Part shown: positions 1 through 64,000 of the stretch, in pieces
How the letters are laid out: the number at the start of each line of letters is the position of its first letter
How positions within the stretch are numbered: position 1 is the first letter of the stretch
Assembly (NCBI GenBank): GCA_963555705.1
Contig: OY743180.1
Location: 39,898,129 to 39,962,128, forward strand
Direction of reading: 5' to 3'
Length of the DNA: 64,000 bases
Source of the DNA: Ligustrum vulgare
Lineage: Eukaryota > Streptophyta > Magnoliopsida > Lamiales > Oleaceae
Translations under genes and position numbers: made by a program
Notes under the pieces: generated by a model
Database searches by the model: none
Told to the model about the DNA's origin: nothing
Seen by the model: the letters and a program-made list of their open reading frames with translations, nothing else

Positions 1-1551
1 CCTGAACTTTCAAAAGTATTCATTTTAATCCCTCAACTTTCAAAACATCAATTTTAGTCCTCAAATTATAATTTATCATTTTGAACTATATATTCGATAT
101 ACTAAAGTGACTTATTGGCTAAGACGAAGCGTACGGAGAATTTAAAGAAATTGAAGTCATTCCCGCTCAACTTTGCACTCGTCGGATTTGAGGTAGACTC
201 GCACTTATTAATTGATTTAAATTATGATTTCATATGAATGTCATGTGACTTGTGAAAGTCAATTTTTAAGAAAAACAAGTATGTTTTTATGAAAGGTAAA
301 TATACCTTATGTTGTTATGAAAAGTAAGTATGTTTTTATGAAAAGAAAATATACTTTATGTTTTTACGAAAAGTAAGTATACCCTATGCTTCACGAAAAT
401 GTTTTTTTTGGATCATTGCTATGAAATCAATCTACCAAGATTGTTTTGGGTCCCATATGATAAGTTATGATATGTTAAGGGGACCGGAGTTTTAGTAGCG
501 CTACACATAAGAATTCTTGCCACCTAAGTTCGGTAACATTCTTGTGTCTCCTATGTTTATGAGGATTTGCCACGAAGTTCGGTAAAATTCCTATCTTTCC
601 ATATGTTTATGAGGATTTACCACCTAAGTTCGGTAAAATTCCTGTCGCATATGTTTATGAGGATTTCGATCCTATCTTATGTTATGATGCAATTGATCCC
701 TATGAATTTCAGAAAATTATGCTTGGTATACTTACTACATAAGAATTGTTGCCACCTAAGTTCGGTAAAATTCTTATGTTTATGAGAATTTGGTTTTTAT
801 CCTATGTTATGATGAAAACTTACTGTTATTATGATTTTACTACATAAGAATTCTTACCACCTAAGTTCGGTAAAATTCTTATGTTTATGAGGATTTCAAT
901 CCTATCTTATGTTATGCTTTCAAAAGAAATTATGCTTGGCATAATTAAAATGTTTTATAAGTATATGGTTTTCAAAGAACTGTTTTCAAAGAGATGTTTT
1001 CAAAGAGCATATGATTTGCAAAATATGTCCCGTGCTGTAATGCACAATATGAGTTTTATCAAGAACAGTTTTATAAAGAAGCTCTATCAATGCCCGTTTT
1101 ATAAAGAGCCGGGATTTATGTGTTTAATCATCTTATAAATTAAATTAATTTGCGATGAGTCTACTGAGTATTTCCCCCATGAAATACTCACCCTACTTTT
1201 AACAGTTTTGCAGATTTCGGAGACGGTGGCGAGCGATGAATGATGGTGGCAATAATCGTTGAACGGTTGAAAGTTTGACGTTAATGATTTCCGTATTTTC
1301 CAAACAATCGAATAATTTAGAGAAGTTCATTTATTTGAGAAATTATGATATTGGCAATTTCTTTACAATATTAATGGTTCTATTTACTATTTCAAATGGT
1401 TTCATAAATGTTTTCAATTTTAGCGGCCATTACAGTTTATTTAATGTTGCCAAAAATGAATTTCAATTATTTCTTCCGCAAAAATATTATTCGAAAAATT
1501 TAGACAGAAAATGACGTAGTGAATCGGGTATACGGAACTCGGGGCGCTACA
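1..1551 (+). mobile_element. 5' LTR (3' portion) of a gypsy-type element carrying the LOG cassette
   Basis: This segment is repeated at 6719-8269 with a constant offset of 6718 bases. Reading the two copies side by side I found one substitution (near 748). It ends in CGCTACA and is followed at once by a primer-binding site. By comparison with the complete 3' LTR, about the first 1.88 kb of this LTR lie left of the window. The near-identity of the two LTRs implies very recent insertion. Short open frames inside it are duplicated in both LTRs and look non-coding. Confidence 0.93.
505..905 (+). repeat. Degenerate tandem repeat in the LTR (TAAGTTCGGTAAAATTC units)
   Basis: About six diverged units contain GTTCGGTAA (A/C)ATTC followed by TATGTTTATGAGGATTT, for example near 528, 573, 628, 758 and 863. 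The same array is in the 3' LTR at about 7223-7623. Repeats of this kind in LTR U3 regions can act as promoter or enhancer arrays; that role is inference here. Confidence 0.7.
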
Positions 1552-1570
1552 AGTTGGTATCAGAGATAGT
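1552..1570 (+). promoter_or_regulatory. Primer-binding site (initiator Met tRNA type)
   Basis: Directly after the LTR end (CTACA) comes AGTTGGTATCAGAGATAG. This carries the TGGTATCAGA core seen in plant LTR elements primed by initiator Met tRNA. It fixes the element orientation as plus. Confidence 0.85.
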
Positions 1571-2459
1571 CTGCGTTTCTGTAGACTGGAAAAATTTTCA
1601 AAAAAAAAGAATTTTCAAGAAACATTTTCCATTATAAAATTTTATTGATGAAGATTGCCACTGCCATCATTCGTTCCACCAACTCCGAGGTAAAGAAGTT
1701 TATGATGTTTAAAGTTAGTTCAGTATTTCGAATACTCATTTTATTGATTTATGAGAAAGAATGAAGAGTATTTCGGATACTTATGATTTATGAGAAATAA
1801 GAATGTATTTCTTCGAAAATAATGATGTTGTTATGCTTTGTCATAACTTATATGCTTTAATGTATGATTATGAGAAATTTTTAAAGAAAACGAGTGTTGA
1901 GCATAATGGGAATAATATGATTTTATTGAGAATTAAGTAATGGATATTATGTTGAGATAATTTATTATGCCTCTATGTTGAAGAGAAATTTATTATGAAG
2001 TTTGGCTTTGTGAATAAATTTTGGGAATATGATTTATGGCATATATTTATAAGTATGAGTAACTTTTGAGCCAATTAAGGTATGGAAGGAAGTAATATTG
2101 TGATATTGAAAAATATGATTTGAAATTTCTATGTTGAGGAATTATGAATTGAATTATGGGATATTTTGATGATATTGAAGTTTGGAATCGTTTTCAATAT
2201 TTTAGATCGTTGTGATCAAATGTGGAGTTATTTATTATTGTGAGTTATGAAGTATGTTTATGGTTTGGATAAGTCCAAATTACAAGGGAGACTCTATCCA
2301 GAATTTTATCATTTGGAATTAAGAGCATAATATGATAAGCATCCACTAAAGAAATTAAGGTTAGACATGCAAGATCATTTACATCACAAACGAGATTTAG
2401 TAGATGATAGCAGAAATTTTATTATTTTCTCATAAGGAGAACACACAAGAGTCACACTG
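1571..2459 (+). other. Noncoding interior of the gypsy-type element, no gag or pol recognised
   Basis: AT-rich sequence with many TTATGA and GAGAAAT repeats. The start (near 1648-1690) resembles the leader and gag-start region of Tekay/Del-type chromoviruses, but no gag frame survives. I recognise no protein here in any frame. Confidence 0.6.
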
Positions 2460-2523
2460 GAAAGGAAATACATGAAACACACAAAAGCATAAGAGAAAAA
2501 CATGGAAAGATCCTCAGAATGAG

Positions 2524-2746
2524 AGATGTGTTTCCGGAGTAGCCGTATCCTACCACCTCTGATCTTTTGAGGATATAAAGAGAAAACCTTCAAAGAGGTG
2601 TGTTTCGAGAGTAAGAATACTCCGTAATCTACCACCTGGAATCTTTGAAGTACACACAAGATTTAAACATTAAGGAAATCCTAGTAAATGGAGGGGTGTC
2701 TCGAGAGTGAGAATACTCCGTACTCTACCCCCACCTATTCTAAGAT
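2524..2746 (-). repeat. Three diverged tandem units just downstream of the LOG stop codon
   Basis: Three units of about 50-60 bp lie near 2525-2572, 2598-2650 and 2692-2750. Each contains, on the plus strand, GTGT(T/C)TC-GAGT, then CCGTA-TCTACC and an ACCT/CTTT segment. The same three-unit array follows the second LOG copy at about 27503-27712. Lying at the 3' side of the minus-strand LOG gene, it could form the 3' UTR or act in 3' end formation. That role is inference. Confidence 0.65.
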
Positions 2747-3400
2747 TCAAAGAGTTAAGTTTACATTAACCGGACTCCATTTTCGCTTGATTCCCCTTCC
2801 TTGCGACCAATCTATCTTAACTCCTGCTGGATCTTGTATTGAGATATATGACTGCAGCTTATCCAGTAGTTCATCAATAGTAGGAGCAGAAATAAGAAGC
2901 CTTCTGGAAAATGGAGAGATGAATCCCTGTTCCACAGCATAATCAAGAAAGGTTAACAAACCATCAAAGAAATTGTTAACATTCAGAAGCCCAATAGGCT
3001 TAGTATGGAGATCTAGTTGAGCCCACGAGGTAATGTTAAAGATTTCTTCTAAGGTACCAAAACCTCCGGGCAGGGCTATAAAGGCATCAGAACCATATAG
3101 CATACAAGTTATGCGTTCATGGATGGATAAGGTTTGAACTTCATGCCCTCGTGTTTTGCCTGCAACATCTACCAAAGGGACAGGTATGACACCGATTACT
3201 TTTGATTTCTCTGCAAGAGCAGATTGGGAAACACAACCCATTAGACCACTGCTACCACCCCCATATACAAGAGTGATACCTTTTTCCCCCAGTTTCTTTC
3301 CAAGATCTACAGCCGCTTCTAGATAACCGAAGCCTTTCCCTACTTTTGATCCACAAAATACACAAATAGTTTTGATCTGTCGAAGTTTTGGTGCTTCCAT
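2747..3400 (-). CDS. LOG: LOG-like cytokinin riboside 5'-monophosphate phosphoribohydrolase (antisense in retroelement)
   Basis: Intact 217-residue frame. LOG enzymes release free active cytokinin base from the nucleotide in one step, usually in the cytosol or nucleus. Seen here: ICVFCGS at 12-18, the glycine-rich GGGSSGLMG at 47-55, HERITCM at 94-100 retaining the conserved Arg (R96), and PGGFGTLEE at 111-119 retaining the conserved Glu (E119). The usual RK pair is RI here. Length fits the plant family (about 210-230 aa). Plant LOG genes normally have several introns; this frame has none, suggesting origin through an mRNA copy. The ATG at 3400 is preceded by an in-frame stop, and a TATA-like TTTAAATAG lies about 80 bp upstream. 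It is transcribed against its host element. Expression and activity are unknown. Confidence 0.9.
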   Translation of the reverse strand: MEAPKLRQIKTICVFCGSKVGKGFGYLEAAVDLGKKLGEKGITLVYGGGSSGLMGCVSQSALAEKSKVIGVIPVPLVDVAGKTRGHEVQTLSIHERITCMLYGSDAFIALPGGFGTLEEIFNITSWAQLDLHTKPIGLLNVNNFFDGLLTFLDYAVEQGFISPFSRRLLISAPTIDELLDKLQSYISIQDPAGVKIDWSQGRGIKRKWSPVNVNLTL

Positions 3401-3702
3401 CTTTGATAGTAAAGAAGGGAAAACTTACGAAGAAGATGTGATTTTGGGATGCCTGAACTATGAAATATGTTTGACTATTTAAAGCCGGAAAAATTTACTG
3501 TTTTTGATTGATTCTGAAAAAGTAAAGATTTACTTTTGACAAAATCAGCCCACTTTTGAATATTTTATCGTATCGAGGCTGTCATCTTTCGGCGATTAAA
3601 TATTTATTTCCAGCTTTATCAAACCTCGAGAAAGGAAAATATATTTTATTTCCAAAACGCGTGAAAGAAAGCAGCAAAATATTTTAAAAAAAAAGATTTA
3701 CC
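3401..3702 (-). promoter_or_regulatory. Spacer between the two antisense genes with TATA-like box
   Basis: On the minus strand CTTTAAATAG sits at 3484-3475, about 80 bp before the LOG start. Diverged homologous sequence lies at about 28370-28620 in the second cassette, where the box reads TTTAAAAAG. A promoter here would give LOG its own transcript; this is inference from position and motif. Confidence 0.45.
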
Positions 3703-4254
3703 TTATATCATTGCTGAACTGCCAGAAGCCTCATTTTGTAAAACAGACTGGCAAACAGGATCTTTCGATATTATATTTTGGAGACTATAACGATTTTTGT
3801 CCTCGTTAAACTGAGCGTATAAGGAGAGAAGTTCACGTTGTACATAACCACTTGGGTGCGTCTCAAGAGTCAGTCGAATATCATCCAAAGACTCTTTACT
3901 CAGTCCACCCTTTATGAATTCGATTTTATCATCCCGATTAGTAGAAGAATATCCTACTGATTTGCAACGTGTATTACAGTTCCAACGAGCACATTTGTAG
4001 CAACCACCCAGTCTTTTTGCTCTTCGTTTCTTTGCGAACGTGCTTTTGCCTAAACCAGGCATATGTTTTGGAAATGTTGATGGTAATTCACCAGATAGTC
4101 GAACCTTTGCTTCTATCAACCAGCGAACATCTTCTGGAATATCATGAGCCATTAGCAACCTCAATCTTTCGAGCCTTATTTTATAGATCTTTCTCAGATC
4201 ATTCATAGGAAGACTGGAATAATACTTGCGAATGTTAGAAGGAATGATATCCAT
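3703..4254 (-). CDS. Small basic Cys-rich protein resembling plant-virus nucleic-acid-binding proteins
   Basis: Intact frame of 183 residues from the ATG at 4254; a Met at 4269 would add five residues. I chose 4254 because the second copy starts there and lacks the upstream Met. Seen: a helical charged N-terminal half, then GKSTFAKKRRAKRLGG leading straight into four cysteines spaced C-x2-C-x4-C-x3-C, then an acidic/hydrophobic C-terminal half. A basic RRAK patch immediately before a Cys cluster is the hallmark of the small nucleic-acid-binding protein of carlavirus-like plant RNA viruses. The relation is suggested, not proven, since the Cys spacing is shorter. It lies upstream of LOG on the same strand, about 300 bp apart, with a TTTAAATAG box at 4296-4287. 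Function unknown. Confidence 0.7.
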   Translation of the reverse strand: MDIIPSNIRKYYSSLPMNDLRKIYKIRLERLRLLMAHDIPEDVRWLIEAKVRLSGELPSTFPKHMPGLGKSTFAKKRRAKRLGGCYKCARWNCNTRCKSVGYSSTNRDDKIEFIKGGLSKESLDDIRLTLETHPSGYVQRELLSLYAQFNEDKNRYSLQNIISKDPVCQSVLQNEASGSSAMI

Positions 4255-4286
4255 TGTTTGATGATTCAACCTCTTCTCAGCATGAA

Positions 4287-4298
4287 CTATTTAAAAGC
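4287..4298 (-). promoter_or_regulatory. TATA-like box upstream of the Cys-rich gene
   Basis: Minus strand GCTTTTAAATAG. The same CCTTTAAATAG lies at 29189-29179 before the second copy, about 35-40 bp from its ATG. Conservation across the two elements supports function, but the leader would be very short. Confidence 0.4.
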
Positions 4299-4838
4299 GT
4301 AAAGGATCTGAGTGAATCCGCGTGATGTTGTGACCAGCAAGAAAGCGCAGGATTATTTTAATGAAAAGAGGAGACAAGAAGTAATGCGCTGTTAAATTTT
4401 ATCGATAAAGGAGATTTGATTGGAGATTTGGAATATTTTCTTGGATTATGGGTACTGATATTTTGTTTTAATAATGATAATCTTGGTATAGTGTGATGAT
4501 ACGTGGAAAGTAAAATGAGTACCGTATTGAATCAGAATTCATACGTATATACAAGTGAAAGAAATACTTTGCAGGAAATGTGGTGACATTTAAGTATAGA
4601 ATCTTAGTTTTGGGAGATATTTGTTTACTGAATTTTGGGTTACAAATATTGGAAAGATAAGTTGATAATATTATGTTGATATGTTTGGGTATTTTACGTA
4701 GAGAAAATATTCAGGAATTGTTTTGATTATTTTGAGAATATTCGATGATAAGAAGAAGAGATTCTGATTAAGTATTCAGAAATTATAAGATTAAGTAAGT
4801 TTAATTTCGAGGACGAAATTATTTTAAGGAGGTAAGAT
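4299..4838 (+). other. 3' interior of the gypsy-type element with polypurine tract
   Basis: Homology to the second cassette continues to about 4580. The rest is noncoding. Near the end come TTCGAGGACGAAATT and the purine-rich TTTTAAGGAGGTAAGA, the standard 3' end of Tekay/Del-like Ty3/gypsy chromoviruses, directly before the 3' LTR. Confidence 0.75.
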
Positions 4839-7800
4839 TATAGCGATCCAGAATTTTTATACAATAAATAATTATTTTAATATTTAGAAAATTGTGTCGC
4901 TACTATTTCATTTATTATTTTGAAATTAATGCCGCGACGGATTCGTCTAGCCAAGTCAAGAAATATCGAATTTGTTCGATTTTAAATTAAAATCCGAATT
5001 TCTAAAATTATGTTATTTTAATTATTTATTCAAAGTATTATTTTCAAAATCATTTTTAATTCCAAATTTATTAAAATATCTCAATTTTCTTTATTCTCAA
5101 ATTATTTTCAGTCCAAAGTATATCTGTTTTAAACACATTTCTTAATCAAAATTAGTCTAATTTTCAATGGATTACTTCCCACTTTTTTTCATCTTTATTA
5201 CATTATTAAGCACCTACTCTACTCATATTCCCCATGTTCCCATTAATCATTTTATTTTCTTTTTTTTTTTCTTTCCTTTTGAGCACTTTCATCCTCAAGA
5301 CATCATCATCACCAAACCAACTAATTATTCCCCATGTCTCCCACTTTTCTCTCCAATAAATCACCATCACGACAATCACTATAATCATCATCAATCCACA
5401 AGCTTTGCCTCAACTCCAAAACCGGCCATTTCTATAAGCACCTATGCTGCAACCACCAATGCAGCCACCACAGATGTTGCCTTCCATCCTCACCACCCCA
5501 GTGCAGCTCAATCTGCAATCAGTCTCCAACCATCAACAAAAGGGTAATGTTAAACATCCAATTCACCAAAGCTGTTGATTCACCATCATTTTCAAATCAG
5601 CATCATCATCACCGGACACCACCAATTCACAGCAAATTCACTATCAATGCACTGCTCAATTCAAGAAATCATCTCCATGACTCCCAATCGAACAAACCAA
5701 ACACTGCCTCAACCAATTTTGATCAAGCAGACACCATCACTGCTGAATCACCCTCACCTCATTGCAATCAACCACAGTATTCATCATTTTATCATCGATC
5801 AAACCATCACCGGAAATTAACTCAACCACAGCCACCACCGTACCTAGCTACAATCATCAGACGACATCACCACCTCCGACCACCACTACTCAACTCTAAA
5901 TCACCAAATGAACACCAACCTTCAAGATCAAACATCCGTTCATCATCATCATCGCCAACAACCCAATCATCACAACCAATACATCAAAACCACCCTGCAA
6001 CCAGTTTTCGTTGCAGCTCCAAACCGCCACGCAACCAACTCAGCCCATCCAACTCACCATCTTCATCACCAACGTAATCACTGTAAAACCACCAAGTCAT
6101 CATCACCCAATCACCGAATCATCACCACCCAAAACCATCATCCTCAGTCACAAATCAAACCCAAAATCAAAACTGAAAACCCAGAATAAGTTATCCCAAA
6201 TACTTACCTACCTCGACCGCCGACTGTTTTGACCGGATTTACAACCGGAAATCGCTACCTTAAACCGCGACTTTGAGCCTCGATAAATCTCTGATTCAAA
6301 CCTATCTCGCATCAAAGCTTCCTCAAATCAGAACTCCCACACTTTACCGTCCTTCGCCTCACCTAGCGCCGGCGAATCACCGGCGGTATTACTCGATCGC
6401 CTCCTCCGCCTTTTTTGTTCTCTGAGAGTGAGAGAATGGTAGAGAGAGAGAGTGAAATCGATATGAATGAGAGAGAGAGTAAAAGATCTGAATGATATAT
6501 TTCCAGAATTTGCAAATCAGTCCCTGATGTTTTAAATTGTTTTAATTCAGTCCCTACTGTTTTAAACTCATCCATTTCAGCCTCAAAGCTTTAAAATGAT
6601 TTACTTCAGCCCTTTAACTTTAAACTCTTTTATTTCAGTACCTGCTGATTTACTTTTAAGCCCAAGTTTTAAAAGTATTCATTTTAGTCCCTTAACTTTC
6701 AAAATATCTATTTTAGTCCCTGAACTTTCAAAAGTATTCATTTTAATCCCTCAACTTTCAAAACATCAATTTTAGTCCTCAAATTATAATTTATCATTTT
6801 GAACTATATATTCGATATACTAAAGTGACTTATTGGCTAAGACGAAGCGTACGGAGAATTTAAAGAAATTGAAGTCATTCCCGCTCAACTTTGCACTCGT
6901 CGGATTTGAGGTAGACTCGCACTTATTAATTGATTTAAATTATGATTTCATATGAATGTCATGTGACTTGTGAAAGTCAATTTTTAAGAAAAACAAGTAT
7001 GTTTTTATGAAAGGTAAATATACCTTATGTTGTTATGAAAAGTAAGTATGTTTTTATGAAAAGAAAATATACTTTATGTTTTTACGAAAAGTAAGTATAC
7101 CCTATGCTTCACGAAAATGTTTTTTTTGGATCATTGCTATGAAATCAATCTACCAAGATTGTTTTGGGTCCCATATGATAAGTTATGATATGTTAAGGGG
7201 ACCGGAGTTTTAGTAGCGCTACACATAAGAATTCTTGCCACCTAAGTTCGGTAACATTCTTGTGTCTCCTATGTTTATGAGGATTTGCCACGAAGTTCGG
7301 TAAAATTCCTATCTTTCCATATGTTTATGAGGATTTACCACCTAAGTTCGGTAAAATTCCTGTCGCATATGTTTATGAGGATTTCGATCCTATCTTATGT
7401 TATGATGCAATTGATCCCTATGAATTTCAGAAAATTATGCTTGGTATACTTACTACATAAGAATTCTTGCCACCTAAGTTCGGTAAAATTCTTATGTTTA
7501 TGAGAATTTGGTTTTTATCCTATGTTATGATGAAAACTTACTGTTATTATGATTTTACTACATAAGAATTCTTACCACCTAAGTTCGGTAAAATTCTTAT
7601 GTTTATGAGGATTTCAATCCTATCTTATGTTATGCTTTCAAAAGAAATTATGCTTGGCATAATTAAAATGTTTTATAAGTATATGGTTTTCAAAGAACTG
7701 TTTTCAAAGAGATGTTTTCAAAGAGCATATGATTTGCAAAATATGTCCCGTGCTGTAATGCACAATATGAGTTTTATCAAGAACAGTTTTATAAAGAAGC

Positions 7801-8269
7801 TCTATCAATGCCCGTTTTATAAAGAGCCGGGATTTATGTGTTTAATCATCTTATAAATTAAATTAATTTGCGATGAGTCTACTGAGTATTTCCCCCATGA
7901 AATACTCACCCTACTTTTAACAGTTTTGCAGATTTCGGAGACGGTGGCGAGCGATGAATGATGGTGGCAATAATCGTTGAACGGTTGAAAGTTTGACGTT
8001 AATGATTTCCGTATTTTCCAAACAATCGAATAATTTAGAGAAGTTCATTTATTTGAGAAATTATGATATTGGCAATTTCTTTACAATATTAATGGTTCTA
8101 TTTACTATTTCAAATGGTTTCATAAATGTTTTCAATTTTAGCGGCCATTACAGTTTATTTAATGTTGCCAAAAATGAATTTCAATTATTTCTTCCGCAAA
8201 AATATTATTCGAAAAATTTAGACAGAAAATGACGTAGTGAATCGGGTATACGGAACTCGGGGCGCTACA
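4839..8269 (+). mobile_element. 3' LTR (3431 bp) of the gypsy-type element carrying the LOG cassette
   Basis: It begins TATAGCGATCC (expected TGTAGCGACC; the first G appears mutated to A) and ends GGCGCTACA. Its last 1551 bp match the partial 5' LTR almost perfectly. Inside are a C/A-rich, G-poor stretch (about 5160-6200) that yields overlapping His/Ser/Pro-rich frames, a GA-rich patch (6420-6480), a roughly 30-bp minisatellite (6500-6790) and the GTTCGG array. The frames at 5167-6232 look like low-complexity artefacts. Confidence 0.9.
6505..6795 (+). repeat. Roughly 30-bp minisatellite (TTCAGTCCCT-x-TTTTAAA type)
   Basis: About nine degenerate units of the pattern TT(C/A)AGTCCCT...CTTT(A/C)AAA. 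Part of it is also seen at 1-65 in the 5' LTR. Similar units occur in unrelated elements at 11246-11720 and about 44507-44660. Confidence 0.75.
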
Positions 8270-8386
8270 GACCATGTGCGAAAGGGTGAATGAGCCATGA
8301 GCTTAGTGGGATGAGTGTCAGATTGATGAGAGACTAGGAGAAGAGAAGCACTAAAGAAGAAGACTTAGAAGAGATGTGTGCCCGCC
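8270..8386. other. Flanking DNA between the gypsy-type LTR and the hAT element
   Basis: About 117 bp of unrecognised sequence. Its last eight bases, TGCCCGCC (8379-8386), are the left target duplication of the hAT element. Confidence 0.6.
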
Positions 8387-9936
8387 CAGGGGCGGACCCA
8401 TTAAGGGTCCAGTGGGAGCGGCCGCACCCACGGGATCCAGCCCAGATTTTTTTTTTTTTTGGCCCATTTCAGCTGCAACGCCTTTTTTTTTTTTTTCCTT
8501 CTTTCTTCTTTATTTCCCTTCTCATTTCCATAGCCTAAGCCCAATACTCTGTCTCTCCTTTCGTTCTCTTTTCTTTCATCATTTTCTCAGCCACAACCTC
8601 GCTCCTATCGACCTAGAAGTCCAACCTCATCGCCATCTGCCCACCACGGCGCCACCCAGACCCAGTTCCTTAGGCTCGAACTTTGAAGCCTCGACCGCTC
8701 GACAATTGAACTTGAACTAGAAACACAGCTATAAGCACTTGCACTGTTGCACAATTGCACTAAGTAGATTTCTTTGGGTTAATTAATTAATTCTAGCCTT
8801 CAGACTTCTAGCTTTATTTGGTATTTTGGTTCATTGATTGGTTCTGTGTGTAATGCGTGTGTTCTCAATTTTCATCATTTCATGTTTCTGGAGCTTGGAG
8901 TCAGTCTGGACAGTGGGTAATCCTTAGAGGAAATTACATCAGCTACCTATTATTTAATTAATATTCAAAAATTACATGTACACTTTTTTTTCACTAAAAC
9001 TACTGTAATAACATAGTATAAACGAAAACTGAAAAGATACCCTTTTAATTTTGGTATCTAATTTTGCTCCACTAAACAAGCCCTATACCGTCAATATATA
9101 AGCATATCCAATATCACTAAATTGGAGTTTCTTATTTCCAAAATCAGAAAATTCCAAAATCATACAATAGATTTAATCCTCTACAATTTCAAGGAAAATC
9201 GTACAACAGATTTAATCCTCTACAATTTCAAGGACCTCTATAATCCATAGCTATATTCCATGAATCCATTTGTTGAATTATCAATTTTTTTATGTTCTAA
9301 CATCTTATTACAAGTTAGAAATTTTTAATGGAGTTTCATAGTTAAGTACAAGTTAGAATTTCTCCCATATTAATAACCAGTATAAATAAGCAGTCCCATC
9401 ATTCGGTAACAGTCTCGTTTGGACAACCATACAACTCTCATTAGCTTTTGACCTAAATGAGAATTTCCTGGCCTAAGCTATTCACTCATGCTGTAAGAAT
9501 ACAAGTTACCACTGTACTTTAATCCAGAAAACACAACATTAAGTGGGGAAAATATTTTATAAGAAGGGATACAAGATTTTCTATATCTTGCTTTAATAGG
9601 AAGAAGAAAAGGAAATTATAATAACTTTTTCAAGGATATATTATATAATATGTAGTGAAAAATTACCATTCGTGTGCAGTTGGATTTAATATTAGAACTA
9701 GTACTCCCATGACATCAATCTTGATTTGTTAGCAGCTGGAATGGGGATTTACTTTTGGAAAGATGACCTCAATGTCTGAAGATATAAAACTTATATAAGG
9801 GATAAAAGTGCAAAATTAATGGCACATTCAAAATTTCAAAAAATCTATACCTCATGACCTCGGTGATGTTGTTTGGTAATGGCACGTTTACATTTTGAAG
9901 TCCCGTTATTCTTGTCGTGTTATGTGAATGTAATAT

Positions 9937-10395
9937 TGTAAGGATTTTAATCAATCGTGTGAGCTTATATGTGAATTATTGTGTATTAAATAAAAGGCTA
10001 TCAAATTTGGTTAAGCCCATTTAAAGTGATCTAATAAGAATTTTATATATATCGGACTTTAATGCATCTAATTAAATGTATGGACTTTTATGTGTAGATA
10101 CCAGGCCATTACCTAATTCATGATGGGCCGGATTAGGTTAACTGGCAATTCAGTATATAAAGTCGGTTATGATCCCTGAATCGTACGTACTGTTCATCTT
10201 GTCTGACATCCCATCATCAGAGAGAAAATAAGGACTACGTATCGATTTAGAAGATCCAACCAACCGAATCGTTTATCGTGAATCATGTTTGATTAAGGTA
10301 CGCTTCCGCTTCAGTTATTTAATTCTTGATAATTCAGCATGATGATTTATTTTGGATCATAGATAAATAATTATCTGTGGATAAATTATCTAACA
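9937..10395 (+). mobile_element. 5' LTR of nested copia element (459 bp)
   Basis: It begins TGTAAGGATTTTAATC and ends ATCTAACA. It matches 16291-16749 with roughly ten substitutions. Target duplication AATAT is at 9932-9936 and 16750-16754. Confidence 0.95.
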
Positions 10396-10410
10396 AGTGG
10401 TATCAGAGCC
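10396..10410 (+). promoter_or_regulatory. Primer-binding site of the nested copia element
   Basis: AGTGGTATCAGAGCC follows the LTR directly. This is complementary to the 3' end of initiator Met tRNA as in most plant copia elements. Confidence 0.9.
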
Positions 10411-11229
10411 AACATCGTGTTGAATTATCAGATAAATTTCGAACGCATATGTAAAAACCAATGCTTCTGATTTCGTGAAATTGAGATATATACATATACA
10501 GCAAAATTGAAAGATTGGAAACATGCCTTAAAATTGGAATTTCTGTGTTGAATCTGTGGATTTATGAATCCAAATTATGGATTCAGATTTAAATTTAGGT
10601 GATTTCCTCTTTTCCAATTCGAATTTTATTAGTACAAATTATCACCGTTCTTTGAGTTCCCACAGACTCAGATGCTCATGTAAGGATTCTTTGAGTTCCC
10701 GCGGACTCAGACTCAGATTTGAATCTGGTATTGGTTTCGTATATTGATTCGGTTGTTGGAATTTCAATTTCTAAAACATCAGGCTGCCCATGAAATTCGA
10801 ATTTCACTTTGTAGTATATATGTATATATTTTTCGAGATTAAGGTATAGATTCAATTTGAACATTTGGGAATATGTATTGTGGTCAATTTTTTGGTTGAG
10901 GATGCTGGTCGGAGAAGGAAGGGCAGCGCGATGCGCATTGTGCGCGGCTTACAAGGTCGCCGCGCGATGGTGATTGCGGTGGGTGCAGCAACGAGTCTCT
11001 TGGTTGCAGCGCCGTCGATAGCACTGCAGGTGGTGTGCGGCGCCGGTGATGGCGCCGCGCTCTTGGGCCGGTTGTGGCGGGGCTAGGTAAAACCCTAGCT
11101 GTTGCGAAATTTTGATTTTGGAGGCAGGGGCTGTCATTGGAAATTAGAAGATTTCAGGCCTTCTTGTGCAATTTTGGATAGTTTGAACTATTTGCACCTC
11201 AAGGCCTTCTGTTTATCCTATATTTATGT
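10411..11229 (+). other. Leader region of the nested copia element
   Basis: No recognised gene. A short GC-rich island (about 10915-11085, many GCGC and GCCG) stands out against the AT-rich surroundings; a 73-residue frame across it looks accidental. Confidence 0.5.
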
Positions 11230-11235
11230 TTAAAA

Positions 11236-11720
11236 CCAATAGTTATGAGATAGTTTAAATTGGTCCTTAAAGTTTGAGAATTTTCTAAATTAATCCCTAA
11301 AGCTTGAAAATTCTCTAATTTGGTCCCTTAAAGTTTGAAAATTTTCATTTTCAGTCCCCTAAGGTTTGAAAAATTTCTAATACAGCACCTAAAGTTCTGA
11401 AATTCTTTAATTTGGTTCCTAAAGTTTGAAAATTGTCTAATTCAGTCACTAAAGTTTTGAAATTTTCAAAATTGGTCCTTAAAGTTTGAACTTTTTTTAA
11501 AAGTCCCTAAAGTTTGGGAATTTTCTAAATTGGCTCCTAAAGTTTGAAAATTTTCAAAATCAACCTTTAAAGATTGAAAATTTCCTATTTTGGACCTCTA
11601 AAGTTTGATTTTCTTTCAAATTGGGACGTAAAGTTTGGAATTTCTCTAAATTGACCGATAAAGTTTTGGAAAAAAATTGTAATTTAAGCCCTTCAAGCTT
11701 AAAATTTCACATAATTGGCC
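11236..11720 (+). repeat. Roughly 30-bp minisatellite (TTGGTCCCTAAAGTTTGAAAA)
   Basis: About fifteen degenerate units of TT(G/C)(G/A)GTCC(C/T)TAAAGTTTGAAAATTTTCTAA lie in tandem, within the copia leader. It is the same basic motif as the array in the gypsy-type LTR. Confidence 0.85.
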
Positions 11721-11964
11721 ACCTAAGGTTTATGAATATTGCAATTGACTCTCTCAACTTAAAGATTGCTTTATTATAAAGTTTTGAATTCTATAATTCA
11801 AATCCTAAAGTCGAAATATATGCAAATCAGTGATTTCAGTTTCAAATCTTGGTACATCTGAATCTTTTGAGAGATATAATATTCGAAAGTAAGTTAGTTG
11901 AAGTAACATGTTTCCAAAGCAACCTCTCTTGTGGATATTAATTAACTTTGAATATTAGAAGGTA

Positions 11965-12355
11965 TTTGTGTGTGTTATTCATTGCGGATATTGATCGGCC
12001 CAAATGAAGGTCAATATTTGGCTCGAATTTCACATGCACCTGTTGTGATAAACACGTGGCAATTATTTGGTTTAACGTGTGACCAATAAATCGGTCCAAA
12101 GAAAGGTTTATTGGTTAACATGTCTTATTACCAGTGTTTGATCACTACACTAAGGGAAAATTAGGTGTTTGTGTGTTATCTCATGCGGATATTGATCGGC
12201 CCAAAGGAAGGTCAATATTTGGCCTGAATTTCACATGAACTTGTGGTGATAAATATGTGACGGTTATTTGGTTTTACGTGTGATCAATAAATCGGTTCAA
12301 AGAAAGGTTTGTTGGTTGACATGTCTTACTGTCAGTGTTTGATTACTACACCAAG
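11965..12355 (+). repeat. Tandem duplication of about 199 bp
   Basis: The segment starting GCGGATATTGATCGGCCCAA (11986) is repeated at about 12185, and both copies carry AAATCGGT(C/T)CAAAGAAAGGTTT. It lies in the untranslated part of the copia element. Confidence 0.8.
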
Positions 12356-12610
12356 AGTACCACTTACAAGTCAATATTTCTGTCCAAAGACTAAATATTG
12401 ATGTTGTGCTAGGTATCTTGTGATGGGCCCTACCATTATTTGAAAGTATGATTTGCATAATAAGGTACTTATGTGAGCTATTTTGTTTAAGTGTTCTCTA
12501 TTCGGTTTCAAATTCTGCTAGTAGTATATCTACAAGCTCAAACTTAATCCCTGTATTTATGGAACAAACTTCAAGGATCAAAACAAGAAAATTAACTTTT
12601 CGTTGGCTGC

Positions 12611-13190
12611 ATGGATCTAGACCGTGTACTAAGGATTGAGCAACCTGCTCCTCTTACGGATGAAAGTTCATCTAATCAAATGAGGAACTTTGAGAAGTGG
12701 GATTGCTTAAATTACGTGAGTCTCACGATCATTAAGTACGGCATTCTGGAAGCCTTTAGTGGCATAGTATCTAAGGAGGTAAATGATGCCAATGAATTCC
12801 TTGCCGAAATTAAGAAACGTTTTGTGAAAAACGATAAGGCTGAAACAAGCACGCTTATGCAAAGCTTGATTTCAATAAAGTATAAAGGCAATGGGAAAAT
12901 AAGGAAGTACATCATGTAGATGTTTCACACTGCTTCAAAACATAAGGAACTAAAACTCGACTTGTCTAATGACTTGCTCGTGCATTTGGTATTGATATCG
13001 CTTCCTGCACAATACAGTTAATTTAAGGTTAGTTATAACTGTCAAAGTAGAAATGGACTCTCAATGAGCTCATTTCATAGTGTGCAAGCTTCTTGCACAA
13101 TTCAGTCAATTTAAGGTCAGTTATAACTGTTAAAGGGAGAAATGAACTCTAAATGAGCTCATTCTATTTTGTGTGCAAGAGGAAGAAAAG
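12611..13190 (+). pseudogene. Copia gag (decayed)
   Basis: The frame at 12611-12919 has the plant copia gag pattern: MDLDRVLRIEQPAPLTDESS, then a Trp-containing segment, EFLAEIKKRFVKNDKAET and SLISIKYKGNGKIRKYIM. A stop replaces the next codon; the homologous continuation (DLSNDLLVHLVLISLP) runs on past it to about 13015 with further stops. Segments of about 85 bp at 12999-13085 and 13086-13170 are duplicated. No protease or integrase follows, so the middle of the polyprotein is deleted. Confidence 0.85.
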
Positions 13191-13375
13191 TTGAAGCAGG
13201 ACAGAACTGAAAGTTTTTTTACTTGGCAAACACCTCTAAAGATAAGGGCAAGAAAACAAATAAAGAAAATAAAGTCGTTTAAGGGGCTATAAATTTAATT
13301 ATCCCACACTTAAGTCAATTTTGAAACGGGAAATGCAACATTTTTTGAAGATGTTGAGTTTGGGGGGAGAAATAA

Positions 13376-14291
13376 GGTTAGAGATATTGTCTTTAAGGAA
13401 GAAGTTGAGGAAGGATCGGTTTTGATTCCTACTATTGCTTTTGATAATGTGCAAGTTTCTATACATGTCATTGATCAAGAAGCATATTCGGAACCTCAAT
13501 TAGACAATGTTGAAGAACCTCCCATCCAAAATAAGGTAAATTTCAGAAGTACAAACTCAACAACCTCAATAACTAAAGCCATTAAGGAAATCCACGAGAG
13601 AAAGGGAAAAAATGTTATTCCGGATAATTTAAATAGTATTTTTCCAAGAACATAAGAAAAATAATGGAATGGTGGAAGATGGTTAGAGATATTGTCTTTA
13701 AGGAAGAAGTTGAGTAAGGATCGATTTTGATTCCTACTATTGCTTTTGATAATGTGCAAGTTTCTATACATGTCATTGATCAAGAAGCATATTCGGAACC
13801 TCAATTAGACAATGTTGAAGAACCTCCCATCCAAAATAAGATAAATTTCAGAAGTACAAACTCAACAACCTCAATAACTAAAGTCATTAAGGAAATCCAC
13901 GAGAGAAAGGGAAAAAATGTTATTCCGGATAATTTAAATAGTATTTTTCCAAGAACATAAGGAAAATAATGGAATGGTGGAAGATGGTTAGAGATATTGT
14001 CTTTAAGGAAGAAGTTGAGGAATGATCGGTTTTGATTCCTACTATTTCTTTTGATAATGTGCAAGTTTATATACATGTCATTGATCAAGAAGCATATTCG
14101 GAACCTCAATTAGACAATGTTGAAGAACCTCCCATCCAAAATAAGGTAGATTTCAGAAGTACAAACTCAACAACCTCAATAACTAAAGTCATTAAGGAAA
14201 TCCACGAGAGAAAGGGAAAAAATGTTATTCCGGATAATTTAAATAGTATTTTTCCAAGAACATAAGGAAAATAATGGAATGGTGGAAGATG
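13376..14291 (+). repeat. 305-bp unit in three tandem copies, coding-derived
   Basis: Units start near 13376, 13681 and 13986 at GGTTAGAGATATTGTC. Each carries the same 77-residue frame (13422, 13727, 14032) beginning MIPTI(A/S)FDNVQV and ending NLNSIFPRT. The frame corresponds to the linker between integrase and reverse transcriptase in this copia family. Copies differ by a handful of substitutions, so the triplication is recent relative to the decay of the rest of the element. Confidence 0.88.
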
Positions 14292-15900
14292 GTCCAATCA
14301 ATTCCATCAAGCCATGCAGGGTTCTAACTCTCAAAAGTGGATTGATGCCATAAATAAGGAGTATAAGCATATGCAAGACAATAAAGTTTTGGATCTTGTC
14401 TTATTACTAGAAGGTGCGAAGCCCATTGGTCTTAAATGGAATTTTAAACCAAGAGGGATTCAATAGGTAATGTGAAAAGATATAAGGTTCGTCTTGTATC
14501 TAAGGGCTTTACACAGAATGATGGCATTGATTATAAAGAGACTTTCTTTTCGGTTTCAATGAAAGACTCTTTCAGGAAAGTTAGGTTGTTGCACATTTTG
14601 ACCTCGAGTTACATCAAATGGATACTAATGTGGCGTTTCTCAATGGTGACATTGATGGGACGATCTATATGGTGTAATCAGTAAACTTTGTGTCAGTAGA
14701 CCCAAAGAAAATGGTTTGCAAATTAAAGAAATCCATTTATGTGCTCAAGGCAGCTTCTCGTTAAGGGTAATACAAATTTCATCAAGTAATTATCTCATTT
14801 GGTCTTGAGATTGATGTTGTTGATGATTGTATGTATTACAAGTTCAGTGGGAGTAAGTGTATTTTCCTGGTTTTATATGTTGATTATTGCTTGCCACTAA
14901 TGATATAGGTATATCACATAAAATTATGAGATTTTTTTTGTCAAGGAATTTTGAGATTAAAAAAAAAAAAATCTTGGTGACGTCTCTTTTGTATTAGGAA
15001 TTCGGATACACCGGGATTGTTCTCGGGGTATTCTTGAAATGTCACAAAAGGGCTATATCAATAAAGTGCTTAAGAAGTTTGGCATGCAAGACAGTAAATC
15101 AGGGGACATCCCTATCGCTAAGGGAGACAATTTAGTCTCAACTAATGCCCGAAAAGTTATCTTGAAGTTAAAGAAATGCAGAGGATCCCATATAGTTCAG
15201 CTATAGGGAGTTTGATGTATGCTCAAATTTGTATGCGTTCGGATATTGCATACATTATTGGGATACTAAGGAGATATTTAAGTAACCCTGAGATGGATCA
15301 TTTGGAAAGCAGCCAACACATGGGTTATAAAGTATTTAAAGAGGACAAAAGATTACATGCTCACATACAGAAAATCGGATCAGTTGGAGATCATATGGTA
15401 TTATGATTCCGATTTTACTAGATGCCAAGAAAGTAAAAGATCCACATCAGGCTACATTTATCTACTGGTTGGAGGAGCTATTTTCGGTTGGAGTGCTTAA
15501 CAGACACTTTAGCTTCTTTCACTTGGCAGCACAGTTGTAGCAATTTTGGGGGCATCTAATTATGGAATATAGCTGCGAAATTTTGTCACTGGGCTGCATA
15601 TTCTGTACGGTAAAGAAAGACCACTAAAGTTATATTGTGACAATAACTCAGCAGATTTATATTCCAGTAACAACAGGAGCTCAACTAAGTCAAAATACAT
15701 TGACATAAGTTCCTGGTTGTGAAGGATACAGTTCAGAGTGGACACGTGTCAATAAGAGCACATTAGGACAAACTCCATAATTGCGGATCCGCTTACTAAA
15801 GTATTACAACCCAAGGTCTTTCATGAGCACAATACTCACATGGGTGTTGTATTTCTTAAAGATATTCGGTTTCAGTGGGAGTTTGTATTTTGGGTGCATT
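14290..15900 (+). pseudogene. Copia reverse transcriptase and RNase H (decayed)
   Basis: Homology is spread over several frames: WIDAINKEYKHMQDNKV near 14341, KRYKVRLVSKGFTQNDGID at 14476, a degenerate catalytic box (YVDYCLPLM) near 14875, SYINKVLKKFGMQDSKSGD near 15060, MQRIPYSSAIGSLMYAQ at 15176, and an RNase H end near 15780-15850. Frameshifts, stops and small deletions are frequent, and the YVDD box is damaged. It cannot make a working enzyme. Confidence 0.88.
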
Positions 15901-16280
15901 AGACACATTTATTGTCCTTTTGGATACAGTTTAAAGTTAAAGTTATTTACAGCTGTAAGGTTTCAGGTTTATTATCTCTGAACTTGTTTGAGGATGATCT
16001 CACTAAGGTTGGACCAGTTGGAAATAGGCATGTTGAAGATCACATTACATGTAATTTCCATGCTACACATCCATACTTGATCCATGTCATTCAATTATGT
16101 TGATATACGTGACCATTGATAGGTTTAGTTACGATTAATGTAGCGAAAGCCGCTTTGATCCTATGTTGATATAATTGATGGACCGGATTGTTTGGGGATG
16201 CATTCAGTAATGATAGCAAAATTTTGAGTACTCATAAGGTTATGATTGATACACAATTGTAAGGTTACACATATAGCCCA

Positions 16281-16749
16281 AGTGGGAGATTGTAAGGATT
16301 TTAATCAATCGTGTGGGCTTATATGTGAATTATTGTGTATTGAATAAAAGGCTATCAAATTTGGTTAAGCCCATTTAAAGTGATCTAATAAGGATTTTAT
16401 ATATATCGGGCTTTAATGCATCTAATTAAATGTATGGACTTTTATGTGTAGATACCAGGCCATTACCTAATTCATGATAGGCCGGATTAGGTTAACTAGC
16501 AATTCAGTATATAAAGTCGGTTATGGTCCCTAAATCGTACGTACTATTCATCTTGTCTGACATCCCATCATCAGAGAGAAAATAAGGACTACGTATCGAT
16601 TTAGAAGATCCAACCAACCGAATCGTTTATCGTGAATCATGTTTGATTAAGGTACGCTTCCGCTTCAGTTATTTAATTCTTGATAATTTAGCATGATGAT
16701 TTATTTTGGATCATAGATAAATAATTATCTGTGGATAAATTATCTAACA
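16281..16749 (+). mobile_element. Polypurine tract and 3' LTR of the nested copia element
   Basis: AGTGGGAGA (16281-16289) precedes the LTR, which runs 16291-16749 and matches 9937-10395. It is followed by the AATAT target duplication. Confidence 0.93.
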
Positions 16750-17187
16750 AATATCTGTCAAAGTTTCAGTTACAAAATAAATTGGGAAAGTTTCAAACAC
16801 AGTACTTTTGATTTTACTTTTGGTATTATGTAGCATATTATACAGTTAAATTACTTTGCAGTATATATTGAAATATGTTTTATATCTTAGGCATTATTGA
16901 ATTTTTCCCTAATCCTTAATTCATACTAATGGGTTTTCCAATTTCAATTTCAAGTATTGAATTGTTTCATTTGTTTTGTAAATTATAAGTTGTAAGTTCT
17001 TTTTCTAATAGTAAATTAGTAATAGATAATTAGATATAGATATAGTTTTACTGATTAATTGAATTAGGAATTTAGGATGGAAAATGGAAATTCTTTTGTT
17101 TTTGAATTTTGAGGATGGATGGATTATGGATATAATATTAGAATATTGAATAGAGAAGCTTTATATAATTATTAGAACAAAGAATTA

Positions 17188-17402
17188 AGTCATGGATTGA
17201 CTCTTTCAGTTGCTACTGCAACAGTTGAAAGGGTATTTTCTGCTATGAATAATGTGAAAAATCGACTACGCAATCGGATTGGAGACCAATGAATGAATGA
17301 TCGCTTAGTGGTATATGTTGAAAAAGATGTATTTAATAAAATTGATAATGAGACTATTATACGACGTTTTCAAAGTATTTGAAGTCGTAAGGAACAATTG
17401 TA
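17188..17402 (+). pseudogene. hAT transposase C-terminal dimerisation domain (relic)
   Basis: The frame near 17197 reads LSVATATVERVFSAMN, followed by VKNRLRNRIGD, a stop, then MNDRLVVYVEKDVFNKID and a final RRFQSI. This is the conserved C-terminal region of TTF-type/hAT transposases. Two in-frame stops and the absence of the N-terminal two thirds make it a relic. It sits about 100 bp inside the right end of the hAT element, in the orientation expected. Confidence 0.88.
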
Positions 17403-17505
17403 AAAAATTTACTACATTTTGAATACTATCGTTGTCTTATTAGAAATTATTTTTTATATTATTCTGTTTCGCACCCACTGATCTAAAATCATGGGTCCAC
17501 CACTG

Positions 17506-17683
17506 TGCCCACCTTTACGGTTATGTTTACTGAGGGTGAGGGATGGAGTCTGGAGAACGGATGAAAATGAAGTGGGTGGGTCAATTATTTTAGGGTTATG
17601 GAAGCCAGAATGTAGTGGGTCAATCTATTAGGTTCAATTGAAAGGAGAATCAAAAAGTGGGCTTGGGCTTAGGTTGTTACTTG
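17506..17683. other. Flanking DNA right of the hAT element
   Basis: It starts with the target duplication TGCCCACC (17506-17513). The rest is G-rich unrecognised sequence with repeated GTGGGT(C/G). Confidence 0.5.
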
Positions 17684-17890
17684 TTGGCAAATGGAAAGGA
17701 TCCGTGTTGTCATTTTTTTAACGGATCATCGGATCAGGGCGAATCAGATCACCCCCGATCAAAATCCGCTCCAAATATTTTCGGATCGGATCGGATCATA
17801 TAATTTTTTATCCGTCGATCCACATATCGGGATTTATTCGGATCGGATCGGGTCTGCGGATCAACGGATCAGATCAAATTTTTTTGCCAT
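17684..17890. mobile_element. Possible MITE rich in GGATCGGATC
   Basis: About 207 bp packed with GGATC and GGATCGGATC, bounded by TTGGCAAA on the left and TTTTGCCA on the right (inverted). No convincing target duplication was found, so this is a tentative call. Confidence 0.3.
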
Positions 17891-18463
17891 CACTAGAGAT
17901 GAAATCGAATTTATCTAGTGTTTCGAATATTTACCTTATTATGCCAATGATACACACACACGTATAGGAACATATTCAATGAGGGTTGGATTGAGCTGTA
18001 GTCAAGACCAGATCTACGTAATTAAGTTCAGATTTAATTTTTTACATATATATATTTAGAATCGGCCTGGCAAGAAAAGTCCAGTCACGTTTACTGTTTT
18101 CCAGCCCATTTTGCAGCCCACTTTCAAAACATAAGCCCAAAGTCAAATCAATTATTTCCAAATTTCTTAAATTCATTATTGAGAAAATTACATATAACCC
18201 TAAATTCTAAGTTTCAATTTAAAAATTCTGGTATAGAAAGATTTGTTTTTACAAATCAGGTGTTATTTCATTTAATAATAATATTATTAAAATTAAAAAT
18301 ATAATCATAATCAAATATAAAACTCTCATTTTCGAATTCTCTCTCCTCTCCCTTTACCCACTTTCCTGAGTTCCTTTCATTTCCCCCATTATGATCGAAG
18401 TAGCAGATGGCAGAGGAGGAGGTGGCACCTTCACCTTCAGCTCTGTCAATAGGTAGCGCATAG
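17891..18463. other. Unassigned AT-rich DNA
   Basis: No supported gene. The frame at 18268-18600 on the minus strand has no recognisable domain. The last five bases, CATAG (18459-18463), would be the target duplication of the following element. Confidence 0.5.
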
Positions 18464-20246
18464 TGTTGACCTATGGTTAACTTAACCTTATTGTTTTGAT
18501 CATAACAAACAAGAATATATTGTGTTATTAACAAGTGTGCTTCAAGTGTTTCATGTAATAATAAATATTCAAAGCACTCTATGTTCAAATTTTCTCTCAA
18601 AGATATAAATCAAAACTATGTGATCAAACACATGAGACACAAAGAAGATCATGAAAGAATTGAAGATATTCAAAGATCAAAATTGAAGTTGAAAAGCATG
18701 ACATGAAAATCAAGAATTCAAGCATACAAGATTAGAGTTCAAGTTCAAGAGTTGATGTAACCTATGTAAAGGTATAACACTCTCAATCTTTAGCGATGAC
18801 ATTCAACGAGCTCGAAAATGATTTTTATACATCAAGAAACTTACTTGAAAATTCATCACTTGCATAGAATATTTTTATATAAGTCAATATTGCTTTTCAA
18901 ATGTCATTTGATCTTAAATCATGATTATACTATGTTAAACCACTTTGAAAAACAAGTTAGAAACCTAAAAATCCTAAATTTTCATGTTTTTCAAAAGTCA
19001 ATTTTCGGTCAACCGAAAGTCAACTTTCGGTCAACCGAAATTGGTCAGCCGAAAGTTCAACGTTGAAAATCTGTAACGGCTATATGCATGTTTCGGTCGA
19101 CCGAAACTCCAGAAATGGTCAACCGAAAGTTGCTGAACTTGAATATCTTGATATATAAATAGCCATCTCATTTACATTCATTTTCAACAACATAGAAAAG
19201 ATTTTATAGAAACTTTCTTGTGAAAATTCATTGTTCTTACTTGGTTTATATTCATCTATTATTATTATAAAACTTTGATTGATCTAAACTTTGTTTTATC
19301 AAATCATCAAAGTTTTTGGAAGAAAGTTTTGTGAAGATTCTTGTTTTTATATTGTTTAAACTTCTTCAACATCTTCACACTATATTGGAATTGAAGTGTA
19401 AGTCTCTCTTTGTTCTAAACTTGTTTTAATCTTTTAAAAGAGAGAAATTCCAATTAAGGAACTTTGATTATTTGTGTTAAATTTTTCATTATCTTTTGAT
19501 TCATCAAAGTTCCATTGCCTAAACACTTTGAGCTTAACTCATTGTTAATTATTCAAGTGTGGCATCTCTTGGTACTTAATTTGATTCAATATTTTACCAA
19601 GAGATTATTTGAAAAACTTTGTTTGATTGCATTGAACTTTTCATTAACATTTGCATCAAAGTTTTTCTCTAACACTTGAGCTTAATTCATTGCTATCTAT
19701 TGAAGTGTTAGCCTAACTCTCTCGGTACTTAATTTGAGTATATCATTTGTCAAGAGAGTTATTTCAATTGTAAATTCAATTCATTATATCTTGTGGTTTC
19801 GAGAGCCTTGTGAAAACTCGATTGTTGGTTAAGGATAGGTGCTCCTTGTTGTAAATTGCCTAAGGATTTGGTACTCCTTGTTGTAAGTTACCAATATAGT
19901 GGATTTGACCTTGCTCGTGACGGAGAGCTCGGTAATGGGGGACGTAGATCACGTTGGTTGTTTGAACCTCCATAAATCGTGTTTGCATTCTCTTATCCCT
20001 TTTACTTACTTACATTGCACTTACTTTATTCTATCAATTTATATTGTGCAACACTATATCTAAGTGCTATACTTGCTTTATCAATTAAGTTTACACATTT
20101 ATAGCACACTACATTGATAGTTAAGTTACTTACATCACTAAGTGCTCATACTTGTACCCATTGATTTTTAAGTTTGAGATTATTTATCGAAAAAGTTTTA
20201 TAAACCAATTCACCCCCCTCTTGGTTAGTTTACTCTTGGGCTAACA
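18464..20246 (+). mobile_element. 5' LTR (1783 bp) of a SIRE-like copia element
   Basis: It begins TGTTGACCTATGG and ends GGGCTAACA, followed by a primer site at 20247. No second copy lies in the window, so the 3' end is lost or elsewhere. It contains a cluster of TTTCGGT(C)(A/G)ACCGAAA motifs at 19001-19130. Confidence 0.85.
19001..19130. repeat. Cluster of palindromic TTTCGGTCGACCGAAA-like motifs
   Basis: Five or so near-palindromes occur within 130 bp; the one near 19090 is the perfect 16-bp palindrome TTTCGGTCGACCGAAA. They lie in the LTR upstream part, about 130 bp before a TATATAAATAG box (about 19150-19162). A role as protein-binding sites is inference. Confidence 0.65.
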
Positions 20247-20260
20247 ATTGGTATCAGAGC
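20247..20260 (+). promoter_or_regulatory. Primer-binding site of the SIRE-like element
   Basis: ATTGGTATCAGAGC directly follows the LTR end. Confidence 0.88.
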
Positions 20261-20300
20261 TTAGGTGCTCATTTTTAAAAGATTTTACAATCTTGAGTTA

Positions 20301-21371
20301 ATGGCTAACCATAATCTTGAGGGGCATTCTACAAATCGTCCTCCTTTCTTTGATGGTACACATTATAACTATTGGAAGACTAGAATGATGATTTTTGTTC
20401 AATCAATAGATTATAATATTTGGGAAGTCATCGAAGAAGGTCCTCATAAGCTTACTAAAGTTATTAAGGTTGATGGAAAACCGGATCAAACTATTTCAAA
20501 ACCTAGAGAGCAATATAATGATAATGATAGGAGAGAATTGACCTTAAATGCTAGAGCCAAAAATATACTTTATTGTGCTTTGGATAAGAATGAATTTAAT
20601 CGTATTTGCACATGTGATTCCGCATTTGATATTTGGCATACATTAGAAATCACACACATGAGTACAAGCAAAGTGAAAGAAACTAAGACAAATCTTTTAT
20701 TTAAAGATTTTGAAAATTTCTTTATGAAGCAAGATGAGCCCATTACTTGCATGATTACTCGTTTTACCGATATTGTCAATGGTCTTAAAGGCTTTGATCA
20801 TAAATTTACTAACGGTGAACTTGTGAGTAAAATTCTTAGGTCTCTCTCCCAAGATTGGAATCCATTGAGGATGTTGATCGAAAACACAATTGACGTCAAC
20901 ACACATCCATTGGAAGAGCTTTATGGAACATTGATGACTTTTGAGCTCAACAATGTCGAAACAAAGGAGAGGACAAGAAAAGGAAAAGAAGAGGCCAATC
21001 GCGAAATTGCTCTTAAATCATCACATGGTAAATGCTCATCAAACTCAAACATAAGTGATGAGGAACTTGATGATCTTGCTATCCTTATCAAGAAGTGGAG
21101 AGGCGTACGCAACAATCATCGAATCCAAAAGAGAGACGAAAAAGATGAAAAGATTGTTTGCTATAATTGTGACAAACCCGGTCACAAAAGTACCGAGTGT
21201 CGAAGCAAGAAAATATTTTTCAAAAAGAAAGCTCTACAAGCCACTTGGGATGAAATTGATGATGAGCAAGATGAAGATGAGAGTCAAGATGAAGTGGCTA
21301 ACATGTGCTTCATAACTATTGAGGATGAGGTAAATTTCTTTGATACCTCTTGGACTTTGAATGATCAATGA
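20301..21371 (+). CDS. Gag polyprotein of a SIRE-like copia element
   Basis: Intact frame of about 356 residues from MANHNLEG; an upstream Met at 20265 is less likely because homologous gags begin near this Met. Seen: FDGTHYNYWKTRMMIFV near the N-terminus (the copia gag/DUF4219 start), a central UBN2-like helical segment with HMSTSKVKETKTNLL, a basic linker, a CCHC zinc knuckle CYNCDKPGHKSTEC, and an acidic tail (DEIDDEQDEDESQDE). Gag forms the virus-like particle and binds RNA. The frame stops shortly after the knuckle, and protease, integrase and RT do not follow, so the element is cut near 21350. Confidence 0.9.
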   Translation: MANHNLEGHSTNRPPFFDGTHYNYWKTRMMIFVQSIDYNIWEVIEEGPHKLTKVIKVDGKPDQTISKPREQYNDNDRRELTLNARAKNILYCALDKNEFNRICTCDSAFDIWHTLEITHMSTSKVKETKTNLLFKDFENFFMKQDEPITCMITRFTDIVNGLKGFDHKFTNGELVSKILRSLSQDWNPLRMLIENTIDVNTHPLEELYGTLMTFELNNVETKERTRKGKEEANREIALKSSHGKCSSNSNISDEELDDLAILIKKWRGVRNNHRIQKRDEKDEKIVCYNCDKPGHKSTECRSKKIFFKKKALQATWDEIDDEQDEDESQDEVANMCFITIEDEVNFFDTSWTLNDQ

Positions 21372-21479
21372 TTTAAAGATCTATTAATCTACATATTTGA
21401 TTAAAACCTCTTGCACTTCATAAAAAATTTCTTACATTAAAAAGAGGTATGAGTATGAATATGAAACATGGTGCTAATA

Positions 21480-22665
21480 TGTGTTTTATTTTCAATGTAA
21501 AACAGTGTTTGTTGGTGCGAAGTGGGTGATGGTGGTGAGGTGGAGGTGGCTAGTTGCCGAGCGACAACAGTTGGATGGTGAAGGTGATGGGTTGGGGTTA
21601 GGGTTAGGGTTGAGGTTGGGGTTTGGGTTGGGATGGGATTTGCGTGGGTGGAAATGGGGTGGAGGTGAGGTGGGGTTGGGGTTAGGGTTGGAATAGTATT
21701 TATGACCAATTATTAGGTAATTGTGACCAAATTTTTTACTAAATGTGACTGTGTGACTTGTGAGAATGATGAAATGTGACCAATTATTAGATTATTGTGA
21801 CAAAAAAAATTGATAAACTGCGACAAAGAAAAAACGAATAAGTTGTGATTAACAAATAAATAATATGTGACCAATTATAAGGTAATTGTGACCAAAATAT
21901 TAACTAATTGTGACTTTTTGTGACTTTGAGGGTGAGGGTGGGGTGAATTTTACAACTAAATTTGTAATTGTGACACAATTGCGACTTTGTGTGATTAACC
22001 GCGACTTAGATGATGGGGGTGAGGTGGTGTGGGCTGAATTTTGCAACTAAATTTGTAATTGTAACGGAATTGTGACTTCGTGTGATCAACTGTTACTTTG
22101 CGCTGATGTGGCAGGGTGGGGTGTGTGTGGTGAGGTTGCAGTTAAATTTGCGACCAAATTTGAACTTCTGACAGAAATGTGACTTTGTGTGACCAAGTGT
22201 TACTTTGCTGATGTGGTGTGGTGTGGTGGTTGGGGTGGGGTGGGGTGGGTGCTGTGAGGTTGTAGTGAAATTTGCGACCAGATTTGAACTTATGACTTAA
22301 ATGTGACTTTGTATGATCAACTGTGACTTTGCGGGTAAGGTAAATTTTGTCACTAAATTTGTAATTGTGACGAACTGTAACTTTGTATAACCAATTGTGA
22401 CTTTACGGGGTGGGTTGGGGTGATTGGGGTGGGGTGGGTTCGGGGTAGGTTAGGGTGAAATTTGTGATTAAATTTGTAGTTGTGATCGAACCGTGACTTC
22501 GTGTGACCAACTATGACTTTGCGTGGTGGGGTGGAGGGTTAAATTTACAATTAAATTTGTATATGTGATCGAATATGTCTTTGTGTGACTAACTGTGACT
22601 TTGTGGGTGGGTGAGTGGGGTTGGGGTGAAGGGTTGTGACGAAAATATTGAGCGTGGGTAGTGTT
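21480..22665. repeat. G-rich, GTGAC-motif repeat region
   Basis: Many dispersed units of TGTGACTTTGTGTGACCAACTG alternate with GGGGTGG runs and AATTTGTAATTGTGAC. A short (GGTTAG)n-like run (21596-21640) is part of it. Similar sequence occurs at 36850-37445. Subterminal repeats of a DNA transposon are a possible explanation, but I found no matching termini. Confidence 0.6.
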
Positions 22666-23630
22666 TAGGTAAAATTATATTACCTTTAATTTATAATATA
22701 ATAGATAATTATTTTTATATAATATTGTATTTATTTATTATTATTAACACCTGATTCTTAAAAAAAAATCTTAAGTTTATTAAATTTAAAAAGTGATAGT
22801 TTTAAGTTTGTAGTTATGTATTTTTCCCTCCATTATTTCCAAACATATGCCCAAACCCAAATCAATTCAAACTCGTCCTTGCTTATATCCTTCCCCACTC
22901 CCCACTTCGTCTGGCTGGCCCCAATCCTAGCTTATGGCTCTATCGTCAGCTCAATGACTCAATTCGTCAAACTCATTTGTTTAACTTTTTATATCACTGT
23001 TTATTTGTTGGATTTTTATTTAAAATTGTTGTAACAGTATTATGTTTTTGTTCTGTAATTCAATGTTTGGGTTTGACCTGCTTTTTGGCTTGTTAATTGG
23101 AAAAAATTGAAACAAGAAAAGCATGATTAGGAATGTAAAGGTCATGATTTTTGTAAAGTAGGTGGTAAAATTCTAATCAATTAAAAGAAGATTTTTTTTC
23201 CACTTCTAATCCAGATTTTCCCATCCCTTTTTCTTTTTTCTTAGTGTGGCTTATACTGCATTCAATTGTTGTCATTTCAGTTATGTGATCTTTTTGTTCT
23301 TTTTGTTGGTAATAGATGAGAAACAGTGACAAAAAGTTCTTGTACCAACTGTTTCTAGTTTGGTTACAATAGTGAATTCCATCAGTGTTTTTTTGCTTTT
23401 TTCGATTTATTTGTGGATCATGGTTGCCTTGTTGAGTTACTTTTATATTGAATTATTTATGTTAGTGGGTCATTGAATACCTTGCATTAGTGGTTTCCTA
23501 CTTGCCTTGTCAGCTTAATGGTGGTTGAATTGTTCCTCATTTTGACTCCTTTTCGTTCGCATTTCTTAGAATTTACAAATTAAAGGTCAATCTTCTTCCA
23601 AAATATCAAATACATTACTTTCATTTTTTC
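22666..23630. other. Unassigned AT-rich DNA
   Basis: No coding frame with a recognisable domain was seen. T-rich tracts precede the transposase relic, which could make this its upstream intron or UTR. Confidence 0.4.
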
Positions 23631-23671
23631 CAAAGGTAGGTCAATCTAGTGAAAGCACATTTCATGATGGA

Positions 23672-24720
23672 TTGATCGAAGATCAACCTTCAATTCCTAT
23701 CCCACAACATTCTCCAACTCATACATCACCAAAAATTGAACATTCGACAATCTCAACTCATGAACCACCATGTGATATCATTGAACGAGATCCAGGAAAA
23801 AAAAGCACGTGTTTGATCATCCGGTCAATAAACGAGATGATATTAGAATTATATCTAAAAGTTGAGCCTTATAAACTAAAGCTTACGGTCTTACAAGGAA
23901 AGAAGGGAAAAACTAATCTCGTAACTTTTAGAAAAAATGGTAAACATAATTTCCTTGGTTGGACTATTTTCCTTCAACGAAGAAGGCGTATTATTTCTAC
24001 GGCTTTTTTTTTCCAGAAAGATGGCAATTCATCCAAGAGTTTGAAATTGGTTAAATATGGATTTAACCATTGAAGAAGGTTAAACACGGGAAGAAATGTG
24101 CATTTCTTACTCATACCAGTTCACTGGATCATAATATGTGAGACAAGAGGTAAAGACTTAATGAGACCTTCTCAACTTATTGACAAGGTAATACATAACA
24201 TATCAGAAAAGGAACTTCAGAAATGTCATTTGCGTATAATGACTTCAGTTAGAAGTGTTATATGGCTAGCACTTCAAGATTTTTCTTTTAGAGGTCATGG
24301 TCAGTATCCATCTTCACTAAATCGTGGCAATTTTCTACATCTTTTAAGGTATGCGTCGGATTCAAATCCATCTATTGATAAATTTTTATTGAAAAATGCT
24401 CCAAAGAGTAATCAATACATTGCTCCTGTTGTTCAAAAGGATATTTTGCAAATTATGGCCACCGGAGTACGACAGATGATTCGTGAGGAAGTTAGGGATT
24501 AGTACTTTTGTATTCTTGTTGATGAAATACAATAAATGCCCATTATCTTGAGGTTCGTAGACAGTTATGGTAGTTTGTAAGAACAATCATTTGCCATCAA
24601 AAGAGATAGTGATACCACTTCATTAAATCCAAATAAAGAGATATGCAATATTCTAGCTAACTATGAATTTGATGTGAAGAAGCTGCGGGCTAGGGGGTTT
24701 TGCCCGTAGATTATAGTTGA
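23672..24720 (+). pseudogene. TTF-type zinc finger / DUF4371 hAT transposase (relic)
   Basis: Frames at 23672-24073 and 24098-24502 together show the plant TTF-type hAT layout: IIERDPGKK (zinc finger start), a QKDGN/KFG-like segment, then SVIWLALQDFSFRGHG, SLNRGNFLHLLRYASD and IAPVVQKDILQIMATGVRQMI. Past a stop the pattern continues (FCILVDEIQ, then a diverged RFVDSYG) to about 24720. Stops and frameshifts disable it. It is unlike the fragment at 17188, which is the C-terminal end of such a protein. Confidence 0.82.
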
Positions 24721-24776
24721 TATTGGTTTCAGCAACCAAATATGTCCATGGGATTGTATTGTGGTTTCCAAAGAGA

Positions 24777-24818
24777 CACCTTTTGGTGCCTAAATCAATT
24801 TTTTGGCACCAAAAGGTG
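24777..24818. other. Perfect 14-bp hairpin
   Basis: CACCTTTTGGTGCC (24777-24790) and GGCACCAAAAGGTG (24805-24818) are perfect inverted repeats around a 14-base AT-rich loop. Confidence 0.7.
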
Positions 24819-24928
24819 CCATTTTGTCCAAGTGATATGTACTTTCGTAAAAAGTGGATCTATATGAAAAACAAATGAGAGAACATCCATAAATTTATAG
24901 AGATCATTTCCACGAAAACTCATAATCA

Positions 24929-25231
24929 TTTTTCAATTGTTCTTTGTTCCTTTTTCATGTATTCTTTGTGCTTAAGAATACTTGGTTTATAGGTTTGATT
25001 AATCCACTAAAGCATTTTCTATCTAACCCTTTAGCATCTTGACTGAGAGGGGGCAAATGTACTTTTAAGACAACATTCAATCACGTGTTTAAGCCTATTA
25101 TTTTATTCCATTATTTGGCGTTCTTCCATCATTTTCAAGACTTCAAGTGAATGATTCAATGTTATTGGTTCGTGATTCTTCATGTCATACTCGATGATTT
25201 CCTCCAACCTCTTGAGGTAAGTTAATTTTAT
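24929..25231. repeat. Dispersed repeat, copy 1 (about 300 bp)
   Basis: Same orientation and about 90% similar to 36549-36850. Read on the minus strand both encode a shared stretch, RLEEIIEYD(M/I)KNHEP and VLKMMEERQIME, followed by a stop. The source gene is not recognised. Confidence 0.75.
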
Positions 25232-25707
25232 AGCAATTTAAAAGTACAATTTAGACCAATGGAGTTGAAACTATTCTTGAGAATATTGAATCATGATACT
25301 TCCAATATCAATGATATTCTGGTAAGATTTTTTTTATGGAAGTGGCAAAAAATTCTATATTCTTATCTATAACATACCATGCATGAGAAAACATCTGTAT
25401 AAGATAATGCCTGGTTAAACAATCATTTTGGGAACATAAACCTGCTTTTGTATTTAAGTAATGTGCATAATATGAGGAATTGTGTTTGTTGGCCATTAGT
25501 GGTGATTAAGTAAAATTATTTAATCTTCTATTGCATCTACTTTAATTTCAAAGGATGTGTCTATTCATGATTATTATGGCCGACAGTTTTCTGTGTCCAT
25601 TTCAATTTAAATTGACTCCAACCGTCAGTGGCCAATGTTTTTTGTCTTCAAGTCTAAGAAACTTGGAATACTGATGTTAAGTTAAAAACTATATAAGTCC
25701 ATCTTAT
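25232..25707. other. Unassigned AT-rich DNA
   Basis: No gene seen. It ends with CTTAT (25703-25707), the left target duplication of the following element. Confidence 0.5.
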
Positions 25708-25935
25708 TGTTATGAAATATGATGTAAGAAAATTAGGTATTTGAATGAATATTACCATTATGCCCCTGTAAAATTTACATATTACGATTGTGTCATTATT
25801 CGCTCCTATAAATAGGAGCCATTTTCATAAGAAATTTACACCTCTGGAAGAGAATTTCTCTCTACTCTCTCATTCTCTCCATCTAAGTTCTCTCTATCTA
25901 TTTCTTGTGTTTAGATTTTAGATAGTTTTACAACA
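25708..25935 (+). mobile_element. 5' LTR (228 bp) of the copia-type element carrying the second LOG cassette
   Basis: It begins TGTTATGAAATATGATG and ends TTTTACAACA. It matches 31830-32064 with about four substitutions and one 7-bp difference. The target duplication CTTAT is exact on both sides of the element (25703-25707 and 32065-32069). A TATA box (CTATAAATAG) lies inside the inverted repeat GCTCCTATAAATAGGAGC near 25802. Confidence 0.95.
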
Positions 25936-25950
25936 CGTTATCAGCACGAG
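25936..25950 (+). promoter_or_regulatory. Primer-binding site region of the copia-type element
   Basis: CGTTATCAGCACGAG follows the LTR. The TATCAGCACGAG form is found in a group of plant copia elements instead of TGGTATCAGAG. Confidence 0.75.
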
Positions 25951-27489
25951 TCTCTAGTCTATTGAGTAATATGACGGGAGTATGCTCTACAGTTGCATCT
26001 AAATGATGAACCTCTGTATCAGAAACCAGATTATTATTAATCATCATTTATACTTCATAGATTAGAAAATCAATTCCAAGTATATAGAAAAATTGGAGAA
26101 ATTGTGTAATCCGAAACTTTCAAAGCAAATTCACGCCAAACCGTATATCCAAACGATGATCGGAGACCATATCCATGACGACGGAGACGGGACGATCCTC
26201 CGGCATCGGCGCGTGTTGACGGCAGAGTCACCGGCGCGTCGGCGCGTGAATCTCACGCGTAGACGTCAACTAGGCGCGTGAGGGCGCGTGGATCATTTTT
26301 CGGCGATGACGTCAACATGCAGTTTGTTCATATCGACGTTCTTGATTTTTCTATGATCTTACTTTTTTGTTTTGTGTAGTTTTAAAATTTTCCGGCGGTC
26401 GAACGTGGCGGTTTTCTTAAAAACCGTTTTTGGAGAACTTCCGACGAAATTTTGAACTTCGGACCAAAAGTAAGTTTGTTCTAAATTAAATTTCAAACCT
26501 ATTGACGGTTTCGATTTATCCATATGAGCAATATATTAAAATATGGACCATTTTGCCCTTGGTAATACATAAAAGTATATTAATCGTAAATTAACGATTA
26601 ATATGAGATCAACAAAATAAATTAAATTTTCAACAAGGTATAAGTAATATAATCATTGTCATACCGTGATGGATTGAGTTATTATGGATTGGATTTATAC
26701 CTTAACTGGACACGACTCATTATCGTAACGGATTGGACTATTATGAATACCTTGACTGGATTTGAAGATATGACTCACTCACTATTATGAATACCTTGAC
26801 TGGATTTGAAGATATGACTCGCTCACTCATGAAAGGTAATTATTTCATTATGTTGACACTGCCTATATGGCCGGTTTATCAATTGAATATATGGAATACT
26901 TTATATATATTCATATTTCAGAAACACCTCAGTTGTTGGTTAATTCTAACATATTAGAGGTTGTTGTCAACATATATACGTGGTGGTATAACCCCAGTAT
27001 TATTATTGTTAATATATATACAATATTGTTATTTAATACTTCATTAAATGATACCAGAAGTTATCACTACTAAAGATAGATAATATTTCATCAAATGATA
27101 CCAGAAGTTATCATTACCAAAAAGTTGGTAAATGTTGATAAAAATATTTTATCCAATAGTACCAGAAGTTACCAATATCTGAATTTGAATGGGTGGATGA
27201 AAATTATTCAACAAGAGAATATTGATGTATGATAAGATAATATCACATGATAGCACATATATAGCTAATGTGAAAATAATCTCATCAGTATTATGAGATG
27301 AATATTAGATGATAAGTGTCTGGAAAAGTTTTTGCACGAGCACTTATGTATTCCAGAAGAAGTACATATTTACTCCAGAAGAAGTAAAAAATTATCATCT
27401 AAACATACTGAAATGATATTATTATTATTGCTCCTGAAGAAGCATAAATGAGTCATACATGCAAAATACAAAAGGGGAAAACATTTATG
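25951..27489 (+). other. 5' interior of the copia-type element, noncoding
   Basis: No gag frame is left. A GC-rich patch with repeated GGCGCGTG lies at 26160-26295. Tandem pieces are present: a CCTTGACTGGATTTGAAG unit near 26749 and 26791, and units with ATACCAGAAGTTA(T/C)CA near 27051, 27109 and 27160. Confidence 0.55.
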
Positions 27490-27712
27490 ATTCTCAAAAT
27501 TAGAGATGTGTTTCGGGAGTAGCCGTATCCTACCACCTCTGGTCTTTTGAGGAAATAAAGAAAAAGGTGTGTTTCAATAGTAATAATACTCCGTACTCTA
27601 CCACCTTAAATCTTTGAGGTACACAAGATTAAACATTGATAAAATCCTAGAAATTTATGGTGTGTCTCAAGAGTGAGAATACTCCGTACTCTACCACCAC
27701 CTATTTTAGGGT

Positions 27713-28366
27713 TCACAAAGATAAGTTTACATTAACCGAACTCCATTTTCGTTTGATTCCCCTTCCTTGCGACCAATCTATCTTAACTCCTGCTGGATCT
27801 TGTATTGGAATATATGATCGCAACTTATCCTGCAGTTCCTCGATAGTAGGAGCAGAAATAAGGATTCTCCTAGAAAATGGAGAGATGAATCCCTGTTCCA
27901 CAGCATAATCAATAAATGCTAACAAACCATCAAAGAAATTGTTAATATTTAAAAGCCCAATAGACTTAGTATGGAGATCTAGTTGAGCCCATGAGGTAAT
28001 ATTAAAGATTTCTTCTAAAGTACCAAAACCTCCGGGCAGGGCTATAAAGGCATCAGAACCATATAACATGCAAGTTATGCGTTTATGGATAGATAAGGTT
28101 TGTACTTCATGCCCTCGTGTTTTTCCTGCGATATCAGCTAAAGGAGTAGGTATAACACCTATCACTCTTGCTTTCTCTACTAGAGCGGATTGTGAAACAC
28201 AACCCATCAATCCACTGCTACCTCCTCCATACACGAGAGTGATACCTTTCTCTCCCAACTTCTTTCCTAAATCCACGGCTGCTTCTAGATATCCAAAACC
28301 CTTTCCTACTTTTGATCCACAAAATACACAGATAGTTTTGATCTGTCGAAGTTTTGGTCCTTCCAC
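27713..28366 (-). CDS. LOG: LOG-like cytokinin riboside 5'-monophosphate phosphoribohydrolase, copy 2
   Basis: Open frame colinear with the first LOG copy over 217 codons, about 90% identical in protein. GGGSSGLMG, HKRITCM (conserved Arg kept) and PGGFGTLEE are all present. The codon matching the copy 1 start is GTG, so the ATG is lost here. The frame stays open upstream to a Met at 28465, which would add 33 hydrophobic residues, but that extension matches noncoding DNA in copy 1 and is probably not original. The protein may be made from the upstream Met, or not at all. It ends NVNLSL as copy 1 ends NVNLTL. Confidence 0.8.
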   Translation of the reverse strand: MEGPKLRQIKTICVFCGSKVGKGFGYLEAAVDLGKKLGEKGITLVYGGGSSGLMGCVSQSALVEKARVIGVIPTPLADIAGKTRGHEVQTLSIHKRITCMLYGSDAFIALPGGFGTLEEIFNITSWAQLDLHTKSIGLLNINNFFDGLLAFIDYAVEQGFISPFSRRILISAPTIEELQDKLRSYIPIQDPAGVKIDWSQGRGIKRKWSSVNVNLSL

Positions 28367-28621
28367 CTTTGAGAGAATAAGGAAGGAAAAACTTATGAGA
28401 AAATGATATTTTGGGATATATGAAACTGTGAAAATCATTGGCTTTTTAAACTTGAAAAACTTCACTATTTACTGCTCGAAAAAGTGAAGATTACTTTTGA
28501 AAAAATCACCACCTATCGGTGATTTAATATTTTTAACCAGCCTTTATCAAAACTCGTGAAAGGAAACAGAAAAATATTTTATATGTGCATATATATCAAA
28601 TGATTTACCTTGTATTAATGC

Positions 28622-29144
28622 TGCATAGCTAAAAAATCATTGTTTATAACAGCCTGGAAAACAGGATCTTTTGCTACTATATTTTTGAGACTATAACGAT
28701 TTTTATCCTTGTTAAATTGAGCATATAAGGAAAGGAGTTCACGTTGCACATACCCACTTGGGTGCGTCTCAAGAGTCAATCGGATATCATCCAATGACTC
28801 CTTACTCAGTCCACCCTTAATGAAATCGATTTTATCATCCCGATTTCTAGAAGAATATCCTACTGATTTGCAACGAGTATTACATGTCCAACGAGCACAA
28901 GCCTTTTTGCTCTTCGTTTCTTTGCAAAAGTACTTTTTCCTAAACCAGGCATGTGTTTAGGAAATGTCAATGGCAATTCACCAGCTAATCGAACTTTTGA
29001 TTCGATCAACCAGTGAACATCTTCTGGGATGCCACGATCCATCAGCAACCTCAATCTTTCAAGCCTAATTCGATAAATTTTTTTCAAATCATTTACCGGA
29101 AGATTGGAATAATATTTGCGAATATTTAAAAGTATGATATCCAT
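28622..29144 (-). pseudogene. Small basic Cys-rich protein, copy 2, disrupted
   Basis: From the ATG at 29144 the first 83 or so residues match copy 1 closely, including GKSTFAKKRRAKRL. Directly after this a net 16-bp deletion (near 28898-28902) removes the first two cysteines of the cluster and shifts the frame, giving a stop after 94 codons. Beyond the break the old frame continues without stops to about 28622, so the damage is recent. The matching part of copy 1 is intact. TATA-like CCTTTAAATAG lies at 29189-29179. Confidence 0.8.
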
Positions 29145-29475
29145 TTTTTATGGATATAACCTTCTTCCCAAAAAAGATCTATTTAAAGGCATAAAGGAGT
29201 TGAGTGGATTCACGTGATATTGATTCCAGCAAGAAAGCATGGAATAGAATAATGAAAAATGGGAACAAGAGTTAATGCGCCGTTAACTTTCTCGAAAGGA
29301 AGATTTGATGATAAGATTGAGATCATGAGATATTTCCTTGGATATTGTACCTGATTTTCCGGTATACTAAAAGTAATAAAGGTATACTGATTTGAAATAT
29401 ACAGAAATACGTACTGATGAAATGAATACTGTATTGAACCAGAAGTTCATACATATGTACAAGTGAAATATCTTG

Positions 29476-31065
29476 CTGAACCTAAAGTTCTATAATGATT
29501 GGTTAGATTTCAATTCAATAATGAGATTTATTAAGAATGCAAAATAGCATTAATTAAAGAACCAGAAGATTGTTTAGGTTAACAAGTTATCATTGCTGCT
29601 TGTTCTCAAAAGCAAATTAATTATCTCACTAAGAAAATGAATGACTGATTATTTGCTCAAGTAATGATATTACGAGCAAAGTGATAAATGCTAGCATGAA
29701 TATATCTTAAAGTCATTAATGATTTTACGAATTAGTTGAGATAATAGAATATTATATTGCTAATGGTTTAGCAAATTAAAAGCCTCAAGTTATTTTCTAC
29801 GAGAACAATTTGAATATAAATATTTCTCATGCAGCAATATTTTACGTACAAACATGTCGATACTATGAAATAAAGATTTGCTTTTGAAGCTTTATGATTT
29901 GTAAAAGTGCGATATGTATTTAATCCACCAAAAGCGCACTTAGATATATGATTGAGATTATATCCCTAAAAGGATGACATGTTGTTATGGAATTTTAGCC
30001 GATTGATAATATTTGAGAACATTATGGGGAAAACATGCCTGAAGCGTAATTATGCCTGAATCATAATGACTATCGATTCCAAAAAATAAATATCTCTTGA
30101 ATGATTGAAATAATCCCTTTGAGGCTAAATACTCATAGTGAGTAAAAGGGACATAGTTAAATGATGAGATATTCAGGTACCTGATGATAGAACATATAAA
30201 GAGATCTCTCTATGTTATATTGAGACGGAATCGATAAATAAGCCGACTGCATACATAAACAACCCTCTTATGAAAATGAGGTTCATGAAATTATAATACT
30301 TTGGCCAAGTATAAAACCCCAATGTAGGGATTATTATTCAAGGACCTGAAGTCCAAATCCTTAAATGTGTAAAGCCAGTAATTATATGTACAAATGAAAA
30401 ATATTACACAGTCGTAAAAGACGACTCGTTGCGCGCAAAATTTTTCATAGAACTGGCATGACATATGGCGGATAGACTATAATCTAAATCACTAGCTTGA
30501 GCTCTTTGATATACCAATGAGTGAGATCAAAATGTATGACTCTCATCTCGGTACTTTGAGAGTATTCTTTGATGTACCAGTTGATCGCGGTACGTTGGGA
30601 TTTCAAGTAAAATGATTGTAGATTATATGTCGAAATTGATATCTATTTCAATGATTGATTATGCTCCTGCAAATTAGAAATTGCAGTTTATAAAGTGCAA
30701 GAACATACATGTATAATCAATGAAAGATTCAATATACCCAAATTAGTATCATTATAGAATGATACAAATGACTCCATGATATAATATGTTGAAAGTGAAA
30801 TTGGAATGTACTATTTATGACATCTGGGAAATTGATTATTCACTAGAAGTGAATATGAAAATGAATATATTTAATTATTCACCAGAAGTGAATTCTAAAT
30901 TTGATTATTCACCAGAAGTGAAAGATGCAATCGATAAATTAGTACAACATTGCTTAATATAGCATGTTATGACATCATGAGCTACGAACAATTTATATAA
31001 AGCTCATCATAAATTATATGATTGCACCAATATACTTGTGATATTCCATGAAAGGAATAAATACG
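29476..31065 (+). other. 3' interior of the copia-type element, noncoding
   Basis: AT-rich sequence with scattered short repeats such as ATTCACCAGAAGTGAA (30838-30925). I could not read any protease, integrase or reverse transcriptase frame, so this element, like the gypsy-type carrier, lacks pol. Confidence 0.55.
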
Positions 31066-31069
31066 CGTT

Positions 31070-31800
31070 GCACTCTTTTTCCCTTAGCTAAGGTTTTGTC
31101 CCACAGGGTTTTCCTAGCAAGGTTTTTAATGAGGCAATAGTTGAGGCGTATTGATGAAAATTAATGAGAATAATGTACTCTTTTTCCCTTCGCTGAGGTT
31201 TTGTCCCACAGGGTTTTCCTAGCAAGGTTTTTGAGGCATCATCATAGCTATCAACAAGCTATAATTCAGCAACACATTGTTATACTGGAATGATATCAAC
31301 AAATGAAGAAAATCATACACATCTTGTGAAGAATGTTATGATATCGGCTACACACAAGAAGATTTTCATATATACATATTCTAGACGAAAGATGATATCA
31401 TTATTCAAAAGGTTCATGAATACTTGATTGCACACTTCAGGGGGAGAATCATGCTGTACTCTTTTTCCTTCGTCCAGGTTTTGTCCTACTAGGTTTTCCC
31501 GACAAGGTTTTAATGAGGCAGCGGCTGTACTCTTTTTCCTTCGTTCAGGTTTTGTCCCATTGGGTTTTACTAACAAGGTTTTAACGAGGCAACACTAAAG
31601 TACTGAAGCACTGAAGCACTTCAGAAATTCAAATTTCAGTACATGATTTGCACTACTTATCATTGATGTCATTTTGGATATTAGACTCAATGATTAATGA
31701 TGGCCAACATCAGGGGGAGCAGCTGTACTATTTTTCCTTCGCTCAAGTTTTATCCCACTAGGTTTTCTTAGCAAGGTTTTAACGAGGCAGACAATTGAGC
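31070..31800 (+). repeat. Five units of a copia 3'-region repeat
   Basis: Units start TGTACTCTTTTTCC or close variants near 31073, 31172, 31457, 31525 and 31724. Each continues with GGTTTTGTCCCA(C/T), GGGTTTTCCTAGCAAGG and TTAA(T/C)GAGGCA. This block is characteristic of several plant copia elements just before the 3' LTR. Frames across it are accidental. Confidence 0.85.
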
Positions 31801-31820
31801 AAGCGAGTAATATGTCATTC

Positions 31821-32064
31821 AAGGGGGAGTGTTATGAAATATGATGGAAGAAAATTAGGTATTAGGTATTTGAATGAATATTACCATTATGCCCCTGTAA
31901 AATTTACATATTACGATTGTGCCATTATTCGCTCCTATAAATAGGAGCCATTTTCATAAGAAATTTACACCTCTTGAAGAGAATTTCTCTCTACTCTCTC
32001 ATTCTCTCCATCTAAGTTCTCTCTATCTATTTCTTGTGTTTAGATTTTAGATAGTTTTACAACA
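31821..32064 (+). mobile_element. Polypurine tract and 3' LTR of the copia-type element
   Basis: AAGGGGGAG (31821-31829) is followed by the LTR (31830-32064, 235 bp), then the CTTAT target duplication at 32065-32069. Confidence 0.95.
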
Positions 32065-32069
32065 CTTAT

Positions 32070-34262
32070 ATACTTTGAATTGATGAAGCATTTTTATTAG
32101 GTTCTTGTTTGAAACCCGTACATGATTATTATTGCATGAAAAGTATGTGGTTTTATGAATATCAGAGTTGTGATATTTTAAACTTACCTGAGTTGTAATA
32201 TTTTAAACTATGTGATTACTCATTATGAAGAACTATTTCATGATAATGGAAATTTGAAAGTTCACACCTTTTCAATAATTTTATTTCCAATTGATTTGGT
32301 TTATGAGAAGTGTATTTCTCTTTTACGTTATGCAAGCATATTGATGTATGAATCAATTGAACACTTGATATTGGCATGAGAATTTTATAAACATGTGAGT
32401 AAAATTGTGTTTATTAGCGATGCCATTTTATTATATGATGTGAAATAGAGTTCCTAAATATTGGAAAGTAAATATGATAGTTTACTTAATTTATTTCATG
32501 ATATGTTTGATAGCGACCATTTTTCAATGGTACATTGGAGACTACCACTTGTATTTCAAATGCCCATTGTTTGATTAAAACGTGATAGTGAAAATCTTGG
32601 TACTTATTATTGTATTAAGAAATGTGAAATGAATCTACAAAAATTATGGAGGTGCCATATGTTGCTTGTGAAAGCAATGTTAACCAATTAGTAGATTTTC
32701 CTAATTAATTAAAGAATTATAATGATGAGATCAAACAAGATCAAGAAGGATCATTGATTGACATTGAGATTTATTTTGTAAAACAAATTTGCTCACATCT
32801 CAGGAAACAAAGTCTTTCAATGAGTGAAAGAACTACAAATTTATTTCTTTCAAATGGTGTGAAAGAATTAAGAAATTATGCTTTTTCCAAATGTGTGGGG
32901 ATATGGATCATGACAGAAGAAAATTATATTGCGCTCATAGTGGAAACAATAATCTTTTGTAACAAAAAATCAATAAAACAATTAAGGTTTTATTATGTTT
33001 CTTTCAATTGAGTTGAAAGAATTATATGTAACATAAGTTGAATTTAGCCTAAAATGTTGGATGATATTTTGGAAAAAGATTCAAATTATAATTTCTAAAT
33101 TCGTGAAATTATATTGTGATAGTGTTAAATCAAATACCCTTAAAAAAAACTTTGACAAGTTTGAAGGATATTATGATGCAAATAAGTGATTAAGATGGAT
33201 CACATAAATAAAATTATATATACTTCTAATAAAGAGAAGTATAACTTAATAAAGTGATAGAGTCACTTTATGTATTTGACAATATTGTTGTCAATTGAAG
33301 AAGTGGTCAAGTGTAATTACTAAAATACATGACAAAATGTATTGTATATTCATTCTTTTAGCGAAAAGAATATTGAATCCTACCTCAAAATGTGGGGGTA
33401 GTATATTCAAGTCCTAGATGAAACTTAAAAGGTTCTAAGATGATGGATACAAGCAATGAAGGAAGACATGAAGTGCATCGACAAAGATAAGTACTAGTTG
33501 TCATGCATTATAATCATATAATATATTTGGTGCATGGAAAATATATTATAAAATTGTAATCCTATAAGTTTAAAAGTTGTGTGCACAACATTGAAATCGG
33601 ATTTAGATATTATACTTAATAATATTGCTTGTGACAATGTGTGCATTGATTAAGTGAGAATCTATCTTGATTATTGCATAAATTAAAATACTACTCATTT
33701 AGTTGAGAATTATTAAGTTTGTGAATCTTAAAGTTTTAAATTTATGTCTTTCCAAATTTTTGAAAATGAGTATCATGAATGCATGAGATTTTAACCTTAG
33801 AAAGGTTATCAATCATTTAATGTCTTAAATTCTCATTATGATGAGTATGTTACTCTTTATATAGTCTAAATAGCATGATATAAATGTTGAATAATGTAAA
33901 ATTTCACTTGCTTGGACTGTTATATTTATCATAGTATAAATGCTAAATTATAGTATACTAAATATATTTGGTATATGAGATAATTATATGAAATGAGTAT
34001 TAGGAAAATGATAAATATTTATCATACAACAATAAAGTATTCTTCTCTTAAAATATGTGCATCATATTTTATAGATAAATATAATATTTATGTGAAGTAT
34101 TAATTATAGATTTGCATTAATTATATATAGAGTTGCAAATTACTTATTTGAAAATTTAAACAAGTTAGAGATATGTTTATCACTTATAGAAATACATATT
34201 AAATATTTAATGAAATGAAAGTCTTGTTCAAAATTGTATTATCATCCTTTTTCATACTATTA
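32070..34262 (+). other. Noncoding AT-rich DNA, probably interior of another LTR element
   Basis: No protein recognised. Phrases such as AAAATGTGGGGGTAGTA (33390) recur in the stretch after Cassandra (35475), and an apparent 3' LTR begins at 36313, so 32070-36312 may be one LTR element without coding capacity, split by Cassandra. Confidence 0.4.
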
Positions 34263-35014
34263 TGTAACGACCCACCCGAGTCCCACTTAAATGGATGTCC
34301 CGGCCGTTAGATTGACCACATACTGTACTCACTGTACCAATATGGATCTTTTCAATTTGTCCTTACTCGCACGCTTCCCGAGAAAACTTTCCAAGGGGTC
34401 ACCCATCATAGAATTGCTCCAAACCAAGCAAGCTTAACTATGGAGTTTCTCACGATGGACTTCCGAAAAAGAAGGTGCATCTTGTAGGTCTGAGTAGTAC
34501 CTATCAAATCTTTTAAGCTTTCCTGGGCTGGATGTTACAATCACCCCCGTTAGACACGCGACGTTCTCATTGCACTTAAACCATCCCAGGATCCATCTAA
34601 GGATCTGTTGCCAGGTGTTGGGATTCTAGAGGTGGTTCCTATGGGTTTAAGAGGTGGCTTCCGCCCTATGGCGTAGCACTTTATTCCGCATAGCACTTAG
34701 TTCTCGATTTTCGGCTAGTGGCCGATTCTGATACCATTTTTAACGGCTTGAGTCTCACTTAACGGGATGTCTCGGCCGTAAGATCGATGACGTACTATTC
34801 CTATTGTACCGACATGGCTCTTTTCAGCATTCTTTGTCCTCAATCCCATGCTCCCTGGGAAAACTTCCTAGATGGTCACCCATCATAGAATTGTTCCAAT
34901 CCAAACACGCTTAACTGTGGAGTTTCTAAAGATGGACTTCCAGAAAAAGGTACACCTTGTTGGTATGAGTAGTACCTATCAAATCTTTTAAGCTTTCCTG
35001 GCCTGGGTGTTACT
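34263..35014 (-). mobile_element. Cassandra TRIM retrotransposon (5S rRNA-like LTRs)
   Basis: Two LTRs of about 277 bp (34263-34539 and 34739-35014) flank a 199-bp interior with no coding. Each LTR contains, on the minus strand, a 5S rRNA-like segment; on the plus strand this reads GGTCACCCATCATAGAATTG, then AAGC(A/T)..GCTTAACT.TGGAGTTTCT. The left LTR begins TGTAACGACCC and ends GATGTTACA. TCACCCCC (34543) is the inverted polypurine tract, and CTGATACCA (34728-34736) is the inverted Met-tRNA primer site, so the element points left. Cassandra is a small non-autonomous element that uses Pol III-type 5S promoter sequence. Flanks TATTA and TATAA suggest a mutated target duplication. Confidence 0.92.
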
Positions 35015-36312
35015 ATAATCAAGTTTTTATTTTGTTGTGAAAGTATGGAAGATGATATGATAGAATATTGAGTCGATCTAATTGATATTGATATCAATGA
35101 TTAATATCATAAGTGAAAAGTATTATTACTAATGGAGAGTAATAAAATGAAACATACAATTGATATAGATTATATATTGTTGAACATTATGGTTCACAAG
35201 GAGAAAAATTCACTTAAATGAAATTGAGAAGTTTGAAATTTGTCCCAGAGTGTGGCGGTAACGCTCTAATAAAATTGTAAAACATCATTGTTCTCGTTGA
35301 TGAGACAATTAAATTATTGATAGAACAATTTTGTTCATAGAATTAAGATTCTATTTTCAATTGAGTGAAAGAATTGCGAGAACAATTTCTTTTATCGAGT
35401 AAAGAAATTGTACTATAAAGTTACATTCTTTCATTGAGTGAAAAAATAACTTTGAGTATACCCTAAAACAATGGGGGTAGTACAATTAAAGTTTAAAATA
35501 AAGTTTAAAGAAATATTATTTTGAAGTCTATAAAGTGCACACAATAGACTACAAGATATTGTGAAATATTTGACAAGTGTTGTCAAATAATTGTGAAGTG
35601 ATCACACACACACACACACATATGAAAGGAAGTCTAGACAAACATATAAAATTTAATCAAAGAGTGATTCAATAATTTGTGAAAGTTGAGTTAAAACTTG
35701 ACTTTATATCTTATATAAAACATAAGAACATAATCGAGTAAGATAGGGGGTGAAACTCCTTTATAAAAATCCGCCATTGACGGTAACCCACCTGTCATTA
35801 CGAAATGATTAATTCATGAGTTCAAAGGGTAACAACAAGTCATTCGATAAGTGGATAGTTTCAACACTTTGTCAAACAATACCTCATTCTAGATTAAAAG
35901 TGTTGGTTGTTACAATTTGAGGGCGGAGTTTAAAACTCTTAATGAAGTTCACAATTAGAAGTATCTCTAAATATAACTAAGATACTGGAAGAAATTCACC
36001 TATATGAACTTAGAAGTGGTGCCGCTTCAAGGAAAGTTTGAAGTTACTTTCTGAAAAGTTCAAGAATCGGATAAGCGCAAGGCCATTAACGTGCTAAAGT
36101 TAAAACTTGTGTGGAACAAAAGACTTGAGTGTTGTGTGTATGATGTTGCCGGTATTATCACATGGAATAACGGGTTCAAAGCTACGGCTACTTGGGATTT
36201 CGATAATACTTTGCGATGTTTACACTAAGGTAAGGTTCAAATTGAAAGATACCCATTTAATGCATAACACCGTTACAAAATGAGTTGGTGAAGATATTTG
36301 AACAAGTGGGGG
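35015..36312 (+). other. Noncoding AT-rich DNA ending in a polypurine tract
   Basis: No coding frame recognised. A (CA)n run lies at 35602-35619. It ends with CAAGTGGGGGAT before TTGG, a typical polypurine tract next to a 3' LTR. Confidence 0.45.
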
Positions 36313-36545
36313 ATTGTTGGAAAATTGTATTTTCAAATGGTTGTTCGAGTATCTAAAAATCATGGATGAAGTACAAAACTAAATCAATACAAAGAGGTAT
36401 TGAAAAGAAGATAAAAGAATGAGAAAAAACTCAAAAAATGTAAGGTCTTGCAATCGCACGGCCATGGCCTAAGCGATCGCACGATGATCTGTTTTAAAAA
36501 TAGATTGATATTTCAGTGTGCCATTCGATCACATGGTGGTTTTCG
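36313..36545 (+). mobile_element. Start of a truncated 3' LTR
   Basis: TTGTTGGAAAATTGTATTTT follows the polypurine tract. The LTR carries GCGATCGCACGATGATC and is cut by the dispersed repeat at about 36549. No partner LTR is in the window. Confidence 0.45.
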
Positions 36546-36548
36546 TTC

Positions 36549-36850
36549 CTTTTCAATTGTTCTTTGTTCCTTTTCCATGTATTCTTTGTGCTTAAGAATA
36601 CTTGGTTTGTAGGTTTGATTAATCCGCTAAAACATTTGCTATCTAACCCTTTAGCATCTCGACCGAGAGGGGGCAAATATACTTTTAGGACAACGTTTAA
36701 TCACATGTTTAAGCCTATTATTTTATTCCATTATTTGGCGTTCTTCCATCATTTTCAACACTACAAGTGGATGACTCAATGTTGTTGGCTCGTGATTCTT
36801 TATGTCATACTCGATGATTTCCTCCAACCTCTCGAGGTATGTTAATTTTG
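36549..36850. repeat. Dispersed repeat, copy 2 (about 300 bp)
   Basis: Partner of 24929-25231 in the same orientation. The minus strand again encodes LERLEEIIEYDIKNHEP and VLKMMEERQIME before a stop. Confidence 0.75.
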
Positions 36851-37470
36851 TAACATTTGCTGGTGGTGTCAGGTTTGGGATGCATTGTGAATTGAGTTGC
36901 TGTTTGGGTTGTGGTTGTGAGTTTAGGCTATACAGATTTGTGTGCACACCGTTCGGAGGCGGTGATATGGAATAGGTGGCAGCAAGTGGCGACAATTGTG
37001 ATGTAGGTGGTGGTTGCTGGCTATAAAGTTTGGAGTGGTAGTGGTGAGGTGACGAGGTGGAAGGGGTGTGGTGTGGTGGTGGTGGAGGTAATGTAAGATA
37101 AAAATTGTTTTTAATCTATTACTTTAATGATTTTGACCAATAATTAATATGTAAGTGATAAAATAGATCATTTGTGACCAATAAATACTATGAGACTTGA
37201 AAATTTTGAGATTGTAACTAAATTTGTAATCGTGACTCACAATTTATTAATTTTTTTTATCAATTAACTTGAAATTTGTGACCATGAAATAAGATGTAAC
37301 TTATAATATTCAAGATTTTTTACCGAGAAGAAATTGTGACCTATGAAATTCAAGATTTTTGATCGAGAAGTATGTCTTGTCTTATAACATTTGTTATTCA
37401 TGACCGCGTAATAAATTTTGATCGATTAATTTGATAAATTGTGATTAATCCTTTTAGGCATTTTCATTAA
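36851..37470. repeat. G-rich then GTGACC-type repeat region, copy 2
   Basis: First a GGTGGTGG-rich stretch (36855-37090), then units such as TTGTGACCAATAAATA and AAATTGTGACCTATGAAATT. It resembles 21480-22665, so the dispersed repeat and this DNA may belong to one transposon family. Confidence 0.5.
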
Positions 37471-37489
37471 TCATTTCTAGAACTTGAAA

Positions 37490-37690
37490 TTAACTATCTC
37501 CCCGTGGTTGGAACTTTGACTTCCTGTGTTCTGGAAAACGTTCTTTTCTTAAGTGTATCCAAACCCATCACCGGGTTCAAATATAATGCTCTTCCGACCT
37601 TTGTTTGGCTGCGACACATTTTGGTTTTTTTTTTCTTTCAATTTGCATCTTTACATTTCATGGAGTGGTCTTACCAATTTGACCTTCTTC
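37490..37690 (-). pseudogene. Ty3/gypsy integrase C-terminal end (relic of the old minus-strand element)
   Basis: Minus-strand frames give IIFEPGDG, then LRKERFP-like and KSK..PRGD-like pieces in shifting frames. This is the conserved segment after the integrase core in plant gypsy polyproteins. A deletion removes RNase H and the integrase core between here and the RT. Confidence 0.65.
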
Positions 37691-37699
37691 TTTCCATCT

Positions 37700-38528
37700 A
37701 ATCAACCACGTTAAAATCTCGAAAGCTTTCTCAAAGTAAGGAAGCGATAAAATCAGTGCCTTACAAAACAAATCTTTAATAGTATTGAATGCATGTTCTT
37801 GTTCAATGCCCCCACTTTCCTACACTTTTCTTGACAACTTTTGTGAGTGGTGTGGCAATTGTACTAAAGTTTTTAACAAAGTTCCTTTTAACTTGTCAAC
37901 CATGGAAGCTCCTAAACTCAGTTACGCTTTTAGGTGTAGGCCATTCTTTAATAGCCTTGATTTTCTCCTCATCTAATTTCATACCCTTTGCAATAACCAC
38001 ATACCCGAGAAAGAAAACATTTTCCATGTTAAATGTACACTTTAAAATTGGCATAAAAGTTGTTCTTGTCTTAAAATACATGCACACATCTTACATGCTT
38101 TATATGTTCATCTAAGTCCTTACTATAAATCAATATGTCATTGAATTAAACTACTATGAATTTACATATGAATGCATGCAAAACATGATTCACCAATCAC
38201 ATAAATGTGCTAGGTGCATTAGTAAGTCAAAATGGCATGACTAACAATTCATACAATCCATATTTAGTTTTAAAAGCAGTTTTCCTTTCATCTTCTTTTC
38301 CATTCTAATTGATGATAATCACTTTTAAGGTCAATTTTACTAAATATGCACAATCCATGTAATTTATCCAACATATCATCTAACATAGGAATAAGATGAA
38401 GATTCTTTGTCGTTATGTTGTTAATGGCCCTTCAATCCACACAGATTCTTCAGGTTCAATCTTTTCTTGACACAAGTAACATTGTCACGACACATGAATT
38501 CATACTCTCCCTTACATAGAGGCTCATC
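37700..38528 (-). pseudogene. Ty3/gypsy reverse transcriptase (relic, 3' portion)
   Basis: On the minus strand the clearest frame (37896-38087) reads FLGYVVIAKGMKLDEEKIKA and IKEWPTPKSVTEFRSFHG, continuing in another frame to FYRRFV-like sequence. Toward 38400 come pieces for [10 protein letters not shown] and the palm region. Frameshifts and stops are numerous. It is interrupted at 38533 by the tRNA-like block and resumes at 39448. Confidence 0.85.
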
Positions 38529-38533
38529 AATTC

Positions 38534-39442
38534 TGTAACGACCCGGCTCCCTCGCTGGGGCCTTCTCCGAGCCGTACTCATGGTCTTTCCACTCCCCCCT
38601 GGCTCCCTCGCTGGGGCCTTCTCCAGAAGTGGATTTTTGCCTCCCGCAGGATTCGAACCATGTACCTAGGGGTTTAGTACAATGATTCTTAGAATCCTGC
38701 TACCATTAGACTTGTAACGACCCGGCTCCCTCGCTGGGGCCTTCTCCGAGCCGTACTCGTGGTCTTTCCACTCCCCCCTGGCTCCCTCGCTGGGGCCTTC
38801 TCCAGAAGTGGATTTTTGCCTTCCACAAGATTCGAACCATGTACTTAGGGGTTTAGTACAATGATTCTTAGAATCCTGCTACCATTAGACACTTGGTCTA
38901 ATGGTAGCAGGATTCCATGAATTTTTGTACTTAACCCCTAGGTGCAAGGTTCGAATCCTGCGGAAGGCAAAAATCCACTTCTGGAGAAGGCCCCAGCGAG
39001 GGAGCTAGGGGGGAGTGGAAAGACTATGAGTATGGCTCGGAGAAGGCCCCAGCGAGGGAGCCGGGTCATTACCAAAAAGACGCCTTTTTTTGTAACGACT
39101 CGGCTCCCTCGCTGGGGCCTTCTCCGAGCCGTACTCATGGTCTTTCCACTCCCCCCTGGCTCCCTCGCTGGGGCCTTCTCCAGAAGTGGATTTTTGCCTT
39201 CCCCAGGATTCGAACCTTGCACCTAGGGGTTAAGTACAAAGATTCATGGAATCCTGCTACCATTGGTCCAATGGTAGCAGGATTCCATGAATCTTTGTAC
39301 TTAACCCCTAGGTGCAAGGTTCGAATCCTGCGGAAGGCAAAAATCCACTTCTGGAGAAGGTCCCAGCGAGGGAGCCAGGGGGAGTGGAAAGACCATGAGT
39401 ACGGCTCGGAGAAGACCCCAGCGAGGGAGCCGGGTCGTTACA
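38534..39442. mobile_element. Foldback block of five tRNA-like 179-bp units
   Basis: Units: A 38534-38712 (-), B 38713-38891 (-), C about 38894-39074 (+), D 39091-39268 (-), E 39264-39442 (+). Read in its own direction each starts TGGTCTAATGGTAGCAGG, has GGTTCGAATCCTGC about 55 bp on, and ends GGGTCGTTACA. These match the tRNA A box (TRGYNNARNNG) and B box (GGTTCGANNCC), so the unit has a Pol III-type internal promoter like a tRNA-derived SINE. A 24-bp sequence beginning GGAGAAGGCCCC occurs twice per unit. Unlike usual SINEs there is no A-rich tail, units run TG to CA, and the whole block is flanked by AATTC (38529-38533, 39443-39447). It interrupts a gypsy RT. Frames across it are accidental. 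Confidence 0.85.
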
Positions 39443-39447
39443 AATTC

Positions 39448-40034
39448 CTCCACTTGTTTTGGAAGTTTTTTTGTCTCATCGGGGTTACTTTGGTAAGCTG
39501 GTTGGTTTGGAATGACTGCTCCTGGCATGAAATCAATTTGATATTAAATGCCTAAATGGGTAGCAACCCACTAGGCATGTTCTCTTGGAACACATCTTCA
39601 ACTTCATGCAATAAATAAGTAGCCAAACTAGGGAGGGGATTGGTTAGTTTCATCAATTGCAAGGAAGGAGTCAATGTACACTAACAAAATCGTAGGTTAT
39701 TTTCCATGGCAGCCCCCAGATCTGATTCATTTTCGAAAAGAAACTCATTTTCATCTTTTCCTTTTGAAAACTCTTGACTCCCTCTCCTTTTTAAGAAGAA
39801 CATCAACCCTTTATTTTTCACTATCCTCTACTTTTTTTGAGGTCATGGCCCCAACTCTCTATTTGTCACCCTTTCCTTTTCTGAAGTCGTGGGCTCAACT
39901 CTCTTTTTCTCTATTTTCCGCAATCTTTTCTATTCCACGTTTTTCAATTTGATTTGGTTTTCATATACTTGTGCCGGTGTTAATGAGTCAAGGGAAATAG
40001 ACTTTCCATCATGTATCACTTTCCTATCATAATG
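39448..40034 (-). pseudogene. Ty3/gypsy protease-RT linker and RT N-terminus (relic)
   Basis: Minus-strand reading near 39528-39448 gives MPGAVIPNQPAYQSNPDETK and KLPKQVEEF, the conserved start of plant gypsy RT, broken exactly at the foldback block. Near 40020-39955 comes VIHDGKSISLDSLTPAQVYE, the post-protease linker, broken at the solo LTR. The part between (39570-39950) is Ser/Phe-rich and decayed. Confidence 0.85.
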
Positions 40035-41018
40035 TGTAACGCCCCAAGTTCTAAATACTCAGAATGCCACTACTTTATTTCAAACTCATTTTCTAAATAA
40101 AAATTTAGCGGAAAGTAACTAGATATTTAAACTTCGCATGAACTATTATTAAAATCCTCAAACAAAAATAAATTTGAGTTTTTCAACAATTAGTGAAATA
40201 GAAATTCAAATTAACGTGAAACTATAAAGTTGAACTGTGAAATGAAACCTTTATTTATTTCCTTGCCACTCGTGTCCATCACTCGCCACCGCTTCTGAAG
40301 TCTGAAACAATTGTTAATAACTGGGTGAATATCTCATTAAACTCATAGCAAAATAATTCACTTATTTCATAAATTGCACGTAAAAATGTAATCATGATAA
40401 ACATATCTTTTACATAACATAATATAATACATAAGTGTAGAGAGTAGCCTCGTCTTGTCTTCTTTCAAAATGCAAATATGCATGGAAGTTATAGCGCTTA
40501 TAATATTTCTTCTTTTTCTTTGTTCAATTTCATGAACATAACTTCTTCATACTCCATTTTCGGGAGAGTCTTAGCCCATCTTACCCTCATTGCTAATTAC
40601 ATGATCATAACAACACTTTTCTAATAACATCAAATATGATTTACATAATATCAGATTCACATGCAAATCATAGCTAAATAAATTATTAGGTATGAGTCTA
40701 CCTCAAATTCTAAGGAGTTTGAGTCGAGCAGGGAAACTTCAAATCTATAACTTACCGTTCGCGTCGTCTGACCAAAGAAAATCATTTTCAATTAGTAATT
40801 TTGGGAAATTGAGTGTTTAAAAATAAAATAAAAGATTAGGGACTAATCTACCATTTTAATAAAATTGAAATTTAAAGAAATGGGACTTAATTAAATTTTT
40901 CAGAAATAAAAGGGGCTGACTTGAGATGTTTTTAAAAACTATAGGGCTAAAATGATTGCATTTGAAGACTCAAAAAATTTAGGACTAGAAGGCAAATTTT
41001 GAATAATCAAAACATATA

Positions 41019-41063
<45 letters not shown>

Positions 41064-42191
41064 CCATTTCTCTCTCTGAAAAATCAACAGAGAGAGAATG
41101 GTGATGAGAAAAAAAAAGGATGAGGGGCATCGCCCCTCGTAGTTCCAGTCCGCTGTCGTGCCTTACAGCCGGCGATAGCGCCGCCATCCCATGTCGGCGA
41201 CGAGAGGGATGAGCGTAGGTGTGTGAGAGGGAGGGCCTTGGTGCAATAAACGAGGTTAACCAAGGCTCCAAGATGAAATTTTCCGACGGTATTCCGGTCA
41301 GTAACCACGGTAAGATATTGGGCTTTGGTTTGTTTCTGGATTTCTTAGTTTGGAGTTAAATCTTGGGTTTGATTTTGAATGGGATTTACAAGTGGCAGGG
41401 CAATGTACTGCGTGTGGTGGCTCGGGGTTTGGGAGTCGATTTGGAGGTGATGCTTGTTGTTCTGTGGACTGTAGATTATGGTTTTGTCGAAAGTTTGAGT
41501 TTCAGTGATTGAAGTTCAGTCATGACTATGCTGATTGTGTGGATTTGAAATTTGCAGTGTCGGGTTGAATGGTGGCTCCGCTAGTGGCGTGTAGCACTTG
41601 GTTCGACTATTTGGTTGAAGAAGTAGCTCGGTGGATTGCAGAATTGTTGTGAATTGTGGAATATTTGTGGTTGTGTGGTCTATGGAGATTGAAGGGGAAA
41701 ATCTTACCTCAGCTTGCTGTGTGCGTGAAGGGAAGGAAAAATGGACACCGGAAAAACGAGTTATATACTGGTTCTTGGAGGTGATGGATTTGAAAAGGAA
41801 GTAACTGCTACCACCATTGATGAAGGAACGTTGAGGGAGAGGAAAAGGGTTCTGAATATCTGTTATTGAATGGCAAAAATAAAAATAAAACACGGACGTT
41901 CTAAATTTTTCAGTTTGGCTGGGGGTTACACATAATCTGAATTGATTGAATTTTAAATATAATAATATTAAAATAAGAAATTTAGATATTGGATTCAAAA
42001 TGAAATAATAATTTCAGACAAATTTAAATTCACAAATCGGACTTAACGTTTTAAACGAATTCAAATTTCTTTCTTAAAATCTTAAAATAATTTAATTGGC
42101 TAGACGAACACGTTTTTATTAGCAGTTGGATGAAATCATAGTGACACAAATAAATAACTTTTATTATGTTAAAATTTTCTCGGTCGCTACA
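40035..42191 (-). mobile_element. Solo gypsy LTR (2157 bp) related to the LTR of the LOG-carrying element
   Basis: It begins TGTAACGCCCCAAGTTC and ends GGTCGCTACA, with exact target duplication TAATG at 40030-40034 and 42192-42196. Read on the minus strand, its ends (TGTAGCGACC and CTTGGGGCGTTACA) and segments such as GTTCGTCTAGCC and GAGGTAGACTC match the 3431-bp LTR at 4839-8269, so it is a diverged relative in the reverse direction. No internal domain remains, implying LTR-LTR recombination. It contains a CA run (41023-41060). Confidence 0.88.
41023..41060. repeat. (CA)n microsatellite
   Basis: About 19 CA units within the solo LTR. It causes the poly-Cys/Val tail of an accidental minus-strand frame. 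Confidence 0.95.
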
Positions 42192-42660
42192 TAATGCATG
42201 ACCTTCCCAACAAAATGTGTCCGACATGCATAGGAACTACATCGTACATCACCTCTTCATGATAACTACCAATTGAAAAATTCACTGACACCCTCCTTTT
42301 AACCTCAATCTATCCACAATCACTCAATCATTGAATCTTATATAGTTTATTACATTTTTAAAAAAAATAATTAATCTCAAATTCTCAACAAGTGTAGTGC
42401 TAGTCACATTAGTACAACTACCCCTACTAATAATCACGCTACATACATTTCTATTGATGTGGCACCATGCATGGAATATGTTCTCCCTTTGTTTCTACAA
42501 GTCATCTTTCTTGATTTGAGAAATAGGAGCTCACCTTGCAAATAGCTTACCACCCATTGCATATTCTACTACCTCAACATTATACACATCTTCCAATGTC
42601 GGCAGGTCACTATAGTCTTCCTCACTATCACTCTTTACTTCTCCATTATCTCACAAATAC
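42192..42660 (-). pseudogene. Ty3/gypsy aspartic protease region (relic)
   Basis: After the solo LTR the minus-strand gypsy coding resumes. Pieces for VVPMHVGHILLG-like sequence (42240-42197), and for the protease active-site region GSCTNVTSTTLVE (about 42425-42380), lie in different frames. Stops are frequent. Confidence 0.7.
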
Positions 42661-42661
42661 A

Positions 42662-43195
42662 TTACCCTTCATTTGGGACATTGAAAGGCAACATGTCCCT
42701 ATCCCAAACACTTAAAGCATTGGATGTCTCTTCTCCTAGATGGTTAGGATTCCACTTTGAGTGTGACCCTGCTAGCACATTCCTCTTTCCCCTTTGGTAC
42801 CTCCATTCTACCCTTTGAAAGATCACCATCTCCTTTGCTGTTATCCTACTTAGGTTACGAAGGTGGATTAAACCCAAATATATTGATGGATACATAGATG
42901 TATTATTTCTCTTCAACTGTCTCTCTATCTTCATAGCCATATGTAGCATATCCTCCAACTCAAATTATGTTGCAATTCTACTGCATTGACAATTTCCCTA
43001 TTGAAAGCATTCAATAACCGGGCAATAGTGGCCTCCCTATCCTTCTCTACATTCGCCCTAATCATCAACAACTCCATCTCTTTATGATAATCCTCCACAC
43101 TCATAGACCCTTGATAGAGGCTTTGTAATTTTTGATGAAGATCCATATAATAATGACTAGGCAAAAACCTTCTCCTCATCATAGCCTTCGATTCT
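42662..43195 (-). pseudogene. Ty3/gypsy gag C-terminal part with zinc knuckle (relic)
   Basis: Minus-strand frames give AMMRRRFLPSHYYMDLHQKL and SMSVEDYHKEMELLMIRANV, then EDMLHMAMKIERQLKRN and a knuckle-like region near 42740-42670 (CFKCLGRGHVAFQCPN in a shifted frame). This is the retrotransposon gag domain. It is broken at 43195 by an Athila LTR inserted with target duplication ATTCT. Confidence 0.85.
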
Positions 43196-44869
43196 TGTTC
43201 GCTAAAATCGTATACCGCAAGTGCACGGTTCGCGTTCAAACAGTAAAGTGGACTAGAGAAGTCCGGGTTATCATACCCACGAGGAATGATTGATTTGTAA
43301 CTAAAGTCATTGATTTCATTATAAAAGAAAAGTCAAGTAGCATAAAATGTTGGTTTGATGGTGAATACTAACTATCATAAAATTAAAATATGGCGACTAA
43401 AAAAAACTAGTTAATTAAAGCAATAGACAACAATGTGTAAAAGCTAGAATTAAAACTAATTATCTAAAGTAAATTAATAACAACAAGAACTTGGTGACTA
43501 AACTAAACTAGAAAACATGAGACAAGGTGAAGTTAATTTTTATAACTACACTAATTTCTTCTTTCACAAATCAAATAGTGGTAGTCACTTACTTAACCAA
43601 ATTACATGGGAAAAATTAAATTTAACCTAACATGTATAGTAAATTCCAATAAGAACCTAACATAGTGACAAACAATTTAAAAACTACAAAAAAAACATAA
43701 ACAACATTCACAATCACAAATACATAAGCATAAATACCCACAATCCAAAAACAACCTAAAATACTTAAATAATCTTAAACTAATTAAAATTCCAACACAA
43801 TAATATTAACCTCTAATAATAAACTAACAACAACATTTAACAAATAACATAAACATGTGAATAATACTTAAAATAAAGATTAAAAACAAGATAATAAAGA
43901 AAACTCCCCTTTTTGTAAAGTTCTTGAAGTGAAAACCCAAGAACCCTTCACTTTGAGCCAAATTTCTTCATCAACCATTAATATCTTCAACAACCCAAGC
44001 ATAAAACATTAAATGCACTTAAAATATATAACATTTATGGTAGAAATTTGAGAAAATACAAAATATTAAAAAATTAAACTACAACAAGAAGATGAAATGT
44101 GGAAAAAGAACACAAGAACATTAAAATATTAATTAAACATTGCATTAAATAAGGTAAATGTTAAGAAAAAATACAAGAAAAATGAAAAAGAGGCAAGAAA
44201 CTTACATGAGGCATCCAAAAATCTGATTTTTATCTATTTACACAACCCTAAAATCATCCAAAAACCCTAAAAAGTGCTTAGATCCGCGAAAAACAGTTAT
44301 CTGGGCCGAACCGGGTCGGCCGGGTTGACCCGGTCCGGCCCGAAAAATAAAACAATTTTTTTTATTTCTAAAGGCGCGCCATCGCGCACTTGAAATTTTC
44401 GCGATGAATTAGTCTCGGGTCCGTTTTGGGGTCCAAGTCACGTTCGCGACTTGGTTCGAGCCACGCGATCGCGTGGCTCAGCCAAATGATGGTTTTGCAG
44501 CTAAGTCCTTTCCGTAATTACCATCAAGTCCTCCATCTTTTAATCTCGAGCAATTTAGTCCCCAGATTTTCAGATTTCTTTCAAATATGTCCTTCTAAAA
44601 TTGCACTTTTGGCCCTTCAACTTTTGAAATCTTTCAATTTGGTCCCTTGGTTAATTGCGTGGCTTGTCCAAAACTTTCCGGAAGTGACAAAATGGTCCCC
44701 AGACTTCCAATTTCAGCGTAATTTGCACTTCTTTTGTGGTTTTTGGCCTCAAATTTGGATATTAACCTATTTAAAAACAAAATATGCATAAATTAGTAGA
44801 TATTTGCTCAAGATGTTCCAAAATATGCTAATTTAAAGGTATAAAAAGTGTATAAAAATGCACTTAACA
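43196..44869 (-). mobile_element. Solo Athila-type LTR (1674 bp)
   Basis: It begins TGTTCGCTAAAATCG and ends TGCACTTAACA on the plus strand, with exact duplication ATTCT at 43191-43195 and 44870-44874. It closely matches the LTRs of the full element (45325-47032 and 54313-55998), being nearest to the right-hand one in the 44300-44800 part. The frame at 44426-44791 is repeated in all three LTRs and looks non-coding. Confidence 0.93.
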
Positions 44870-45309
44870 ATTCTCCCAAGTACTAATAGGTCTCTCATGA
44901 TTCCTCCTCCAAGATGTCACTACTTGATCCTACCAAGTAATAGCATAATTGATGAACTTAAGTACCGCAACCTTTACCTTTTTTATATTACCCATGCTAT
45001 TATCAACTCCATCTCCAACTAGATATCTACCCTCCTTTCATGTCTAACTTCTCTATCCGTCATTCTTTCTAAATTGGCATCCAATAATGTCCCCTCGTCA
45101 ATATTACTATCAGGTTCATATTCATCATGATTTTCCACCCTAGGCTCCCTCCTACTTTGCCTCCTTGCATTGGGAACTCCCCTAGATCGTTCCTCACATA
45201 AATTAGCAAGTAATGGGCATTGCATCACTATCCATGCCTCCTGCCTATCCAACCTATCCTTCATATCTCCAAACAATCTCTCAAACCATTGTAAAAATTC
45301 CTTGGACAT
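44870..45309 (-). pseudogene. Ty3/gypsy gag N-terminal part, tandem copy 1
   Basis: The minus-strand frame from 45309 (MSKEFLQWFERLFGDMKDRL) continues to an acidic region ending near 45019. The residual gag segment to 44870 is decayed. The same segment is at 55999-56438 with only a few changes, the result of a tandem duplication. At 45311 it joins directly to a second copy of the other flank (AGCCTTCGATTCT). Confidence 0.85.
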
Positions 45310-45324
45310 GTAGCCTTCGATTCT

Positions 45325-47032
45325 TGTTCGCTAAAATCGTATACCGCAAGTGCACGGTTCGCGTTCAAACAGTAAAGTGGACTAGAGAAGTCCGGGTTGT
45401 CATACCCACGAGGAATGATTGATTTGTAACTAAAGTCATTGATTTCATTATAAAAGAAAAGTCAAGTAGCATAAAATGTTGGTTTGATGGTGAATACTAA
45501 CTATCATAAAATTAAAATATGGCGACTAAAAAAAACTAGTTAATTAAAGCAATAGACAACAATGTGTAAAAGCTAGAATTAAAACTAATTATCTAAAGTA
45601 AATTAATAACAACAAGAACTTGGTGACTAAACTAAACTAGAAAACATGAGACAAGGTGAAGTTAATTTTTATAACTACACTAATTTCTTCTTTCACAAAT
45701 CAAATAGTGGTAGTCACTTACTTAACCACATTACATGGGAAAAATTAAATTTAACCTAACATGTATAGTAAATTCCAATAAGAACCTAACATAGTGACAA
45801 ACATTTTAAAAACTACAAAAAAAAAAAAAAAAAAAAAAAACATAAACAACATTCACAATCACAAATACATAAACATAAAAACCCACAATCCAAAAACAAC
45901 CTAAAATACTTAAATAATCTTAAACTAATTAAAATTTCAACACAATAATATTAACCTCTAATAATAAACTAACAACAACATTTAACAAATAACATAAACA
46001 TGTGAATAATACTTAAAATAAAGATTAAAAACAAGATAATAAAGAAAACTCCCTTTTTTGTAAAGTTCTTGAAGTGAAAACCCAAGAACCCTTCATTTTG
46101 AGCCAAATTTCTTCATCAACCATTAATATCTTCAACAACCCAAGTATAAAACATTAAATGCACTTAAAATATATAACATTTATGGTAGAAATTTGAGAAA
46201 ATACCAAATATTAAAAAATTAAACTACAACAAGAAGATGAAATGTGGAAAAAGAACACAAGAACATTAAAACATTAATTAAACATTGCATTAAATAAGGT
46301 AAATGTTAAGAAAAAATACAAGAAAAATGAAAAAGAGGCAAGAAACTTACATGAGGCATCCAAAAATCCGATTTTTATCTATTTATACAACCCTAAAATC
46401 ATCCAAAAACCCTAAAAAGTGCTTAGATCCGCGAAAAACAGTTATCTGGGCCGAACCAGGTCGGCCGGGTTGACCCTGTCCGGCCCGAAAAATAAAACAA
46501 TTTTTTTTTTTTATTTCTAAAGGCGCGCGATCACGTGCGGTAAACAGCGCGCTTGAAATTTTCGCGATGAATTAGTCTCGGGTCCGTTTTGGGGTCCAAG
46601 TCGCGTTCGCGACTTGGTTCGAGCCACGCGATCGCGTGGCTTAGCCAAATGATGGTTTTGCAGCTAAATCCTTTCCGTAATTGCCATCAAGTCCTCCATC
46701 TTTTAATCTCGAGCAATTTAGTTCTCAGATTTTCAGATTTCTTCCAAATATGTCCTTCTAAAATTGCACTTTTGGCCCTTCAACTTTTGAAATATTTCAA
46801 TTTGGTCCCTTGGTTAATTGCGTGGCTTGTCCAAAACTTCCCGGAAGTTACAAAATGGTCCCCAGACTTCCAATTTCAGCGTAATTTGCACTTCTTTTGT
46901 GGTTTTTGGCCTCAAACTTGGATATTAACCTATTTAAATACAAAATATGTATAAATTAGTAGATATTTGCTCAAGATGTTCCAAAATATGCTAATTTAAA
47001 GGTATAAAAAGTGTATAAAAATGCACTTAACA
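45325..47032 (-). mobile_element. 3' LTR of full-length Athila-type element (1708 bp)
   Basis: TGTTCGC to CTTAACA, preceded by ATTCT (45320-45324). It carries a poly-A run near 45818 and extra bases near 46530 that are absent from the other two copies. Immediately right is the inverted polypurine tract ATACCCCCAAACTTAA. Confidence 0.93.
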
Positions 47033-48842
47033 AATACCCCCAAACTTAAACTCTTGCTCGTCTCGAGCAAGAATATCTACTAGCACAAAAGCAAATGAAT
47101 GAATGATTAACAATGCTAGATAACTTGTAAATTCTTTCTTGAGTGTAAAATTGCATGATTAATTCACAATTGTGTTTTCAAAATAATACTACAAAAAGAA
47201 GTTGAGCTTATCTCATGTTTGATCGGTGTGTGTGTGCATAGTCACTTCCAATTATCACCAAGGTTCAAAGAAACATTGTAGGAGGGATAAATTTCAAAAT
47301 AATACTATCCACCCTTAGTGGTCAATTTCATTCCTTACCCTCTCGTGACATTCATCCCCCCATATTATTTCTTTTCTCTCCCAAAATGCATCCTAGGGGT
47401 GACTCTCAATTCACACATTTCTTTTTCCACTAAAGCTTGGTTATGACTTACCAGCGTTCTCAACAATCTAGATATGCAGTGACTCTCCACTAGATGAGTG
47501 TTTCAACATTAAAGTTTATACCAAGCAATTCAAACCCACTATTAATCTAAGCCCTTATGCAAATACAAATGCATGATTTCTACAAACTAATGTGATGATT
47601 GCTCGTGACTTCCTCACTCCCTTAAGCTTTCTAATTGACCCATGTAGCGAGCTTTAGGTCGGAAACTCCCCGATTGTTTTAAGATCAAAGGGTACCAGGT
47701 TTCAAAATAGCCCTACGGACTTACTAACTCGAGTAAAAAAGGCTACGAAGTGAGGTAGACTTATTAAGCAAATGCAATGATGATGATGTGCTTTTTTTTT
47801 TTTTTTTTTCAAGTGTGTGTGTGTGTACCCTACTCATTAAGCTTTCTAATTGACCCATGTAGCAAGCTTTAGGCCGATGACTCCCAAGTTTCAAACTTAA
47901 GGCACCAAGTTTCAAGATACTCCTACGGGCTTAATTACTCGAGTCAAAAAGGCTACGAGATAGGGCAATGCAATAATTAAAATGGGCTTAGATCTCTAGC
48001 ATTTGGTCATCACTTAGCTTATACTAACATCAACAACACTCCACACAAATTTAGATCAAGCATGCATGGAATCACTACACATCTAGACCGTCTCCTTTAC
48101 CGGCTCGACCACCCCCAAACTTGTCTCACAAAGGATTAAGAGATTAAAAGCATTGAGAGGGATTTGGATAGGTTGATAAAAATTGAAGATACATGCTCAC
48201 AACCTAATTTTTCTACTTCGCAATTTTTTCCAACCTTCAATGGATTTCAAATCTCAACAACAATTAGTTATGACTATTGTGCTCAAGAGAACTCAGGATC
48301 ACTCATAGATAAGCAATTTATAAAAATAGGCACAAGTAGCATATTCGATCATGATTCATGAATTAATCAGCAATTTCAAACATCAAATCATTTGAGCCGA
48401 CAAGGCTATCTAGCATGTCAATATCCATAACAAAATGAACAAAATCAAATGTCACAATATCTTAAGCCGGCAAGGCTATCTAACATGATAAAATGCAAAA
48501 TGAAGTCAACACCCCCAAACTTGAATTACACATTGTCCTCAATGTGAAAATAGAAACAATATGTAAAGAAGATAAGAGGTAGTGAAACTTCCCTGATTCA
48601 ATACTTGGTTGTGACGTTGAAATTGACCTAAGCTTTCGTCGAATGTAGTTCACCTCCAAACTTGTTGAGGACCATGTCACTTAGGATTTTAAAAAAAATT
48701 GTTACCTACAAATGTTTGACAATTAATTAAAAAGGAAGTAAAGAAGTACAGTAAATAAATACAAGTAACTCAAAAGAGAAGAAGTTTGGGTTGCCTCCCA
48801 AAAAGCGCTTGGTTAAAGTCATAAGCTCGACTTTTGGATTGT
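47033..48842 (-). other. 3' noncoding interior of the Athila-type element
   Basis: Between integrase and 3' LTR. No env-like frame is seen. CCCCCAAACTT recurs at 47036, 48111 and 48511. A segment with AAGCTTTCTAATTGACCCATG is duplicated (47625-47760 and 47839-47965), separated by a T-run and GT-repeat (47791-47826). Confidence 0.7.
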
Positions 48843-49502
48843 TCATTCGGGAGCATTGAGGAGAAATAATGATTTGTCCTCCGGGGGTTCCCCTTCCAAG
48901 AATAGTTTCAACCTTTGCCCGTTGACCTTAAAATGTCCCTTGTCGGGATGATATAGCTCTATAGCTCCATGGGGAAATATTTGAGAAATTGTGAACGGCC
49001 CCCACCAACGGGATCGAAGTTTTCCGGGGAATAGTCGAAGTCGGGAGTTGAATAGAAGAACTTGTTGCCCAACTTTGAAGTCTCTCTTCACAATGTGGTT
49101 ATCATGCCATTTCTTGGTCCTCTCCTTATAGATGCGAGCATTTTCATATGAGTTGAGGCGAAATTCATCAAGTTCATTAAGTTGAAGCAACCTCTTCTCA
49201 CCAATTAATTTTGCATCAAAGTTTAATGCCCGTGTAGCCCAAAATGCTCGATGCTCAAGTTCAACGGGGAGATGACATGATTTTCCAAAAACAAGACAAA
49301 ATGGAGACATACCAATAGGAGTCTTGAATGCGGTGCGGTAAGCCCATAATGTATCATCTAGCTTCCTCGACCAATCTTTCCTTGATGTATTCACTGTCAT
49401 CTTAAGAATTCTTTTCAATTCTCGGTTTGAGATCTCCACTTGGCCACTTGTTTGGGGATGGTAAGGTGTGGCTACTCGGTGCTTCACTCCATACTTTGAC
49501 AA
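48843..49502 (-). pseudogene. Athila integrase, C-terminal part
   Basis: Frame of 219 codons: [19 protein letters not shown], then [10 protein letters not shown] with the catalytic Glu, [18 protein letters not shown], and a C-terminal [21 protein letters not shown] domain. It is complete to its stop but separated from the N-terminal part by a frameshift and a short deletion near 49500-49560. Confidence 0.88.
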
Positions 49503-50635
49503 AAGTGAGTCAAGGAGGCAATTGCAAAAGTGTTTGCCTCCATCACTAATGATGAGAAAAAGGAGGCGATTGCAAAATTGACCACCACCCGAGCATCATT
49601 AGTAGGCAATGCCACCGCTTCTACCCATTTAGAAACATAATCCACCGCCACCAAAATATATTGATTCGAGAACGAGGATGGAAATGGCCCCATGAAATCA
49701 ATTCCCCAAACATCAAAGATTTCCACTTCCAAGATTGAAGTCAATGGCATTTCATTACGCCGAGAGATATTCCCGCTCCTTTGGCATCTGTCACATTTGG
49801 ATACTAAGGTATAAGCATCCTTGAACAAAGTTGGCCAATAGAATCCCGATTGAAGAACTTTTGAGGCGGTTTTGGAAGCTCCAAAGTGACCCCCATAAGG
49901 TGATGAATGACACCTATCAAGAATTGCTTCCATTTCTTCCTCGGGAACACATCTTCTAATAATTTGGTCCGACCCCCTCTTGAATAAATATGGTTCATCC
50001 CAAAAATAATGTTTCACATCGGTAAAGAATTTCTTCTTTTGTTGATAAGAGAAATCCGGGGGAAGAATACCACTTACAAGGAAATTCACGAAGTCCTCAT
50101 ACCATGGTGCTTCGAAAACATGGAGAAGATGGTTGGTATGCAATAGTTGTTCATCCGGAAATGCTTCATTGATTTCCTCCACTCCCACTTTTTCAGGTTG
50201 ATCCATCCTAGATAGATGATCGGCCACAAGATTATCCGCACCCTTTTTATCACGGATTTCCAAATCAAATTCTTGCAAGAGAAGGACCCATCTAATCAAT
50301 CTTGGCTTCGCATCCTTCTTAGCAAGCAAGTATTTTAGAGCGGAGTGATCGGTATAGACAATTACCTTTGAGCCGATGAGATAAGATCGAAAATTTTCAA
50401 AGGCAAAGACCACGACAAGCATCTCTTTCTCGGTTGTGGCATAATTCAATTGAGCATCACTCAATGTTCGGCTTGCATAGCAGATCACATGCAACAATTT
50501 ACCTCTCCTTTGCCCCAAAACAGCTCTCACGGCATAATCACTAGTATCGCACATGAGCTCAAATGGTAAGCTCCAATCCGGGGCCACAATAATAGGAGCC
50601 GAGATAAGCCTCTCCTTAAGAGTGTTGAAAGCCAA
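49484..50635 (-). pseudogene. Athila RNase H and integrase, N-terminal part
   Basis: Open frame of 383 codons. It begins in the RT thumb/connection, has RNase H ([63 protein letters not shown]), the HHCC integrase zinc region ([29 protein letters not shown]) and the core with [14 protein letters not shown]. After VVVNF about a dozen expected residues are missing and replaced by a short duplicated filler, so the second core Asp segment (ISDGG) falls out of frame. Confidence 0.9.
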
Positions 50636-50644
50636 TAGACACTC

Positions 50645-51435
50645 TTAAGAGAAATGGAAAGTGTTGTTCTTCTCAAGTAGAGAACAAAGAGGCTTAGTGA
50701 TTTTAGAAAAATCCTTGATGAATCTCCTATAGAAACCCGCATGCCCCAAGAAACTCCTTATGCCTTTCACCGAAGTAGGAGGAGGCAATTTCTCAATAAC
50801 TTGTATTTTGGCTTTATCAACCTCAATTCCCCCTTGTGAAATCCGATGGCCAAGTACAATGCCCTCTCTCACCATAAAATGGCATTTCTCCCAATTAAGC
50901 ACTAAATTGGTTTCTTCACATCTTTTCAACACTAGATCAAGATTATCCAAACATTCATTGAAAGAAGAACCAAAAACTGAAAATCATCCATAAATACCTC
51001 GATGAATTTTTCCACCATGTCGGAGAAAATGACCATCATACAACGTTGAAAAGTAGCCGGTGCATTGCAAAGACCAAACGACATCCTCCTATAAGCAAAA
51101 GTCCCATATGGACATGTGAAGGTGGTCTTCTCTTGATCTTCGGGGGCTATTAAAATTTGATTGTAGCCCGAGTACCCATCCAAGAAACAATAATGAGAAT
51201 GCCCCGCCAACCTCCCAAGCATTTGGTCAATAAAGGGGAGAGGAAAGTGATCTTTTCGAGTGGCATTGTTCAATTTCCGGTAGTCAATGCACACTCTCCA
51301 TCCCGTCACGGGCCTTGTAGGAATAAGCTCGTTGTTCTCATTTTCAACCACCATGACACCTCCTTTCTTTGGAACACATTGGACGGGACTCACCCATGCA
51401 CTATCCAAGATTGGATAGATAATTCCCGCATCCAA
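50645..51435 (-). pseudogene. Athila reverse transcriptase
   Basis: The first frame (51435-50932) shows WVSPVQCVPKKGG, WRVCIDYRKLNNATRKDHFP, QILIAPEDQEKTTFTCPYG and the catalytic box FMDDF. A one-base loss right after the box (near 50985) shifts the frame. The rest (50950-50645) continues with NWEKCHFMVREGIVLGH and FYRRFIKDFSKITKPLC and ends at a stop joined to the RNase H frame. Confidence 0.9.
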
Positions 51436-51553
51436 CTACTTCAATACCTCGGCTTTCACTACTTCTTTCATGTTTGGATTTAGACGGCGTTGGTGCTCCA
51501 CTGTTGGTTTGAAGTTATCCTCCATGAGGATTTTATGCATGCACAAGGTAGGG

Positions 51554-52861
51554 CTAATACCCTTGATATCCGCCATAGTCCACCAATAGCCATTTATGCA
51601 TTTTCAACACCTCAAGTAGTTTTTCTTCCTCCACTTCATCCAACAAATTCGAGATAATAACGGGAAGAGTAGAAGAATCACCCAAGTATGCATACCTCAA
51701 ATGTGATGGAAGAGGTTTGAGCTCAAGAGTTGGGGCTTGTTGAATGGAGGGTAGTGAAGGAGAAGAGCTCTCTCCCAACTCTTTAAAATATGGCCTCTTC
51801 TTGAAGGGATAAAATTTGGGAGCATCCAAGTGTTGTGACATCCTTTTGATGTCCAAATCATCCTCTCCCTCGATGGTTATGGAGTGAGCAATGCAAGTCT
51901 CAAGGGGATCCTTAGATGATCCATAGATGAATGATGTAGCCACCTCTTGATCAATGATGTCTACTCGGGAGCATAAATTTACCTCGACGGGGTACTTAAT
52001 GGATTTCATAATGTCGAATGTGATTTGCTCATCTTGAACCCTCAATATTAATTTGCCTCCTTGCACATCTATTAAAGCTTGATCGGTTGCTAGGAAGGGT
52101 CTTCCCAAGATGATTGGGATATCAAGGTCTTCCTCCATATCAAGAATGATAAAATCGGCAGGGAAGATGAATTTGTCCACCTTGATTAGCACATCCTCAA
52201 CAATACCACGCGGATGCTTAATAGAGCGATCGGCCAATTGCAATGAAACTGTGGTTGGCTTCACCTCTCTCATGCCCAATCTCCTGAAAATAGACAAAGG
52301 CATTAAATTAATACTAGCACCAAGATCACATAATGCTTTACCAAAAGTTAAATCACCAATAGTACAAGGAATAGTAAAACTCCCTGGATCTTTGATTTTT
52401 GGAGGCAATTTGTTTTGTAGTATGGCACTACATCCTTCCGTGAGCATCACTGTTTCATGATCTTCTAGCCTCCTTTTGTTTGAAAGGATGTCTTTCATAA
52501 ACTTTGCATAGCTAGGCATTTGTGCTAATGCATCGGAAAATGGTATGTTGATGTGAAGTTTCTTGAAAACTTCAAGAAATTTACCAAATTGTGCATCCAC
52601 CTTGTTCTTTTGGAGTCTTTGAGGAAAAGGAATGGGAGGTACATAAGCTTTCACCAGAGTAGGAACCTTTGTTGAGGTCTCCCCACTTTCCTTCAATGTT
52701 GCATCATTTTCATTCGCCTCCTCAACATGCTCATTACCTTTTTCTTTCACCTCGGGTTGTACCACATGTTGCTTTACCGTGACTTCCGGTAATTGAATTC
52801 CACTTCTTGTAGTGATGGCTTGCACATTTTCCCTTGGATTGATCTCGGTATTACTTGGCAA
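51554..52861 (-). pseudogene. Athila protease region
   Basis: Open frame of 435 codons in the same phase as gag, separated from it by a single TAA. It contains AITTRSGIQLPE (gag-protease linker), ALCDLGASINLMPLSIFRR (aspartic protease active site as in Athila, DLG instead of DTG/DSG) and IPIILGRPFLATDQALID. The frame breaks near 51580 before the RT. Confidence 0.88.
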
Positions 52862-52870
52862 GGCTCCGTG

Positions 52871-54187
52871 TTATATCTCCGTCATCATTTTTTCCAATTT
52901 CCCAACTTGAGTCTCAAGATTTTTTATAGAAGCCGCTTGATTTTGGAGAATAGTATTGGTCTTGTTCATGAATTGCATGAGTATCTCCTCAATGGAAGGC
53001 TTCTTCTCTTGGGGTGGTGGAGGTTGAACAAAATCGGGAGGCTTTACTTGATTTTGGTTGTTGGACCAAGAAAAATTCGGATGATTCCTCCAACCCGGAT
53101 TGTATGTGTTGGAGTAAGGATTTCCTTGTGGTCGGTTGAAATTTTGAGCATAATTCACTTGCTCATTTGAAGTACAAGCCATTTTGAGCATGGGACATTC
53201 CTCAACCTTGTGTGTTGCTCCACATGCATCACAAATAGAAATAGGAGGGTAGATTGCTTTTACCGTATGTTGAGAAGATAAATCATCACACTTCTTGAAA
53301 AGAAGGTCCATCTTTGCCGATAAAGCCGCATATGCATCCACTTCATGAATTCCCACGACTTTCTTTGGTACCATGCGGTCGGTTGGCCAAGTAGAATTGT
53401 GGCTAGCCATCCTCTCAAAGAGCTCAATTGCCTCATTAGGTGATTTTGTAGTGATAGCTCCATTGGAAGCCGAATCAACCGTCACTCGACTAGATGGATT
53501 CATCCCAAGATAGAAATATTGAACTTGCATTTGCTTGGTAAACCCATGATTTGGACATTTCCTCAACATTTCCTTGAATCTTTCCCATGCCTCATAGAAA
53601 CATTCGGTGTCAATTTGTCGAAATGTGGAGATATCACTCTTCAATTTAGCCACTTTTGATGGAGGAAAGTATTTTGTAGTGAACTTTTGAGCAAGATCAT
53701 GCCATGTTGTAATACTTCCAACTGGGTTGGCATCTAACCATTCACGAGCTCCATCTCTAAGGGTATGTGGAAATAACCGCATGTTGATAGCCTCCTTGCT
53801 AATTCCCGGATAATGAAAATTACTACACATCTCCAAAAACCGCGAGATGTGAGTAAATGGATTCTCCTTGGTCATTCCATAGAATTGTAGATGTCCCTTG
53901 AAGAGATTTATCACATCCTGCTTTAGATGAAAGTCCGGACGTCCAAATGGGGGATATGTGATGCTTCCTCGATTTTGAGTGATGAGAGGGACCATGAATT
54001 GCCCCATTGGTCTATCATCTTCATCAATAACGGGATCGGCACCACCTTGGTTGTTGTCCCCCATATTGCCTTGTATTCTTTGTTGTTCAACTTGTTCTCT
54101 TCTTTCCCTAATCCTCCTCCTAAAAGTTCGTTCGGGCTCGGGATCAATTGGAAGAATGTCCCAAGTTGGATGTTGTTTCATAAACAA
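52871..54187 (-). pseudogene. Athila gag, complete up to a premature stop
   Basis: 438 codons. A retrotransposon gag core is seen in MRLFPHTLRDGAREWLDANP and TECFYEAWERFKEMLRKCPN, then MDLLFKKCDDLSS and the zinc knuckle CDACGATHKVEECP. The C-terminal region is a coiled coil (NLETQVGKLEKMM). It starts 126 bp after the 5' LTR. The stop at its end lies in what should be continuous gag-protease; it may be damage or a readthrough point. Confidence 0.85.
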
Positions 54188-54287
54188 GGCAAGAGTACCT
54201 AGAAAATGAAAATAAAAAGAAGAAAGAGATGAGAATGAGAAGACAATTCAATTAACAAAAATCAATGCATTTAGTACAAATAAAATC

Positions 54288-54312
54288 AGTCCCCGGCAAC
54301 GGCGCCAAAAAC
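54288..54312 (-). promoter_or_regulatory. Primer-binding site of the Athila-type element
   Basis: The minus strand reads TTTTTGGCGCCGTTGCCGGG immediately after the LTR, the primer site typical of Athila and Tat elements. Confidence 0.9.
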
Positions 54313-55998
54313 TTGTTCGCTAAAATCGTATACCGCAAGTGCACGGTTCGCGTTCAAGCAGTAAAGTGGACTAGAGAAGTCCGGGTTATCGTACTCACGA
54401 GGAATGATTGATTTGTAACTAAAGTCATTGATTTCATTATAAAAGAAAAGTCAAGTAGCATAAAATGTTGGTTTGATGGTGAATACTAACTATCATAAAA
54501 TTAAAATATGGCGACTAAAAAAAACTAGTTAATTAAAGCAAATAGACAACAATGTGTAAAAGCTAGAATTAAAACTAATTATCCAAAGTAAATTAATAAC
54601 AACAAGAACTTGGTGACTAAACTAAACTAGAAAACATGAGACAAGGTGAAGTTAATTTTTATAACTATACTAATTTCTTCTTTCACAAATCAAATAGTGG
54701 TAGTCACTTACTTAACCAAATTACATGGGAAAAATTAAATTTAACCTAACATGTATAGTAAATTCCAATAAGAACCTAACATAGTGACAAACATTTTAAA
54801 AACTACAAAAAAAAAAAAAAAAAAACATAAACAACATTCACAATCGCAAATACATAAACATAAAAACCCACAATCCAAAAACAACCTAAAATACTTAAAT
54901 AATCTTAAACTAATTAAAATTTCAACACAATAATATTAACCTCTAATAATAAACTAACAACAACATTTAACAAACAACATAAACATGTGAATAATACTTA
55001 AAATAAAGATTAAAAACAAGATAATAAAGAAAACTCCCCTTTTTGTAAAGTTCTTGAAGTGAAAACCCAAGAACCCTTCACTTTGAGCCAAATTTCTTCA
55101 TCAACCATTAATATCTTCAACAACCCAAGCATAAAACATTAAATGCACTTAAAATATATAACATTTATGGTAGAAATTTGAGAAAATACCAAATATTAAA
55201 AAATTAAACTACAACAAGAAGATGAAATGTGGAAAAAGAACACAAGAACATTAAAACATTAATTAAACATTGCATTAAATAAGGTAAATGTTAAGAAAAA
55301 ATACAAGAAAAATGAAAAAGAGGCAAGAAACTTACATGAGGCATCCAAAAATCTGATTTTTATCTATTTACACAACCCTAAAATCATCCAAAAACCCTAA
55401 AAAGTGCTTAGATCCGCGAAAAACAGTTATCTGGGCCGAACCGGGTCGGCCGGGTTGACCCGGTCCGGCCCGAAAAATAAAACAATTTTTTTTATTTCTA
55501 AAGGCGCGCCATCGCGCACTTGAAATTTTCGCGATGAATTAGTCTCGGGTCCGTTTTGGGGTCCAAGTCACGTTCGCGACTTGGTTCGAGCCACGCGATC
55601 GCGTGGCTCAGCCAAATGATGGTTTTGCAGCTAAGTCCTTTCCGTAATTACCATCAAGTCCTCCATCTTTTAATATCGAGAAATTTAGTCCCCAGATTTT
55701 CAGATTTCTTTCAAATATGTCCTTCTAAAATTGCACTTTTGGCCCTTCAACTTTTGAAATCTTTCAATTTGGTCCCTTGGTTAATTGCGTGGCTTGTCCA
55801 AAACTTCCCGGAAGTGACAAAATGGTCCCCAGACTTCCAATTTCAGCGTAATTTGCTCTTTTTTATGGTTTTTGGCCTCAAACTTGGATATTAACCTATT
55901 TAAAAACAAAATATGCATAAATTAGTAGATATTTGCTCAAGATGTTCCAAAATATGCTAATTTAAAGGTATAAAAAGTGTATAAAAATGCACTTAACA
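54313..55998 (-). mobile_element. 5' LTR of full-length Athila-type element (1686 bp)
   Basis: TGTTCGC to CTTAACA, followed by ATTCT (55999-56003), which matches 45320-45324. Together with 45325-47032 it bounds a 10.7-kb element on the minus strand. Confidence 0.93.
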
Positions 55999-56438
55999 AT
56001 TCTCCCAAGTACTAATAGGTCTCTCATGATTCCTCCTCCAAGATGTCACTACTTGATCCTACCAAGTAATAGCATAATTGATGAACTTAAGTACCACAAC
56101 CTTTACCTTTTTTATATTACCCATGCTATTATCAACTCCATCTCCAACTAGATATCTACCCTCCTTTCATGTCTAACTTCTCTATCCGTCATTCTTTCTA
56201 AATTGGCATCCAATAATGTCCCCTCGTCAATATTACTATCAGGTTCATATTCATCATGATTTTCCACCCTAGGCTCCCTCCTACTTTGCCTCCTTGCATT
56301 GGGAACTCCCCTAGGTCGTTCCTCACATAAATTAGCAAGTAATGGGCATTGCATCACTATCCATGCCTCCTGCCTATCCAACCTATCCTTCATATCTCCA
56401 AACAATCTCTCAAACCATTGTAAAAATTCCTTGGACAT
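55999..56438 (-). pseudogene. Ty3/gypsy gag N-terminal part, tandem copy 2 (original context)
   Basis: Nearly identical to 44870-45309, but here the leader continues upstream of the gag Met (56438), as expected for the undisturbed element. The gag frame is open upstream to 56510. Confidence 0.85.
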
Positions 56439-57086
56439 GTTGACTTGATTATTGTTCCTACTTGAAGTAAAATCCTTTGAGACCCTAAATCTATGTAATA
56501 TATGCCTCAAGTGTTTATGCTAGTGTATTACTCAAATTTGGCCTCGAGTGTTTGTGCTCGTGTATTACTCAAATTTGGCCTTTTCCCTCGATTAGTCTCA
56601 CCATTTTTGCCTTTTTTGATTCAATTTTTTCACTCAAGCACTTAAAAGAATGAATTCTAACTCAACTAAGTCTTATTCCCAAAGAATTCAAACTAGGATG
56701 TGAATGAGAAGTTGGTAATTTAGAAGACTTAATAAACTATTGGAAAGAGAATTTGACAATCGGGAACTAATATTAATTCAAGAAAGTGGTTCTTGAATTT
56801 TTTCACTAAAAAATTGAAAACTGTTGACTGCAAGTAATTTCCAAAATAATATATATATATTTTTTTGAATTCTGATTCTTTCCTCGAAAATTCAACTACA
56901 AAACAAAAGAGAATTAATTTGCACGCTAAATGAGAGTAATCACAACTTTAGAATTTATTTCGATAATTTTCTAGATCGAAGATTCAAAGAAGAAGAATGT
57001 GAAGAACATGACGAAAAAGAAAACAAACATCTCAATAATAAAAGAAAAGGATATAACCTTGATTTTTTTAGCCTAGGCTCTAATAA
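56439..57086 (-). other. Leader of the old minus-strand gypsy element, with primer site
   Basis: No coding. A short direct repeat, CTCAAGTGTTTATGCTAGTG and its variant, lies at 56507 and 56544. At 57086-57074 the minus strand reads TTATTAGAGCC, a mutated form of the Met-tRNA primer site. Confidence 0.55.
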
Positions 57087-57545
57087 TGACTTACACGAAC
57101 CCACATAACAATTGTAGTAAGAAACTCACGTTACATTGAATCATAACCCAAGAAAGGTAATGAATCAAAGTTTAGAGTTTGATTCTAAAATATTGAATTA
57201 AGCAACCAACACAACCATTGGCGATATGTTGATCTCTTGATCACAAGATTAGAATATCTCACCCAAAAAAGGAAGTTGTTTGAACGCCACAAGAAAATAA
57301 TCTTGATAAGATAGGAGTTAGTTCAATGAAGAACAATGACTGAAAGTAATATGCTTTTCGAATTATAATCTCAAAATTGTAAAATTAAAAATAACAATGA
57401 AGATGCTATATATGCTACAAGAATTAAATTCTATTCTACTTAGGAAACTAGATAAGAATCAAATCTAATTAGGAAAGAACTAAAACAAATCATAATCTAA
57501 TTAGGAACTAAATAAGATAAACCCATTTATTACAATAAGGGTTGA
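57087..57545 (-). mobile_element. Probable 5' LTR of the old minus-strand gypsy element
   Basis: It starts TGACTTACACG next to the primer site. The outer end is uncertain (around 57530-57560) because no 3' LTR partner is recognised near 37.48 kb. Confidence 0.4.
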
Positions 57546-58130
57546 CTAGTGTTATAGTCGCGCAAGGATTTCCGAACAATGAATTTATTATTGAAAAAAT
57601 ACGAAAAATAATAAAATTCATGAAAAATCTCGCTTCCACTAAAACCAAGCAATCACTTCCTTTTATTGTGTGATTGCTTGGAGTTCCTTTTTACTCTCGG
57701 TTAAACAGGTTGATGCACGTGTGATTGCTTGTTGATTTCAACCATGAGATCGCATAGTTGAGTTTTTCTCTCCTTCTTTACAAGCTTGAATCAAGATGAT
57801 CCAATTCATTTCTTGACATGAGTCCAACACTAAACTTATTCCTTTGCTCGCCAAGATTGTTGTTTCGTCCATTGTTTCTTGCGCAAGTCAATTCATCACT
57901 TCTTTGACCTTCTTTGCTCGCAACCAAGTCATAGAACCTTTCTTCATAACCAATGGATCCTTTCTTGAACTTGTATTTGATGGATCTTTGCTTGGATTTG
58001 TATTCGAGATCTCGATCACATCAACTAAACTTGAAGATCGTTTTCCAACTGTTACTATTCCAAACAATTGTTTTCTATGGTAACAATATTTTACTTTTAA
58101 GTTTGATCCTTCTCTAAACGCTGAAGAAAA
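57546..58130. other. Unassigned DNA
   Basis: No domain recognised. The 79-residue frame at 57844-58083 is not similar to anything I know. GTGATTGCTTG is repeated (57668, 57721). Confidence 0.4.
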
Positions 58131-59398
58131 TATGGATAGATTCTATAATTTTTCGGGTGATAAAAAAGGTAGTTTGTTTGTTAAATATTTTAGGAGATAA
58201 GTATTAAGACCTTAGAAATGCTTTAGAATATGGGGTAAAGATTTGATAATTGATATTATCCCTAATGTCCTAAATAATAGGGAGTTAGAAATGAAAGCCG
58301 AACATAAAGACGCATATTACATAGACGGTTCTTTAGTTAAGAACAGAAATTTTTCTGAATAATAACTTCAACTCTAAGATAGGAAAGGATAATAAGTTTA
58401 TAAAGAATATGAATAACATATCTAAAGATAGTAAGACTAAAAAAAATGTTAAATAAAATCAGGAAATGTTATTAGTGTTGGAAAACAAGTCATCTTATAA
58501 ATGTTTCAAAAGACAACAAGATAATGGAAAAAATCATTACAATGAAGGTGTAGCTCAAAATAATATTGGGGTAGTCTATTTGACAACAACCACAACAGTT
58601 AAAACTAAAGATGAACGTATATTAGACTCGAGATATACTTTTCATATGTACCCACACAAGGATTTATTTGTTAATTTCTCTATAGATTTCTATGGTTCCA
58701 TTAAACCAGTTAATGACTTTACATGAACTCAGAGGTGTTGGCAAAGTGTTATTAAAACTAGGAAATAAAAACACTTTTCTCTTAAATAATGCTAGATATA
58801 TCCCAAACTTAAGTGGAAACTTGATATCTTTAGGAATTCTTGATGATAAAGCTTATGACATTGGACCCAATAAAGGCCACTTAAAGATAACACCCAGACT
58901 TCTAGTACACCCAAAATAAATGGTATTTATGTCTTGAAATCCCAACCTATTTTTCTTAAATCTTTCGTTGTAGAAAACACCTATGATAAAACTGATCTTT
59001 GGCACAAAAGACTAGGACATTTAGGAGAAAGGAGGTTTTAAAACACTAAACAAAGAAGGTTCTTTTGAAAAAGATGTTTTTTTACAGAAATTATTCTTTT
59101 GTGAAGAATGCATTTTGGGAAAATAGAAAAAATCAACTTTTGATATAGGGATCGGACTCATAAATCTACTGAAGTACTTCAAAATTTTCATGCGAATTGA
59201 TGGGTTCTAGCACTATTAGTACTGTCTCATATTATAAGTATTTCCTACTTAGAGTTTATGATAATTCTAGGAAATCTTGGATTCATTTGTTAATATCTAA
59301 AGATGTTACTTTGCACGTGTTTAAGAATTGGATTATCTTGATTGAAAATTTTAAAGGGAAAAGAGTTAAATTTATTAGAACTGATGATGCTCTAGAAT
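58131..59398 (+). pseudogene. Copia gag-protease-integrase (relic, plus strand)
   Basis: Scattered gag pieces (ELEMKAEHKDAYY near 58280, degenerate knuckle KCFKRQQDNGKNHYN at 58499), then protease-like ILDSRYTFHMYPHKDLFVNF (58621), pre-integrase NARYIPNLSGNLISLGILD (58787), LWHKRLGHLGER near 58997, and integrase core STISTVSYYKYFLLRVYDNS with TDDALE (59206-59398). The Asp and Ser of the protease site are displaced and several stops are present. It stops abruptly at the CACTA terminus. Confidence 0.83.
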
Positions 59399-59580
59399 CA
59401 CTATAACAAATTGAACCTTTTACGGCGTGCATTGCATGTTGTGAAACTATTTTTAGGGCGTGTAGGCACACCGTAAAATATTACGACATTTACGGCATGC
59501 ACTACGCACGCTGTAAACTACGAGGTGCATTATGCACACCTTAAAAGGCCTCTCACAGCCTGCATAATGCACGCCGTAAA
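59399..59580 (+). mobile_element. CACTA (En/Spm-type) transposon terminus with subterminal repeats
   Basis: CACTATAACAAATTGAACC begins exactly where the copia integrase frame breaks. Inside are at least five units of TTTACGGCGTGCA type in both orientations (59418-59438, 59467-59478, 59488-59512, 59521-59544, 59556-59577). That arrangement is characteristic of CACTA ends. The other end was not found and may lie beyond the window. Confidence 0.78.
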
Positions 59581-59819
59581 TTATATTTTGATTTAAAAAA
59601 AACAGAAAAAAATACAAATTTTATAATTTGCTGACCACCAAGTTGAAAGCTGGCACAATTCTTTCTTTGTGCTTCCAATGTTCAATTTCTAGTCTCAAAA
59701 GCAAACACATTAAAGATAATACGTTTGATTGGGAGAATTAGCACACAACAATAATTAGGAAGGAAGAAAGTAATATCTTGTTCACTATATTATCTACTAG
59801 TAACAAAAACATATAGGAC
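59581..59819. other. CACTA interior, no gene recognised
   Basis: AT-rich sequence between the terminus and the captured gene piece. Confidence 0.4.
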
Positions 59820-60205
59820 ATCTAAGTCCTCATCCAAAGATAAGCCTGTGACTTCCTCGAGTGTGAACCCTTAAGAATAACAATAAAACTTTTAAATGAA
59901 GTATATTTTATTATTAGAGAACAAAATGAATGTACATTACTTACAGTGAGATACGGAAATGAGATGACATGTCTCCCAACAACACTGACATGGAATTCCT
60001 CTAAACCAGCACTAAAGGGGTTAGGACAAACAACTTGTCTTCTATAAATGGGAATGGCCAATCGACATGTACCTTCTTTGTTTGCCTGTTTAACCACAAC
60101 TTTGAGTTTGATTCCCATGAGCCATTTACATCATCTCTAATCCACTTTTCACATTTCACCAAATTGTTAACTGCAGAAAGTTCCTTCGGATTATCAACAA
60201 CTAAG
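59820..60205 (-). pseudogene. Captured fragment of a hydroxyproline O-galactosyltransferase (galectin domain)
   Basis: The minus-strand frame from 60205 shows NNLVKCEKWIRDDVNGSW, KLWLNRQTKKVHVDWPFPF and EDKLFVLT, and after a one-step frame change SAGLEEFHVSVVGRHVISFPY. This is the galectin-like domain of plant GALT2-6 enzymes, Golgi proteins that add galactose to hydroxyproline in arabinogalactan proteins. At 59944 a GTAAGTA donor follows; at 59870 an acceptor AG precedes a second exon piece reading FTLEEVTGLSLDEDLDV, the next conserved block. So the piece was captured as genomic DNA with its intron. The frameshift, truncation and nearby copia insertion (60211) make it nonfunctional. Confidence 0.82.
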
Positions 60206-60210
60206 GAGAG

Positions 60211-60785
60211 TGTTAGTGATATTGTAATATAAATATAAAATATTACAATAATAATGGATACAATAACCGTAACCAATTAGGCTAAGGCGCGGATATCTCG
60301 CTTTCTTTAAGGAGATTCAAGCTCTCTGCGGTGTTGGAAAAACATCAATCACCGGAGTAACCAGAAATCTCTGACTTGTCCCCTCCAGGATACGCCCAAC
60401 TTAAATGTTGTGTGGTTAAATCCTTAATTTGAAATAAATGATTAATCCAAAGCTCTCTCTTACAAGAACATCCTTCTATCGGCCAAAAATATCTTCAAAA
60501 ATATCTATTTAATTATGCATGGGAGAAACCGTTTGTTTTTATGTGTATATATATATATTTCTCTTCTTATTATGCAAAGTAATGTGTATGGTATTTATAG
60601 GCATAATTGTAATCATTACATTGAAAATGGACCAATCAAATTAAAAAAAGGTGATGGTTACGTGTGATCATATAATTTTGCTTAAAAGAGAGACCAATCA
60701 AAGTTAAACAAACAATTCACATGTGAGAAAAAATGTGGTCCAATAGTTTTGTAACAATTGTAAAATTTTAGTAAATGTCACAACA
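60211..60785 (-). mobile_element. 3' LTR (575 bp) of a minus-strand copia element
   Basis: It matches 63125-63699. It begins TGTTAGTGATATTG and ends TCACAACA on the plus strand, followed by the inverted polypurine tract ATCCCCCACTC. Flanks GAGAG (60206-60210) and GAGTG (63700-63704) fit a target duplication with one change. Confidence 0.93.
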
Positions 60786-61384
60786 ATCCCCCACTCAATT
60801 ACTAAAATTAATATACATTATGGCCAATAGACAGATTATTATGTATTATGATAGGTGTGACTCTGCATTGAACCTTCACTAGTGAAACAACAATCTCTAC
60901 TCCACAGTTAGTAGTAATCTCGGACTTGAACTATAACTGGTTAAGGGAGATAAAGAATTGCTGCTCACACATAATAATCCAGGTGTTAATTTGAGCCTTA
61001 ATAGCAAGCACTTACAGTTTTGTGCTGATCCCGGTATTCATGAGTGTATTTCAAGAATATGCCCAATATTCTCATAGAGAGCGGCCCCACTCTCGCACTC
61101 ATATAGGTAAAATTTGTCAAGAGTGCACCTGTAACTGTAGCACCCCACTCATAAGAGATACAAATTTTATTAAGAGTTTTTCAAGAAAACTCAGCCCTCG
61201 ATCGTTATAGGATAATGGACATACACCATAGGGATGGACAAAATAAATTTGTGCATTCTACCGGCCATCATATAATTCATTTTTCCCATTGAACCTGGAT
61301 ACAGGATCTCTGGTCACCAGGTTGGATATCCTTGTACATGGCTCATGATGATATGGGCATCAATCCCATCCCCCTCGATATATT
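60786..61384 (-). other. 3' untranslated interior of the minus-strand copia element
   Basis: Polypurine tract, then noncoding sequence up to the end of the RNase H region. The frame at 61022-61210 (plus) is not recognised. Confidence 0.6.
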
Positions 61385-62352
61385 TCAGACCATTTCTCTT
61401 GCCAGGGCCTTGGTTAATGGATCTACAAGATTATCAGATGATTTAATGTAATTTACATTAATTATCTCATTACTCAGATAGGATCTCACAGTACTGTATT
61501 TTCTTCTTATAGGTCTGGATTTACCGTTATAATAATGGTTATTCACTCTATCAATAGCAGCAGTACTGCCACAATAAACCAAAATAGGAGGTATTGGTTT
61601 TCCCACATTGGAATTTCCTGTAATAAATCTCTCAACCAATTTTCTTTCTCACTAGCTGATGCTAAAGCAATTAGTTCAGCCTCCATAGTAGAGTTAGCAA
61701 TAATGGTTTGTTTTTTAGATTTCCAACAAATAGCAGCATCTCCCAATTTGAAAATATATCCACTGGTAGATAAAGAATCTCCTCATAGAGTATTCCAATC
61801 TGCATCACAAAATCCTTCAACAACAACAGGATATTTTTGATAAAGTAAGCCATAATTTTTGGTACCAAATAAATATCTCATTACTCGATCAATAGCATGC
61901 CAATGTTCTTTACCTGGCTTACTCGTATACCTGCTAAGTACTCCTACTGTAAATGTAATGTTTGGTCTCGTGCAATCATTTGCATATCACAAGCTTCCAA
62001 TTATGCTAGCATATTCCTTTTGATTTATCACTTCATCTTCCCTCTCAACCGGGAATAAGTGTACACTTTAATTGAAAGGAGTAGCAACATACTTGCAATC
62101 AACATAATTGTATTTTTTCAAGATTTTCTCAATATATTGTGATTGATCAAGAAAAATACCACTACATGTTTTAGTAATTCGCATTCCCAAAATAAATTTA
62201 GCCTCACCAAGATCTTTCATGTCAAAATGATTTTTGAGCATATTTTTGGCCTCGTTTATAACATGAATATTAGAGTCAAAAATCAACATATCATCAACAT
62301 ATAGGCTAATAATAACATGAGAATTTTTCCAAGATTTATTTATCACTCTCAT
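61385..62352 (-). pseudogene. Copia RT C-terminal part and RNase H
   Basis: The frame at 62352-62068 carries ISLYVDDMLIFDSN (intact YVDD), FDMKDLGEAKFILGMRI and LDQSQYIEKILKKYNYVDCK. After stops and frameshifts come the RNase H pieces [40 protein letters not shown] and the end DNLVDPLTKALAREMV. At least three breaks are visible between 62068 and 61640. Confidence 0.88.
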
Positions 62353-62401
62353 TCACTTTATACCCATTTTCAATCATGCAGCAATCAAATTTATCATGCC
62401 A

Positions 62402-63104
62402 CTATTTAGGAGCCTGCTTTAAGCCATAAAGGGATTTAGATAGCTTACACACTTTGCCTTCTTTACCTGGTTGTGTAAACCCTTCGGGTTGGTCCATATA
62501 TATTTCTTCATCAAGATCACCATTTAAAAAAGCAGTTTTAACATCCATTTGATGAATAATCAAATTATGAATAGTAGATATTGCAATTAGCAATCTTATA
62601 GATGTTATTCTTATAACCGGAGAAAAGGTATCACAAAAGTCTAAATCAACTTGTTGTTTGAAACCTTTTGCTACAAGCCTCGCTTTGTACTTATCTACAC
62701 TACCATCCGGTTTTAGTTTCTTCCTTAGGACCCATTTACACCCAATAGTTTTATAACCTGGTGGTAAATCAACCAATTTCCAAGTGTTCTTGGCAGGGGA
62801 GAAAGTAGTGTCATAATAATGATAAAAATGATCAGCAAGACAATTTAAAAGATAATTCCGACAGTTATACTCATCTTTTTTATATTGCTCCACTTTTTCA
62901 TCATGCTCTAGATATTCATCATCGTCCATGCCATCAGTTTTGATTTTTCTTGGATCCTTCTCTGTGAGGACATAAGCAACTTTGAGCAGGTTGAGGTAAA
63001 AAGAGGACTTTGCCTTTCCAGTGCTTAAAGTTCACGCCCTTGAAGCGAAAAGGCTTATTTAGATGTCCTACACTTTCATTGGTCTTTTCTACGTTTTGAT
63101 CCAT
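62402..63104 (-). pseudogene. Copia gag start fused in frame to reverse transcriptase
   Basis: From ATG 63104 the minus strand starts like a copia gag ([13 protein letters not shown], then [15 protein letters not shown]); one frame break lies near 63010-62940. The frame from 62929 continues with gag-type sequence (KDEYNCRNYLLNCLADHFY) and at about residue 51 passes without a stop into RT (NTWKLVDLPPGYKTIGCKWV, YKARLVAKGFKQQ, HQMDVKTAFLNGDLDEEIYM, KSLYGLKQAPK). The rest of gag, protease and integrase are missing. A small break at 62353-62401 separates it from the YVDD part. Confidence 0.85.
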
Positions 63105-63124
63105 TAGTTGAATCTCCTTAAAAT
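63105..63124 (-). promoter_or_regulatory. Unusual primer-site region of the minus-strand copia element
   Basis: Next to the 5' LTR the minus strand reads ATTTTAAGGAGATTCAAC, with no TGG start and no Met-tRNA match. It shares a perfect 15-base inverted match (TTTAAGGAGATTCAA) with the element's own LTR. Confidence 0.45.
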
Positions 63125-63699
63125 TGTTAGTGATATTGCAATATAAATATAAAATATTACAATAATAGTGGATACAATAATCGTAACCAATTAGGCTGAT
63201 GCGCGGATATCTCGCTTTCTTTAAGGAGATTCAAGCCCTCCGCGGTGTTTAAAAAACATCAATCATCGGTGCAATCATAAATCTCTGACTTGTCCCCTCC
63301 AGGATACAACAGCCCAACTTAAATATTGTGTGGTTAAATCCTTATTTTGCACTAAAGGATTAACCCAAAGCTCTCTTACAAAAACATCCTTCTATTGGCC
63401 AAAAATATCTTACAAAATTATATATTTAGTTATGCATGGGAGAAACCGTTTGTTTTTATGTGTGTATATATATTTCTCTTCTTATTATGCAAAGTAATGT
63501 GTATGGTATTTATAGGCATAATTGTAATCATTACATTGAAAATGGACCAATCAAATTAAGAAAGGTTATGGTTACGTGTGATCATATAATTTTGCTTAAA
63601 AGTGAGACCAATCAAAGTTAAACAAACAATTCACATGTGAGAAAAAATGTGGTCCAACAGTTTTGTAACAATTGTAAAATTTTAGTAAATGTCACAACA
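63125..63699 (-). mobile_element. 5' LTR (575 bp) of the minus-strand copia element
   Basis: Pair of 60211-60785, with a minus-strand TATA box (TATAAATACC) near 63515-63506. Frames inside it are accidental. Confidence 0.93.
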
Positions 63700-64000
63700 G
63701 AGTGTCTGACACCAAAAGTTAGAAGATACAAGAGCCAAGTAGCAATGCAAAATAAAAAACTACATAAAAATGCTTTTTCTTTACCAAAAAATCCTTCCGT
63801 ATTCAGTAATTTGCATCTCATAGCAAGCTTCACCAAGACAAGAAGTCTATAATGCAACAGTACAAATTCAGTAAAAATCCTCAATATGATAATCAATGAA
63901 CGATCCATAAACAAAGTGAGCAATTCAAGTTAAAAGAGTAGTACTAATGCAATCATAAAATATTTAGTAAGAGATGAAGAATGGCGCAAAGCCACAAGCA
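63700..64000. other. Flanking DNA right of the copia element
   Basis: It starts with GAGTG, the partner of GAGAG at 60206. It should be the continuation of the captured galactosyltransferase locus or CACTA interior, but I could not read a conserved exon in it. Confidence 0.4.

What the first reader, a model, noticed from the sequence alone, without database searches (positions are those of the whole stretch)
2500..4580. The same antisense two-gene cassette (LOG-like enzyme plus Cys-rich basic protein) sits inside two unrelated LTR retrotransposons
Seen: 2500-4580, inside a gypsy-type element with 3.4-kb LTRs, and 27490-29475, inside a copia-type element with 0.23-kb LTRs, share order, strand, coding sequence, spacer and flanking repeat. 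Neither element has gag or pol; the cassette is all they encode. LOG makes active cytokinin, and small Cys-rich nucleic-acid-binding proteins of plant viruses are known to affect silencing or cell growth. Inference: a mobile or repeatedly captured module that may alter host cell proliferation or defence, spread by retroelements mobilised in trans. I know of no described system of this kind but cannot search.
Basis: partly seen in the sequence, partly recalled or inferred. Interest (0 to 1): 0.9.

Follow-up and report, generated by a model that had tools for sequence, protein, structure and literature searches.

The report
Virus-like gene pair inside two retrotransposons
Two unrelated plant jumping-gene families that carry no recognisable copying machinery of their own both hold the same backward-facing pair of genes, one related to a plant-virus nucleic-acid-binding protein and one to an enzyme that activates a growth hormone; selection has kept the pair's proteins, which likely act on the host cell to help the element spread.

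Summary
A 2.1-kb minus-strand cassette (CRP gene, then LOG gene) lies in two complete LTR elements: A (3431-bp LTRs, 1 mismatch, TSD GACCA) and B (228/235-bp LTRs, 95.4% identical, TSD CTTAT). Outside the cassette they share no detectable sequence. It is neither a single-copy locus nor one duplication: the 40 scored matches to cassette A are 95-100% identical; 14 of 14 fetched with flanks sit in family A; 22 of 23 scored places for element B span the whole cassette plus B sequence. The CRP reaches Pfam's cut-off for Viral_NABP and Carla_C4. LOG is under strong purifying selection (A/B dN/dS 0.105). New here: 92 of the 120 best LOG hits end in LxLxL, an EAR-like tail, against 0 of 120 canonical LOGs; the window's copies have a weaker VNVNLTL/VNVNLSL. 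Best explanation: accessory genes of gag/pol-less retrotransposons, likely nuclear, predicted to blunt silencing and shift cytokinin or TOPLESS signalling. A LOG-like extra ORF in gypsy elements is in print; my ten searches listed no report of the CRP, the pair, or its sharing between two LTR families. Function is untested.

The parts
1..1551 (+). Element A 5' LTR (3' part of 3431 bp; it starts 1,879 bp before the window)
   Evidence: 3431 bp, 1 mismatch to the 3' LTR; 5-bp TSD GACCA
1552..1575 (+). Element A primer-binding site region (TTGGTATCAGAG..., recalled as initiator-Met-tRNA type)
   Evidence: sequence; tRNA assignment recalled
2518..2735 (-). Three repeated stem-loop-like motifs (2518-2562, 2595-2640, 2694-2735) 3' of LOG, also present in copy B
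   Evidence: conserved core; folding only weakly better than shuffles
2747..3400 (-). LOG-like gene of copy A, 217 aa, basic stretch + VNVNLTL tail
   Evidence: PF03641 1.3e-33; PDB relative At2g37210 and others; dN/dS 0.105 vs copy B
3475..3483 (-). TATA-like TTTAAATAG 75 nt before the LOG start (TTTAAAAAG in copy B)
   Evidence: consensus only
3703..4254 (-). Cys-rich basic protein (CRP) gene of copy A, 183 aa, KKRRAKR + CX2CX4CX3C
   Evidence: PF05515 3e-7, PF01623 5.3e-6, both above the gathering score; 352 homologues at E<=0.001
4287..4295 (-). TATA-like TTTAAATAG 33 nt before the CRP start (same in copy B); would leave almost no leader
   Evidence: consensus only
4826..4838 (+). Element A polypurine tract (AAGGAGGTAAGAT)
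4839..8269 (+). Element A 3' LTR
   Evidence: TSD GACCA at 8270-8274
25708..25935 (+). Element B 5' LTR
   Evidence: TSD CTTAT at 25703-25707
27462..29468 (-). Cassette core of element B
27713..28366 (-). LOG-like gene of copy B (no stop inside; the codon aligned with copy A's ATG is GTG, and an ATG-started frame begins at 28438), tail VNVNLSL
28615..29144 (-). CRP gene of copy B, broken by a frameshift (two pieces read apart)
31821..31829 (+). Element B polypurine tract (AAGGGGGAG)
31830..32064 (+). Element B 3' LTR
   Evidence: TSD CTTAT at 32065-32069

Best explanation
Two LTR-retrotransposon families without recognisable gag or pol share an antisense pair of genes, a viral-type zinc-finger nucleic-acid-binding protein and a LOG-type enzyme, whose proteins purifying selection has kept and which likely serve as nuclear accessory proteins that make the host cell more permissive for the element. 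Shown: the pair, its antisense place in two multicopy families, homology to Viral_NABP/Carla_C4 and to LOG, intact frames in many copies, purifying selection. Inferred: minus-strand transcription from promoters inside the element; the CRP enters the nucleus by its basic stretch, binds RNA or DNA and blunts RNA silencing or alters transcription, as carlavirus CRPs do; LOG makes active cytokinin and, through its LxLxL-like tail, would bind TOPLESS-type corepressors; together they would favour dividing, weakly silencing cells in which helper gag/pol from autonomous relatives copies the element.
For: Two complete elements with own TSDs and no shared sequence outside the cassette. Family A: 40 of 40 scored matches (of 2352 first-look candidates) at 95-100%; 14 of 14 fetched loci LTR-internal-LTR; LTR pairs found in 13 of 14, 99.06-100% identical. 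Family B: 22 of 23 scored places span the whole cassette with B sequence. Frames without a stop: LOG 149 of 150 scored, CRP 144 of 150 scored (best-scoring ones, so biased to intact). Selection: LOG A/B 53 synonymous vs 23 nonsynonymous, p 4e-17; 29 copies 11 vs 3, p 3e-5; CRP pieces A/B p 2e-8 and 0.002. PGGxGTxE in 107 and the Arg motif in 99 of the 120 best LOG hits. LxLxL end: 92 of these 120 (88 with a basic stretch before it) vs 0 of 120 canonical; shuffled tails 0.7%. These LOGs separate from canonical ones on one 100/100 branch (48 rows). Viral CRPs as silencing suppressors and, for chrysanthemum virus B, a transcription factor causing hyperplasia: passages of PMC12172455.
Against: No expression, localisation, binding or enzyme data. 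The window's own LOG tails are VNVNLTL/VNVNLSL, not strict LxLxL, and 28 of the 120 best hits lack the strict tail; most of these 120 are called cassette-type by similarity only, their CRP neighbour unseen, and the 120 canonical controls are close relatives of one LOG3 query. CRP polymorphism among 30 close copies is not significantly constrained (9 nonsynonymous, 6 synonymous, p 0.09). The finger spacing differs from a carlavirus one (CX2CX12CX4C in chrysanthemum virus R, PMC8742542). The CRP's TATA-like box lies only 33 nt before its ATG, which speaks against it as the promoter. Both family B copies read at letter level have a broken CRP, and L046 a broken LOG too. No helper element was identified.
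Confidence: 0.5

Rival explanations
1. Passenger: the cassette was captured long ago and merely hitchhikes in non-autonomous elements; frames look intact because the copies are young.
For: Family A is very young (LTR pairs 99-100% in 13 of 14), and best-hit searches favour intact copies.
Against: Nonsynonymous changes are strongly depleted in LOG between A and B (dS 0.456, dN 0.048) and among diverged A subfamilies (0-1 nonsynonymous against 0-6 synonymous per locus, 14 loci); length and motifs are kept in relatives from several plant genera.
Confidence: 0.12
2. Host-useful genes: LOG and CRP are plant genes that benefit the host and that retroelements copied repeatedly; selection acts through the host.
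For: The LOG fold is of plant LOG type; cytokinin enzymes have host value.
Against: Scored copies are dispersed over many contigs, and those read with flanks have LTR-element flanks; cassette-type LOGs form their own branch apart from canonical LOG1/LOG3-type genes. No single-copy host locus was seen, but weaker matches were not scored, so one may exist.
Confidence: 0.08
3. RNA rather than protein: antisense transcription across the internal region regulates the element through dsRNA, the reading frames being secondary.
For: Antisense orientation, conserved 3' stem-loop-like motifs, and such roles discussed in PMC7264820 (parts 1-2 of 3 read).
Against: Protein-level selection on LOG and CRP.
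Confidence: 0.1
4. Scaffold, not hormone: the LOG fold is used mainly as an oligomeric, nuclear carrier of a corepressor-binding tail, and catalysis is dispensable.
For: The strict tail is in 92 of the 120 best hits and in 0 of 120 canonical LOGs; the catalytic Arg motif is absent from 21 of 120 (1 of 120 in canonical).
Against: PGGxGTxE remains in 107 of 120, about as in canonical LOGs (108 of 120); copy A keeps both motifs.
Confidence: 0.2

Closest known systems
LOG/YgdH-like extra ORF in plant Ty3/gypsy elements (PMC9289625 section 12: YgdH in Citrus and Populus consensuses, in line with Steinbauerova 2011; the LOGL4/Athila detail is recalled)
   Same: LOG-type domain inside LTR retrotransposons of eudicots
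   Different: There in gypsy-type consensuses found by their reverse transcriptase, no viral-type partner or tail mentioned in the section read; here paired with a CRP, in two LTR families, without gag/pol
Antisense accessory ORFs of Retand, Grande, RIRE2, PvRetro13 (PMC7264820 parts 1-2; PMC11963269 passages)
   Same: Antisense protein genes in LTR retrotransposons, often with suspected nuclear roles; Grande's has its own promoter (as told in PMC7264820)
   Different: [quoted passage not shown] the review states no clear similarity to other proteins, nor to viruses; here no pol, and CRP/LOG homology
Carlavirus/allexivirus/mandarivirus cysteine-rich NABP (Viral_NABP PF05515, Carla_C4 PF01623)
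   Same: Basic NLS-like stretch next to a Cys finger; Pfam cut-offs reached
   Different: Finger spacing; encoded by retrotransposons and not by an RNA virus
Orchid Ty3/gypsy AlkB-type m6A demethylase (PMC9289625, abstract passage and section 12)
   Same: Extra domain in plant LTR elements, proposed to act on RNA
   Different: Large 25-kb gypsy-type element with pol, different domain
Non-autonomous LTR elements (LARD/TR-GAG type; recalled)
   Same: LTRs, PBS, PPT, TSD without pol; need a helper
   Different: Those are typically non-coding or gag-only (recalled); here two conserved non-structural genes

Membership tests
LTR retrotransposon (non-autonomous) | Paired LTRs and 5-bp target duplication | tested here: met
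   (A: GACCA; B: CTTAT)
LTR retrotransposon (autonomous) | gag and pol coding regions | tested here: not met
   (40 of 40 non-cassette frames of 50 codons or more, no retrotransposon domain)
Ty3/gypsy (A) and Ty1/copia (B) | Order or phylogeny of pol domains | not testable with these tools
   no pol in either; labels rest on recalled PBS/PPT/LTR features
LOG cytokinin phosphoribohydrolase | Lysine_decarbox/LOG fold | tested here: met
   PF03641 1.3e-33; PDB LOG relatives; model pLDDT 83
LOG cytokinin phosphoribohydrolase | PGGxGTxxE and catalytic Arg (motifs recalled) | tested here: met
   present in copies A and B; 107 and 99 of 120 best hits
LOG cytokinin phosphoribohydrolase | Enzyme activity | not testable with these tools
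   -
Viral NABP / carlavirus CRP | Pfam profile above gathering score | tested here: met
   31.1 vs 23 and 26.8 vs 20.9 bits; 31 and 27 of 34 members at E<=0.001
Viral NABP / carlavirus CRP | Finger CX2CX12CX4C beside a basic NLS | tested here: not met
   Basic stretch present, but finger is CX2CX4CX3C (105 of 120 best hits); viral spacing from chrysanthemum virus R in PMC8742542
Viral NABP / carlavirus CRP | Silencing suppression, nuclear transcription activity | not testable with these tools
   -
Antisense aORF of Retand type | TRP28 domain, position between pol and 3' LTR | tested here: not met
   No PF04195 hit; no pol
EAR-motif repressor tail (consensus recalled) | LxLxL | tested here: inconclusive
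   Window copies VNVNLTL/VNVNLSL; 92 of 120 best hits strict, 0 of 120 canonical
Self-mobile DNA element | Terminal inverted repeats or duplication around the cassette | tested here: not met
   no 7-mer TIR; short shared words around copy A only (such as GAAATA, GGAAAT), none around B

The most novel reading that the evidence does not exclude
A plant retrotransposon 'satellite' system: a host-manipulation gene pair, made of a plant-virus-type silencing suppressor/transcription factor and a cytokinin-activating enzyme re-tooled with a nuclear TOPLESS-recruiting tail, has replaced gag and pol, jumped between unrelated LTR-retrotransposon families, and reprograms host cells so that helper machinery copies its carrier; RNA viruses and retrotransposons would share the same CRP toolkit.
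Probability: 0.25. Interest if true: 0.95.

Novelty: new variant of a known kind. Interest (0 to 1): 0.82.

Why it matters
Antisense accessory genes of plant LTR retrotransposons have had, by a 2020 review, no clear relatives and no known function (PMC7264820). Here one belongs to a studied family of viral pathogenicity proteins and its partner to a hormone enzyme, so silencing suppression, cytokinin activation and corepressor binding can each be tested directly. It would show gag/pol-less elements evolving host-directed genes under selection, and a gene family shared by RNA viruses and retrotransposons whose direction of transfer is open. It also warns annotators: some genes named LOGL10 or LOG3-like (Diospyros, Populus, Primulina) are nearest to this transposon-borne type.

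Tried and rejected
Rejected: single-copy host locus and one segmental duplication. Rejected as unsupported: cassette as a self-mobile DNA element. IMG/VR viral contigs: two scans, with the CRP and with alignment A1, found no relative. Rfam on 1500-4900: only a chance-level hit, E 3.2 and below its gathering score. CRP structure model is poor (pLDDT 62), so no fold search was made. Hairpins: single motifs reach z -0.5 to -2.0 and the 261-nt region -0.7, and in the six-row alignment 3 of 13 pairs have a change on both sides: suggestive only. In one search the CRP N-piece was read in a wrong frame; corrected. CRP-LOG linkage in other plants: only indirect (3 Orobanche gene models of the 120 listed carry both kinds of domain; 4 shared contig lengths besides one whole chromosome, from 52 and 32 typed rows of 120 and 120). 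A third CRP lineage (11 of 150 scored places) could not be placed in an element. Literature: the ten searches were made; no listed title or abstract start joins a viral NABP, LOG and LTR elements, but several lists were capped (for example 12 of 253 shown), and only PMC papers under open licences are held. PMC3136472 (passages) reports a betaflexivirus replicase-like sequence in cucumber; no CRP in the passages shown. Steinbauerova 2011 and Lukhovitskaya 2013 were not held, nor was the SPCFV NaBp paper; known to me through citing papers and recall. On re-checking I added (the remaining 30 frames, exact box and tract positions, tail counts).
Full report
What is there. The window is a 64-kb stretch (C13:39898129-39962128) of an unnamed 1.38-Gb genome, a plant by its content and relatives. 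Element A is a complete LTR element: LTRs of 3431 bp with one mismatch, the 5' one starting 1,879 bp before the window, internal region 1552-4838, perfect 5-bp target duplication GACCA. Element B is a second complete element: LTRs 25708-25935 and 31830-32064, 95.4% identical, duplication CTTAT. A BLAST of element A (its part in the window) against the rest of the window finds only the cassette: 2482-4560 against 27462-29468, 85% over LOG and its 3' region, 81% over the CRP region. The ORF lists of both internal regions hold 45 frames of 50 codons or more; the 40 that are not cassette frames gave no retrotransposon domain in Pfam.

The genes. Reading the minus strand, CRP comes first (4254-3703, 183 aa), then LOG (3400-2747, 217 aa). 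The CRP reaches Pfam's gathering score for Viral_NABP (31.1 vs 23 bits) and Carla_C4 (26.8 vs 20.9); 31 and 27 of 34 aligned relatives match these families. It has a basic stretch KKRRAKR followed by CX2CX4CX3C; each feature is present in 105 of the 120 listed relatives, and basic-then-finger in 96. LOG matches PF03641 at 1.3e-33 and solved Arabidopsis LOG-type structures; its model has mean pLDDT 83 with a low-confidence tail. Copy B keeps LOG without a stop, but its CRP is frameshifted. TATA-like boxes (TTTAAATAG; TTTAAAAAG for LOG of copy B) precede each gene, 75 nt before LOG and only 33 nt before CRP in copy A; the latter would leave almost no leader, so separate promoters are a guess. 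Three repeats of a stem-loop-like motif follow LOG in both copies.

How common. Cassette A as query gave 2352 first-look candidates, of which 40 were scored: all are near full length at 95-100%. All 30 loci cut out have both frames at full length (these are the best matches, hence biased). I fetched 14 of the 40 with wider flanks, among them the most diverged: 14 of 14 are LTR-internal-LTR of family A, LOG is 217 aa in 14 and CRP 183 aa in 13, 181 aa in one, and in 13 an LTR pair was found, 99.06-100% identical over the stretches held; so several diverged subfamilies moved recently. Cassette B gave 5974 candidates, 40 scored, of which 37 (itself included) are full length or nearly so at 88-100%. 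The whole of element B gave 11364 candidates, 23 scored (itself included); 22 of 23 contain the whole cassette together with B sequence outside it, one of them in two pieces. L046 is collinear with B over most of 5 kb, with a broken cassette. With relatives' proteins as queries, 149 of 150 scored LOG places and 144 of 150 scored CRP places have no internal stop (9031 and 8565 candidates); the LOG open-frame classes (225 aa as in A, 251 as in B, also 230, 236, 238, 243, 248) hint at further carrier types. Eleven of the 150 CRP places are a third lineage closer to other plants' form; their context is unknown.

Selection. Between LOG A and B: 53 synonymous and 23 nonsynonymous changes, dS 0.456, dN 0.048, ratio 0.105, p 4e-17 against neutral expectation. 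Among 29 of 30 close copies (one was not recovered by the script): 11 synonymous, 3 nonsynonymous (p 3e-5). Across 14 wider loci LOG has 0-1 nonsynonymous against 0-6 synonymous changes to copy A. CRP: N-piece A/B ratio 0.111, C-piece 0.32, p 2e-8 and 0.002; polymorphism among 30 close copies 9 against 6, not significant (p 0.09). The neutral expectation ignores transition bias. At a recalled rate of 6.5e-9 per site per year, dS 0.456 is about 35 million years, so the two cassettes are not a recent duplicate.

A tail on the enzyme. Of the 120 best of 7230 LOG hits, 92 end exactly in LxLxL, 88 of these with a basic stretch before it (for example KRK-LDLTLRL); none of 120 canonical LOGs, the best hits of one Arabidopsis LOG3-type query, does; shuffled tails do in 0.7%. 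LxLxL is the recalled consensus of the EAR repression motif that binds TOPLESS corepressors. Against this: 28 of 120 lack the strict motif, both window copies have valines (VNVNLTL, VNVNLSL), and the CRP neighbour of most of the 120 was not seen. In a tree of 48 LOGs the 35 cassette-type rows and 13 canonical ones are divided by one branch with support 100/100; of the three rows nearest the canonical side two (P0237, P0239) lack the tail and may be host genes, one (P0161) has it.

Other plants. CRP relatives are named from Orobanche, Populus, Xanthoceras and Acer, LOG relatives from Reevesia (many), Diplodiscus, Populus, Xanthoceras, Parasponia, Primulina and Diospyros. Three Orobanche gene models carry CRP and LOG domains in one protein, and four contigs appear by source and length in both lists: indirect evidence that the pair is linked elsewhere. 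Over the five linked pairs CRP and LOG identities correlate (r 0.79, 10 comparisons that are not independent).

How it most likely works. Two selected, non-structural genes in elements without gag/pol are best explained as accessory proteins acting on the host while helper proteins copy the element. CRPs of the viral family are silencing suppressors and pathogenicity factors, and that of chrysanthemum virus B is described as a transcription factor causing hyperplasia (PMC12172455, passages). LOG-type enzymes release active cytokinin (established). The pair would therefore weaken silencing and push cells towards division, with the LOG tail adding corepressor contact. Every functional step is inferred.

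What is known. LOG-like YgdH domains in gypsy elements of Citrus and Populus are in print (PMC9289625, section 12), with Steinbauerova 2011 cited there (not held). Antisense extra ORFs are a recognised class (PMC7264820, parts 1-2 of 3 read; PMC11963269, passages), stated to have no clear relatives. Ten searches of the library (listed in Tried and rejected; lists partly capped) showed no paper on the CRP in retrotransposons, the CRP-LOG pair, its sharing between two LTR families, or the tail. I therefore rate it a new variant of a known kind, with a bolder reading left open.

Noticed in passing
window 2518-2735 and 27497-27705, minus strand: Three repeats of a conserved GGTAGRNTACGG motif with hairpin potential follow LOG in both elements; the 3' region is about as conserved as the coding sequence (85%), function unknown.
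   Followed up: partly
G000 C8:18779476 and 18783994, C1:46299476, C10:54776568, C16:40940299 and six more: A third CRP lineage, 65-69% identical to a metagenome relative and matching its C-terminus; two copies lie 4.5 kb apart in inverted orientation on C8. Carrier unknown.
   Followed up: no
G000 C5:20669024-20684862, C10:10351129-10366784: Family A occurs as evenly spaced arrays (about 6.8-6.9 kb), as expected for LTR-internal-LTR-internal-LTR tandems.
   Followed up: no
P0017, P0018, P0022: Orobanche gene models join CRP and LOG in one protein; perhaps prediction artefacts across two neighbouring genes, but they suggest adjacency.
   Followed up: no
window 31061-31789: Five copies (61-85% identical to the reference copy) of a 75-nt motif (ACTCTTTTTCC...AAGGTTTT) just before element B's polypurine tract.
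   Followed up: no
window 43182-56160: Repeats at about 43.2-45.0, 45.3-47.2 and 54.3-56.2 kb flank a gypsy-type gag-pol remnant on the minus strand (48843-54181; Retrotrans_gag, RVT_1, RNase H, integrase zinc domain).
   Followed up: partly
window 13366-14275: Three tandem repeat units at 305-bp spacing, 97% identical.
   Followed up: no
window 38512-39444: Nested inverted and direct repeats of 65-213 bp, arms 82-98% complementary.
   Followed up: no
window 20301-21371 and 62402-62929: Copia-type gag ORF with zinc knuckle (plus strand) and a copia-type reverse transcriptase fragment (minus strand) from other elements.
   Followed up: no
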